A stretch of DNA of 64,000 nucleotides from Beroe forskalii (taxonomy: Eukaryota > Ctenophora > Nuda > Beroida > Beroidae), in NCBI GenBank assembly GCA_011033025.1, contig WFMF01000128.1, forward strand, positions 310,001 to 374,000. Direction: 5' to 3'. Within the stretch, counting starts at the first letter, position 1, and each line of letters starts with the position of its first letter. Under the pieces are notes generated by a model. The model searched no databases. It was given only the letters and a program-made list of their open reading frames with translations, and was not told the origin of the DNA. A program made the position numbers and the translations under genes. This document shows, one piece after another, positions 1 to 64,000 of the stretch.

Positions 1-3000
1 TCACGTTGACCCAGTTCATGCTCTAGATGGGCTAGCTGGCAGCTACTCGCTATTTGCAGCACTACATAGCTACCCTAAACGTCCGAGAGACCCGTTGGAT
101 TTGGAAGGCCGGCCGGACTGCGTGTATGCAATCCAAAGATAAGGCCGCGTGGCGCGCGCGCGCGTCGATCTTTTATGTCGCGCGCGCAAATTAGGCGCCA
201 AAATTTCAAAATTCTGGAATTTGTCGTCGCGCGTTCCATTCAAAACAAAATTTCGAAGAGTTTTGTACCAAAGACCGGCCAAAATACCAGTGAACAAAAC
301 AGCAATACCAGAACTCTGAGGACCTGATTCGTTAACAGGTCGCATTATCACAGTGTAAACTAAGTGCTTAAATAAGTAACGAGAATACATTCCATTTCCG
401 ATACACTCTTTCTCTATTACAGCCAAACTTTCACCTAATTGGCTTGCCTAATCATAGCCTTTGTTTAGGTTTATACTGACAGTGCAAGACTGTGTCAGTA
501 AAGCATGTAAGCATTCTGCATGAATACATCCTTATCGATGTACATGTTACTTAAATAACGTAAAACTCAGAGCTTGGGCATTATTATTTCGATATGTTAC
601 GCCATGGTTATCTTACTTTAAGGTATAGTAAAATCCGTTTTGTGGGGTTTATTTTCTTAAACACGCAGCCCGCTGTAAGGCAATGGTTTCATTGAATCGG
701 AGTTACTGTATTGGAGTATCTGAGACTGACGTAACTACAGAATTAGAGACAACAAAATCTGATGTTTCAGCGGATGGTAGGGCGATGATTATAACATATA
801 TGGAGGAGGGAAATCATCCAACAATTCATCTACCACCCCATAATTCAGTGTCCATAATTTTATATCCAGACGCTAGCATTTAAGTGGAGTGGGATTGCTT
901 ACAAGGGACGGAAAAACGCGGTAGGTTCGATTTGGAACGATCACCGAAGGACCGAAAATTGATACCGATGAACAGCTTTTCCGAATTAGAACTTTATTCT
1001 CCCTTTCAATGGGCTGAATCGACTGCAATGGCGCTGTTAAATCTTTAAGTGTACAGACAAAACACCACCAGGACATAAAACCGCCATAGAGCTACAATTG
1101 CGCGTTTGGCAATGTTGTGTACAGTCGATGTGGTTCAGGATGGGCGGAAAAACAACCTTTAGCCCAATAATATCTCTATGGTAGTGTTATGTCCGGGTGG
1201 TGTCTCATCACCTAACGCAATCTTACCTCATCCTCCTCCTGTTTGAGTTTGGTGGTGAGGTGCTTGTTTTTAACCCTCGTCTGTCTTTCCTTCTCCCCTG
1301 CAGCTGTCAACTCCCTCTTTACTGCTTCCAACTCACCCTGCCGAGAGAACTTAGTGAGGGCAAACACCGGTGTTATCAGTAATGACTTATTATTACACTA
1401 GGAGGATTTACCTGCTATTTGTGTAGAAGCTAAAAGTAACTAAATCATTTGTTTGAACCATGAGTATTTTACGGGGTTTTACTTTTTGATAAAGATTTAA
1501 CAGTAATGAATTGTGAAGAATCTGGATCAATAGCCTGATTAGATTCAATAAAAATTCTATAACCTCGATATCACACAATCGCGTTATTCTCTTCAACCCC
1601 CTGCATGTTCTAGTACCACAGTTTAACAATTGTACAATACACAGTTCTTTTAGATGAAGTGTTGACAAGGTTTAATAACTATCTCCAATACCACTTCATA
1701 GATAAAGTTTAACAGGTAATTCTGACCACGAAACTCTGTTAAAATCCCCATAAAATCATACCTATATTTAGGTATTGCTTGAAATGAAAGCGTATGTGTA
1801 TGCCCAAGCAGGCAACATGAAATAGGCGGTGTGACGTCATCAATTCACAATTCTTAGCCCCGTGACAATGATTTCACTTTCAACTACTATTTACTCTTTC
1901 GCAAGTTTAGAAAGATCATTTTTGACAAATATCATTGTTCTACGCATGAGTCATATTGATGCTTACTGATATTATTTACTGAATCATGCGAAAGCATGAG
2001 TCATAAGCATCCTGACATTTCATTCCTAAAGCTTTAACATTAATTCTTTAGATTTTCTTTTTTTCGAAAATGAAGTAATACTCAATAGTTAAAATTTTCT
2101 TGATTCCGTGTCGACTGAAAATTGATGAAAATGGGCACTGTTTTCAGTTCTCTGATTTATTCGACTTAAATCAACAAATTTTAGCAGCAGAAAATTCACA
2201 CATTGACACATTTACAGTATCACACATACCTCTAACAACCTCTAAAGACCGCCTACAATCTTGGGGTCTGCAATAGTGACGACATTATCATGACTCACAG
2301 AGTGAAGTTGATGACGTCATATTGCCTACTGTTCGTGTGTTAAAGTTCTACTCATAGGAGTTTGCCATGCATAATAACCTAAGCCACAGCAACATTAGTT
2401 CCATGATCTGCTAGCATATATATTTTATAAACATTAAATAAGTCACATATTTGCTCAATGCTCATGTATTAAATGTAAGCTCAAACGCAATGAAACTCAG
2501 GTCTAACACTGGTTAAATATTCTAAGCTTTAGAAAAGTATTATATATTTTAGAATTTTCGCGTGTGTACGCGGAGGAAAACTCTCCTCATTTCAAAACCC
2601 TGGGAAAGCAAAACACACTTTTCCTGACAAGCTGACAGGATTCTCTCAACACTCAATTCGGATATAAATTATCTGAATTTACAGTAAATTATCTGATATA
2701 TTTTTATAAAAATCTGGTGCGCGTACGGTGTATACAAAATACACTCAGTAGTCAGCTTTGAGCTTACATGTTTGTAGGTCATTGACGTAAATCTATATCA
2801 CTTATCCAATAAAAGGCGAGAACCCTTTACTTTGAAATATCGCAATTTGGAACTCAGCCCAAGTTTCGAGTAAGAGGTAAACAAAGTGCTAGGTGTTGAG
2901 TGGTAAGATTACCGACATCTGTGTGTATTGTACGATGTACATTGTGTATAATGTGTGTAACTCATACTGTTGGACATTGGACAGTTCAAATTAACGTGTC

Positions 3001-3448
3001 CTCACTTCTCTGGACAAGAGGTATTATACACACAGTTACTGTTTGATAGTGCGAGGAAAGGGAATTACTGTGACAGGATGTGAACAGTAGATTGTATAAG
3101 TGTGACACATACCAAACAATAAGCTGAGTTTCTGTGGCATGTTGGTACGACAAAAGGTTATTCAGAAATTGTGACACTTGGCTTTTATAAACTTTTAAAG
3201 AAAAAGTGCTGTTTTGTTTGCTAGAAAATAGAAATGGGCATCAGTTTGAGCTGTTAACATGTAACAGTGTAACACTCATAACAATTGAATATTGGTAAAC
3301 GGTCACATGGATCGCAGCCAAGTTACAACTGAATGGGGCAGGGATTCGGGCAGTGTAGAAACTCCTCTACCGACCTATTCACACCTGACACATTACACAC
3401 AAACCATTAGCCTTTTCTATGCCCATGTCCCATACTATCCATCATTCG
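1..3448. other. Left flank, no gene recognised
   Basis: AT-rich sequence with a GC-rich, CG-alternating patch near 150-190. I found no exon that I could tie to a protein family. A dispersed motif (GGCGGTGTGACGTCA, 1,825-1,840) recurs near 37,259 and in a diverged form near 53,928, so part of this flank is an interspersed repeat. Short reading frames near 70-426 (minus) and 683-883 (plus) have no supporting features. Confidence 0.4.
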
Positions 3449-4014
3449 AACACTGCCACCGTTTAATACCCCCTGCTGGGACAATCACACTATAACCACT
3501 GACCTCCCACCTTCCTAACATGTGTGTTACACACAACATATTGTGTTTTGTGCGTTTCTTTTATCTACAGTGTAACACGCATGTCATGTGTGTACGGCGT
3601 AACACCTTCTTAATGTGACAGACACACAGAGTAACAGACAAAGTGACAAACACACACAGTACTTGTACACAGTACACACAAACTTTAATCAGCCTGACAC
3701 AGCTGCCGTTACTTGTACTAATGATATCTGGTACACCGTGTGTCATCATGGCTTTGCTACTCTATGTGATGGCTTCGCTAGTAACTTAATAGTAGGATAG
3801 TAGCAAGAGAACGTAGTTTTCAAAATGAAAATTAAAATGAATGCGGCTTACGTATTGAAATTTGAATAATAGATTGCAGATTGATCTATGATGCCCGCCG
3901 AATCCCCTCTGCTTCTCTGCAAGTCAATAACTCAATAACTAACCCCCTGAATCTCGTCCACCCTGTTATTCCTCTCGACTATAACTAGCTTAGTCCGTTA
4001 ATTCCCAGACTAAC

Positions 4015-7000
4015 CTGCAGTCTATCCATGATGTTGAGGTAGTTGTTTGAGTCTGCCTGCATCTTGGAACATCTGAAGAAATGATGATTTGTGAGAAATA
4101 GAAAATTGGAGAGATGAATTCTATGACTATAGTCTATATGAAACTTTTTCAGAGAAGCAGGAAGAGATAAATGGAGTCTGGAGATAGGGAGAAATGGATG
4201 TTAGCCGGCGTGAGTGATTTTCATATCCATCGCTTATACTAAACGCACTTAATTTACGTGTAGTAAACTAATTATTTGCTCATTATAATGAGTAAATCAG
4301 TTCAGCACAGATAAATTGAGGGCATGTAGATGAAACGAAACTATGATTACATCAGAAAGAAGGTGAAGTGATGAATCGTGATTTAATTACCATAATTTTC
4401 TTGAAGAATGACACCTCAAAATGTGAACATTGATATTTTCACTATTATATACGCGCAGATGTTGGTATTTAGTATTTCTGCACTTTGACATGCACGATGC
4501 AATATTGCAATACTATAATACTCTGCAATTCTATGTATTTAAGTCGGTTTAAGTATTTATTAATTTAATATTAAATTTATGCACAATGTTGCAAACTATC
4601 GATGCCCCTGGAAGGATCGTTTATTGAAACTATCTTCTACATTTTGTATGTCACAACTTTAGAATGCCCAAGGATCTGCAACTGACTAAACAGATCCTTC
4701 CAGCCACTGCTGTTGTAACAATGAATGATGACTTTAGCAGTTTTGATGCAATCCACTGGAGACTTGTACAATGTACAGAGTACAGTGCTTCATGCAGCTT
4801 GTTAAGCACTACACTACTACGAGCTGTGTTACTCATGTTTTGGGCGTGTTCAATGAAATAACTGTGACTTAAGTCTTACGTAGACAAATAAGAAGAGGCG
4901 ATTCAAGAGAAAGTAATGTTGATTTTCGATACACGGTCCATTTCACATCGGCCATAGCGCGCGAGTTGACCGTAAACTCGCGCACTGATTGGCCAACGTA
5001 ATCACGATTATTGAATCCTATGAGAAGGCCATCGGATATTAGAAGCCATCATCCGATGTCAGCCGAAGGTGTAAAACTTACAGTTATAGTGTTGTTACAT
5101 GCGATGATTGAAGGACATTATTAATTGGCTTCTGCGCACCATAACGACTTTTTAATTCAATCCTCCATATTTGGTAATAATAACGGTTGTTTTTAAAGTA
5201 TTTACCCAACCTTCCAAATTCAATACATGGGTACATCTCAATATGGTGCTGTGTACCGGTAATAGCCGTGTATATACCAGTTCACATATCACCATAGCAA
5301 CATGCTACAGAGTACAGAGTAAAGGGGTTATTAAAAGTAGTAGATAATACACATGGATCTTATATAGCCCTATTACCTTGCCAAGTCATGCTATAAGGCC
5401 TTATGCTACAGCCCGGAGCAATATTTTAATATTGATGTACTAATTTTGTTGCATTGTTGCATAAAGCTATAAATAACATGAATCAAAAGTTTGATTAATG
5501 ATCAAAGCAAAACAATGAAATTATTTCGGTTGGGTCAGTGAATCTATAACTACAGCTGTACATGAAGATTTTTCATCGCTCATTAGCCACCATCTAACCA
5601 TATTAATAACGGTCACAGTTGTAAAAACTTCGATCGTTACGCTTATGACATTGACCATGTCTTCCATACATGTCCATGATTAATCGGTAGTTAATAGCGA
5701 CGTCATTATCAACGATCTGAATACTGAAATGATCACATCACCCCGCCTTTTCTTAGGCATGATTCTAACTGGTAACTGATTGTTTTTTGTCTAGCAAATA
5801 TTCAGCAAACCCCGTTATAATATAGATTTACCTAACAATTGCTCAAGTTAGGAGACGTTTACACATACGCATACGGCGTTACAGTCGTTACACCTAATAA
5901 GTTACGCCTTCAACGTTACACCAATTACCTCACACTAAAAACGTTACACCAACTACGTTGAATTTACTAGATACGTTACACCTGCTACCTTGGTCTAAGC
6001 TGCACCTTACTTAATAAAAGACTTTTAATGTTACGTTGTAATAAGATGTAATGCAGGCTCTGCAACAAAACAAAAGTTATTAAAAAGTTGGTTCGTATAT
6101 TAACTCAGTCTAAACATGTACAATGTGTATTGTTGTTGTTATTGCGTGTAACTCAATACACTTGATTATATAATGGAAACTAAACTTGTGAGGTCTATGT
6201 ATATGAGCGTTTATATGTACGGTGATTTGATTATATTTGGTTTCATGAGCTAAAGTCAGAGTTCTCGTTTATCACAGATCTACCTCCCATGAAAATAGAT
6301 ATGATAAATGTATAGGTAACTGTGAAAGATGTAAATGAATAGATAACTGCAACATGTACTTGGATTGAAATGATGTAGACATTTAAATCGCTGGCGTAGG
6401 TAGAAGAGTTAGGACGTAGGTGAAATCGCCTTGACATAGACCAATCAGCATACGAATTTGTGGTCACCTCACGCACTGATTGGTCAATGGCAAACAGACC
6501 AATTTATAAACACTTTTCAATAATTCCTGATAAACGCACCTCTCCTCCATAGCGTTCCTCTCGTTCATCCAATTGAGGTGGTAGTTCGTCACGTCGTTAA
6601 TCTTCCCAGCGAACTCATTCTGACTCACTACCGGCTCCATCCCCAGACCAGCCAGGCACTATGATGGGGAAGGTGTGGTTAAAACTCGGAATCCGTAAAG
6701 GGACAAGAACACTTCAATTGAAGATATAAGCCTGACGATTTGAATCACACACAGTTCAAAAAAATGTTTCGAAATTTACATTCAAAGGATGGTTTAGAAA
6801 CAAATTTGTTACAAAATACAACACTATTTCAAACAACTGATGATAGCTTGTGTAACAAGAACGAAGTGCACATAATCACATTATCGACATGCATTCATTT
6901 ACCTATAAATATTTACATAGTAACACAAATCCTATTTATAACATTATGTTATGATTCAAAATATTATGTATTGTGTTACCGTATTAGCTACTCAATCAGA

Positions 7001-8855
7001 AGGGAATTATCATGGTATGACCAGGAATAGACCGATAGACCATGCAATATTGTGTCGAAAATGGTTATCAACTGGGTTGTTATCTCATGATATACAATAT
7101 GCATGATTACTTATCATGAAATATTCATTAACTAATGTACATTTCCGCTAAATTCTATATTTCCAACCAAGCAATAAACTGCTTTGAATGAAATATGGTA
7201 GCGACTGTCGTTTGAGTAAGCACTCAATCCAATACACTACACATAACAGTATAACACTACCTGTATTTAATCTAACATATCATTATCATTTGTCAACACA
7301 ATGATTTAACTTCATGGAACCCCTCTAAAACTTCTACCAACACACATCATGTGAGTAGGTCACACGACCAGAAGCTATATCACAAACCTTTTAAATTCGT
7401 ATCAGGGAAACCTTACAATAACATAATTTATTACATTCAGTACATGCCAAAGAATGTATAGCATTAAATAAGTTAGAGTATGCCGAGAATCAAGTATATT
7501 TTCGTTATTCTATATCTACATAGATTTTTAAGTGGATACATATTACATAATAATAAATAATGATTATTGAGCAAAGAAGGCTAGAAATTTAGTTAGAGTA
7601 TAAAGCCCAAAAGAATAAAATGACCTGAACAATTTCGACCCTTACAGCAATCTTACTTCAGTCGAGTTAGTTTAATGTGCATGCACTTTACATAAAAGTA
7701 TGTTGCTGAATTATATTTTTGAAGTTATATAATAAAAATAAAGGTACCAACGAAACTACCGTAAACCTTTATAACTCTGCAAAGATATACATATTGGAGA
7801 ACAACGGGAAGCAACAAAACTGAACTGCTTTAAACACATTGGAGGCAGAAGTGCAGATACATACCACAGCACATAACATGCTACCAGATGCTGAGTTATA
7901 ACATGTTTATATGCAGCAAGCAATGAAAATGTTATATGCTGCATTATTGCAGTGCTGAGAAAATTAACAACTTTTTCTGAAGTACATTTCAATTGATGAA
8001 ATGTTAATTTAAATTGTCACAGACATCATGAAGTATGATATGGTTCAGACTACAGCTACCCAGGATCACTATTATTGTTGATACCTATGCAACCATCCCT
8101 GATCTCATGACCAGCTCAGTTGTTACAAAGTTACAAAAACTTCTCCAGCATGAAGATGCATGGGTACTAACTAAGATGCATGGGTACTAATTATAAATTG
8201 CAGGATCAGTATACCTAGATGGATTTATTATTATTATTATTAAATCAAAATAACATATAACAGAAATTATATATTATCAACCTCTTAATGTAGGCATAAC
8301 AAACTGTTAAATAAAAACTATTGTCCTTGAACACAACTTATTAGGTCACTGTCAATATCATGGTCTGACTGGAGCCACCATCCTATAATGCTTTTATTTG
8401 ACCAATAATCATCAAAAGCATTTAAAACAATAAAATAACAAACTTGAATTGAATTGAATGGAGCGGCATAAGACTATAAGGGAAAATATAAAACTAACAG
8501 ATCCTAAAAGCCCCAGTCAGTTATTATTAAATGGATTAAATGGATTAAATAGATAGAAATGAAGAAAACGTCTGCTGACAGTTTTTTACACTTCCAGGGA
8601 TCATTGACTCATTGTTTGCTGCTGACTGCAGAGCATAATTTGGAAGCATAACCCAATTTTAGGACATGAAAGTAATGCTAGATTACTCTTGCTAAGAGCT
8701 TTGAGTGCTATGCATTTGGTCTACATATTTAAAGATACAAATTACATCTTACTTCAAATTTCACTTATGATACTTACTCTATTAAATGATGTAATGTCAA
8801 TAAGGTCAGCATCAAGGTGATCAATCATAGCTCCAATGCTGGATAATTCATAAAC
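4015..8855 (-). CDS. Unrecognised gene, left copy, three exons
   Basis: Three exons with consensus splice sites, read on the minus strand: 8,855-8,778 (26 codons), 6,658-6,540 (39 codons plus 2 bases) and 4,072-4,015 (1 base plus 19 codons). The phases join perfectly. The product fragment starts VYELSSIGAMIDHLDADLID, continues LGMEPVVSQNEFAGKINDVT then NYHLNWMNERNAMEER, and ends CSKMQADSNNYLNIMDRLQ. It is hydrophilic and probably helical, about 85 residues, with no start or stop codon, so exons are missing at both ends. Five codons in the middle exon differ from the right copy, all synonymous. The other two exons are identical. I do not recognise the family. A coiled-coil or complex-subunit role is only a guess from composition. 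Confidence 0.65.
5840..6010 (+). repeat. GTTACACC-type short tandem repeats
   Basis: Loosely repeated units around ACGTTACACCAA, spaced roughly 25-35 bases. The inverted counterpart is in the right arm at about 37,020-37,180, so this predates the duplication. Confidence 0.6.
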
Positions 8856-8989
8856 CTCAGTAAGTATTTTTGATGACTTCAAAGTTCAAGAATATTATTT
8901 GATATTTCCTAATTAGAATTATCAATTAGATATGATATTCAATAACACTGCTCATTTTGTAAAAGTCAAAATAACCATCATTGATTCAA

Positions 8990-9096
8990 GCCTATGACAA
9001 CAACACCACACTATCTTCTAATAGTTTCGAAAATGACTTAAAGAAAACATAAGTCAAAATTCATTTTCAGGATCTCTGTGCTGTAATCATAAGGTT
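8990..9096 (-). ncRNA. Decayed hammerhead ribozyme, left arm
   Basis: Reverse-strand counterpart of the hammerhead motif at 31,874-31,978. Stem II (GAATTTTGACTT with AAGTCATTTTC) and the GAAACT-ATT-AGA segment are present. However the core reads CTGAAAA instead of CTGAAGA, and the stem III strand reads AGA instead of AGT. Both changes hit invariant or paired positions, so this copy should be inactive while the right-arm copy keeps the consensus. Confidence 0.6.
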
Positions 9097-9118
9097 CCTC
9101 AAATTTGATTGTATAAAG

Positions 9119-9333
9119 TAGTGTTGTAACACAACACATATTAAATTAACTAACTGAGCTAAGGTTGAGGCTGCTCCTCGGAGATCCTGAAGATGATTCA
9201 TAGCTTTTCATAAAGTCAATCTTAAAGTTATGATTCGAAACTGTCAGTTGATACTGTGGAGTAGTTATTTGGCTTGAATCATAATTGTTACTTTCAATGA
9301 AAGACAGCAGTTTTATTAAATATAGTGTTGTAA
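9119..9333 (+). mobile_element. 193-bp hammerhead-bearing insert with 11-bp TSD
   Basis: The 11-mer TAGTGTTGTAA lies at 9,119-9,129 and again at 9,323-9,333. The right arm has a single TAGTGTTGTAA at the matching place and lacks the 193 bases between (9,130-9,322). This is a filled site against an empty site. The insert contains a complete hammerhead motif. A small self-cleaving RNA that was reverse transcribed and integrated as a monomer fits, but the integration machinery is not in this window. Confidence 0.75.
9171..9264 (+). ncRNA. Type I hammerhead ribozyme (monomer insert)
   Basis: Read in order: stem I strand CTGCTCC, loop TCGGAG, ATC, core CTGAAGA plus T. Then comes a stem II hairpin, GATTCATA paired with TATGATTC (one mismatch) around a long loop. 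Then GAA, stem III ACTG-T-CAGT, cleavage residue T (9,249), GAT, loop ACTGT and stem I strand GGAGTAG. The stem I strands pair with one G-U. All hammerhead core positions fit, except for one extra base after the second core segment. That variant is known from a natural viroid hammerhead. Confidence 0.75.
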
Positions 9334-9497
9334 TGTTTAATCAATTAGATATGCTATATCTATAACATATATCAACAATTAAAGAATAAATCCTTTAAAA
9401 CACATCGATCCAGAGAAATTCTATGTAAAAACAGCCAAGTCCTGATGAGATATGCTATATCAATTAGATATGATATATTATGTGTGTATGTGTTATC

Positions 9498-10907
9498 GCT
9501 TCTGTTGCTCGTCTTATCAGCTCTTGCAACTTAGCAAGTTAAATTGCAACGCATACTGTGTAGCATTTATACAGTGTACAATACATAGTACATTTGTATA
9601 ATGCCCATCCCTCTTGAAGGAATCAGTCCCTATTTTGAAGGGATTGGGATTGACAGACCCTGCCACACGGAGTTCCGGAAAGGAGATGTTCCAGCAGTTC
9701 AGAGAGTTACGGGACTTGTTTTTAAAGACATGGCTCGAGTATTGAATATGGGTGAGAGCGCTGTGCGAGACGGACGTGCTGTTTACACGAGTGTAAACAA
9801 AGACAAACTTTGCGAGTGGTTGGGACACTTTGCCTGGCTGACTGAGTACTACATGGAGCCACTAATGACTGCGGCATGTGGAGTAGCGGAAGCAGTTGAG
9901 AAGCTCAAGACGGAGAAGATCACAGATCAAAAGACCATCATAGCTCTGCAGGAGAAAGTCATCGCAAAGAAAGATAGGCATCTCACTAGAGTCCAGGAGG
10001 CAGTGAAGACTGGAATGCAGTCTTACGCAACGACAGTGGAGACCACATGTTCTGAGGCTGTGAAAACTGGGATGCAGTCTTATGCCAGTGCAGTGGAGAC
10101 GAAGTGCTCTGAAGCTTACTCTGCTAAAGTTGAAGAGACAGTGAAGGGTGGAATACAGACATATGCCAGTGCATTGGAGAGCAAATGCTCAGAAGTTTTC
10201 TCCGGAAAGAAGATAGCAGAGGCGATGAAGAGTGCTGTCCAAGCAGAAGACAGGTCCCGTAATGTAATCATCTTCGGTGTGGAAGAGCAGAGTAACGAGA
10301 TCGTGGAGGAAAAGGTTGGAGAAATCTTCTCTCACTTGGGGAGAAGCCGTGCGTGATTGAGAGTTCAAGGATGGGGCTGGTACCCAAGGCTGGACTGAAG
10401 AGACCGATTAAAGTTGTCTTGCGGGGTTCAGATCATGTGAAGCAGATTCTAAGGAAAGCAAAGAATCTGAAGGACATTACTGCCTGCAAGACTGTGTTTG
10501 TTTGCGCGGATAGGTCGGTAGAAGAACGTCAGGAAATCAAGAAGAAGGTGGAGGAGCGGAAACAGCAAAGGATTGAAGCAACTGCTGACATTACATGAGT
10601 TTTTATTATGAGTAGCATGAGTGATTTTGCTAACGTGACAGTTTAATTTATATTCATATGTCCATTTTCACAACACATTTTCATAGCCATTTATGAATAT
10701 TTTTATCAGATATAGATTGATTGATTTCATGCGAGGGGAACAGTGTCATTATGCCTTTAAGGTGTGTTCTGTGCCCTTATTTGGTGCCAGATTTTTCGGG
10801 ACGTTAATTTATTGAATGAAGTTTTATATATTAGCAAAGTGATATTGTCACCTGATAATCTGATATCAAATTAAACTTTTCAAAAAAAAAAAAAAAAAAA
10901 AAAAAAA
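9498..10907 (+). mobile_element. Polyadenylated retrocopy of an ORF1-only transcript
   Basis: The insert ends in 26 A residues (10,882-10,907), preceded by ATTAAA at 10,870-10,875. It is absent from the right arm, where the two flanks are continuous. TGTTATC occurs just before it (9,491-9,497) and just after the A tail (10,910-10,916); in the empty site the sequence is present once. It therefore looks like a target-primed reverse-transcription product with a short target duplication. It has about 100 bases of leader, a reading frame (9,601-10,598) and a 280-base 3' untranslated region, and no reverse transcriptase. Confidence 0.8.
9601..10598 (+). CDS. ORF1p-like coiled-coil and RRM-like protein, frameshifted
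   Basis: The frame opens at 9,601 (MPIPLEGISPYFEGIGIDRP). It carries three imperfect internal repeats of the type VKTGMQSYA..VETKCSEA in a coiled-coil-like stretch (about residues 135-200). It then enters a segment beginning RSRNVIIFGVEEQ (about residue 221). At 10,338-10,341 (GGGG) the frame shifts; one extra G joins HLG to EKPCVIES and continues RPIKVVLRGSDHVKQILRKA and VFVCADRSVEERQ to the stop at 10,598, about 332 residues in all. The pattern RN-IIFG, RPIKV, VKQILRKAK, DRS-EER is that of ORF1 proteins of CR1/L2-like LINEs and related families, which bind RNA. No endonuclease or RT follows, as in ORF1-only (half-LINE) elements. The shift may be an assembly error. Confidence 0.65.
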
Positions 10908-10947
10908 GATGTTATCTAAGATTTTATGAATAGAATTAATCTGAAAG

Positions 10948-12934
10948 GGCAAAATGGTACCACAGGAACACGACAAAAATTAGCCTCCATTAGCCTCCAT
11001 TAGCCTCCATGGAGGCTGAGTGGAGGCTGAGTGGAGCCTGAGTGGAGCCTAAGTGGAGGCTAATTTCAAAATTATGCCTCCACGGAGGCTAGTGGAGGCA
11101 TGAGGCTAATTTTTGAAAAATAGCCTCCACTATGGAGGCTATATTAGCCTCCACTAGCCTCCATTAGCCTCCACTAGCCTCCACTCAGCCTCCACTCAGC
11201 CTCCACTCAGCCTCCATGGAGGCTAAATTTTGGTTTAGCCTCCACTAGCCTCCACTAGCCTCCACTCAAGAATTAGCCTCCATTAGCCTCCACAAAAATT
11301 TAAAAAGTCATTTTGTGGAGGCTAAAGCCTATGGAGGCTAATAGGCTAATGGAGGCTGAGTGGAGGCTAAGTGGAGGCTGAGTGGAGCCTAAATCAATAA
11401 GCCTACAAAACACAAATTTCTTGCTGAAAATGGTGATTTATGTGTACTAATGTGAAAAACAATATAGCTTCAAACTTTCAGACAGCTCCAACTGTCCCAC
11501 TCCAGCCTCCACTAGGCTCCACTCAGCCTCCACTAGGCTCCACTCAGCCTCCACTAGGCTCCACTCAGCCTCCACTAGGCTCCACTCAGCCTCCACTAGG
11601 CTCCACTCAGCCTCCACTTAGCCTCCACTAGGCTCCACTCAGCCTCCACTCAGGCCCCACTAGCCTCCACTAGGCTCCACTCAGCCTCCACTAGGCTCCA
11701 ATGCCCACCACTAGGCTCCACTAGCCTCCACTAGGATCCAATAGGCTCCACTAGCCTCCACTAGGATCCATTCAGCCTCCACTAGGCTCCACTCAGCCTC
11801 CACTAGGCTCCACTCAGCCTCCACTAGCCTCCACTTAGCCTCCACTAGGGCTCCACTCAGCCTCCACTAGGGCTCCACTCAGGCCCCACTAGCCTCCCAC
11901 TAGGCTCCACTCAGCCTCCACTAGGCTCCACTGGCCACCACTAGGCTCCACTAGCCTCACTAGGATCCAATAGGCTCCACTAGCCTCCACTAGTCTCCAC
12001 ACAGCCTCCACAAGCCTCCTCTCAGCCTCCACTAGGCTCCATAGTCATACAGCCTCCACTAGCCTCCACTGGGCTCCACACAGCCTCCACTAGGCCCATT
12101 CCAGCCTCCACTAGGCTCCCACTCCAGCCTCACTAGGCTCCACTCAGCCTCCACTAGGCTCCACTTAGCTCACTTGCCTAGTGGAGGCTGAGCCTAGTGG
12201 AGGCTAGTGGAGCCTAGTGGAGGCTGAGTGGAGCCTACGTGGAGGCTGAGTGGAGGCTGCGTGGAGGCTAGTGGAGGCTGAATGGAGCCTAGTGGAGGCT
12301 GAGGAGCCTAGTGGAGGCTGAGTGAGCCTAGTGGAGGCTGAGTGGAGCCTAGTGGAGCCTAGTGGAGGCTGATTGATTCTAGTGGAGGCCTAGTGGTGCC
12401 TAATACTAGACTTTGGTCTATGTTACAAATGTGCTCTTTTGTAAAAACATGACATAAATTTAATTTTGTGGAGGCTAGCATATTATCTGTGTTTTTTCAT
12501 GATTTTGGCCTCCATTTGGAGGTTATAGCCTCCACTAGCACTGTCAAAATAGCTTCAATAGAATCCAAAAATGACTTTTTAAATTTCCGTGGAGGCTAAT
12601 GGAGGCTAATTCTTGAGTGGAGGCTAGTGGAGGCTAGTGGAGGCTAAACCAGGGCTTAGCCTCCATGGAGGCTGAGTGGAGGCTGAGTGGAGGCTGAGTG
12701 GAGGCTGGTGGAGGCTAATGGAGGCTAGTGGAGGCTAATATAGCCTCCATAGTGGAGGCTATTTTTCAAAAATTAGCCTCATGCCTCCACTAGCCTCCGT
12801 GGAGGCTAATTTTTGAAATTAGCCTCCACTTAGGCTCCACTCAGCCTCCACTCAGCCTCCACTCAGCCTCCATGGAGGCTAATGGAGGCTAATGGAGGCT
12901 AATTTTTGTCGTGTTCCTGTGGTACCATTTTGCC
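10948..12934 (+). mobile_element. Foldback/TU-like palindromic element, GGAGGCTA satellite
   Basis: The element begins GGCAAAATGGTACCACAGG and ends with its reverse complement. It is flanked by the 8-mer TCTGAAAG at 10,940-10,947 and 12,935-12,942. The right arm has one TCTGAAAG and no element. Terminal inverted repeats exceed 400 bases, and the interior consists almost wholly of TAGCCTCCACT units (left half and centre) and AGTGGAGGCTA units (right half). Long inverted termini made of short subrepeats with an 8-bp target duplication are the hallmark of sea-urchin TU and Drosophila Foldback elements. No transposase frame is present; the small frame near 11,440-11,631 is only the satellite translated. 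Confidence 0.85.
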
Positions 12935-13522
12935 TCTGAAAGTTGTCTGATCAGATGATAGAACAGTATTCAATATTCCCTCAATATTTAAAGATCATTT
13001 AATTGTCGAGAATAAAATTCATCAATTTTGCAATTGCATCAGCACAAAATTGGTTTAATTTATTTCATCATGTTGGGTGCATTGATTTGCATTAGATGAC
13101 ACAATTGCCCAGTAAATTCAAGTCTAACAAACAAATATCAACACAGTTTCCCATAAACTTTAAGTCTCCGAGAAGAGTCAAATATCATAAATTATATTTC
13201 GAGAGCAACAAACATTCAATATTCATAATGGATGGTCATGGTGTATGAATTTAAAAAATTCACAAAGAATAAGAAAATGTTTGTTTGTTTGAAAATAACA
13301 TACAGATACTTTGTTGTGATTCATATTTGATATATGAGAAAAGAAAGGCAAGGACAATGATTGATTGATATGTTTGATTGATGATTATTTATCGCATGAA
13401 AGTGATCCCGGCCCGGCCCAACACAACAGGATCAACTAATATAAATCGTCGGCGCTTCCTAAGCCCGAATAGATGTGTGTGTAGGCGCGCGGCGCTCCCG
13501 CCTGTTCAGTGTTCAATTCTGT

Positions 13523-13985
13523 TGATGGATTTCTCCCATCCCTGCGCGCAACACTCGGAGGTTTGGAGGGTTTGGAGGTTTTCCCCGCGGAAAACCTTGC
13601 GTGCGCGGCGGAGGGTAGGGTAACATCCTACAATCAATTCTGAGGAAGCGTGCCGCGCGCCGATCGCTATAACAATCTTATACGTGCTTACTGTTTAGCA
13701 ACGTCCCGGCGCGCGGCCTATTTTGAGATTGCCCATGCCAGGCGCGCGTTGCCTGGCCCCTTGCGCGCGCACGCGCCCCGACATAATTTCCCGAAGTCCT
13801 AGTCAAATTTATGACATATTACAAAATTTGAAGATCGCAAGTGCGCGACGCGTTAATCTTTTATTAAAGCAAGTTTTTGATGGATTTCTCCCATCCCTGC
13901 GCGCAACACTCGGAGGTTTGGAGGGTCGTGTTGCGGAAAACCTTGCGTGCGCGGCGGAGGGTAGGGTACCATCCTACAAAGCAAG
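13523..13985 (+). repeat. Direct repeat of a GC-rich ~100-bp segment
   Basis: A segment beginning TTGATGGATTTCTCCCATCC occurs near 13,523 and again near 13,875, each followed by GGAGGTTTGGAGGG and a run rich in GCGCGC. The second copy interrupts the left arm of the smaller palindrome, whose right arm (about 16,530) lacks it. Confidence 0.7.
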
Positions 13986-14352
13986 TTTTTAAACACGGCG
14001 CTTTTTATTTTAACCGTAGGAAAGCGTGCACGGCAGTGCGACCCGTACAAGTACCAAAGTTAACCTTTTCTGACAGGAATCAAAATTCTCTGAGGCTTGG
14101 GCCTCGGCTATACATTTTGAAATTGATCACAATTCAAAGTTCCAAATGCAGCCGTTTCTTAGTTAATCTATGACCTTTTAGTTATGATCAAAATTTGATT
14201 TATTGGTAAATAAACGATGCAGTTTTAATTTTGTGAAGAGTTTGTTGTGGAATGCAATGGTGTTGCTGTAAAGCAAAAAATTTATACTTTATACTTTAAT
14301 TGTATGAAAAATGTTTCACACTCAGATTGCCTTATAATCAGATTTTTAATAA

Positions 14353-14747
14353 TGTAATTAATTAATTAATTAATCTGCTTGGTTATACCCACGGTATAAC
14401 CTGCTCCTTATTGTGAGCCCAATGAACAATATATTTAAAAACTATTATCTTCATGCTATAGCACACCATGCTATTCAAATCCAGTAATAAATTAAAATAA
14501 ATTTAAAAGGTATGAAATGTTAAAAAACTTTAAATTGGCGTTATTAAACCCCATTGTGGAGTATAGTGTGTGGGTTAGATTACTTTATTGAAAGTTGTTT
14601 GTTTCACTGCATCAATGATCAATCACATCAAACAACCATTGTCAAAACATTATATAAAGTTTAAAAAGTAGAACAAAATATACATAAACACTAAACAGTA
14701 GTGTACCTATTTCATGGAATAAAAATCATTAAACAATTGTGCAATGT
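14353..14747 (+). mobile_element. ~395-bp insert with 8-bp TSD, relative of the ~404-bp unit
   Basis: AATGTAAT stands on both sides, and the opposite palindrome arm (about 16,110-16,125) has it once without the insert. Internally TAGTGTGTGGGTTNGAT and TTTCACTGCATCAATGATCA match the junction region of the tandem units at 30,138-31,794. The hammerhead core (CTGAAGA..GAAAC) is missing: the text jumps from TTGTGGAG to TATAGTGTGTGGG, as if the ribozyme had been deleted. Confidence 0.6.
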
Positions 14748-15353
14748 AATCATGGTTCTCAGTGTTCTGGGATTCCCCAACATCAAATACATTATGTCAT
14801 TCTGAAGTCTGTATTTGTTACAACTTTCATAAAATATTTTTACCAGTTTGAAATTCAATGAAGCAATATTTCAATAAAAATATTTCAATGCTTTACAACA
14901 GTACAGACCAGCATTTGCACAATTGATTTTAGTTCAAATTAAATTGATGCAGTGTTGTGATACAAAGTTTATTGTGTGTAAAGTTTCATGAGTCAAGTAA
15001 TGAAGTCCTGGTCAGAAAATCCCTGTAGATACCTTCAAAAATTTTAAGATTCTTGGACCTGGGAAGAAAAACCTGTAAAGTCGAATGTTAATCTGGTTCT
15101 AGTGGGCTTAATGACATGCCTTCACATAGCCTATAACAGTTTTCAGCCATGTTTTGGGTCTTCCCTTTAATTCATTGTCATATGTCCCAATACCACAATA
15201 AAACTTGTCATGCCGACCGACATGGATTATCAGTCAATTAAAGAATTTTAATCACACACACAGAAGTCACAATGAAAAAACAAATGATTCCATTTTAGAT
15301 TGGCTTCAAATATTCAACCTCTACATAATATGGGTATAGTGAAACCAACTAAC

Positions 15354-15502
15354 TTGCACTTGAAGTCAATTCCAACAGTACTAAGAAGACTATCACTGAA
15401 TGTACTTTCTACATATTGAAGAAGAAGACTTGTTTTTCCAACACCACTTTCTCCAACAGTGAGGATTTTGAACGAAAGGTCGAATTTTTCATCTCCTCTC
15501 AT
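15354..15502 (-). CDS. First coding exon of a Rab-family small GTPase
   Basis: The exon starts with ATG at 15,502 and runs 49 codons plus 2 bases to a donor GTTAGT. It encodes KFDLSFKILTVGESGVGKTS, with the P-loop GESGVGKT at about residues 17-24, then LLLQYVESTFSDSLLSTVGI and DFKCK. The switch I threonine and the IDFK element after it are present, typical of Rab proteins that cycle GTP/GDP to direct vesicle traffic. The WDTAGQE exon and the C-terminal prenylation site were not found on the minus strand below 15,354. The subfamily is uncertain; the start resembles Rab18/Rab8/Rab35-like sequences. The exon lies in the spacer of a palindrome, so it may be part of a live gene whose intron holds repeats, or a captured fragment. 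Confidence 0.65.
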
Positions 15503-18499
15503 AACTCAAAGGGTGAAATGATTAAATCTGACAGTAAAACCATGATTTAACCTAAATGTGGCATGATACTAACAGAAATAATTATATGACCAGCAGGAAA
15601 CAAGTAAACAATTAGCATTTTGACCAATTGCAAGCGTTAAAGCCTCATAACAACCTTGATTTTTAGATTTGAAATGGTATTCTTGGACCATTTAAGCCCA
15701 TGAAGACCCAAAACATGGCTGAAAACTGTTATAGACTATGTGAAGGCATGTCATTGAGCCCACTAGAACCAGATTAACATTCAACTTTACAGGTTTTTCT
15801 TCCCAGGTCCAAGAACCTTAAAATTTTTGAAGGTATCTACAGGGATTTTCTGACCAGGACTTCATTACTTGACTCATGAACTTAACACAATAAACTTTTG
15901 TATACAACACTGCATCAATTTAATTTGAACTAAAATCAATTGTGCAAATGTTAATTGTACCACAGGTAAAATATTGAAATATTTTTTATTGAAATATTGT
16001 TTCATTGAATTTCAAACTGGTAAAACTATTCTATGAAAGTTGTAACAAATACAGACTTCAGAATGACATAATGTATTTGATGTTGGCGAATCCCAGAACA
16101 CTGAGAACCATGATTACATTATTAAAAATCTGATTATAAGGCAATCTGAGTGTGAAACATTTTTTATACATTTAAAGTATAAAGTATAAATGTTTTGCTT
16201 TACAGCAACACCGCTGATTCTCGAGAGGGTCTGTCAACACCAGACAAACAACAAACTCTTCACAAAATTAAAACTACATCGTTCATTTACCAGTAAATCA
16301 AATTTTGATCATAACTAAAAGGTCATAGATTAACTAAGAAACTGCTGCATTTGGAACTGTGAATTGTGATCAATTTCAAAATGTATAGCCGAGGCCCGAG
16401 GCCCCGAGCCTCAGAAAATTTTGATTTTTGTCAGAAAAGGTTAACTTTTGTACTTGTACGGGTCGCACTGCCGTGCACATTTTCCTACGGTTGAAATAAA
16501 AAGCGCCGTGTTTAAAAACTTGCTTTAATAAAAGATTAACGCGCCGCGCGCTTGCGATCTTCAAATTCTGTAATATGTCTTCCCCTAACCAGGGGTGTCG
16601 CGAGACGACACCCCTATTTCTCACTAAGCTTTTTTGAGTACGTGCGCGGCGTTACGCCGCGCCGCAACTTAACAAGAAAGATCGAAAAACTAGATTTTGG
16701 GAAAATCCGCGTATTCAGTGAAAATTCTCATTGTACTTGTACAGACATTGAAATGTCGATTCTGATTGATACAGATATTGCAGATAATTTACAAATTGAA
16801 AACTACACTCTGATTCCCAAAGTAATCAAATACAAATACACGTAATCAAATACAAATACAGTTACACATACTGCTAACAGCACTTGCTCAGGATATATCA
16901 TATCGATAAAAAGCTTCATGATTTTGAGACGTTGATAGCATTTTAATTTCAAGGTTTTTAGCTGTCTCATATACTCACATGAAGCTCGAATAGGCTCGGA
17001 GATTCAAAATAAATGAAATACAGAAAACGCCCGTATGAAGGTATTTCAAATTAACCAGGAACTGACAAGATATTATGCAATGGTTTGAAATACAAGAGGT
17101 AACAATTTACAAAAAGTTATAGGAACACAGAACCTTTTCTCATTGCATATATGTCTCATCATTCTTGATAATCCCAACCATGGCCCATCGAGCCTAATGG
17201 TGATTCTTTGCTATAATTATGCTGCATAATCACTAGATTAGAAGGTATGCCATTGAAATGCAAAACTTCTAGCGGTTGTTTTGAATGGACTGAATGCCCT
17301 GATTAGCTTCAGACGATGATAAGGGGAGGAGTTCCTGTGGGGTTTTAGGCTCCAAACGGGAAGTGGCGATGAGACTCCATGGAGGACAGGCAGTGCCAAC
17401 GAGATATTGAAAAGAGGCAAGTAAGTGTGTGGAGGTTCCACAGAAGCTGGGGTCCTGCTTGCCCGGTTGGATCACGTCTCAATGAAGTGGAGTAATTTAA
17501 TGGGAAGCACCAAGTGGGTGTGGCCTGGTTTCGATCCTGCGTCTCTGGAGTACTGCCAGATTTGATGCACATGGTTGTGGAATTAGTCCAACATAAGCTG
17601 CTCGGCGCCCTCCATTTAAGTAAAATTTTGTGTGACCAGTGGGGCAAATCCACGGGAGTCACAAAATGCTGCTTGTTACCCATGGAACAGAGCATCGTTG
17701 TTCAATGAATTCGATCAATTTACAGCTGAATCTAAAATGTTTTCAATTACTAAACCATTGTGTGCTTTACTTAAGTAAATCGCAAAGCGCCATCCTCAAA
17801 TTAGATCATCGAAAGGAAATGGATCAAATTCTGAACCTGCCGTCTGTCCGAACTCCGACTAAACAGGATCACTCTTCTTACCACAGGATCAACACAATCA
17901 TCTGAGAGGAACTTATATCAATATTATTCAACAGCTGCAGCTTGACAGAGCAACAGGAAATAACATAATTAATTTCATTATTCAAATGATTTCTAGATCA
18001 AAGTAGCAAGCATGGCATATATAAGTTTAAATGACTCGTGTCCACATTCTACATAGCAAAATTTTAGGGAAAAGCAAATACCCAGATTGATTTCAGATTC
18101 AAATTCAATTCTGCGTTTTATGCTTATATTTACGTTCCAAAAATTAAATTGGGATATTACTTCTAGGCAGTAGGTTTTTAATTTTATTCTCTTGGGCTTT
18201 TGAGAAAAAATTTCCATTGCTGATTTTATCGAATCAAGTTTGAGATTTTTACTTCATGACGTTAATTTCAGACGCTCATTACATCTCAATACGGGAAAGT
18301 AGGCAGGCCAGCTTTAAAAGTGTAAAATCAGATCTCAGGGAGATGAGATCTCAGAGATTTTTTCTTCAACTTGACTCTAACTGGGCCATGTCAAAAGCAG
18401 GGGTACTATCCTGAAAACAGGGGAGCCTCAGCCCTCATCTACCTGAGAATTACAAGTACTATGAATCCCAATGCTCTTGAGAGCTTGAGTAGTTATATA

Positions 18500-18890
18500 C
18501 TAATTGGCCCTAATTTAACCAGCCCTTGAGAACAAAAACGACTTTGAAATTTTTGTCCAAGGGGCGGGTTAGAAAAGGCCGGTTAAAGTGGGGCCGATTA
18601 AATTAAAGGCCAGTTGATTTAGGTCAGATGAAACTTTTATTAGTTGGTTTATGTACTGGTAAATTTATTTGACCGTCATTATATAACACAGATAATGACC
18701 TTAATCATGATATTAGACCAGGATTTGGGGTTTTTGATGCAATTTACGTAGTATAAGTTTTCGTGGCTATTCTGAGCAAAAATTTCTTGGCTTGGCAACT
18801 GCTTGGTTAATTTTTGTCCATAGGGCCGGTTGAAAAAGGGTCGGTTACATAAAGGCCGGCTAAATAACGGCCGATAAGGTTGGTGAACTA
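18500..18890. repeat. Dispersed GGCCGGTTAA-family repeat
   Basis: Clusters of GGCCGGTTAAAG, GGCCGATTAAATTAAAGGCC and TTTTTGTCCAAGGGGC at each end surround a ~200-bp core. The same vocabulary appears at 49,076-49,115, 56,335-56,720 and about 20,400-20,430, so this is an interspersed family, probably a non-autonomous DNA element. Confidence 0.6.
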
Positions 18891-19618
18891 ACTTTGAAGC
18901 ATTAATATAAATTAGCTGGAAAGAGAGCGTCCATCAATCCATTCTTCCCTTTGAACTTTACAAAGTTGATCGCAATATACTTTTTGAAATGTTGATTACA
19001 GTCCTTATTCCTTAATTGGAACATAATATTTACTAACTTATTTACTACAGCTTAAACATGATTCTATCTGAGTTTTGCTATTTCATAAAACTGTTGCCAT
19101 TTAGAATGTGAACACGAGTTGTTGTTACCTGTGCAATGATCTCAGTCAATACAAGCATTTGAAACATCATTACAAGTTATGAAAATTCAACTCATATTTG
19201 AAATGAAGGCGTTCATGAAATCACGAATTCAGGGAGCGAGGTTCGGTGAGGTCCCAAGCACTTGTAAGGACAGATCTGCAGATAGCTTCTCTATTTCTCT
19301 TCTCTAGTGTAACGAATGAAAAGGATGCTCCACTGTCACTTCCGAAGTCCGGAGCTCGTCTGCAATGACAAAAATTGAAGAAAACTAAGATATTAGGGGA
19401 GATGAGGTATGAAGTTTGGGGAATCGATATTATGTTATAAATCAAACTATTATATCAGTATCATGGTTTTGTCGATTCAATGAGAAAAATCAAATTTACA
19501 ACTTTAAAATGTTAGATGTATTACATGGTCATTCGCATAAAAGTTTCGCATCAGTTTTTAAACAATTGTTTAAACCTATTATGCCGATAATGATATAATA
19601 TTTAATGGTATATGTGGG

Positions 19619-19990
19619 ATTGTGTTGGGAACCCATATAAGGCCTGAGGATGTTTGGGAACCCATATAAGGCCTGAGGATGTTTTAGGATGCTGGCAGTT
19701 CATTTACCATTATGTTGGGAGTTATCATGAGGCAATGTTGGGAGTTCATGTGGCAATGTTGGAGTTCATAGAGCAATATTATAGGTTTATTAGAATTTCA
19801 TAGAGAATTGTTGGCAATTCATAGGGCAATATTGACAATTCATATTTTTAAAGAGGGCGATGTTGGGATTTTATAATTCATAATCATAGGGCAATTTTGG
19901 GTAATGCTGAGAGTTCTAGTTCCAACAATTTTTTTGAGCGTTCATTATACGAGTTCTCAGGAGTTCGGAGTTCATAGCCGGTGATTTTGG
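19619..19990 (+). repeat. GTTGGGAGTTCATNNGGCAAT tandem repeats
   Basis: First two copies of GGGAACCCATATAAGGCCTGAGGATG, then a degenerate series of about 20-30-bp units around GGCAATGTTGGGAGTTCAT. Confidence 0.65.
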
Positions 19991-20454
19991 ATGTTCATAA
20001 AAAATGTTTCTAGATTGTTGTTGTTCGCTTCCTCGCCAACTGTCGGATCTTGCTGTGTTTCACAACCTCCTACTTTCACGGCAAACACGATATGACGGAT
20101 CAGACCCTCTTTGAACACAGCGGTCTTTTTTATCCTTCTGACTGAACTGCTGCACGCGCATCAACTCTCCTATGTAGTCGTGTCCCATTATCCCATTGTA
20201 CAATTCTTAATAGAAACTTAATGGGATCTTAATAGAATTACCACTGAAACCCATTTATAGTTAATAAATTTCATTAAAAGTTGAAAAGAACCAAATCTTG
20301 GTCTAATATGATGATCTAGGTCATTATCATGTCACATAATGGCGTTTAACTGAATTTAACACTGTATAAGAAAAGTCAAAAAAGTTTCAGTCGACCTAAA
20401 TTAACCAGCCTTTTTTCAACTGGCCTTTCGACAAAATGAGGTAGTCAGTATTCT

Positions 20455-21045
20455 AGTATCGCATTGTTCCCGATTGCACCGTATAGTCCAGGAATGGGTA
20501 AACAGAGTCAAGGCAACAGGAGTCAAGGCAACCAGCAAAAGGCAACCCGAGTCGACTTCGAGGCAACCAGTGTCAAGGCAACCAGTGTCAAAGCAAACAA
20601 CGGACCGCACAGCAGCATCAGGGAAACGATGTCTACAGATTAGATGGGTGTTGACCCCTGTTTAGTCCTAGTCACGTGACCCATATGCCTAGCATGCAAG
20701 GGTGGACAGATTGAGACTGTCTGGTAGGGCTGATTGGGTGTCTGGTTCGCTCTATGCATGCCACGCCTATAGATCACGTGACCAGGACTAAACAGGGGTC
20801 AACAGTCAAAACCCATCTAATCCCTAGACATCATTTTCCTGATGCTGCTATGCGATCCACTGGTTGCCTTGACACTGGTTGCCTCGAGGTCGACTCGGGT
20901 TGCCTTTTGCTGGTTGCCTTGACTCCTGTTGCCTTGACTCCTGTTGCCTTGACTCTGTTTGCCTTGATTCTGGAAGATCGGATTTTGACTCGGGTGGCTT
21001 TGGATTCTGACTCTTGATGTTGTGAAGTATCTAGTGATTTGCTTC
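20455..21045. repeat. Palindromic element of GGCAACCAG units
   Basis: The left half (20,500-20,600) is built of TCAAGGCAACCAG units. The right half (20,860-20,970) is its reverse complement (CTGGTTGCCTTGA). The inner region is also inverted: AGATGGGTGTTGACC..CCTGTTTAGTCCTAGTCACGTGA near 20,642 matches TCACGTGACCAGGACTAAACAGGGGTCAAC near 20,772. This has the same design as the other palindromic satellite-filled elements here. Confidence 0.7.
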
Positions 21046-21117
21046 AATTGCCTTGATCATTGACCTTTGTTTGTTGCATGAGCTTCACCTCTTTATCGCA
21101 AGAAATTTGGGACTAGT

Positions 21118-21250
21118 TAGGATATGTTCCGTGGTATGTACCGCGGAACATGTTCTAACTAATCGGTACATATCGCGGTACGTACCGACTAGTTAGGACA
21201 TGTTCTGCGGTACGTACCACGATACGTACCGCGGTATGTACCGACTAGTT
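21118..21250. repeat. GCGGTACGTACC palindromic microsatellite
   Basis: Repeated ACTAGTTAG and GGTACGTACCGCGG blocks, each self-complementary, giving nested hairpins. Confidence 0.7.
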
Positions 21251-22257
21251 AGTATCAAACTTAAGTCGGTGTGGTGTGTATTGTGTAACAGTCATTACGA
21301 ATACAGCTTATGGTGCAAGATCTTAGAACCCTGAAGCTCTCAGCACAATTTTGTCCTTCCCCAAATTGAATGAAATAGGTTTAAAATTATTGAGCTTGAT
21401 AAAAAAAAAGTGTCTTGACCCCTCACCCCCTTCAATAAAGTCATAAAACAACTTACGCACCATATAATATTGTCAGCAGAGCATTCACTGAACAGAAGCG
21501 ATGACGAGGAAGAAAACAAAAGAAGCTGACGTAAGATTCCATCTGATTCGGACTGAGTCGCACTAGTCACCTGAGAATGGTCGATAATCTGAATGTATAA
21601 TTTTTTCAATACCTCATAAGCTCATTTCAAGGAAATATACCTAGCTAGAAAAAGACCTTATATAATAAATCATAGTGACACATTAACTTGACTAATTGCA
21701 CAGCTGTGCCACGAAAACATTGGAATCAATAAATGCTTAGACAGTGCACCAACACAACATAAAAACTTAAAAACTGAGGAATAATTTCAACATTTTAAGT
21801 TTTTTATTATCGCAAAGTGCTATAGAATCAATGTATCAGTATTGATGATCATTATCTTATCATAGTACTATTATTATAATTTTAATTTTCTGGTTACAGT
21901 ACGAACAATTGAACGACAGATGTTTCTATAAATTTAAAAGTGTTCATAATTTGTTTTTGTTGTCTCACAAGCTTTTTGTAATCAAACAATGGAACAGAAG
22001 TTTTATTGCTCTCAGTAGAATCAATCAACTCGATATAATTAATTATTTTCTTAATATCCAATCCATAAGCACATAGTTTTAATGAATTAAAGATAACAAA
22101 CTACAACATAACAGTCATGACTCACGTTATAATTAATGGTTAATATCGTTAATCCAATGCTCTGATGTTTCCTGCGTGAAATCCACGACGAAGGGTAACT
22201 TCATTTTTTGAAATGAGTCGTCAGCAATCTATGGGCCCATTCCTGTAATGATATGTT

Positions 22258-23285
22258 TTAAAGTTACGGTATGCCTTATTTAGGGAAAAACTATTTTGCT
22301 AAAATGGTAAATTTATATCTGCAATGTGGAAAATATCTTACTATATATAATGCGTGTTGTTAATATATATATATTTATTTAATAAGTTTTCAAGTAGGCA
22401 ACGAAATTCTTTTTCATCGTGTTGCAAAAACTTTATAATGAATCAGAAAAATATAGAATTTTTTGCGGCCACCACGAAAGTGAGAATACGCCCTTTTTCG
22501 TCAAAATTAAAGTTTCGAATTTTTCAAAATTCCTTCGCCATCGAGTTCCTTATGATGAATAAAAATTTTGAGAATTTTGTCCGCAATATGAAGATGGTGG
22601 TTACCCTGATTGGGCAAGTGGGAGGCCACGCCCTTTTTTCTAAAAATTAAAATTTCGAATTTTTTAAAATTTTTCGCCATTGTGTTGCTTATAATGAATA
22701 AAATTTTGAGGATTTTTCCCGCAATATTAGGTCGCCCCGAGGGCGTGAGGGGCCACGCCCTTTTTTCCGTCAAAATTAAACTCGAATTTTTTCAAAATTC
22801 CTTCGCCATCGAGTTGCTTATGATGAATAAAAATTTTGAGAATTTTGTCCGAATTATTGGGTCACCCTGAGGGGCGTGGGAGGCCACGCCCTTTATTTCG
22901 CAAAAATTAAAGTTTCGATTTTTTTTGAAATTCCTTCGCCATCAAGTTGCTTATGATCAGTTAAGCTTTTGAGAATTTTGTCTGCATGATTGGGTCGCCC
23001 TGAGGGCGTGGGAGGCCACGCCCTTTTTCCGCGAAAATTAAAATTCGAATTTTTTCAAAATTCTTCCGCCATCGAGTTCGCTTATGATGAGTAAAGGTTT
23101 TGAGAATATTGTCGGCAATATTGGGTTACCGTTGGGGGCGTGGGAAGCTTTTTTTCGCAGAAATTAAAGTTTCAATTTCCCCTCCAAAAACTCAAATGTT
23201 GTAAAGGGACATTTGCCTTATTTAGAAAAAACTATTTTGCTATCATTCGCCGTATATCTGCAATGTGGAAAAATATATGAATAAT
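22258..23285 (+). repeat. ~130-bp tandem repeat between ~75-bp direct repeats
   Basis: About five units, each with GGGAGGCCACGCCCTTTTTTCCG, AAATTAAAGTTTCGAATTTT, TCCTTCGCCATCGAGTTGCT and AATTTTGAGAATTTTGTCCG. The block is bracketed by direct repeats containing ACTATTTTGCTA and ATATCTGCAATGTGGAAAA (22,285-22,335 and 23,228-23,272). Small open frames in either direction are repeat translations. Confidence 0.75.
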
Positions 23286-24014
23286 TGGGCTTAATAAGAA
23301 ATATTTACCAATACTGCTATCTACATATTATAACCCAGAAGAAAGTGGGCCATGAAATTGACACATCAATTGGCATCTAGAAACGAGGTGATATGCATAA
23401 AAACACTGGCAACAAATGGAAGCAAAAGTTTCAGATATTATTGGTAATATCGGTAAGCGCCATTTGTCAACAAATAAAAAAGGATCATCAATAGTGGCAG
23501 TAATAACATTAATTATTGACATTCATTGGTGGCACTTGCCACTCATTGTCTACAATAGATCATGATCTCCCAGCGCCCTTGACTATCGCCAGACACCAGT
23601 CGGTAATGGTGATTGAAGTATGATTACGACCAATTTCGACAATTATTCATTTATTTACCTATTTAGGTAAGAGGCTGACAAATCTAATATTCTTCAATCC
23701 CCAAATCTGCACACAGATTTGTACAGATCGTTCGATTGACATAGGGCTCAATAAAATCTATTTAGAAAGTTGACACGTGAACAGGAAATCCATGCGTCTT
23801 TTTGAGCTCTCCGGTAATTGAGTGATCTGCACAACGCATATATATGCATTTGGCTCTCATTACAATTTTAAATTCCTTGGTGCCTAAAAGGGTACTCCTC
23901 CGGTCCTCCCTAAATGGAATGAAATCAATGGAATGGTGATAGTCTGGAGTAAAAAGTGGACAACAGTTTTTATAAAATAGACATCGGTACAACAGTTTTT
24001 ATGAAATAGACATC

Positions 24015-24750
24015 AGTAAAAGAGTCACAAGAGTTGTAAATTTTGTCCAATTGATCCATTGGATCCATCATGTCCAATGGACGTCCATACGACATCCAAT
24101 GGACATCCATTGAACATGATGTCTATCGGTAAAAATGTCCAATGGTGTTCAATAGATCCAATGGATCCATCTGAGTAGATCCAATGGACACAATCACTAA
24201 ACATGGTTTGGTAGATGGACAGTGGACACCTATGTGATATTTTTGTTCAATGGATCCATTGCATCCATTGTGTTCATTGAACACCATTGGACGTGTCCAT
24301 TGGATCCATTGCACATTTTTTTCCATTGGATCTAATGGATCCAGTTTGTCCATTGGACACAATGGATCTATTGGACACTTGCACAATAGATCCATTGGAC
24401 ACAATGGTTGCAATGGACTCAATGTGCAATGGATCTAATGGTGTTCATCAGAAACAATGGATCCAATAGACACAATGGATCCATTGAACAAAAATACCAG
24501 ACTGATGTCCATCCACCAAAACATGGTGACCGTGTCCATTGGATCCACTAAGATGGATTCAATGAACATCCATTGGATCCATTGAACACTGCATATTTGG
24601 ACAATTTTTAAATTTTACTGATGGACATCATGTTAACAGATGTCCATTGGATGTCAAACTGACTGTATGTCCATTGGACATGTCCATTAAACATGATGGA
24701 TCCAAAGGATCCACCGGACAAAATTCACAACTCTTGTGACCCTTTTACCG
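24015..24750. mobile_element. Palindromic element of TCCATTGGATCC satellite
   Basis: Termini AGTAAAAGAGTCACAAGAGT (24,015) and its near reverse complement CTCTTGTGACCCTTTTACCG (ending 24,750) enclose inverted stretches of ATGGATCCATTGGACA units. It is inserted between AGACAT and ATCAATTGG of the surrounding satellite. There is no coding capacity; reading frames across it just translate the satellite. Confidence 0.75.
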
Positions 24751-25128
24751 ATATATCAATTGGAACCAAAAACTATTGGTCTGGAGTCAAAAGTTGATCA
24801 AATTATATTTCGCCTCAAAATTCAAATAGACACACATCAATTGGCACCAGAAACTAAGTGACATTGTCAAAGAAAGCTTACAATGAAATGAATTAAATAT
24901 TACATAAATCCAGGTTCATATTAGCCAGGAAAGTGGACCATCTTGCCTCAAATAGGCATGCCAAGTGGCACCAAAAACTAAGTAAACTTTTCAATAAAAA
25001 TTTACAGTAGACCAGATTGAATATGACATGAAAGTAATGTTTATATTGGGCCAAAAAGTTGGGCAATGCTTTGGCACCTCGAATAGACATATGAAGTGCC
25101 ACTTAAAACTAGGTAAAATAGGTAAAAT

Positions 25129-26272
25129 CTAGGGTTTCCATTATCTACTTGAAATCTTTTATCTAGATAAATAGATAATTTTTTCGCCATTATCTAGATT
25201 ATCTAGATAAACTAGATAATTTTTGACTCCGAAATTTATCCAAATTTGACACAATTTTCAACGTTAGAAATGCACGACTGTTGCAGTGGAACATCATACT
25301 ATAACCAGCTGTCGGTTATTGAAATGGATGATATAAATGGCCACCAAAAGTTTATGAGGATATTAGGATTTTGAATAGAGTTCAGGACATTCATTGCTTC
25401 ATTTTGATTGAGTTGAAATCAGTTATCACCCATAAATTCTCCCATCATAAACATAAAGTAACAACATATATCTACCAATTAGTTGCTATTAATACTTGCA
25501 TTATATATTATTATGTGGAAATAAAGTAAATATCATGATGATGGCCTCGGAGTTGCTGGAATGCTGGTAAAATTGAGAATAACTGAATGAAAAATAAGGA
25601 ATCAAATTCCCTCGTATTAAATCATCATAACAAACCAAAGTTGACAGTTCCTTGACTCTTGAGCTGAATGCATTGATATTGACCGTTTTTAGGTTACCTT
25701 CAAATAAGCAATCACTTTGCAATAGCTGAAGGCTACTTTCGTACATATTTACAGCCTACTTTTCGTCAAAGGGCGTCAATAATTTGTCATAAATTGGAAG
25801 CAGAATAGCGAGTGTTACGAGTAGGTATTTGACTTTCGTTAAAGTGGCAAATGACGATTTGTGAGATGTGATAAGATATTTTGAACAACACCTTCTAATT
25901 CTGTAGCTATTCATATCAGTTTAACAAAGGTCAAATAATCAGTAAAACAGATAGTACTTGAAGCCAAACAGCCTGTCCATATAAAATTATGAAATTAGTT
26001 GCCAAAGTCCTATGCATAGCCATAAATTGTCTTACAACCTAAGATCTCCGAAACGGGTATGAAAATGAACAGATCAGAAATTTTGAAAATTTGAAATCCT
26101 ACAATTATTGAAGAAATTCAGGAAAAATGGCGATTTTAGCTGAAATTTCATGGCAAAAGGGATATGAAATTTATCTAGATATCTAGTACAAATTATCTAG
26201 ATAAATAGATAACGAATTTTTGCAAATTGTCTAGATAATCTTATCTAGATAATATCTAGATGGAAACCCTAG
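25129..26272. mobile_element. TIR element CTAGGGTTTCCAT with 6-bp TSD
   Basis: Begins CTAGGGTTTCCAT and ends ATGGAAACCCTAG, with TAAAAT directly repeated at 25,123-25,128 and 26,273-26,278. Subterminal regions are arrays of TCTAGATAA/TTATCTAGA in mirrored orientation. The ~0.9-kb interior is unique AT-rich sequence without a recognisable transposase. Confidence 0.8.
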
Positions 26273-26969
26273 TAAAATCGATTTACAATGACATATGTAA
26301 TTATGTAAATACATGTTTATAATTGTGGAGTATAAAGTGGGCAATATTTTGCCTCAAATAGACACCAAAAAACTAGATAAAAGTTCTAGCAAAGCTTATG
26401 ATAAAACGACAATAAACTTGATAGGAAAATACAGAAGAAGCAAGCTAATATTGTGAAGAATGAAGTGAGCTATATTTTTACTCAGACAGACAAATCAAGT
26501 GGCATCAAAAACTAGATGAAATTGCCAGTGAAAGTTTACAATAATGTAGTTTGAAATAGCAAAAATACATGTCCATATTGTGGGGTATAGATTAGGCGAT
26601 TTTTTGTCTCAACAATGAACAACTACTAGATGAAATTTGCATTAAAACCTGTCAGTGAAAACATCCAATAAACAAGATTGAAACTAACATAAAGTGCATG
26701 TCCATATTGGGCGTGAAAATTGGGCAAGGTTTTGCCTCAAATAGGCATGACACGTGGCATCAAAAACTAAGAAAAATTTTCAGTGAAAATTTTCACTAAA
26801 CTAGATTGAAATTGGCATAAAATACATGTTCATATCAGGCAAAAAATTGGGCAATGCTTGGCAAGCATTGCTTGCCTCAAATAGACATATCAACTGGTAC
26901 CAAAAACTAGGTAAACTAGGTAAAGGGAAAATCACATGAAACTAATCTTCTTTGTAGAACAAATACAGA

Positions 26970-27062
26970 CTATGGGTGGAGCTGCTGGAGAGTTTTGTGG
27001 CTTGACTTCTTCTTTGTGAAAGTCAAGCCACAAAACTCTCCAACAACTCCATCCATAATCTT
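26970..27062. repeat. 43-bp hairpin
   Basis: GACTATGGGTGGAGCTGCTG through GGCTTGACTT is followed after a few bases by its reverse complement ending CAACAACTCCATCCATAATC. The short loop makes a long stem in DNA or RNA. Confidence 0.7.
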
Positions 27063-27218
27063 TGATGGTATTCATGAAAGAGTGCCTTCATCAAAGATCT
27101 AGGCAGATCCAGATAAAGCATAGACACCAAAAATGATATGGTGTAATGAAAGCTAACACTGAGCCACATGGACTTTGCAAAAAGTGAAAACATGTACATG
27201 GTGGAAATTAACTTGAAA

Positions 27219-27843
27219 GCATGGGTGGAGCAGGAGCCGGGGACAGGGGGTTTTTTCCCCGGCTTTATTCATGGAGCCAGGGAAAAGTATCCTTTTTCCC
27301 CGGCTCAAATTTGACAAAATTTTCAACCTTCTTATATAAAATCGCAAATTGTGTCCAGCTTTGAGCCTTACTTTTCAAGTTACACTTTCTGGCCAATCTA
27401 TAATTGTGTAAAAATTTGCTTTTGTTATTTCAAGGCTACTTTACCTTGACCAAATAGGATTATGACCATCATTAACCGATACAAACTAAATTCAGTGTGG
27501 TTACTGTAAGTGAACACGACTTTTTCATTTGATAGGCGGTTTTACCAATCGGAAATTCAGTTCAATAACACAATATTATGATGTCACTTCCATATGCCTA
27601 TCATTTTTTGATATGCTGCAACATGAGAACATGTAGATATTGGTCCGACCTGATTGCTTTAGGAAAACAAACAACCTTGGGACTGGGAGTGGGAAGCTAA
27701 TGTTTCATACAACTACGTTACTGTTCGTCTTTTGGGATCAAAAATGTTGTTGGACTGCTATAATTAAATTACCATGATTCAATTAGCGTTAATTTTCGAG
27801 GGAAAAATTCCCCGGCTCAAAAATCGACATTGCTCCACCGTTG
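27219..27843. mobile_element. Short-TIR element with CCGGGG termini
   Basis: The outer motif GGTGGAGCA..GAGCCGGGG at 27,225-27,243 faces CCCCGGCTC..TGCTCCACC at 27,810-27,839. The 7-mer CTTGAAA flanks it (27,212-27,218 and 27,844-27,850). The boundary is inferred from the repeat; the exact ends could move by a few bases. Confidence 0.55.
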
Positions 27844-28829
27844 CTTGAAATACACATTAATATTCTCAAACTGGGCATGAAAATTATGCAAATGATTTAG
27901 CTCAAGGAAAAGAAATTTTTTTTAGGAAAAGAAATTTATTTTTAATCATCAATTTGGAATACAATAAAAATAAGCTACACAAAAAATTCCTCACCTTTCA
28001 AATAGGCATATCAAGTGGCACCATAAACTGTGTAAATTGTTCACTGAAAACTTGCATTAAAATGAATTACAAATATCATTAATATATGTTCACATTGCGA
28101 AGTATAAAGTGGGAAATATTTTGCCTCAAATAGACACCAAAAACTAGGTGAAATTTTCAGCATAAATTAGCTTACAAATTGAAAACAACAGAAACTACAT
28201 TTTGTGGAGACAGAAAATGCATCTTGTAGAGAATGAAGTCGGCAATGAAATAAAAGCTCAAAATAATAAGGCATCAAGAGGCATATATAGCTTGGAAAGA
28301 AAAAATCACATTCATGGACACTATTTGCCCTCAAAACAGTGCCTTAAATGAGCTTAAACTTACTTCCTATGGAGGTAATATGGAAAATATACATATATCA
28401 TGACCTCATGAAGTACAACTTATCAATTTATCAATAAATTAATAAAATAAATAAACAAAATAAATAGAAGGGATCCAAGGATTGAAACATGGAAAGGAAA
28501 ACCTGTGAATGATAACAGATTATAAGCAACTATTTTACAGGACCAGAGCTAACCGAAAAACTGTTCTTTCAATGGTAAAATAGGCTGATGTAGACGAAAC
28601 TCAAAAAAGCAATAAAGTCTTTCACTAATATAATTTAAAAAGAAAGAAGCGATTGGTATTCCTCACCCAGATCCTTGGATAGGTACATTTAAAGGGAATA
28701 AGTGGAAGAAGACTTGGTTAGATAAACTTGGAAGCAAGAAGGAAATGTGCATGAAGTGATTTGTTGGTACTTTATATGAAGTCAGCTATCCAATGCTGAC
28801 ATAATTGGTCAGTTTTTGGATGAAAACTG

Positions 28830-29150
28830 AGAAACTACTATGAACGTAGGGCGCGGCGCCATTTTCCTGGATGGTCGTTTTGACGTGTCAAATCGACACG
28901 TCAAAACGACCAACTGTTAGTGAGAAATAGGGCCCTGGTTTAGCGGCTTGCCGCGCCGCGCACTCCGTGCGCGAAACCAGGGCGCTGGTTAGGGCAATAA
29001 TATGTCATTGACTAGGACTTCGGGTAATTATGTCGGGGTGCGTGCGCGCGCAAGGGGCTTGCCCTAACCAGGGCCCTGGTTACGCGCACGGAGTGCGCGG
29101 CGCGGCAAGCGCTTAACCCCTGGTTAGGGGAAGCAAGGGGCCAGGCAACG
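28830..29150. repeat. Cluster of GC-rich hairpins
   Basis: GGTCGTTTTGACGTGTC pairs with its complement 4 bases later (28,870-28,912). Then GGGCCCTGGTT and CCTAACCAGG blocks, with CGCACGGAGTGCGCGGCGCG in opposite orientations, form a larger inverted repeat (28,938-28,998 against 29,055-29,125). Related CCTAACCAGG hairpins lie at 16,575-16,625. This marks the inner edge of the right arm. Confidence 0.7.
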
Positions 29151-29818
29151 CCTGGCATGTGGGCAATATCAAAATAAACCGCGTGCCATGCCAGGACGTT
29201 GCTAAACACGTATACCCCTGTTATCGCGATCGGCGCGCGGCGCGCTTCCTCAGAATTGATTGCTAAACACGTATATCCCTGTTATCGTCGCGCGGCGCGC
29301 TTCCCGTAGGGAAGCGCCGCGCGCGTACACACACCTATGCGGGCTTAGGAACAGAATTGAACAGGCAGGAGCGCCGCGCGCCTACACACACATCTATTCG
29401 GGCTTAGGAAGCTCCGACGATTTATAACAGTTGATCCTGTTGTGTTGGGCCGGGCCAGTATCACTTTCATGATAAATAATCATCAATCAAACATTCAAGC
29501 CTATCAATCAATCATTGTCCTTGCCTTTCTTTTTTTATATATCAAATATGAATCACAACAAAGTATCTGTATGTTATTTTCAAACAAACAAACATTTTCT
29601 TATTCTTTGTGAATTTTAAAAATTCACACACCATGACCATCCATTATGAATGTTTGTTGCTCTCTCGAAATATAATTTATGATATTTGACTCTTCTCGGA
29701 GACTTAAAGTTTATGGGAAACTGTGTTGATATTTGTTTGTTAGACTTGAATTTACTGGGCAATTGTGTCATCTAATGCAGATCAATGCACCCAACATGAT
29801 GTAATAAATTAAACCAAT

Positions 29819-29871
29819 TACATTACATTACATTACATTACATTACATTAAACATTACATTACATTACATT
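29819..29871 (+). repeat. TTACA microsatellite
   Basis: About ten copies of ATTAC, present only in the right arm. Confidence 0.9.
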
Positions 29872-30443
29872 TTGTGCTGATGCCATTGCAAAATTGATGA
29901 ATTTTATTCTCGACAATTAAATGATCTTTAAATATTGACGGAATATTGAATACTGTTCTATCATCTGATCAGACAACTTTCAGATTAATTCTATTCATAA
30001 AATCTTAGATAACATCTGCTCAACATAATATATCATATCTAATTGATATAGAATATCTCATTAGGACTTGGCTGTTCTTACATAGAATTTCTCTGGAATG
30101 ATGTGTTTTAAAGGATTTATTCTTTAATTGTTGATATTTGTGTTTCACTGCATCAATGATCAATCACTTCAAACATGTTAGAACCGTGCAAGCACGGGAT
30201 GATTCACCCACATCACTGGTTGTTGACATAGACCATAGAACACCATCTCACACCCATGGTGAAGCAGTTTTAAATAACACAAATAAATCTAGGTGCTATG
30301 ATTTATATGTCAATTACCCCCGCCTCCGCACAAAAGTGAGCACTTCACTTCTGAGATTATCCTTCTTAAAGAAATGCAGACTTTTGAAAAGACCACCTCA
30401 GGTTATCATTGGTTTCACATCATAATCTCAGAATGTTGTGTTA

Positions 30444-30514
30444 CACTATGTGGAGATCCTGAAGAAGAAATATTTAATTTCGAAACTGACAGTCGATTAG
30501 TGGTATACATAGTG
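30444..30514 (+). ncRNA. Type I hammerhead ribozyme, unit 1
   Basis: Stem I strand CACTATGT, loop GGAG, ATC, core CTGAAGA plus A. Stem II GAAAT-ATTTA-ATTTC, then GAA, stem III ACT-GAC-AGT, cleavage residue C (30,494). Then GAT, loop TAGTGGTAT, and stem I strand ACATAGTG, an exact complement. The short stem III is typical of animal type I hammerheads, which usually cut as dimers. The predicted cut is between 30,494 and 30,495. Confidence 0.85.
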
Positions 30515-30847
30515 TGTGGGTTTGATATCATTTTTGAGATTTGTGTTTCACTGCATCAATGATCAATCACTTCAAACATGTTAGAACCGTGCAAGCACGG
30601 GATGATTCACCCACATCACTGGTTGTTGACATAGACCATAGAACACCATCTCACACCCATGGTGAAGCAGTTTTAAATAACACAAATAAATCTAGGTGCT
30701 ATGATTTATATGTCAATTACCCCCGCCTCCGCACAAAAGTGAGCACTTCACTTCTGAGATTATCCTTCTTAAAGAAATGCAGACTTTTGAAAAGACCACC
30801 TCAGGTTATCATTGGTTTTCACATCATAATCTCAGAATGTTGTGTTA

Positions 30848-30918
30848 CACTATGTGGAGATCCTGAAGAAGAAATATTTAATTTCGAAACTGACAGTCGA
30901 TTAGTGGTATACATAGTG
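30848..30918 (+). ncRNA. Type I hammerhead ribozyme, unit 2
   Basis: Identical in core and stems to unit 1. The predicted cut after 30,898 is 404 nt from the first. Confidence 0.85.
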
Positions 30919-31252
30919 TGTGGGTTTGATATCATTTTTGAGATTTGTGTTTCACTGCATCAATGATCAATCACTTCAAACATGTTAGAACCGTGCAAGC
31001 ACGGGATGATTCACCCACATCACTGGTTGTTGACATAGACCATAGAACACCATCTCACACCCATGGTGAAGCAGTTTTTAAATAACACAAATAAATCTAG
31101 GTGCTATGATTTATATGTCAATTACCCCCGCCTCCGCACAAAAGTGAGCACTTCACTTCTGAGATTATCCTTCTTAAAGAAATGCAGACTTTTGAAAAGA
31201 CCACCTCAGGTTATCATTGGTTTTCACATCATAATCTCAGAATGTTGTGTTA

Positions 31253-31328
31253 CACTATGTGGAGATCCTGAAGAAGAAATATTTAATTTCGAAACTGTCA
31301 GTCGATTAGTGGTATACATAATATAGTG
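31253..31328 (+). ncRNA. Hammerhead ribozyme variant, unit 3
   Basis: Core intact and stem III loop changed (ACTG-T-CAGT). A 3-base insertion in the distal stem I strand (ACATAATATAGTG) leaves six pairs and a bulge. The predicted cut is after 31,303. The loop change leaves pairing intact; the insertion may weaken the tertiary contact. Confidence 0.75.
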
Positions 31329-31658
31329 TGGGTTGATATCATTTTTGAGATTTGTGTTTCACTGCATCAATGATCAATCACTTCAAACATGTTAGAACCG
31401 TGCAAGCACGGGATGATTCACCCACATCACTGGTTGTTGACATAGACCATAGAACACCATCTCACACCCATGGTGAAGCAGTTTTTAAATAACACAAATA
31501 AATCTAGGTGCTATGATTTATATGTCAATTACCCCGCCTCCGCACAAAAGTGAGCACTTCACTTCTGAGATTATCCTTCTTAAAGAAATGCAGACTTTTG
31601 AAAAGACCACCTCAGGTTATCATTGGTTTTCACATCATAATCTCAGAATGTTGTGTTA

Positions 31659-31729
31659 CACTATGTGGAGATCCTGAAGAAGAAATATTTAATTTCGAAA
31701 CTGACAGTCGATTAGTGGTATACATAGTG
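31659..31729 (+). ncRNA. Type I hammerhead ribozyme, unit 4
   Basis: Same as unit 1. The predicted cut after 31,709 lies 406 nt from the unit 3 cut. Confidence 0.85.
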
Positions 31730-31873
31730 TGTGGGTTTGATATCATTTTTGAGATTTGTGTTTCACTGCATCAATGATCAATCACTTCAAACATTGTTGA
31801 TATATGTTATAGATATAGCATATCTAATTGATTAAACTTTACAACACTACTTTATACAATCAAATTTGAGGAT

Positions 31874-31978
31874 GCTTATGATTACAGCATGGAGATCCTG
31901 AAGATGAATTTTGACTTATGTTTTCTTTAAGTCATTTTCGAAACTATTAGTAGATAGTGTGGTTTTGTTGTCATAGGC
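31874..31978 (+). ncRNA. Older hammerhead ribozyme, right-arm copy
   Basis: Core CTGAAGA plus T, long stem II GAATTTTGACTT with AAGTCATTTTC, GAA, stem III ACT-ATT-AGT, cleavage residue A (31,952), GAT. Distal stem I pairs GTTGT and CATAGGC with ACAGC and GCTTATG around a 3-base bulge. Both arms hold it, so it inserted before the duplication; the left copy is mutated in the core. Confidence 0.7.
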
Positions 31979-32223
31979 TTGAATCAATGATGGTTATTTT
32001 GACTTTTCAAAATGAGCAGTCTTATTGACTATCATATCTAATTATAATTATGCTTTTATTTGTATATAAGGTTTAAGTTAATGTTTTATTAAATTATTTA
32101 CATATAGTGACACATTGATTATATAAGTTAGAAGTAATAAATAAATAAATAGATATCTAATTGATAATTCTAATTAGGAAATATCAAATAATATTCTTGA
32201 AGTCATCAAAAATACTTTCTCAG

Positions 32224-35200
32224 GTTTATGAATTATCCAGCATTGGAGCTATGATTGATCACCTTGATGCTGACCTTATTGACATTACATCATTTAATAG
32301 AGTAAGTATCATAAGTGAAATTTGAAGTAAGATGTAATTTGTATCTTTAAATATGTAGGACCTAATGCATAGCACTCAAAGCTCTAAGCAAGAATAAAAC
32401 AATAAAATGTTAATAAAACAATAAAATAAGAGTAATCTAGCATTACTTTCATGTCCTAAAATTGGGTTATGCTTCCAAATTATGCTCTGCAGTCAGCAGC
32501 AAACAATGAGTCAATGATCCCTGAAAGTGTAAAAAACTGTCAGCAGACGTTTTCTTCATTTCTATCTATTTAATCCATCTAGGTATACTGATCTTACAAT
32601 TCATAATTAGTACCCATGCATCTTAGTTAGTACCCATGCATCTTCATACTGGAGAAGTTTTTGTAACTTTGTAACAACTGAGCTGGTCATGAGATCAGGG
32701 ATGGTTGCATAGGCATCAACAATAATAGTGATCCTGGGTAGCTGTAGTGTGAAGCATATCATACTTCATGATGTCTATGACAATTTAAATTAACATTTCA
32801 TCAATTGAAATGTACTTCAGAAAATGTTGTTAATTTTCTCAGCACTGCAATAATGCAGCAAATAACATTTTCATTGCTTGCTGCATATAAACATGTTATA
32901 ACTCAGCATCTGGTAGCATGTTATGTGCTGTGGTATGTATCTGCACTTCTGCCTCCAATGTGTTTAATGCAGTTCAGTTTTGTTGCTTCCCGTTGTTCTC
33001 CAGATATCTTTACTGTATGAGTTTCGGTTTACTGTATACATATTTCGTTGGTACCTATGTTTCTATTATAAGACTGACGAAAATATGAAGTAGCAATATA
33101 CTTTTATGTGAGGTGCACATTCAACTAATTCGACAAAAGTAAAATTGCTGTAAGGGTCGAAATTTTTCAGGTCATTTTATGCTTTTGGGTTTCATACACT
33201 TACTAAATTTCTAGCCTTCTGCCTTTGCTCAATAATCATCATTTATTATTATGTATACCATTATAAATCTAACTAGATATAAAATAACGAAAATATACTT
33301 GATTCTCGACATACTCTCACTTATTTAATGCTATACATTCTTTGGCATGTACCGAATGTAATAAGTTATGTTATTGTAAGGATTCCCTGATACGAATTTA
33401 AAAGGTTTGTGATGTAGCTTCTGGTCATGTGACCTCCTCACATGATGTGTGTTGGTAGAAGTTTTAGAGGGGTTCCATGAAGTTAAATCATTGTGTTGAC
33501 AAATGATAATATGATATGTTAGATTAAATACAGGTAGTGTTATACTGTTATGTGTAGTGTATTGGATTGAGTACTTTCTCAATCGACAGTCGCCACCATA
33601 TTTTATTCAAAGCAGTGGAAAATGAGCATGTATAGTTTAGTGCTTGGTTGGAAATATAGAATTTAGCGGAAAAATGTACATTAGTTAATGAATATTTCAT
33701 GATAAGTAATCATGCATATTGTACATCATGAGATAGCAACCCAGTTGATAACCATTCTGGACACAATATTGTAGTGTATCCAGTATCGGTCTATGACTGA
33801 TCACACCATGATAGTTCCCTTCTGATTCAGGAGCTAATACGGTAACACAATACATAATATTTTGAATCATAACAAAATGTTATAAATAGGATTTGTGTTA
33901 CTATGTAAATATTTATAGGTAAATGAATGCATGTCGATAATATGATTATGTGCACTTTGTTCTTGTTACACAGGCTATTATCAGTTGTTTGAAGTAGTGT
34001 TGTATTTTGTAACAAATTCGTTTGTAAGTCATCCTGTGAATGTAATCTGTAAATTTCAAAACGTTTCTTTGACGTGTTTGTGATTTCAAATCTAAAGGCG
34101 TATATCTTCAATTAAAGTGTTCTTGTCCCTTTAAAACAAATTCTGAGTCTTTTTCACTACCACACATTCCCCATCATAGTGCCTGGCTGGTCTTGGGATG
34201 GAGCCGGTCGTGAGTCAGAATGAGTTCGCTGGGAAGATTAACGACGTGACGAACTACCACCTCAACTGGATGAACGAGAGGAATGCTATGGAGGAAAGGT
34301 GCGTTTATCGGGAATTATTGAATGTTTTTATAAATTGGTCTGTTTGACAGGGGCTAATCAGTAGGTGAGTTGAACACAAACTCGTATGCTGATTGATCTA
34401 TGTCGAGGCGATTTTTCCTACGTCCTAACTCTTCTACCTACGCCGGCGATTTGAATCAGGGGGCTGGCAAGCCCCCCGCGGCGGTTTGCGAGCCCGAGGG
34501 CCCGCAGGGCCCGAGGGCGAGCTTTGGACGGCGAACCTTACAGTGCGAGGGCCGAAGGCCCGAGCGCGAGCCCGAGGACCCGAAGGGTCCGAGGGCGAGC
34601 ATTGCACATCGATTCTGACGGTATAAATTTCATTAATTTCCACATATTTCACGAAGCAATTTGGGGAATTTCCCCTGGTTGGATTTCCACCAAAATCGAT
34701 AGGTCGCTTCTTTGAGGGTCAAAGGCGCAACTGTCAAAATTTCAGATCAATTGGATAAAAAATGACCAAGTTATAACAACTTATTCACACCGAAATCGTA
34801 CACGCGATGCGTACGCATCGCTGCGCTTGCCAGCCCCCAACTATATGTTTTCATGGATTCGCCGAATTTCAAAAATTTTTATGGTACGTTCCCGACGATC
34901 AAATAAATTGAAAATTGAGTTTCCGCGCCTTCGCTGTGCGCGCGCTCGGGGTTTAAAATTTGAGATCAATTAGTTCAGAAATGGCTGAGTTATAACTACT
35001 TGAAATCGCCAAAATTGAGGGTGTTCTTGTTAAAAAGGGTTACGACGCTGCAGATACATATCGAGAGACTTTTTTAGTGAAAGAAGTATACCCTATTTAG
35101 AAGGCGATATCTCGTGAACCATAAAAGATACAGAGCTCATCGACCCAGCGTTGGAAAGTAGAAAGATAGAACTTACGAAAAATGACCTTAAAAAGTATCT

Positions 35201-38200
35201 TACGTCATGCCAATGACGTCATAATGACGTCACAAAACTAAGAATTTCGAATGTCGATTTTCCCAAAAATAGGCGTTTTTCAACGCAATTTTTCGGTATG
35301 AAGCTTTCGAGATAGGAAAAAATGCTCCTCCTAGCGTTGAAAGGAAATTTAATGTACTTTTTAAAAATGTGGTTGAAAAGTTCTAAGCTCCCCAGCATCA
35401 TTGAGATATATGCGATTGTTTGAAACACTTTGACACGAAAAAAATCCCAAAAAATGGCAAAACTTGTGAAGCTAGTGGAGAGAGAACGGGACAACCCCAG
35501 AACTTCATCTTTGGATATGTTGTCGGTCATAGTCCCAATTGTGTTAATGAATGGGTCTCAGATAGCTTATCTAATTTATGACGTAATTGTGACGTCATCA
35601 GTAATGCTAGGTAACGCGAATTTTTACGCGCGGTTTGACGCCAAATTTCAATATCTGGGCACAGAAAAAGGGTGATATTTTTTCCCAAAACCAAAAAGGA
35701 TTTGGTTGTGATGTCCGCGGCGGTTTTAAGGCGTTCTTTACTGTAAAACCCATGATATGAGAAAGAACGCGACGGTTGGAACTGCCGCAACGGCACTTTC
35801 TTGATGCATTAAAGTTACGTGAATGTTGTATATTGTGACGTTGCAGCAGTTTTAACCGTCGCGTTCTTTCTCATATCATGGGTTTTACAGTAAAGAACGC
35901 CTTAAAACCGCCGCGGACATCACAACCAAATCCTTTTTGGTTTTGGGAAAATATCTACATCTTGCAGTTATCTATTCACCCCATTCTAGAATCTGTAGTA
36001 ATGTTAGTACAACCTGATTTTTGAAGGACGTCATGTTAGTATTGTTTCAGTGTCGTCACACAATCATAATTATGACTATACTATCGCAACATTCATACAT
36101 GTTTCTACTCCTCTAAAATGGGGACGTAATGCAATAACCAGCCACCACCGAGCGCTATTCAAGTTCTTAAGTATTTTTAGGCACATTTCTTCAAGGAGTA
36201 ACCTTGCATATCAATGGGAATTGGGGATGATATGCAAGCATTTTGATTGAATTATGAAATAGGTCAGAGCATAGCGTGGAGAGGAACAGGACACCCGCTC
36301 TCTCTACATAGTGCCAATTCGATTATCTACCTCCCCACTTCACTGTTGGACTAACATGAAAATGACTAACACGCTTTTGCAACGCAACATACAATAATAC
36401 AGTGGGTTGCCTAGATCTGGGCAACCTGACATACAAATATGAACGGGGTTGCCTGTTTCTGAAACTTGAGCTCCCTAGCAGAGGAGGAGCAATATGCAAT
36501 AGCATTTGTAAACAGTGATGAACAGTGTCCACTAGCGACTGGCGACTGGTCTATGTATACAATCGGAACTGTTGATTAATTTCACAATTTTATTTCTGTG
36601 GATGTTTGTTGTCAACCGTCAAGCAGGTCACATGTTAGTAATTTTGTCCTTTTATTATCCTAGATGTTAGTACAATATGTTGCATAAGTTGCCTGGGTTT
36701 TTGAATGGGGTCTATTCATTTATCTCATTCATTTTCATTGGTGTTAAATTTGTGATGAACGAGAACTCTGACCTTAGCTTAGCTCATGAAACCAAATATG
36801 ATCAAATCACCGTACATACATGAGCTGGCTACAGAGAAGACCTCACAAGTTTAACTTCCATTATAATCAAGTGTATTGAGTTACACGCAATAACAACAAC
36901 AATACACATTGTACATGTTTAGCCTGTGTTAATATATGCGAACCAACTTTTATAACTTGTGTTTTCTTGCAGAGCCTGCATCACATCTTTGAATACAACG
37001 TAACATTGAAAATCTTTTATTAAGTAAGGTGCAGCTTAGACCAAGGTAGCAGGTGTAACGTATCTAGCAAATCCAACGTTGTTGGTGTATCATAGTTGGT
37101 GTGAAGTAATTGGTGCAACGTTGAAGGTGTAACTTATTAGGTGTAACGACTGTTACGCTGTATGTGTGTTAGGTACATCTATATTATAACGGGGTTTTCT
37201 GAATATTTGCTAGACAAAAAACAACCACTTACCAGTAATAATCACGCCCAAAAATAGGCGGTGTGACGTCAACATTTCCTTCTTCAGAACGTTGATAATG
37301 ACATCGCTATTAACTGTCAATTAATCACGGACATGTATGGTCAATGTCATTAGCGTAACGATCGAAGTTTTTACAACTGTGACCGTTATTAATATGGTTA
37401 GATGGTGGCTAATGAGCGATGAAAAATCTTCATAAACAGCTGTAATCATAGATTTACTGACCCTACCAAATTAAGTTCATTGTTTTCAAACTTTTGATTC
37501 ATGTTATTAATAGCCTTATGTACACCAATATAAAATTATTGCTCCCGGCTGCAGTACCTTAGCACAACTTGGCAAGGTAACAGGGCTATATATCAGATCC
37601 CTGTGTATTATCTACTACTTCTAATAACCTCTGTACTCTGGGGCATGTTGCTATGGTGATATGTGAACTGGTATATACAAGACCATTACCGGTACACAGC
37701 ACCATATTGAGATGTACCCATCCTATAATGTGTATGGAATTGGGGAAGGTTGGGTAAATACTTTAAAAACAACCGTTATTGAATATGGAGGATTGAATTA
37801 AAAAGTCGTTATGGGGCGCAGAGCCAGAAGCCAATTAATAATGTCCTTCCATCATCGCATGTAACACCACTATAACTGTAAGTTTTGCAACTGCAGCTGC
37901 CATCGGATGATGGCTTCTAATATCCGATGGCCTTCTCATAGGATTCAGAAATCGTGATTACGTTGGCCAATCAGTGCGCGAGTTTACGGTCAACTTGCGT
38001 TCTATGGCCGATTTCAAATGACCTTTGTATCGAAAGTCGACATAATTTTCTCTTGAATCGCCTCTCCATATTATTTGTCTACGTAAAACTTAAGTCACGG
38101 TTAGTTCACTGAACACGCCCAAAACATGAGTAACACTGCCCGTAGTAGTGTAGTGCTTAACAAGCTGCATGAAGCACTGTACTCTGTACATTGTACAAGT

Positions 38201-41028
38201 CTCCAGTGAATTGCATCAAAACTGCTAAAGTCATCATTCATTGTTACAACATCGGTGGCTGGAAGGATCTGTTGAGTCAGTTGCAGATCCTTGAGAATTC
38301 TATTAAAGTTGTGACATACAAAATGTAGAAGATAGTTTCAATAAACGATCCTTCCAGGGGCATCGATAGTTTGCAACTTCGTGCAGAAATTTAGTATTAA
38401 ATTAATAAATACTTAAAGCGACTTAAATACTGAGAATTGCAGAGTACTAGAGTATTGCATCGTGCATGTCAAAGTGCAGAAAGAATATTAGCATCTGCAC
38501 ATATATACTGTAATAGTGAAAATATTAATGTTCACATTTTGAGGTGTCATTCTTCAGCAAAGTTATGGTTATTAAATCACGATTCATCATTTCTGCTTCT
38601 TTTTGATGTTATTATGGTTTCATCTACACGTCCTCAATTTATCTGTGCTGAACTACTAATTTTATCTTTACAGTATAGAGAGAAAATTAGTAGATCAGCT
38701 CAGATAAATCGAGCGTGTGTAGTATTTAACGATGGATCTGAAAATCACTCACATCGGCTATCATTCATCCCTCTCTACCCCCCCCCCCCCCAGACTCGAT
38801 TAACCTCTTCCTGCTTCACTGAGAAAACCCAAAAAGTTTCATAATAGGGTAAAACGGGGTGGAGTGGGACAGGAGGTAAAGAGGGACAAATTGGGGTGAA
38901 ATGGAACACCTGGGGGGAAAGTGGGACACTTAACGAAATTTCAAAAAACCTACATCTATGCAAAGCTATGGTGAAGACTACACTTTGGGTAAAGAGGAAC
39001 ACTGTCAAAATTATGCATAAGACCGATATGGGGTAAAGTGGGACAAATTTTCGAAAATTTTCCAAAGCAACACCCCAACAGTATTTCATGCAATAAAAGC
39101 CACTGGGTAAAGTGGGACAGTCATATTTTGTATATTTTACCCATTGTGGGGTAAAGTGGTACAGCAATAACAATTGATTTTATGATGATCTAGACATTTA
39201 TTTGTTATAATTTAGATGGAATGCTATTGCCAACAAGACTTTACAGGTGAGTGGGGAAAGTGGAACAGGAATTTAATCTTGATTATTGGATAATGGGGTA
39301 ATGTGGGACAATTGATAAAAAGTATGGAACTAATCGAAAATCGCCCTGTTTTTGTGACTTATGTATGTGAGAATATCAATAATGCCTATTAAAACTTTTA
39401 ATTCAGCATCACGAATTAAAATTATTGATTTTTATTGAATTTTTGACAATTTTTGCGCAACTGTCCACTTTCCCAAATTTATTATATACCATATCATTTA
39501 GTGCTATTTTCAAGAAAATAAAGTATACTACAACCAAAGTGAAAAATCTTGATGAAAAACAACCTGCATAGCATAACTGTTTCCTTAGGAATACATGATT
39601 TCATTTGATCTGACTTGACTGTCCCACTTTCCCCATTAACATGATTTTCAATGAAAATAAAATTTCATGCCTGAGAAACTTATAAGGGGATGTTTTAGTA
39701 AACAAATTATGAGTTGCAAATGCTTTTATTGCTTATATTGTGATAATTATCCTTGTTAACTATCAGTGTCCTCTTTTCCCCACAACGTGTTAATTATAGG
39801 TAACTACATTTTCTCATTAAATTTCGTCATTTTGGGCTTCACTCAGATGGCGACTGAACCGTTGGAATGGAGAAAATCGATAAATGGTTCCCATACAACA
39901 AATTTACAAAGTTTTAGGTGAGCGCGGGTAAAGTGGGACATTTTAAAAAGGCTGTGAAATGACCAAAAACCAAAATTCTTGCCAAAGAGGTACTTATTTT
40001 CCATGTTTGGCCATATATGAACCTCTTTATGAAATTTGAAAGTTTAAATCTAAAAAGAATAATTTTTGGGGTAAAGTGGACCAATTCATTCAATTCTCCA
40101 ATTTGCCCAATTAGACTCAATCTTTTCTCTGTTCCAAAGTGGTTTATTCGACTTATTCTAAAGAACTGTACATGTCCAATGAAGAAAAAACTTCTCAAAT
40201 GGTTATCTCAGGGCTACAGAGACTGTCCCTCTTTACCTCCACATGAGGGGTGAAGTGGGACATGCTGTGGGAAAGATGGACAGCTTTTTTCTATATGAAA
40301 ACCATTGGTTGAGATTTTTTCGGCCAATTCTATGGAAAGAGGAAGGGTTCATTGCTAAAATCATCAACCAAAAATTAATTTTTCGTTAAAAGTGTGACTG
40401 TGGCACCTGAATATGTCTCAAATTGTCCCACTTCACCCCACTTTACCCTATAGATTTTATACTTTTACTAGCAGGCCCGTTGGGCCTGCTAATACGCAGC
40501 TCACTCGGCGCTGCTACGCAGCACCTCGTTCGCAAAATTCAAATCAACTAAATAATTTTTACCGCACCAAAAAATTCCAAACAGATCAAAAAGTTACGGA
40601 GCAACGAAATGAAAACAGCATTAAACAACACTCAACAGATAAAGTTCCAGTATCCGATTTGTTGCTTCTTTGATGTTTCAAGACTCGTCAACTTTTCCGT
40701 TGAATCATGCTTTTTACCGCATCAAAAACTCCGATCCGTTCAAAAGTTATTAGAGATCGCAACGTACTAACGTAATCAAAACACCATTAACAGAAATGAG
40801 CGCGCGCGCAATTCTCCGTGCACGTGTCACCATGGCAACCCGCACAAATCGTAATGCGCGCGCGTTCCGAAGATGTTTCCGCCGTTACGTACAAACAAAA
40901 AACAGAGGTTGCGAAATTATATAAGAGATAGCACTTATTTGTAATTTCTCACAAATTCTCATTTCTTCAGATGTTCCAAGATGCAGGCAGACTCAAACAA
41001 CTACCTCAACATCATGGATAGACTGCAG
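32224..41028 (+). CDS. Unrecognised gene, right copy, three exons
   Basis: Plus-strand counterpart of the left-arm gene: exons 32,224-32,301, 34,180-34,298 and 40,971-41,028. Acceptors are CTCAG, CATAG and TTCAG; donors are GTAAGT, GTGCGT and GTTAGC. The encoded 85 residues are identical to the left copy. The intron between the last two exons is 6.7 kb here and 2.5 kb on the left because several mobile elements have inserted. The 5' part of the gene should lie toward the palindrome centre and the 3' part beyond the outer edge; I found neither. The absence of amino-acid changes against a background of many intron differences argues that both copies were under purifying selection after duplication, or that gene conversion keeps the exons alike. 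Confidence 0.65.
34459..35950. mobile_element. Right-arm-specific insert with internal long hairpin
   Basis: The insert is absent from the left arm, where the two flanks adjoin near 6,385. It starts with the hairpin GGGGGCTGG-CAA-GCCCCC and GC-rich GAGCCCGAGGGCCC tracts. At 35,681-35,790 and 35,848-35,950 it has a ~100-bp inverted repeat (AAGGCGTTCTTTACTGTAAA and complement) around a ~60-bp loop. Frames here have no recognisable domain. Confidence 0.65.
35979..36710. mobile_element. TIR element CCCCATTC with 8-bp TSD
   Basis: Begins CCCCATTC and ends GAATGGGG, flanked by TCTATTCA at 35,971-35,978 and 36,711-36,718. The left arm keeps the uninterrupted TCTATTCATTTAC. The motif ATGTTAGTA recurs near both ends. 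The 8-bp duplication suits hAT- or P-type transposition. No transposase is seen. Confidence 0.8.
38845..40450. mobile_element. TA-flanked element of GGGTAAAGTGGGACA repeats
   Basis: Ends TAGGGTAAAACGGGGTGGAG and (reverse strand) TAGGGTAAAGTGGGGTGAAG. Both the first 0.5 kb and the last 0.5 kb are loose arrays of GGGGTAAAGTGGGACA, facing each other. The left arm has CATATAGAC at this point, so the insertion duplicated TA. No transposase frame is visible. This is another satellite-filled inverted-terminal element. Confidence 0.75.
40458..40915. mobile_element. Right-arm-specific insert starting with a GCAGGCCC hairpin
   Basis: The hairpin GCAGGCCC-GTT-GGGCCTGC opens a ~450-bp segment absent from the left arm, with TACGCAGC repeats and a GCGCGCGC tract near 40,800-40,865. 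It lies directly beside the TA-flanked element. The class is unknown. Confidence 0.5.
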
Positions 41029-41604
41029 GTTAGCCACAGTGACACTTTACGGAGGCTTGTTTTATCAGAGAGGATTAACAGGGGTGTGTAAGATTCAGGA
41101 GATTAGATTGAAAAGCGGAGAAGCAGAGGAGATTAGGCGGGCATCTGACTATGATAATCAATTTGTTGTCAAATAAGTTGCATTCATTTCAATTTTGATT
41201 TAAGTTTCCACTGATTGACATTTGAAAGTTCCGAAAACTCCGAATTCTGGCTCCTATCATTTACTCATTCAGTAGCAAAGCCATCACATAGAATAGCAAA
41301 GCCATGATGACAGACGGTGTACCAGATATCATTAGTACAAGTAACGGCAGCTGTGTCAGGATGATTAAAGTTTGTGTGTACTGTGTACAAGTGCAGTGTG
41401 TGTTTGTCACTTTGTCTGTCACTTTGTTGGTGTGTCAATCTGTCTGTCAATTTGTTGTGTGTAACGCGCAAGTTGTGTGTTACACAGTAGAAAAGTAGAT
41501 ACGCACGTTGTGTGTTACTGGTTACACACATGTTAGGAAGGTGGGAGGTCAATGGTTATAGTGTGATTATCCCAGTAGGGGGTATTAAACGGTGACAGTG
41601 TTAG

Positions 41605-41753
41605 ATCGCCACCAAAACCGTTGGACGGTTGGTCAAGTAACCCCCCGCTGGTTTGGATGTGATCAGCCCATTTTGTCTCTTTTCAGGTTCCGTTGTCACA
41701 TCCAAACCCGCGGGGGGTTACTTGACCAACCGTCCAACGGTTTTGGTGGCGAT
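41605..41753. mobile_element. 149-bp MITE at the outer edge of the right arm
   Basis: ATCGCCACCAAAACCGTTGG through GGTTTGGATGTGA is an almost perfect inverted repeat with only ~30 bases of loop. It sits within 3 bases of where arm homology ends. Confidence 0.8.
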
Positions 41754-41785
41754 ATCTTGACAGATGTATGTGTTTGAACCTATGT

Positions 41786-42310
41786 TACTTGCTCAAAGAC
41801 AGTTTGAGCCCACGTAACTTGCCCTAACGTAGTCCGAACCCACGTAACTAGCCCACATGCAAGTCTAACCCACGTAACTCACCATGACGAAGTCCGAAAC
41901 AACGTTATTCTAACTTAGAATTACTAGAATTGATATATTTCTTAATTTCTACAAATCGTCCACGTGAACTCACGTGCTAAAATATGGCAACCATATCTAA
42001 TTTCACGTGCATTAGTCGTATTTGAACTCATTTCAACGTAACCAAGTCGAAAATCCCGTGTAAGCATCAATTCCTTTAAATCCCCTAATTTCTACAAAAC
42101 GTCCGTGTGTACTCATGTGCTGAAGTATAGCACATGCATCTTATTTCATGTGCATTAGTCGTATTTGAACTCATTTCAACGTAATCAAGTCGAAAATCCC
42201 GTGTAAATATCAATTTCTTCAAATCCCTAATTTCTACAAACGTGAACTCATTTCACGTAATCTGATCGAAAATCCCTTAAATATCAATTTCTTTAAAACC
42301 CTAATTTCTA
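41786..42310 (+). repeat. Two adjacent tandem repeats
   Basis: First about three units near CCCACGTAACTNGCCC spaced 33-36 bases (41,810-41,915). Then about three degenerate ~125-bp units containing TTTCTACAAA, GTCCACGTGAACTCACGTGC and TTTGAACTCATTTCAACGTAA (41,930-42,310). Confidence 0.7.
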
Positions 42311-45290
42311 AAAAAGTCCGTGAACTCTCGTTTTAGCTGAAAAGTTAACAGCATCCCAGATCAAATTTGAGATATTTTTTGAAGGTATTCTTTGTAAAAA
42401 GCCAATTTCGGAATTTGGAAGCGGGTCGGAATACCTGCGTGCATTAGCACAAGGTGGGTAAATAGAGACACACATCCAAACTCCAAGTCCAATGAAAAAC
42501 ATGGCTAATGCTAACATATCACTGATCAACATAACACGGATCAACTACTATTCACCTCTCATCGAACTCACTCAATGAGGTAAGTACTGCTCACTTTTCC
42601 ATTTTCAGTCTCCTCCATTGCTTTCACTTAATGTTATAGCAGCTGCTATTACATATCAGCATATCTGACATATTATGGGGATTATTATTATTGATATTCA
42701 AATGAAATTAATAGATTATATTTAAAACACAGAGACATGAGTTGATCGAATCACTGCATCTTTGTACTGTGTTTTGTAGTTTAAAATGTAGCTTGTAGTC
42801 AGAAAAATAGAAAACAGTTTACGGCTTTACGGGTTTGGACTCGTCGTACAAAATACTCATTATTTTACGAATAACTTGTTGACTTGTTCGCTACACGTTT
42901 CGTAATTTTCTGCAATTATGAACTACAATTTCTTCTTCGAGAGGAATCTTAAGTAATGCAGTCCAAATCTGCAAGGAGTGATGTAAGGGCAAATGCATAA
43001 TTTTTCGGAAATCATAGGCGTTGTTTTTTACCTAGATTCTTATCCATAGCTAATTTTTTGAAAGCAAAACAAACTGAATGTAAATTACTACCTCACACTA
43101 CAATAATAAGATAATAATAATCAGTTTCAGCTCCCGCTCATTCCTTCAATTTGCTTTCCAAATTCCTTTGATATTGCTGTCACCAATAAACTGCACCCTA
43201 TGAAATACATCTTTGATAAATCTGTACTTTGAAGAATCAGAAAACGTGACCAGGGTTAACTTGTTAACTGAGACAATCCAATTCAACTGAGACTGAAGTA
43301 TAGTGGAACTGTTGTAGTTTTGTCTGACTTTGAATACATTTCAAATTTAACATTTTGACTCCTACTTGCGAACGCAATATTCAATAATAATATTAATACA
43401 TTGTACAATACAAGAGACGGGATTCCTACACGTGTTATAATGAAGCATTAATGAGGGGAGGGAGCAGCACACGCAATCCTCTCGAGTGGTCTGTAGCAGG
43501 ATCACCAGTCAAATGGCATGCACAACGATCATAATGTACTTTCATCGTGATGCAATGTAGTGATCTGGTCCAAAAATCAACATGCACAGTTATTACAAAC
43601 TCAAGGTCTCTGATCATTCCACACGTCTAGATAAAGTTTCGTTGTACTTTGGAATCTTTCTTCAGAGTTTAGCATTTTATGTGGTTGTCTTCAGATTTGT
43701 CTTCAGATTTGATGTTGTCAATTGTCAGAGATATAGAATGATCAAATCACAGCACTTCTGTACTGTAGTTTGTAGATTGAAATACAATGATTATTGTTGA
43801 TATGATACGATACATGCGTTAGAAATACATGCCAAAAATCATCGTAAGAGTCGCGAGGTCCATCAGATCGAGTAAGGCTTGTAATCTTTCTTATAATCAC
43901 GTGAATACCAGTAATCTGCTAAATCGGAAAATCTTATGATCTTTTAACCAAGTTGCACAAGGGCTGCAATGTGATCAACCAATGTCTTCATCAAAATCAT
44001 AATAATAATCATAGTTTCATAGAGTTAGGTCTACAAATCATAGCAAGGTTCGTTATCTCATGCAAAGATGAAAAAGCTTATTCTTCGTACAGAATATGAA
44101 ATGACAAAATGTGAATTCTGAGTACGGGCGGTCCTACCCCGGGTTTCAGTCGTGGATTCTGTAATGACACCCATACCAGGAAATGTACAGGAAATATACC
44201 AGGAAATGTACAGTATACACCATGACCCATGAGCTAATATCAAGTTCTTATGTAAACAGATATTCTGGGAAGGGGCTTCTACATAAATAATATTAATGGA
44301 ATTATTATTACTATGTAAACAACGGTCGTACCTTCATTTCATCATTACTCTCTTTGAATGTGTTGTATTGAGATGATTATCATTTGGTACTTGCTTGCTT
44401 GCTTACTTGAGAGTTTCTTTTTCAAATACACCTGTAGACTGTCGGTACTATCTCCATATTTCCAATCCTAGCGCATGGTCAAGACTCAAGCAATCGTGTA
44501 CTATCAATATTTTATTCTATTGACAAGTTGACAAGTAAAAGAAGATCTGGGAAATATTGGCGCTAATATTTAACAGATCTTCTAACCTTTAAAAGTCAAA
44601 TAATAAGCGAATAACATATTTTGTGCCGATTTTTTGGGAAATTCTCGATTATAACACTAGATTTACAACATCAAGCTTAAGAATTAATGCACTAATAAAG
44701 CTACATAATTATACTGTTTAATCTGGCTCTTACGATGTTAAAATGTAGTACACTGACCCACTTCCATTCTTTTCATTTTCCTTCACTGGGTTATTGCTAT
44801 GCACCTTGCCATACACGGGAATCCAAATGCACGGCAAATAATATGCAATCAATAATTAGATTGAGTGTTTGAAAAAAGTCTAAACTTATAAATAACTTAA
44901 CTTATAACTCACTTGTGTTCTCGTACTCCTGTAGTCCTGTACATAATGATATTTGTAACCCAATCATTTCTGTGACAAAGCAAACCAACGTTCGCGTTAT
45001 TACGTAATGAATGCGTCATAAAGCTCAGAAAATGATAGCATTTTGCTTCCAGAAGTCCAAGTCTCGCAAGATTCGATTCATCCATTCACTGGGTTGATTC
45101 GAATTCTGATATTTGGATCATCATGCATTCTTTGTATTTTCATGCGGTTTCATGATGAGAACCTTATTTAATATTCGCATATTCGTGCATACCATTCTGC
45201 TTCCGGGATATCAGAGTTATTATGACCCGTACATCTGGTGCTTAATGCGATTGATATCTTATTTCTACCGAGACCTCGTTTCGTTTTGTT
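42311..45290. other. Intergenic, no gene recognised
   Basis: AT-rich DNA without an exon I can support. A duplicated phrase ending GGAAATGTACAG near 44,175-44,215 is a small local repeat. Confidence 0.4.
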
Positions 45291-45377
45291 ATGAGTCGTC
45301 ATGTACGAACCCCATTCAATCCGCGATATAATTCTGACCTGTTATTTTCTGAAATGCCAGCATCCCAGTTCCCTGTC

Positions 45378-46970
45378 ATGGAGAAGCAGATGAAACCCAT
45401 CTTCGTCATGTTTGTGACGCTCTTCAGTTGCTGCGGAAGTGTCATCCTGCTCGAGAAGCTGGTCAAAGATTTCCCTGACTGCACGGTCTTCCTCACATTC
45501 GCAAGTAAATATTATATCTCTTCGCCATCAATCATATCTTCGTAGATGGAAATATATTCGTACAACATCATTTATTCATTTAATGATTATCCCTCGTTAA
45601 TGTCTTCAAAGGTAGTTTGCTATAAAATATTTATTCATAGCTGACATTTTCGAAGGTTCCTGTTTTCAATCTGTAAATTCTGCTTTAAGTCATAAAACTG
45701 GCGCCAAACCTGCATTAGACCTGCACTAGACTGGCACAAGACCTGCATTATACCGGCGTTAGACCTGCATTAGACTGGCGCCCGGACAAAGTGGCAAACG
45801 GATCTATGCCCCATAAAACTGTAGCATAGCCATAGATTCGAAAAACATTGGAGTAACCTGTAGACAGGTAATCAGTGCTAAGTCTTGCATAGAATTTCCA
45901 GAACAGTTTCAAAATTATCACTGTATTTATGAGACAGACTATACATTATACTGAGCTCCCAACGTGGTATTTTCACTGCGCCGTGACAGTTTTCTAGATT
46001 GAATTTGAAAACAGGCTTTTAAGAAAATGTCAGCTGTATTTCCCGACTACAACTATTTATCATATCCCTCTCTATTCCCTGCATTCCAGGTTTTCTGTGC
46101 ATCGTGTGTCAAGGGATCATGTTCAACCCTCGGTTCCTACTGGCTCCCAACATCCCCGTCGTAAACTACGTGAAGATCACCATCCTCTTCTTCGTCTCCA
46201 ACGTCTGCAACAACCTCGCCCTCAGCTACGACGTGGACATGCCGACCCTCGTGGTCATCAGGTCAGGCTCCCTCGTGGCGAACATGCTCGTGTCCCTGGT
46301 GACCTTCAGACGCCACTACCCACCCTCCAAGTACATCAGCGTTGCCATGGTGACGGCAGGCGTGCTTCTCTCCACGGCAGCTACCGCCCAACTCAAGACG
46401 GAGGGCGGGGGTGACGGCGCGGACTTGGGTCGGTGGGCCTTCGGAATGCTGCTCCTCCTGGTGGGGTTGTTCGGGTCCGCCACGACAGGGGTGTTCCAGG
46501 AGAAGCTGTTCACGAACTTCGGAAAGCACCCCAAGGAAGCGCTCTTCTACAGCCACTTCCTTGGCATATTCGGCTTCCTCATCAGCTACCAGAACATCGC
46601 CAAGTCCGTGGTGGACTTCTCGCTGTCGCCGGCCCTGTTCGGCGTGGTGCCGAGCGCGTGGGTGACGTGCGTGGCGTATGTGGGTATTCTGAACGTGTGC
46701 ATGCAGAGCATTTACTATCTCCTCTCTGAGTGGAGCTCCCTGGCCGTGACCCTGGTTACAACCATCAGGAAGTTCCTGAGTCTCATCCTCTCTATCTACC
46801 TGTTCGGGAACCCCTTCACCCTGCAGCACTGGCTGGCTGCTGGCCTGGTGTTCACTGGCTCTGCTATCTACACGGAACTTATTCAGCTGCGTTCTATCAA
46901 GCAGTTCTTTGTCAGACTCGGTCTGGTGGAGCTGCAGGGGGAACAGGAGAAGGTTATCACTGACTGCTGA
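45378..46970 (+). CDS. SLC35B4: SLC35B4-type nucleotide-sugar transporter
   Basis: Two exons: 45,378-45,504 (donor GTAAAT) and 46,090-46,970 (acceptor ATTCCAG). Joined in phase 1 they encode 335 residues; human SLC35B4 has 331. SLC35B4 carries UDP-xylose and UDP-GlcNAc across Golgi/ER membranes. The splice creates TFASFLCIVCQGIMF, equivalent to the human TFAQFLFIAVEGFLF. Other family signatures are RSGSLVANM, GKHPKEALFYSH near the middle and VTTIRKFLSLILSIYLFGNP plus FTLQHW near the end. The protein is hydrophobic throughout, consistent with about ten membrane spans. Starts at 45,354 or 45,390 (MKPIFVMF) are possible, the latter matching the human N terminus best. Vertebrate genes have many more introns. 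Exon 2 is much richer in G+C than its flanks. Confidence 0.93.
45700..45785 (+). repeat. AGACCTGCATT minisatellite in the SLC35B4 intron
   Basis: Seven or so imperfect ~12-bp units alternating CCTGCATTAGA and CTGGCGTTAGA. Confidence 0.75.
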
Positions 46971-47135
46971 GAGGGGGAGTAAATCAGAGGGATTTAGATC
47001 TAATCCATCATGATATACTGACTGCTGAGACTTGAGAGGGGCAATGAATGAAAGGAATTTAGATTTAATCCATCATGATATCATACTGACTGCTGAGGGA
47101 GGCAATAAATCAAAGGAATTTAGATTTACGAGAAA
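46957..47135 (+). repeat. Three ~62-bp repeats starting at the SLC35B4 stop codon
   Basis: ACTGACTGCTGAG, GAGGGGNAATNAAT and GGAATTTAGATTTAATCCAT occur in order three times. The first copy contains the last codons and stop of SLC35B4, so the coding end lies inside a small tandem duplication. Confidence 0.8.
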
Positions 47136-48294
47136 ACTATGATAATATACTTGATCGCATGACGAGATGTTTTAGCTTGATTATGTCATATTTTAGTACT
47201 TTGTACTGCAATGGCCAATGGTATACCATTCCTTTTACAGATGCCTTTCAAGCAACAGTCAACAGTGAACTTTCAACTTGATGCCCTGGTGTGCAGTCAA
47301 TTGCTTTCCATTTGATCAGTTTATTTATTCAATTATCAATATTCCATTGGTCTATCAAAAATATTGGTTCTTAAAATATGCAATGATATTTTTCTTTTGT
47401 TTCTTCATTTTTGTGTTACCGCCTTCTCTTCTTGGGTACTAGCTACTTTGCCGTAAGGCTTGTCTAGGGCTCTGCTTGCTTTGTAGTAATCCAAAAGTCC
47501 AAGAAGGGTTGACAGTAACTTTGAGTTTGGATGACAAAGGAAAACGACAGTATAGGTTTTAGAAAGTAATTAAGTAGAAGTATATCCGACAATATCACGT
47601 AACAGATATAAGTCGTTTAAAATCAAGCACTAATCAAAGAGATAAAAACACGAATCTCGAAATCACGAAATCTCTCAAATGCAAATCTGTCAAATGATCG
47701 ATTGCTCGCCCTTATATACTACTCCGGAACCCCATCGTGGGGCCCCAACATAGGGATAGAATAGAATATAAGTTAAGTCAAATTACATAATGTAATGTCA
47801 GACTTCCCTGAAAAAGAAAAAGTTAAGTTAGAAAGATTTCGAGATTAAAGTTAGAAAGTTCAGAAGATTGGATGGACCCTTAAAGGTAATGGAAAAACGT
47901 ATCAATCAAGCCTTTAGCAAAATTTCAGATTAATGAAAGGTAGCCAAAAGAGGAAACTCATTAAAGGTGGCCCAAAGTGGTAAGAAAGCTAAGGAAATTT
48001 AAATTTAAGCCCAAAAATTTAGAAAAACCCCGCGGTAAAAAGAAAAGAATATGTCACATAGTTCGAATTAAAAAGTTTGTGTAAATTTTGATGGGGATTC
48101 GTCACTATGAATTGTCTCCTCGTTTTTAGGGAATCTGACTCTGAATATTTTCCTGATGTAATTGGAAAATGCTTGGATGTGTCCTGATGAGAAGAGATGC
48201 GGCAGATCTTGGGGGTCCCAGACCATTATCATAGATTTAATGTTGTCCTCCAGTTGAAGCCTAATATGGTGATATATTGGGCAAGGGATGAAAC

Positions 48295-48493
48295 GCCCGA
48301 TCATGGGGCCCGATCATGGGGCCCGATCATAGGGCCCGAACATAGGGTCCGATCATGGGGTCCGATCATAGGGTCCAATCGTAGCTATAGGGTCCGATCA
48401 TGGGGTCCGATGATTGGGTCCGATGATTGGGTCCGATCATGGGGTCCGATCATAGGGTCCAATCATAGTTTTAGGGTCCGATCTTGGGGCCCG
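48295..48493 (+). repeat. GGTCCGATCATGGG minisatellite
   Basis: About 14 units of 14 bp, GGNCCGATCATNGG, with the variant TGATTGGGTCCG in the middle. The open frame across it is a repeat product. Confidence 0.85.
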
Positions 48494-49163
48494 AATCCCG
48501 GATCCCGGATCTGGCGACATGATACTTTTCTAATTAAACTTCTAGCTCGTTTCATATTGCAGTAAGAGTATAGTTACGTTATATATATAAAGTTTAGATA
48601 ATGACCGTATCATGTTACCATGTAATTCATACCACAATATTGATCCCTGGGATAATGATTAAAATATCTGTACAAAATACGTCACAAACTATAATCAATG
48701 TTGGGATGATATCTAGGGTTATAAGCCCGAGATATCATCCCTAACATTTGTTCCACTGTGGTATTGATCTTTAAAGTTTGATAGATCTTTATAACTATAA
48801 ATTGTGCTAAAGCTGAAACAAGAGTCACATGACGGTTGACACTCACACAATTAGAATTTGCTACTCTAAAAAATATTGGAATAATTGGATAACGAATGTG
48901 GTACATTCTAATAGTGATACTGCATCTAAATTCTAACAGCTCATAAATCAGTCGATAAGAATATCAGTAGCCCTTTAACTTCAAAATAAAACGTTCGCTG
49001 GAGGAATTGACCAGAACTTGTTAAGAGTAGAGATTTCGTAATTTATATTTCCCTTAAGCATCCGTACCTTAAGCCTTATCGGTCCTTATTTAACCGGCCC
49101 TTCTGGGCCTTATTTCATTTTCAATTTTAATCCTGGCTGAGTGGCTCAGAAAATAAACAGCAG

Positions 49164-49209
49164 ATCGCCAAGTCCGTGGTGGACTTCTCGCTGTCCCGGG
49201 CCAGCCTGT
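49164..49209 (+). pseudogene. Fragment of SLC35B4 exon 2
   Basis: 32 bases identical to 46,596-46,627 of the gene (ATCGCCAAGTCCGTGGTGGA and the next 12), then a diverged continuation to CCTGTT. It would encode IAKSVVDFSLS but has no surrounding frame. Confidence 0.75.
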
Positions 49210-50168
49210 TAAGTATAATGATTGTAATTAAATTAAAGGGCCGATGAGGCATGCCTTTGCAATGATCATGTGATTTGGAAGTTTTATACCCAACTACGTC
49301 TGTTCGACAGCACATTCACTTCATATCCAATCTGAGAGCCCGTAAAAACGTTACTCTTGGCACCGTTTTACAGACGAGAAAAAGTACTTAGATCTTACTG
49401 TTCTTCCACATAGTATTACCTTGATGATCAAGTTGAAGTTCTCTTGCAAGTGATATCTATAGTAGGGTAAAACAATTCCTTGCGTTTCATAAAGGCCAAT
49501 GATTCATTTCATTTAGCATATAACTACAGCTTACACTTTTATCTCACTGCATTGTTTCACTTTCGCAAATGCATTGACGACTATTGATACAGTTTACTGT
49601 CACTAATTTGACAAGCATAAAGATAATCTTGTAGTTACGATACTCGTTTTTCTCTTCCAGTTAACATTACTACTCGGTCCGCAAGAGCATTGTCAGACGA
49701 AGACAATCTCCTACGGATTTAAAAAATATCGAAGATTTACTTAAAGTTTCAACACTGGAAAGTTCCTGTAATGCTAGTAAAATATACCGATGAAAGAATT
49801 CCTTGTGTTTGATCAAAAACAATTCTTGATTTATCACTACAAGTCCAAACATCATGACCTGTAGGAAAATTTAAATCGTTGCCATCAGCAAAATATTCTA
49901 AGTGTAATTTTTAAGTCTTTCAAACATCTAGAAACATGGACAATAGCTCTCCATAAGCTTATGCAATATGCAGCTTCCATCATAATGGATACGCCAAGGT
50001 GTTGGATAACAGTCTAATTTAATAATAATAATAATAATAAAATAAAATATGGTAGTTAAATGGGGGTTAAAATGGGGTGTTGGCGGAAAGGGGGTGAAAA
50101 CTTGCTTTAAATCGGTTAGATTTTTAGATGAGAAGATGAATCGCCCCAGACTAGCATTCCCTTTGCAG

Positions 50169-50938
50169 GATATCAGAACGTAACCTGGGCCGGGATAACC
50201 GAGTGATAGGAGACCACAGGAGGGACTGTGTGGCCCCCTTCCTGGACGAGGACTTCGTTTCCTTTACCAACTCTCTTCCAATCCAATACAAGGTAGCTTT
50301 GTGCAATACGTCGACTTTGTGTGCGAGTAAAGGCCTCTATTTATCAAATATACTGTAAACAACTTTAGAAGTTTCATTCCAGAAGTGAATGAAATTTTCA
50401 TGAACTATTGAATGTGACCAATACTGACCACTGATCAATGATAACTCCTCTTCTTATGATATACCTTAGGAGGTGTATTTATGTGGGATGAAATTTCGGT
50501 GTTTACAATTTTGGTAAGTTGAAAATATGGGGATTTTTCAAGTTTTTACTCTTGTTAACATATGATAATGACGTCATTTCGAAATTTCATGGTGGGTGAG
50601 AAAATGGGGATTTTTCTGAAAAATCCCCAAATTACAACCTTTATAAATAAACCTCCTAAGGTATATCTAAATTTTTCTATCCCTGCCACGTCCACACTCA
50701 CAGTTACTTCTGCAACATCTCATTCATACAGGTAGACTTCACCCTGCCGCGAGGCCAGGGTGAGAAGGTTATCCTACGCCGTGCGGCTGAGACTCTGGGT
50801 CTGAGGAGCTGCAGTGTTCTGCCCAAGAAAGCGATACAGTTCGGCAGCAAGATAGCCAAGTTAGAGGGGAAGAAGGAGAAAGGGAACCATGTTTGTGAGA
50901 GACTCGCCAGAAAGGAAAATGTTTCCGGGTCGAACTGA
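50169..50938 (+). CDS. ASNSD1: ASNSD1, last two exons
   Basis: Exons 50,169-50,292 (acceptor TTTGCAG, 1 base plus 41 codons) and 50,732-50,938 (68 codons and TGA). They encode [16 protein letters not shown], then [36 protein letters not shown] and [16 protein letters not shown]. This is the C-terminal end of the asparagine-synthetase-like domain of ASNSD1 (human [37 protein letters not shown] and LPKRAMQFGSRIAKME). ASNSD1 pairs an N-terminal glutaminase-type domain with this synthetase-type domain; its reaction is poorly known. The large upstream coding part is not seen between SLC35B4 and here, so the gene is either split by a distant or missing exon, or truncated. Reading frames and splice sites of the two exons are intact. 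Confidence 0.85.
50460..50665. repeat. Inverted repeat in the ASNSD1 intron
   Basis: ATATACCTTAGGAGGT at 50,460 and ACCTCCTAAGGTATAT near 50,650 face each other. Inner inverted words include GGGGATTTTTCA. Together this is a ~205-bp MITE-like structure. Confidence 0.7.
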
Positions 50939-51504
50939 TTGATATTGTAGTTTATATCAATAGGTATTATTTATTAAGTTCATGATGCTGTGGTATACTT
51001 TTTTTACGTTGGTTCATAAAAAATTTCCTTAATGGCGGTAGTACGAAGTTGCGAAACAGGGCGGTAAATCAATCCAGTATTCAATATTTAGTTTTCTTGA
51101 CTTATCGCAAGAGTTTTATTGCTTTATTGACTTATCGCATATCCAGAACTATTCTTAAATTATGATTGTCGTTTATTCTTAAATTCTTGATAAATCTATA
51201 AATTGATATCAATTATAAAAGCTATTATTTAAAGCAAATACGAAGGCAATTGAAAGCTGAAATGCATCCATTTAACTCATGGCCTTGGTTGAGATAACTC
51301 TTATAAAATGCATCATCAATGAATTGTATCCAGTCGTCCTTCTTTTTTACTTTCTCATGCATCGTTTGTAGGTAATTTTGAGATTGATTGACTTGTCTCG
51401 TTTGACGTTTCCACAGTTTTTATTATGTGCTACCCACTGTAAGTGCTCACCTGGCCTTCTAATGTACTACAAATTTCTCTTTCACTCAGTACCAATGAAT
51501 TATA

Positions 51505-51915
51505 ATGAGAGAGAAGGCTAACGAATCCTCGGTAGAAGCTAACGCTAATGCAATCGAGGTGGCTCGTTCCGCATGCCTTGACCTCCGCCACCGCGATCTG
51601 AACATGGTACGGACGTTCAGCAAGCCCCCCGAGGCTATCAAGAAGGTGTACATCGCTCTACACATCCTGTGTTCGGAGAACTACAGCCCAGATTGGCAGG
51701 ACGCCAAGAAGATGGTGTTCTGCAGTCCGGAGAACGAGGGGAGCATCCACTCGCTGATCAGGAAGTTTGATGGGAGTAGAGTGGGCAGGGAGCGAGTGGA
51801 GGCAGTCAGACAACTCACGCAGGACTTGCAGGAGAGGGATGTATATGTTAAGGAGGAGTATTCTGTGGTGTACTATCGCTTTGTGAGGGCTGTCTGCGAT
51901 AACACGCACTGCTGA
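51505..51915 (+). CDS. Dynein-stalk/microtubule-binding-domain-like small protein
   Basis: A 136-residue frame, GC-rich like the neighbouring genes. The N-terminal 30 residues (EANANAIEVARSACLDL) look like the end of a coiled coil. DLNMVRTFSKPPEAIKKVYI then ALHILCSENYSPDWQDAKKM and LIRKFDGSRV follow the order of the dynein heavy-chain stalk tip: (D)L-E-R-PP--V--V--A--IL, -W--AK-M, L--(F)D. The match is by pattern only, so it is moderate. An in-frame TGA 9 bases before the ATG means the frame does not continue upstream without a splice. The last ten codons (VRAVCDNTHC) and the stop are the first unit of the 29-bp minisatellite that follows. It may be a lone exon, a truncated gene or a real small protein. 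Confidence 0.4.
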   Translation: MREKANESSVEANANAIEVARSACLDLRHRDLNMVRTFSKPPEAIKKVYIALHILCSENYSPDWQDAKKMVFCSPENEGSIHSLIRKFDGSRVGRERVEAVRQLTQDLQERDVYVKEEYSVVYYRFVRAVCDNTHC

Positions 51916-52656
51916 GGACTGTATGCGATAACACGCACTGCTGAGGACTGTATGCACTGCTGGATAACGCACACTGCTGAGGAATGTCTGAATGCTGCGA
52001 TAACACGCACTGCTGAGGGCTGTATGTGATAACACGCACTGCTGAGGACTGTATGCGATAACACGCACGGCTGAGGACTGTATGTGATAACACGCACTGC
52101 TGAGGACTGTCTGCGATAACACGCACTGCTGAGGACTGTCTGCGATAACACGCACTGCTGAGGACTGTCTGCGATAAGTGCACTGCTGAGGACTGCCTGC
52201 GATAACACGCACTGCTGAAGACTGTCTGCGATAACACGCACTGCTGAGGACTGTCTGCGATAACACGCACTGCTGAGGACTGTCTGCGATAACACGCACT
52301 GCTGAGGGCTGTCTGCGATAACACGCACTGCTGAGGACTGTCTGCGATAACACGCACTGCTGAGGACTGTCTGCGATAACACGCAATGCTGAGGGCTGTC
52401 TGCGATAACACGCACTGCTGAGAGCTGTCTGCGATAACACGCACTGCTGAGGGCTGTCTGCGATAACACGCACTGCTGAGGGCTGTCTGCGATAACACGC
52501 ACTGCTGAGGACTGTATGCGATAACACGCACTGCTGAGGACTGTCTGCGATAACACGCACTGCTGAGGACTGTATGCGATAACACGCACTGCTGAGGACT
52601 GTCTGCGATAACACGCACTGCTGAGGACTGTATGCGATAACACGCACTGCTGAGGA
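51888..52656 (+). repeat. 29-bp minisatellite, ~26 units
   Basis: The unit ACTGTCTGCGATAACACGCA CTGCTGAGG is repeated with few variants (TATGCG for TCTGCG, GGGCTG for GGACTG). A disturbed stretch at 51,945-52,000 has shortened units. The unit length is not a multiple of three and contains no stop on the minus strand, so all three minus frames stay open for over 250 codons, giving periodic serine- and cysteine-containing peptides that are not genes. Confidence 0.95.
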
Positions 52657-53282
52657 CCATCGGAATGTTTTTTAGATTTGAGGAAAGGAGGAATGTCAAG
52701 TTATATTTTTTCTTCTTAACTTATATGCAAGAAGTCGAAATCTTCAAATTTATCAACTGAACAACATTTTTAGTTTCCTAAAATTTTATTTTATAGTTTA
52801 TGTAGTTTATGTAGTTTAATTGTAAATAATACATTGTAAATAACTAAATATGAGTATGAATTAGGTACTTTTTTACTGTTTATTTGAATTGTCGGACTAA
52901 TCAATTTATTAAACCACTGAAAGCGACGATATTGAATTTTTCACATCATTGATGTCCTTCATTGTAATTCACAATTATATTCCATTTTATTTTGTTTATA
53001 TTTCATTAATTTCAAACGTAAGTACGATTTTTTTGAAAAGTTATTCATGCCCTTGTTTTCAAGCAATTTTGAGGGGAATTCATTGGATTGAGGTCTTGCA
53101 AATTAAATTTCTCATTTTGATAAACTTCCCGATCAAAATATTAAATAAATTCAGTTACAACTTGTGAGAAAAATTCTGTTTTTTATAATTCATAAAATCA
53201 TAATCATCATGATTGGTTATTTACCATATAACTGTATCTAGCTAAGTCCAGAACGTGATATAAAGAACAACGAAGAGAAGTC

Positions 53283-56200
53283 ATGCCTGTAAGTTTATGT
53301 GATTTGTCATCGACTAGGATTGGTAATTAATTGAAGGATTAAAATATCATCATTACCTGCTGCTGTGGAACTGATTTGACCTCAGTTAGTTACAGATTCT
53401 TAGATATCACGTAGATTTACTGGGCATCTCTGCCAGCCTACCATTCGAAGTACTACACTGACGAGGTGCTGACTATCGGTAACATCGCCATGTTACCGCT
53501 GAGAACTAACACCAAGGGACCTGCCCCTAGAACAGATGATAGCTGGCTACTGCTGTTGAAACACGTCACAAACTTACTATTATCATATGGCACACCTCAG
53601 CTCTGCCGTGATCTGACACAAGGGCTTTATTGCACTTAGGTTCATTTTGAGTAAATAACGTTTGAATTTTCCAAACTTGTAATTGACCAGGCGATTTTTT
53701 CAGACAATAAATTTTTGTTTGAATGGGTTCCTAGGAATTTTGAGGCCGTTTTTAATGTTCTGACAAAATTTCATGGACCTGCGACAAATGGAAGTGCTCC
53801 AAACAAGCAATTTCCTAGATTTTTTTCACAGAAAATGGCTTTATTGGAGCCTGCATATGCTTTATCAGAGACGGTGATTGTACTGGCTTGTTCAAACCAT
53901 TGGTAATCGAAAACACGCCCTAAAAATAGGTGGTGGACACCTAATTAATATCACGGTTCTTTGTCTATAATGTTTCTCGGATTTTCCTCAAATGTTGTGT
54001 TCTGACGAAAATGTTTAAATGACGCGTTATAACAGACTTGCTGTAATAAAATCATAACCAATTTGTTCAGGACCCGTTGTTATCAAATTAATATCTTTCA
54101 AATGTAATCCATGCAAAATTTCGGCCCAAATTCTCAAAAGATGCGACCGTGGGAATTTTCCAAAGTTGCCAAAAAGTTTCACTATTGTCACAATTACGTT
54201 TTTGAATAACTAATTATTTTTCGAGTTTGGTGAATTATCATGGGCGGGATCGTTTTCTACGCGAAAAAATACATATACCCTGAAAGTTTTAGATTTTTCA
54301 CGCAAAGTCACCTGTACTTGAAAAAATTTCGTGCTTTTTCAGAAATTAAAAGTGCAAAAACGTGGATATGGAGTTTTGGGCGTGGTCCCCTGGCGAGCGG
54401 CGGGTTGTGTGGGTTATGAAAAGGTGCGAGATCGTCAGTATCCGAAGTGGTGAGTGGGTGTAGGTTGAATTTGGATGTTCCGGGGACCTCATCTCGGAAC
54501 CATAGGCCGCCAAAAACAAAGTATCGGTGCTGGCAAAAAGGGGTAAAAAATTTTTTGCCGAATTTTGCCAAAAACCAAGATGTTTCTTATGTATTTTTGA
54601 ACGCTGAGTCGAATGCCGTTGAAATTTTTGACCCATCTCAATTGGATTTACCGAAAACGGGTAAAAACGGGTAAATTTTCGTTTTTAGGAAACCCTCGGC
54701 TCCGGATCGCCCATTTACCTCCCCCAAAGCTTTATGGGACCCTACCAGCCCCTGTTTTATGCGAAGGTGGCGCCACGAATGCGAGTTCATGATTCCGTAA
54801 AAGTGGAAGCAAATTGGAAACACTTGGAAGCAGATGTGAAAATTTTCACAAAAAATGTGAAAATGGATTTGTGCGAGTTTTGAGGGCTGGAAATGTGTAA
54901 AAATGGTTCAGACATGTTTGTATAGCGAGTGCGAGTTACTTAGGTTCGATTTTGGGAGTTTTGAGAAGTTCTGGGGCCCAAAATGGCCGAAAAAGGCCGA
55001 AAAAGGCCGAAAACTAAAATTGCTCAAAATTGATTTCTATCTACTGGAAAGTAATTCTAGACATCCTAGGAAACATTCTGCGTGGTTTTTGGACCGAAAT
55101 ACGCTGTTTTCCGTCCGTGAGGGATGTTTCCATTTCTGAAAAACGGCCTGTAAAAGTGGAAACATTTTCACAAAAAAGTGAAAATGGATTTGTGCGAGTT
55201 TTGAGGGCTGGAAATGTGTAAAAATGGTTCAGACATGTTTGTATAGCGAATGCGAGTTACTTAGGTTCGATTTTGGGAGTTTTGAGAAGTTCTGGAGCCC
55301 AATATGGCCGAAAAAGGCCCAAAAAGGCCGAAAAATAAAATTGCTCAAAATTGATTTCTATCGCCTTTTTCGGCCATATTGGGCCCCAAAACTTCTCAAA
55401 ACTCCCAAAATCGAACCTAAGTAACTCGCATCCGCTATACAAACATGTCTGAACCATTTTTACACATTTCCAGCCCTCGGTGCACAAATCCTTTTTTCAC
55501 AAAAATGTTTGGATTTTTACAGGCCGTTTTTCTGAAATGGAAAAGCCTCATGGACGGAAAACAGCGTATTTCGGTCCAAAATCGAAATGTCTCCAATTTC
55601 AGTCGAAAAAATCAATTTTGAGCAAAATTTTTTTCGGCCTTTTTGGGCCTTTTTCGACTGAAATATGGACATCCTAGAACTTCAAAACTCCCAAAATCGA
55701 ACCTAAGTAATCTTTGATGACTCAGTTTTTTTTTTCACAAATGATAAAGAACCATTTTTGGACCCGACATTTCCAGCCCTCAAATTTGGACAGAAATCTG
55801 ATTTTCACGGATTTTTTACTCATCCAATGAAAACCAGGCCGTTTTCAGAAATGGAAACATCCCTCACGGACGGAAAACAGCGTATTTCGGTCCAAAAACC
55901 ACGCAGAATGTTTCCTAGGATGTCTAGAATTACTTTCCAGTCGATAGAAATCAATTTTGAGCAATTTTATTTTTCGGCCTTTTTGGGCCACGTTGGGGAC
56001 AAAAGTTCTCCAGACTTTCAAAGAAGATGCTTATAATAACTTTAGTAGGTAATAACTTTTATTAATACTGAGCCATTTTCATGCAGTTCTCGCATCCACG
56101 TGGGGCATGCCAAAGCCGGGGGGAAATCAATTCCAATCACCATAACACATCACCAAATCACATTATCATCTCCGATTAACATAATGTTACTGACTTGTGT

Positions 56201-59200
56201 CCGATTTGAATGACATTGCTTTTGTCACAAATTATATCTTAAAATTCTTGTAAAATTCTTGTAAATGCACGGTTCTGCGAGCCAATTTGCTAGCCGTCTT
56301 CGGTACAAGAACCACGCGGATTTTTTTGGATGTTTATACCTACCTTATCGGTCTTCATTTAGCCGGCCCTTTTTGACTCATGGACAAAAATTTTTGAACC
56401 ATCTTAACCGGCCCCTTGAACAAAAGTTGTTTCCAGACCAAGGATTTCACTCCGAAAAAGCCGCTTAAATCCATACATCCTCGGTGAATTGCATCAAAAG
56501 GTCCACAAATTCCCGTGTGATATGATGATTTAGGGTATTATCGTGTTATGTCATCTTTTTTTACTATTTAACACTTTATAAGCGAGGTCATAAAAGTTTC
56601 GTTTGACCTAAATTAATTGACCTTTACCGACCCCACTTTGTAGCTTTGACCGGTCTTTTTAACTGGCCCTTAAAACAAAATCTCAAAGTCTAAAAGGCCG
56701 GTTAGATGAAGGTATGTACCAGCTGGTAATTATTCTAAATTTGAGTAACTTCATTTTTGGATCCTTTTCGGTCATACAGGTGTCCAGAAGTTTCCAAGAC
56801 TCCCAAAAACGATCTTAAGTGACTTTTATTCGCTGTACCAACGTGCCTGAACCATTTTTACACGTTTTCAGCTCTCAAAACTCGCTGAAACCATTTTCAC
56901 AAAATGCAGCCACGTTTAACAAGCCCAAATTTATAGAAAAGGATGCATCCCTCTCGGGTGAAAGTGTCTGTGGATTAAATCCAGAATGTTTTCTATCTGT
57001 TTCCTATGCATTTGTTCCGAGAAAAGTCAGATTTGACCAATCTTTAAATTTGGCCCTTTTCGCCTATATCGACGGCCCAAAAATGACCAAGACTCCAAAA
57101 ATGACTTTAGGTCACTTGTATCGATAATTCAAACATATTTCAGCCATTCCCACGCAGTTTTGGCAAAATGTGAAAATTTTCACAATTCCATCTCAGCCAG
57201 GTCGTCATATTGAGCACGCGCGCATTTTCACAATTTGTTTCCACTCTACGGAATCATCTCCTGACGAATGCGGCGCCGAGTGAGCTTGAGCTAGCAAAGC
57301 ACAACGACCTACCGACCTACTATGTGTTATAAATATACCTAATGCGAAACGCTTCCACTATGTGTTTGCCCCAGAACTTTATGAGAAGATTGAGCGGCTC
57401 CCACTTTAATATACACAGCGGCAGCGTGCAAGTATCACATTTATATACGATTTCTTAATAAACTCATGGTCTAAAGTGGTCAAGAAAGACGTTATCGGCC
57501 AAAAACTGATTCACTGTCCCAAAGCTGATTTATGGGCCAAAAATCATATCTCGGCTCAGGAAGGTCGTAGAGACTTAGTTTTGGGCTCAAACGAAGCGGA
57601 ATTGCCAAGTTTATTTGTGACTTGCGAATAAACATATAGTTTAAAATGCTCCTGAGAAAAGTGATGGGCCAAAAACCATTTTTGGGGCCGAAAATAAGGC
57701 TTTACTTCGGCCCAGGAATTTCTTAGAGACTCAAATTTGGGCTCAAAATATTTCTAAGGTCGAAATTTATATTCAACATGTTAATAGACATATAACTTAG
57801 AATGCTAAGGAGCTTGAATCTGCTCCATCCCCCCCACTTAAAGCCCTTTTTAGGGATTTTGCCCAAAAGGCTTTATCGACAAATAGCTCCAAATATCGAA
57901 GTGTGTACTCTATATGCTTGAAAATTTGTTCCTAGGTGAAACTGGGGCCCCAGAAAGCATATAGACTAAGTTTCATTACCTGGGGCCACATATTTTTCAA
58001 TATATCGAGGATTAAAAAATACAAAATTGATAAAACCTTTTTGTCAGCCATTTTGTCAATTTACCTTGAAAATGACCCACAGAAACTTGGTCGTGGAAGT
58101 TGATAGAGCCATTTAACTTCGTCCGGTGATAGTTCAGACCAGTCTGACAACTTTTTAATGAAAAAATCAAAAACTTCAAAAATGTCGATAAAGCCCTTTT
58201 GTGATATGACGGCAGAGCTTAGCCTTAAACGTGTTGAGGACTTCAACCGGGTCACATTGCGCATTGACATTCCTCCAACAATTAATATTTACTGGACTAA
58301 AGCCATAGGACTTTTTGCTAAACGATGATTCGAAATTGGCAGAATCGACTGCTTGATATGCTTAACTTTAAGTGTTCAGAAGTTCAAAACTGAATTCTTT
58401 TTTGCATTATTTCTAAGAGCACCTAAACTAGAATTATGCTCTCCGGGCCGAATCACTGTGTACAATTAGCTATCGAATAATTTCAGATGACGAGGAAGAC
58501 ATCATTGATGAAACTCTGCTGTACTTCAAAGCTAACGTATTCTTCAAGAACTACGAAGTCAAGGTACAAAGAATCCAATTATTGTGGGGCCATATTATAC
58601 CATCGTCCGGAGTGTATGCATTTACAGGCCGAATTTTAAATTGGCACGATAAATGCAGTAACTATTTCACCATGAGCCAAACGCTTAGATGGACTTAAAC
58701 AACAAGATTTTGTCGCTTGATAACAGGAATCGATTGCCGATTGACATGGTAATCACGTGACTGTAACGTGAAACAGAGAATATTTAATAACTGAATATGT
58801 TACATGATATCATTGCTGACAGTATCCCTCGCTCCCCTTCAGAACACGGTAGACAGGTTGCTGATATACCTGACTCTCTACGCCACGGACTGCATCGTGA
58901 AGTTACAGCGGAGTCCCAGCAAGAAGGAAGCTGTGAAAGAGATGCACTCCCTCGCCATATCAAAGTTCGATCTGCCAGGAGATCATGGCTTCCCGCTCAA
59001 TGCTGTCTATACAAAACCAGTCGGGAACGATGTTGGTTAGTAGTACCTATGTCATTATGGTGACATGCTAATATGTCATTGGTGACGTGCCTATGTATTT
59101 GGTGACATGCGCTGCCTATTTCATTGGTAACATACCTATGACATTGTACAGAACTACAGTAGTATATTTTCCTTTTCCGAGAATGTAGCTTAAAAAGGGA

Positions 59201-59949
59201 TAATTCTAGTTTGGGATCGTTCACATATTACGTAATCAATTTTTGGCCGATTTCAACCCCCCCTGACCCCTCCCCCTCGTAATCAAGTTTACAGTAGTTT
59301 TATTTGTTACAATAACATGTAACGTAATCATTCGGAAACCCCCTCCCCCCCCCCTCTAGGTGATTACGTAATATGTGAACGATCCCTTTATATTGCACGA
59401 GTCACGCTTTGAAAGGTTTGTGTACCCGTCTCAACAAGCAGAACTTTGCATCATCAAATTACGCTCTTTTCAGAGAAAATGAGACAGTATTTGACTCAGT
59501 GCCGTCAGGAAATGGGACTACGAATCATTGAAAAGGTCAGTTCGGAACCAGATGTAATCCTTGTTGTTTGCAACTAATTTTTTTAACCTATTATAACACC
59601 ATCTTTGTAGCAAATCGGTTAAATCTGCATTTTTTGCAAAGAAAATATAAAATACATAGAGAGGTGGCAATCGGGTCCATGTTGGGATTTTTCCCGAGGG
59701 CGTAACAGTATCCAAGTTGCCCGACAGGCCGACACACTTAGTAGAATTCCACTATCGAGTTAGTGTGTCAGGCAACTTGGATATCATATCTTCCATATCA
59801 TATTATCTACCCGGTATCGTATCACATATTAACAACACGCTAAACCTTAGGTATTCGGAGACGATGATAAACCTAGTAAGTGGTGGACCTGCTTTGCCAG
59901 AAGGAAGTTCATGGACAAGACCCTGACCCCTCTAGGACGCCAATTCTAG
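53283..59949 (+). CDS. ARPC3: ARPC3, Arp2/3 complex subunit 3
   Basis: Six exons: 53,283-53,288, 53,437-53,535, 58,487-58,563, 58,843-59,035, 59,474-59,535 and 59,851-59,949. The sum is 536 bases, one short of 179 codons. With one base restored at the first junction the product is 178 residues, the same as human ARPC3. ARPC3 is the p21 subunit of the Arp2/3 complex that nucleates branched actin. Signatures: [89 protein letters not shown] and [20 protein letters not shown]. Introns 3-5 are GT-AG. Exon 1 reads ATGCCT before GTAAGT but exon 2 needs one extra base; ATGCCTG-GTAAGT would give the expected MPAYHS. The exon 2 end inferred from protein length is followed by ATGATA, not GT. Intron 2 is about 5 kb of repeats. 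Confidence 0.93.
54390..56060. repeat. Complex direct and inverted repeats in ARPC3 intron 2
   Basis: The segment AAAAATGGTTCAGACATGTT through CGATTTTGGGAGTTTTGAGA occurs at about 54,900 and 55,220 in one direction and at about 55,370-55,470 in the other. GGCCGAAAAAGGCC runs, and inverted copies of ACGGAAAACAGCGTATTTCG, lie at 55,095 (minus sense), 55,555 and 55,870. It is a rearranged palindromic element with no coding content. Confidence 0.75.
56335..56720. repeat. GGCCGGTTAA-family element, second copy
   Basis: Ends carry TTATCGGTCTTCATTTAGCC and AAAAGGCCGGTTAGATGAAG. The core shares GATATGATGATTTAGG and a stretch near AAAGTTTCGTTTGACCTAAA with 20,295-20,405. Confidence 0.65.
59213..59386. 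mobile_element. 174-bp MITE in ARPC3 intron 5 region
   Basis: GGGATCGTTCACATATTACG TAATCA at the left and its reverse complement at the right. It lies between exons 4 and 5 of ARPC3. C-rich runs sit just inside both ends. Confidence 0.85.
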
Positions 59950-60149
59950 GATACAGAAGACAAAAAATCATTCCGATATACGCTCATCATATGATTGACT
60001 GCGAACAATTAATATGAGTATTAATGAAAAAACGATTTCTTGAGTCTCGAATTGTTTTTAACTACAGCAATGATATTACCTACAATCATTTTTGACTTCA
60101 CTGACTGAAAATGGTTCATTTCTGCTTTTATAATGATTAGAGCCCGAAA

Positions 60150-60640
60150 GAATTTGCTGTCTTGAGTGACATCATTGTTCATTAATTTCATTCTAGTTTC
60201 AAATGGCGAACCGTTATTATTTCGTTTGTTCGCCTTTTTCACACTCATTAAAGTACATATCGTAGATATTTTCTTCCTTGTTTTTTCGACAGGAACAGGA
60301 ACTGTTTTGTCTTTTACATTCTGGGCGGAGAGGGTTAGGGTGCTATTTCTGATGACCAGGCAAAATTTGAGTGTTATGATGATTGTGTTTTTATGTATTA
60401 ACTTTGTTTATATTGTTACATTTTGTCACTATATAATTGTCAATTACATGAAGCTTGCCATATACGACTTTCATTGTTTCAAAATCCTCAAATTCTTCAT
60501 TCCTAAATCTGAAGTCTCTTTCTTATGATGTGGGGCAGTCACAATTTAGGACCTTTCTGTGGAATTATTGGAACGCGCGTACGCCGAACCGATAATATTT
60601 GACTTCCTATCCCGCTTTTGCGCTCACACGTACGTACGCA
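60150..60640. other. Region after ARPC3, no gene assigned
   Basis: A 120-codon frame (60,166-60,528) is rich in F, V, I and L, as AT-rich random sequence often is. I see no family signature and do not call it. Confidence 0.3.
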
Positions 60641-60729
60641 ACGCGCGCTTGGTAGATGCATTGAATGCAATGGCAGAATAAGCTAAGGGCCGGGCTTTTT
60701 TGTGTGCTTTGGTATGTGCACGTATTCAT

Positions 60730-60960
60730 TTTTCGTCGTGCTCGATTGGGTCATAAGTGGTGTCAACGTCATAGGGTTGGTATGTGGAATGTGCAACCGT
60801 AGCCATTCGTCACGCTTAATATGGTGCAGAGTGGTGTCAACGTCATAGAGTTGGTATGTGCACGTAACGCTATTCGTCATGCTTGATTGGGTATAGAGTG
60901 GTGTCAGTGACATATATAAAGGCATGTGCTGCGTCCTCTCGTCATTAGTTCTGCTCGTTT
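60730..60960 (+). promoter_or_regulatory. Promoter-like block with three tandem repeats and a TATA box
   Basis: Three units of about 66-75 bp, each with CGTCA(T/C)GCTTNAT or CGTCGTGCTCGATTGGG and GTGGTGTCAACGTCATAG, stand upstream of TATATAAAGG (60,913-60,922). TCATTAGTTCTGC follows about 25 bases later. Repeated CRE-like CGTCA and ATTGG words before a TATA box resemble an LTR or satellite promoter. Directionality is inferred. Confidence 0.45.
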
Positions 60961-60992
60961 TATTGGTGTTCAACTTGTCTCGCTTAATGTGT

Positions 60993-61420
60993 TGTTAATA
61001 AAGTACCGTTGTTAATAAGGTACCGTTGTTAATAAGGTACCGTTGTTGATAAGGTACCGTTGTTGATAAGGTACCGTTGTTAATAAGGTACCGTTGTTAA
61101 CAAGGTAGCACCGTTGTTAATAGATACTATCGTTAATTTAATAAGGTACCGTTGTTAATAAGGTACCGTTGTTAATAAGGTACTGTTGTTAACCGTTGTT
61201 ACCGTTGTGACAATAAGGTACCGTTGTTGATAAGGTACCGTTGTTAATAGGTACCGTTGTTGGTTACCGTTGTTAATAAAGTACCGTTGTTAACTCAAGG
61301 TACCGTTGTTAATAAGGTATCGTTGTTAATAAGGTACCGTTGTTAATAAGGTACTGTTGTTAATAAGGTACCGTTAACAATAAGGTACTGTTGTTAATAA
61401 GGTGCCGTTAACAATATTAG
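60993..61420 (+). repeat. TACCGTTGTTAATAAGG minisatellite
   Basis: About two dozen 17-bp units with occasional truncations, running from just after the TATA-containing block to GACGGCTCCCC. Confidence 0.9.
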
Positions 61421-61842
61421 GTAATATGTGACGGCTCCCCTATGCCCTGCCCGCCCAGCCTTACCCTTTATAATAAACCAAACCCAACCTTACAAGGCAA
61501 TATGCAAATAAAAAAAGCGAAATGCAAATAAAAAATCCGCCTTCCAAGTTCCAAACCCGTCTGCAGGAAATACAACTTTTTAATGATGAATGATTTAAAT
61601 GTAGAGATGAATCTTTTCACAAATACAATCAACCTCATTCTCAAGCGAAATGTTTGTGGAAATGATCAATCAGCAATAATGCTGGTATCAGTGTAACGGA
61701 ATCTTCGCGTTACGAGTAGATAAAGATTGGGTAGGCTATTGGGCCGAATAGCGTGAAGTGAGATTGAGAAGATGACAACGCCAGATCGGCCCTTGAATGG
61801 CCGTGGTCCAGACCGGCACGAATGTAATGGAGCGTGTAAGGC

Positions 61843-62068
61843 GCCCGTAACGTTCGTTGGTCGATCGAATGGAATTGGTGGATCGATCAACTTCATTTGA
61901 TTGACTGATGTGTTTTAAATAAAAATCTTTGAGCTAGTAGGGAAACAACTAAATATTGCTCATTTAAAGACGATTTAAGTCATTAGGGAACAGTAAAACG
62001 CATCATTCGTTTAAATGGAGTTGATCGATCGACCAATTCCATTCGATCGACCAACGAACGTTACGGGC
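61843..62068. mobile_element. 226-bp MITE-like inverted repeat
   Basis: GCCCGTAACGTTCGTTGGTC GATCGAATGGAATTGG at the left faces its reverse complement at 62,020-62,068, about 50 bases per arm, with a ~125-bp AT-rich middle. TGTAAG/TGTAAC at the edges may be a diverged target duplication. Confidence 0.75.
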
Positions 62069-62099
62069 GTGTAACACTAGAAAACTAACGAAGTTAAGC

Positions 62100-63310
62100 C
62101 GAGATTCAAATTATCTTCCAGTTCCACAACATGAACACATTTAAAGAAAACAGAATATTCCAATTGGTTTAACTTAATTCTTAAACATTATCAATTTCCA
62201 ACTTGCAGTCAGAATAGCCTAAAATATTCAGAATCCAAATTACCTTGAACATATATTTGAAAATTAAAAGGTGCGTTCAACGCTACTGAATTTAATTTCG
62301 ATCACATTCCAACGTACATCATGGCCGGCATGATATTGATGGAGCATTTAAACAACTTAAATAGTATCATCAATACACTTACAATATTATCGCTAAAATA
62401 CTTAAATAACGGTTTCGACTCCGAGACCAGGGCAGATCAATGTCTTGTAATTGATAATAAAGAATCCATCTTTAAGTTTATACAAATATTTTAGAGCATG
62501 TCGCAAGGCTTTGTTGGGTAAGAAATCTTAAATGTCTTCCACGATCCAAAATAATTCGGCGAGACCCAGACAATATAGTGGCATCTTGAACATATCCAAA
62601 GTGGGAACACACAGAAAATGTAATTAGCCAATTGGAAGAAATAGATTCACGAATAAAATATATCATTAAAACGGGCAAATCTTAAGTCAACTGAGTGCAC
62701 AAGTGAATTTTAAATACAAATATCTATTCAATTCAAAAATTCATTGATATTTATTAATATTTAATATTAATTAATATTAATCCAATTCATCATTAATATC
62801 CATCAATATTTAATAAATTCATGAAATTAAAATCAATGCGTTTTATTCGCGACTATCAAGCATTATCTGGTCAAAACAATATTTCAACGATTGAAAGCAA
62901 TTTAATAATTAATTAAGTAATTACATAATAATATAGCGCGACTAGTGAAATCATTCAAGCTATGTATTTACATAAACAAAACGTTTTCTTTCTTGCAGTT
63001 CAAGTACCATACATCCAGTAAGCGCAGGCTGTTTGTAGACTGTAGACTGAGGACTGTACATTGTACACTGTACAAGGTACATTGTACACTGTACAAGTCA
63101 CTTGGACCATACATAGACCGTAGCTTTAGCGTCACTATGCAAAACAACTTCTGTTCAACAAGCGACCCGGATCAAATCTTTTATCTCAGGATATCATATC
63201 TCAGGATCTCGTATCTCTCACGTGATTTCAGACGCTAAATGATTCAGACGTTGCCTAGCTTCAGACGTTGCCTGATCTCAGAGGATGCCTGACTTCAGAC
63301 GCCCACCAGA
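62100..63310. other. Intergenic, no gene recognised
   Basis: AT-rich with TTAATATTAAT tracts near 62,755-62,830. There is a GTACATTGTACACTGTACAA duplication near 63,055-63,095 and four GACGTTGCCT/AGACG words just before the SGSM stop codon. Confidence 0.5.
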
Positions 63311-63313
63311 TAG

Positions 63314-64000
63314 TCAGCTGTCTATGAGTGTTTGGAGCCTGTGGACGAGCTGCCGAGCTCTCTTCAGGATCTTCCTTCCATCATGACGCTCTGCCATCTC
63401 GTTAAAGAACTTGATGATATCAGTAAAGTCCATGTTGTTATCAAGGATAATATCCCTGTAGTGTTCCACCAGGGCCAGGGCTATGAAATGCGTGAAGTGG
63501 TTGGAAGTACAGTGGTACGCTGCCCAGATGCCCTCCCACACTCTAAACACGTCCTCGTACTCCAGCTCCCGCTTGAAGTCGAGCAGGAACCACCGATAGG
63601 AGAAGTAGAAGTGGGAGTAGTCCCCGTTCTGGTGCATGTGCTCGAACAGCTCGCTGTCCAGGATCTGGATCAGAGACCGCATGTTAGCAAAGTGGTTGTC
63701 CATGAGATTGCCGTGCGGGAAGTTCATGTTCATGCGGACCATGAGGTTCTTGAAGCAGGAGTAGGCCAGAGACTCGTTGTCGAGGATGACGAGGAGGGGT
63801 GCCAGTATGTCGCACATGCCTTGCAGGTACCCGATCTCCAGGTTCTCCCAGACATAGGTGCACATGATACGCCGTAACTTGGCCAGGTTGGCGTTGGTAA
63901 AGTAGGGTAGTTCCGGTCACACCGCTGCACATCCTTGTCAATCCGATGGAAGTTCAGATCGATGGTGTAGATAACCTCATCGGGGTACTCCACTCCGTCG
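63314..64000 (-). CDS. SGSM1/2: SGSM1/2-type RabGAP, C-terminal TBC domain (partial, frameshifted)
   Basis: The gene enters from the right edge on the minus strand and ends with TGA at 63,314. The first 30 residues ([24 protein letters not shown]) are in one frame. After AACTACCC the frame moves, and [20 protein letters not shown] continues through [60 protein letters not shown] and [20 protein letters not shown] to LQTLIDS. This matches the TBC domain of SGSM1/SGSM2, which act as GAPs for small GTPases. The catalytic glutamine finger YLQ is present; the arginine finger would lie beyond the window. The one-base shift at 63,905-63,907 (GGG, read as CCC) is probably a homopolymer deletion. No intron occurs in these 690 bases. 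Confidence 0.9.

Follow-up and report, generated by a model that had tools for sequence, protein, structure and literature searches.

A retrozyme-like hammerhead array of Penelope-like descent in the genome of Beroe forskalii

What mobilises the retrozymes of animals is the question that the locus described here addresses. According to the parts of the 2020 discovery paper available to us (PMC7229834), published animal retrozymes carry type I hammerheads in tandem units of 150-450 bp, have a low GC content and target site duplications (TSDs) of more than 4 bp, are multi-copy and were shown as circRNAs; Penelope-like elements (PLEs) were named there as a strong candidate for the helper, and no more. 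The available portion of a review of the same year describes the retrozyme repeats as lacking any motif that would reveal the helper (PMC7761336). The window analysed here, 64,000 nt of one Beroe forskalii contig, holds a tandem array of hammerheads which a preliminary description had read as a retrozyme. Where did its units come from, and how did they reach this site? The array and its insertion site are as follows.

30138..31792, plus strand: inserted array, some 4.1 units of an internally deleted PLE arranged head to tail
30127..30137, plus strand: left copy of the 11-bp TSD ATTGTTGATAT, which is single in the inverted other arm
31793..31803, plus strand: right copy of the 11-bp TSD ATTGTTGATAT
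9369..9379, minus strand: empty target site of the array, a single ATTGTTGATAT in the inverted arm, sequence uninterrupted

Units were numbered from the base directly 3' of the hammerhead cut (+1). In these coordinates the array runs from +47, where 2 nt overlap with the target, to +83, or up to +85 when bases common to the target are counted. The first cut is preceded by 357 nt and the last is followed by 85 nt. Cut-to-cut lengths were 404, 405 and 406 nt and the GC content of the unit was 37.9%. The four hammerheads in tandem units of about 404 bp with a partial fifth, as first described, were recovered. No feature of the unit that would mark the array start at +47 was seen. The direct repeats said to bracket the array are present at both ends, with a length of 11 bp where 10 bp had been given, and the empty site said to lie in the other arm was found. 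The TSD and the uninterrupted single site in the inverted arm show that only one of the two arms received the array, by insertion. The surroundings form a large imperfect inverted repeat (3446-13764 vs 29133-41605), with blocks of 78-99% identity and different insertions in each arm.

Four hammerheads were located in the array.

30444..30514, plus strand: hammerhead 1, cut between C30494 and G30495
30848..30918, plus strand: hammerhead 2, cut between C30898 and G30899
31253..31328, plus strand: hammerhead 3, cut between C31303 and G31304, with loop III changed and the 3' strand of distal stem I altered
31659..31729, plus strand: hammerhead 4, cut between C31709 and G31710

A descriptor scan of both strands of the window, with 0 or 1 extra base allowed, gave five matches; four placed C3 of the array hammerheads at 30459, 30863, 31268 and 31674, and the fifth, at 31898, lies beyond the array. 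In the control, for which 40 sequences of 128 kb were simulated with a first-order Markov model, the mean was 0.25 matches. The parts of the motif named in the preliminary description were all confirmed, namely CTGAAGA followed by one extra base, the hairpin GAAAT/ATTTC and GAAACT-NNN-AGT-C/GAT. The distal stem I pair CACTATGT/ACATAGTG is also present, with the exception of unit 3, in which the strand is altered to ACATAATATAGTG.

The extra base had been taken as an A that distinguishes the family of the array. A whole-genome pattern with a base after CTGAAGA gave 428 matches (reversed control, 0) and the same pattern without the extra base gave 2 (control, 0); both patterns fix the core CTGAAGA and the GA that starts stem II, and the counts cover such hammerheads alone. 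In a loose scan of loci allowing 0-2 extra bases, 18 of 24 rows had the stem III ACTNNNAGT, and in all 18 a single base separates CTGAAGA from stem II; the six rows lacking this stem III were discarded as chance matches. Hundreds of hammerheads of the genome have the extra base, which was seen as A, C or T, and it therefore does not set the array apart. In contigs of viruses, one pattern scan matched at least 120 stretches and a second one 10.

To the covariance search that had been suggested as a check, the window gave no Rfam match at the gathering score, and the region 29500-32800 gave no hammerhead with E up to 10. Nearly all pattern matches (428 vs 2) have a base after A9, and the standard models miss the hammerheads of the window. 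Base pairing was examined in six families, represented by 17 hammerheads (16 distinct rows) picked from those found. In proximal stem I, stem II and stem III, 97.3% of cells were paired, compared with 14-44% in controls slid by 1-3 columns. Two-sided cells numbered 25 against 7.2 +/- 2.3 in shuffles, and the covariation score was 0.367 against 0.142; none of 500 shuffles was as high in either measure. Kinship among the hammerheads inflates these counts. Two of the five measures showed no excess over the shuffles: pairs with two-sided change (5 vs 3.7, 66 of 500 shuffles) and further pair types (10 vs 10.4, 405 of 500). Stems I and II covary, while stem III is invariant, so that covariation is silent on stem III. 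With the conserved core, three stems and compensatory changes, the array hammerheads are predicted to be of type I. In the minimum-energy folds of hammerheads 1 and 3 the 3-bp stem III was not formed; the folding z values were −0.69 and −1.45, respectively, and −0.37 and −3.54 for two single elements, C and D, described below. The Rfam misses and the folds of hammerheads 1 and 3, which do not favour the active form, count against activity.

The origin of the unit was apparent from a PLE elsewhere in the genome (G000:C253, L161). The first complete unit, U1 (30495-30898), is identical to this element in its positions 1-313 and 314-404, which cover the hammerhead, the leader and the beginning of the ORF. 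In the C253 element these two parts are separated by 3.1 kb, through which runs a 1050-aa open frame that starts inside the unit; in U1, 3103 bp are gone at CAGGTT joined to ATCATTGG, with one base common at the junction. The coding remnant in U1 is as follows.

30559..30807, plus strand: ATG (+65) and start of the PLE reading frame as far as the junction CAGGTT joined to ATCATTGG, with no difference from L161

Retained in the unit are the hammerhead-bearing end of the pLTR, the 5' leader and 313 nt directly past the cut, with the RT start site and the beginning of the ORF; gone are 3103 bp of coding sequence and most of the pLTR. About 83 codons of the ORF are retained; an RT and endonuclease of its own, as an autonomous element would have, are lacking. 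The units had been read as non-coding repeats of the retrozyme kind, a view that does not hold for U1, a piece of a PLE including its ORF start. Splicing was considered as the cause of the deletion and ruled out, as GTT is kept after CAG and no AG precedes the right side.

The parent element has the order pLTR-ORF-pLTR-tail with a hammerhead at both pLTRs. The motifs YGLLKIHK, ATGGSLS, RFVDD and IIYCAEC..CNKQYTGK of its ORF are ones that we take to be PLE-like. When 45 of 518 candidates were scored, its protein had at least 55 matches in the genome, among which stop-free relatives had 65% identity (C209, C187) or 36-39% identity (C664, C563). The NCBIfam group II RT model TIGR04416 matched all three relatives scanned with E of 6.5e-5 to 1.6e-4, far below the model cut-off, and Pfam GIY-YIG matched C-terminally in two of five relatives with E of 0.025-0.047, also below the cut-off. 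No RT or GIY-YIG was found by Pfam in 10 ORFs of the window, fragments in L169, L180 and L168 gave no Pfam match, and nothing relevant was returned from the PDB by sequence, whether the PLE protein or its alignment was the query. The RT and GIY-YIG matches are weak but consistent, and from the cumulative evidence the parent is a PLE.

The junction motif starts at 30399, 30802, 31207 and 31613, and its copy in the first unit has a one-base deletion. A search of the genome for the junction with up to 3 mismatches found three places, all in the array (control, 0); the search takes substitutions and no indels, so that derivatives with indels there could be missed. A whole-genome search with one unit gave at least 88 matches (40 scored of 640 candidates in the 216-Mb genome), and the array was the sole locus of the deletion derivative found. 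The unit size, tandem order, type I hammerhead, low GC content and TSD would all suit an animal retrozyme family of the usual kind with no relation to PLEs, which was the first reading of the locus. The identity of the unit to a PLE contradicts that reading, the unit being a piece of a PLE with the ORF start, and we regard it as extremely improbable. Nor was a dispersed retrozyme family seen, since the junction, searched with substitutions and without indels, occurs at one locus only. What stands of the retrozyme reading is layout, unit size, GC content and TSD. The array is retrozyme-like in layout and a PLE derivative in descent.

One full unit has no change relative to the C253 copy. The variants among units are private to single units, except for one T insertion in a homopolymer which U2 and U3 have in common. 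Such homopolymer differences resemble sequencing noise and only one locus was found, as might be expected if PLE reads had been collapsed or mis-joined in the assembly. An artefact of this kind would not account for the clean 11-bp TSD with its matching empty site or for a junction repeated with private differences, and it is very unlikely.

The ends of related copies were compared with that of the array. Of at least 106 tail sites of this kind in the genome, 39 distinct tails of family A were compared with the ORF copy. The sample included 12 short stretches (L197-L208) picked for not matching the 3' part of the hammerhead and one, C505 (L196), picked because it seemingly had no such match; L199/L200 and L201/L202 are apparent copies of one another including their flanks. 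The tails, that of the array included, ended at +81 to +89 past the cut in 33 of the 39; three others ended at +91/+92, one at +100, and two earlier, at +41 and +69. The usual tail end was TTCAAACA at +84; the flank beyond it was unrelated, apart from a few chance matches in many cases. The end of the array, 83-85 nt past the hammerhead cut, is at this same place. For Poseidon of Anolis carolinensis (PAc), the available part of the published study gives an RT start 111-118 nt into the ORF and a hammerhead cut 26 nt in (PMC11167929), from which we calculated a distance of 85-92 nt between cut and RT start. A PLE enzyme would therefore begin where the array ends, and the 3' end of the array, like that of a PLE, lies at an internal RT start in the ORF start. 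The minimum RNA of PAc reaches 172 nt into the ORF in the same partial account, that is, 146 nt past the cut, and the array unit keeps 313 nt. A hairpin just past the RT start was no more stable than shuffled sequences.

Clear TSDs were seen in 2 of 37 rows (L164, 12 bp; L187, 13 bp), with the true 5' end mostly outside the reference; L196 had a TSD of 14 bp, as read from the alignment. More than two tail sites within 1 kb were found in the array alone among 100 of the 106 sites, and one pair was found at C303. Three tail-only copies (the second copy of L167, at C303 in reverse complement, and L197 and L204) seem to have the base following the cut as their first base and to stop close to where tails usually do, and could mark cleaved RNA. 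Insertions starting exactly at the cut were considered as a sign of cleavage in vivo and rejected, as L196, L206 and L208 begin earlier and keep bases before the cut. With these three copies, and with a choice of sites biased to the cut interval, nothing was drawn on cleavage.

The sequence comparisons establish PLE descent, a PLE-type 3' end, insertion with a TSD, and youth. As to the course of events, the array is probably a young insertion of a non-autonomous, internally deleted PLE that arrived via multimeric or circular RNA copied by a PLE RT. Protein from an intact relative would have bound RNA of the deleted element, multimeric or processed by the hammerheads and re-circularised. Within this RNA, reverse transcription would have begun some 84 nt downstream of a cut and run through slightly over four units, and joining of the product to an AT-rich target would have left the 11-bp duplication. 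We infer the cleavage, the circle or multimer as template, the rolling reverse transcription and the mobilisation by PLE protein. This reading is favoured by the identity of U1 to L161, the restriction of the junction to the array, the tails at +81 to +89, the TSDs and the pairing. Given a deleted source, the RNA route covers the unit series, the ends and the TSD in one event; the source was not found in the genome.

A real rival is amplification in place. A near full-length PLE, running from +47 round to +84, could have inserted, lost 3.1 kb and had its remnant amplified to four copies by unequal exchange or slippage. About 38 nt (+47 to +84) are present at both ends of the array and would provide a direct repeat for slippage, and the TSD and 3' end are compatible with one PLE insertion. 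The common T insertion lies in the neighbouring units U2 and U3, fits duplication in place and counts against the RNA route. The junction was seen nowhere else and no source element was seen, and amplification in place needs no unseen source. It does, however, call for an insertion, a deletion and several duplications while one full unit stayed unchanged relative to the PLE copy, and the variants other than the common T are private to single units. The RNA route has further points against it, namely the Rfam misses, the unfavourable folds, the two null measures of pairing, the exceptional position of a multi-unit series among family-A tail sites, and the scarcity of clear TSDs, the true 5' end being mostly outside the reference. 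We also counted against it that insertion of PAc in vitro was unaffected by hammerhead mutations, according to the available part of that study (PMC11167929), in which the PAc hammerhead cut only when protein was present. In our judgement the RNA route is the probable course, and amplification in place after PLE insertion is possible but less likely.

Two further hammerhead elements were found in the repeat arms.

31833..32032, plus strand: family C hammerhead element, 200 bp, cut between A31952 and G31953, 3' end 80 nt past the cut, present in both arms
9130..9322, plus strand: family D hammerhead element, 193 bp, cut between T9249 and G9250, 3' end 73 nt past the cut, present in the other arm only

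Family C is flanked by CATATCTAATTGAT at 31819-31832, with a right copy from 32033 that is broken by a later insert, and occurs in ten other places with 90-96% identity over at least 109 of 201 bases. Family D has an 11-bp TSD, TAGTGTTGTAA (9119-9129 and 9323-9333), and 39 other copies of 93-99% identity among 40 scored. Both are single units at this locus, and some relatives are found in close pairs elsewhere (e.g. C680, C902). Two kinds of sequence similar to the 5' parts of C and D are also located upstream of family-A hammerheads, a pattern suggestive of template switching. These two kinds, beginning AACAACACTACT and ACACAACACATATTAAATTAACTAACTGAG, are joined to different hammerhead-tail parts (31833-32032, 9130-9322; L175, L177, L178, L167, L176), and in such mosaic non-autonomous elements the family-A breakpoints lie about 68-71 nt before the cut.

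Other features of the window were recorded in passing. A SINE-like insert of 109 bp (32044-32152), found in the window arm only, ends in AATAAATAAATAAATAG and has a 10-bp duplication, ATATCTAATT. Host genes are represented by an ORF with a UAA transporter domain (46023-46967; E 5.3e-69) and an exon-like ORF with a RabGAP-TBC domain (63317-63916; E 6.9e-27). A 29-bp repeat in 26 tandem copies (51884-52657) is open in three minus-strand frames.

The comparison with known systems, as far as the available parts of the cited papers go, places the array between two groups. With Poseidon (PMC11167929) and the Penelope of Adineta vaga (PMC3846280) the family has in common the hammerhead at the pLTR-ORF junction, an ORF with an RT core and a C-terminal GIY-YIG-like motif in the parent, a pLTR plus tail into the ORF start, partial tandems, and the spacing of the 3' end at the RT start. 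Short TSDs are a further common trait, with 8-10 bp published for those PLEs and 11-14 bp in the Beroe family. The cut lies 64 nt before the ATG in the family of the array and 26 nt past the ATG in PAc. Unlike known PLEs, the array unit has no RT or endonuclease and is a deletion derivative of 404 nt in about four tandem copies; unlike their hammerheads, those described here have stem III and an extra base after A9. Natural hammerheads are known with insertions in or near the core, and the sites named in the available part of one account (PMC3088659) are after A6, in GAAA and near C3, the A9 site not being among them. No base after A9 and no PLE-derived array in print was found in a literature search by title and start of abstract, outside which Cervera & de la Pena 2014, Lunse 2017 and Arkhipova 2017 fell.

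With the animal non-LTR retrozymes (PMC7229834, as far as available) the array has in common short tandem repeats with type I hammerheads, low GC content and a TSD of more than 4 bp; it differs from them in that one locus was found, in its PLE parentage, and in being known from DNA alone. The locus is sequence evidence, from one genome, for the proposal of PLEs as helpers of retrozymes. The array shares sequence, hammerhead and 3' end with an intact-looking PLE of the same genome, which makes the link directly testable. Tentatively, it may be a retrozyme at birth, a PLE remnant without coding capacity copied from circular or multimeric RNA by the enzyme of its parent because hammerhead, internal RT start and the region past the RT start were retained; animal retrozymes in general might then be PLE remnants served by PLE protein in trans, whose PLE parents have faded. 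Between the two groups, the array is best filed as a non-autonomous PLE which works, if at all, in the manner of a retrozyme.
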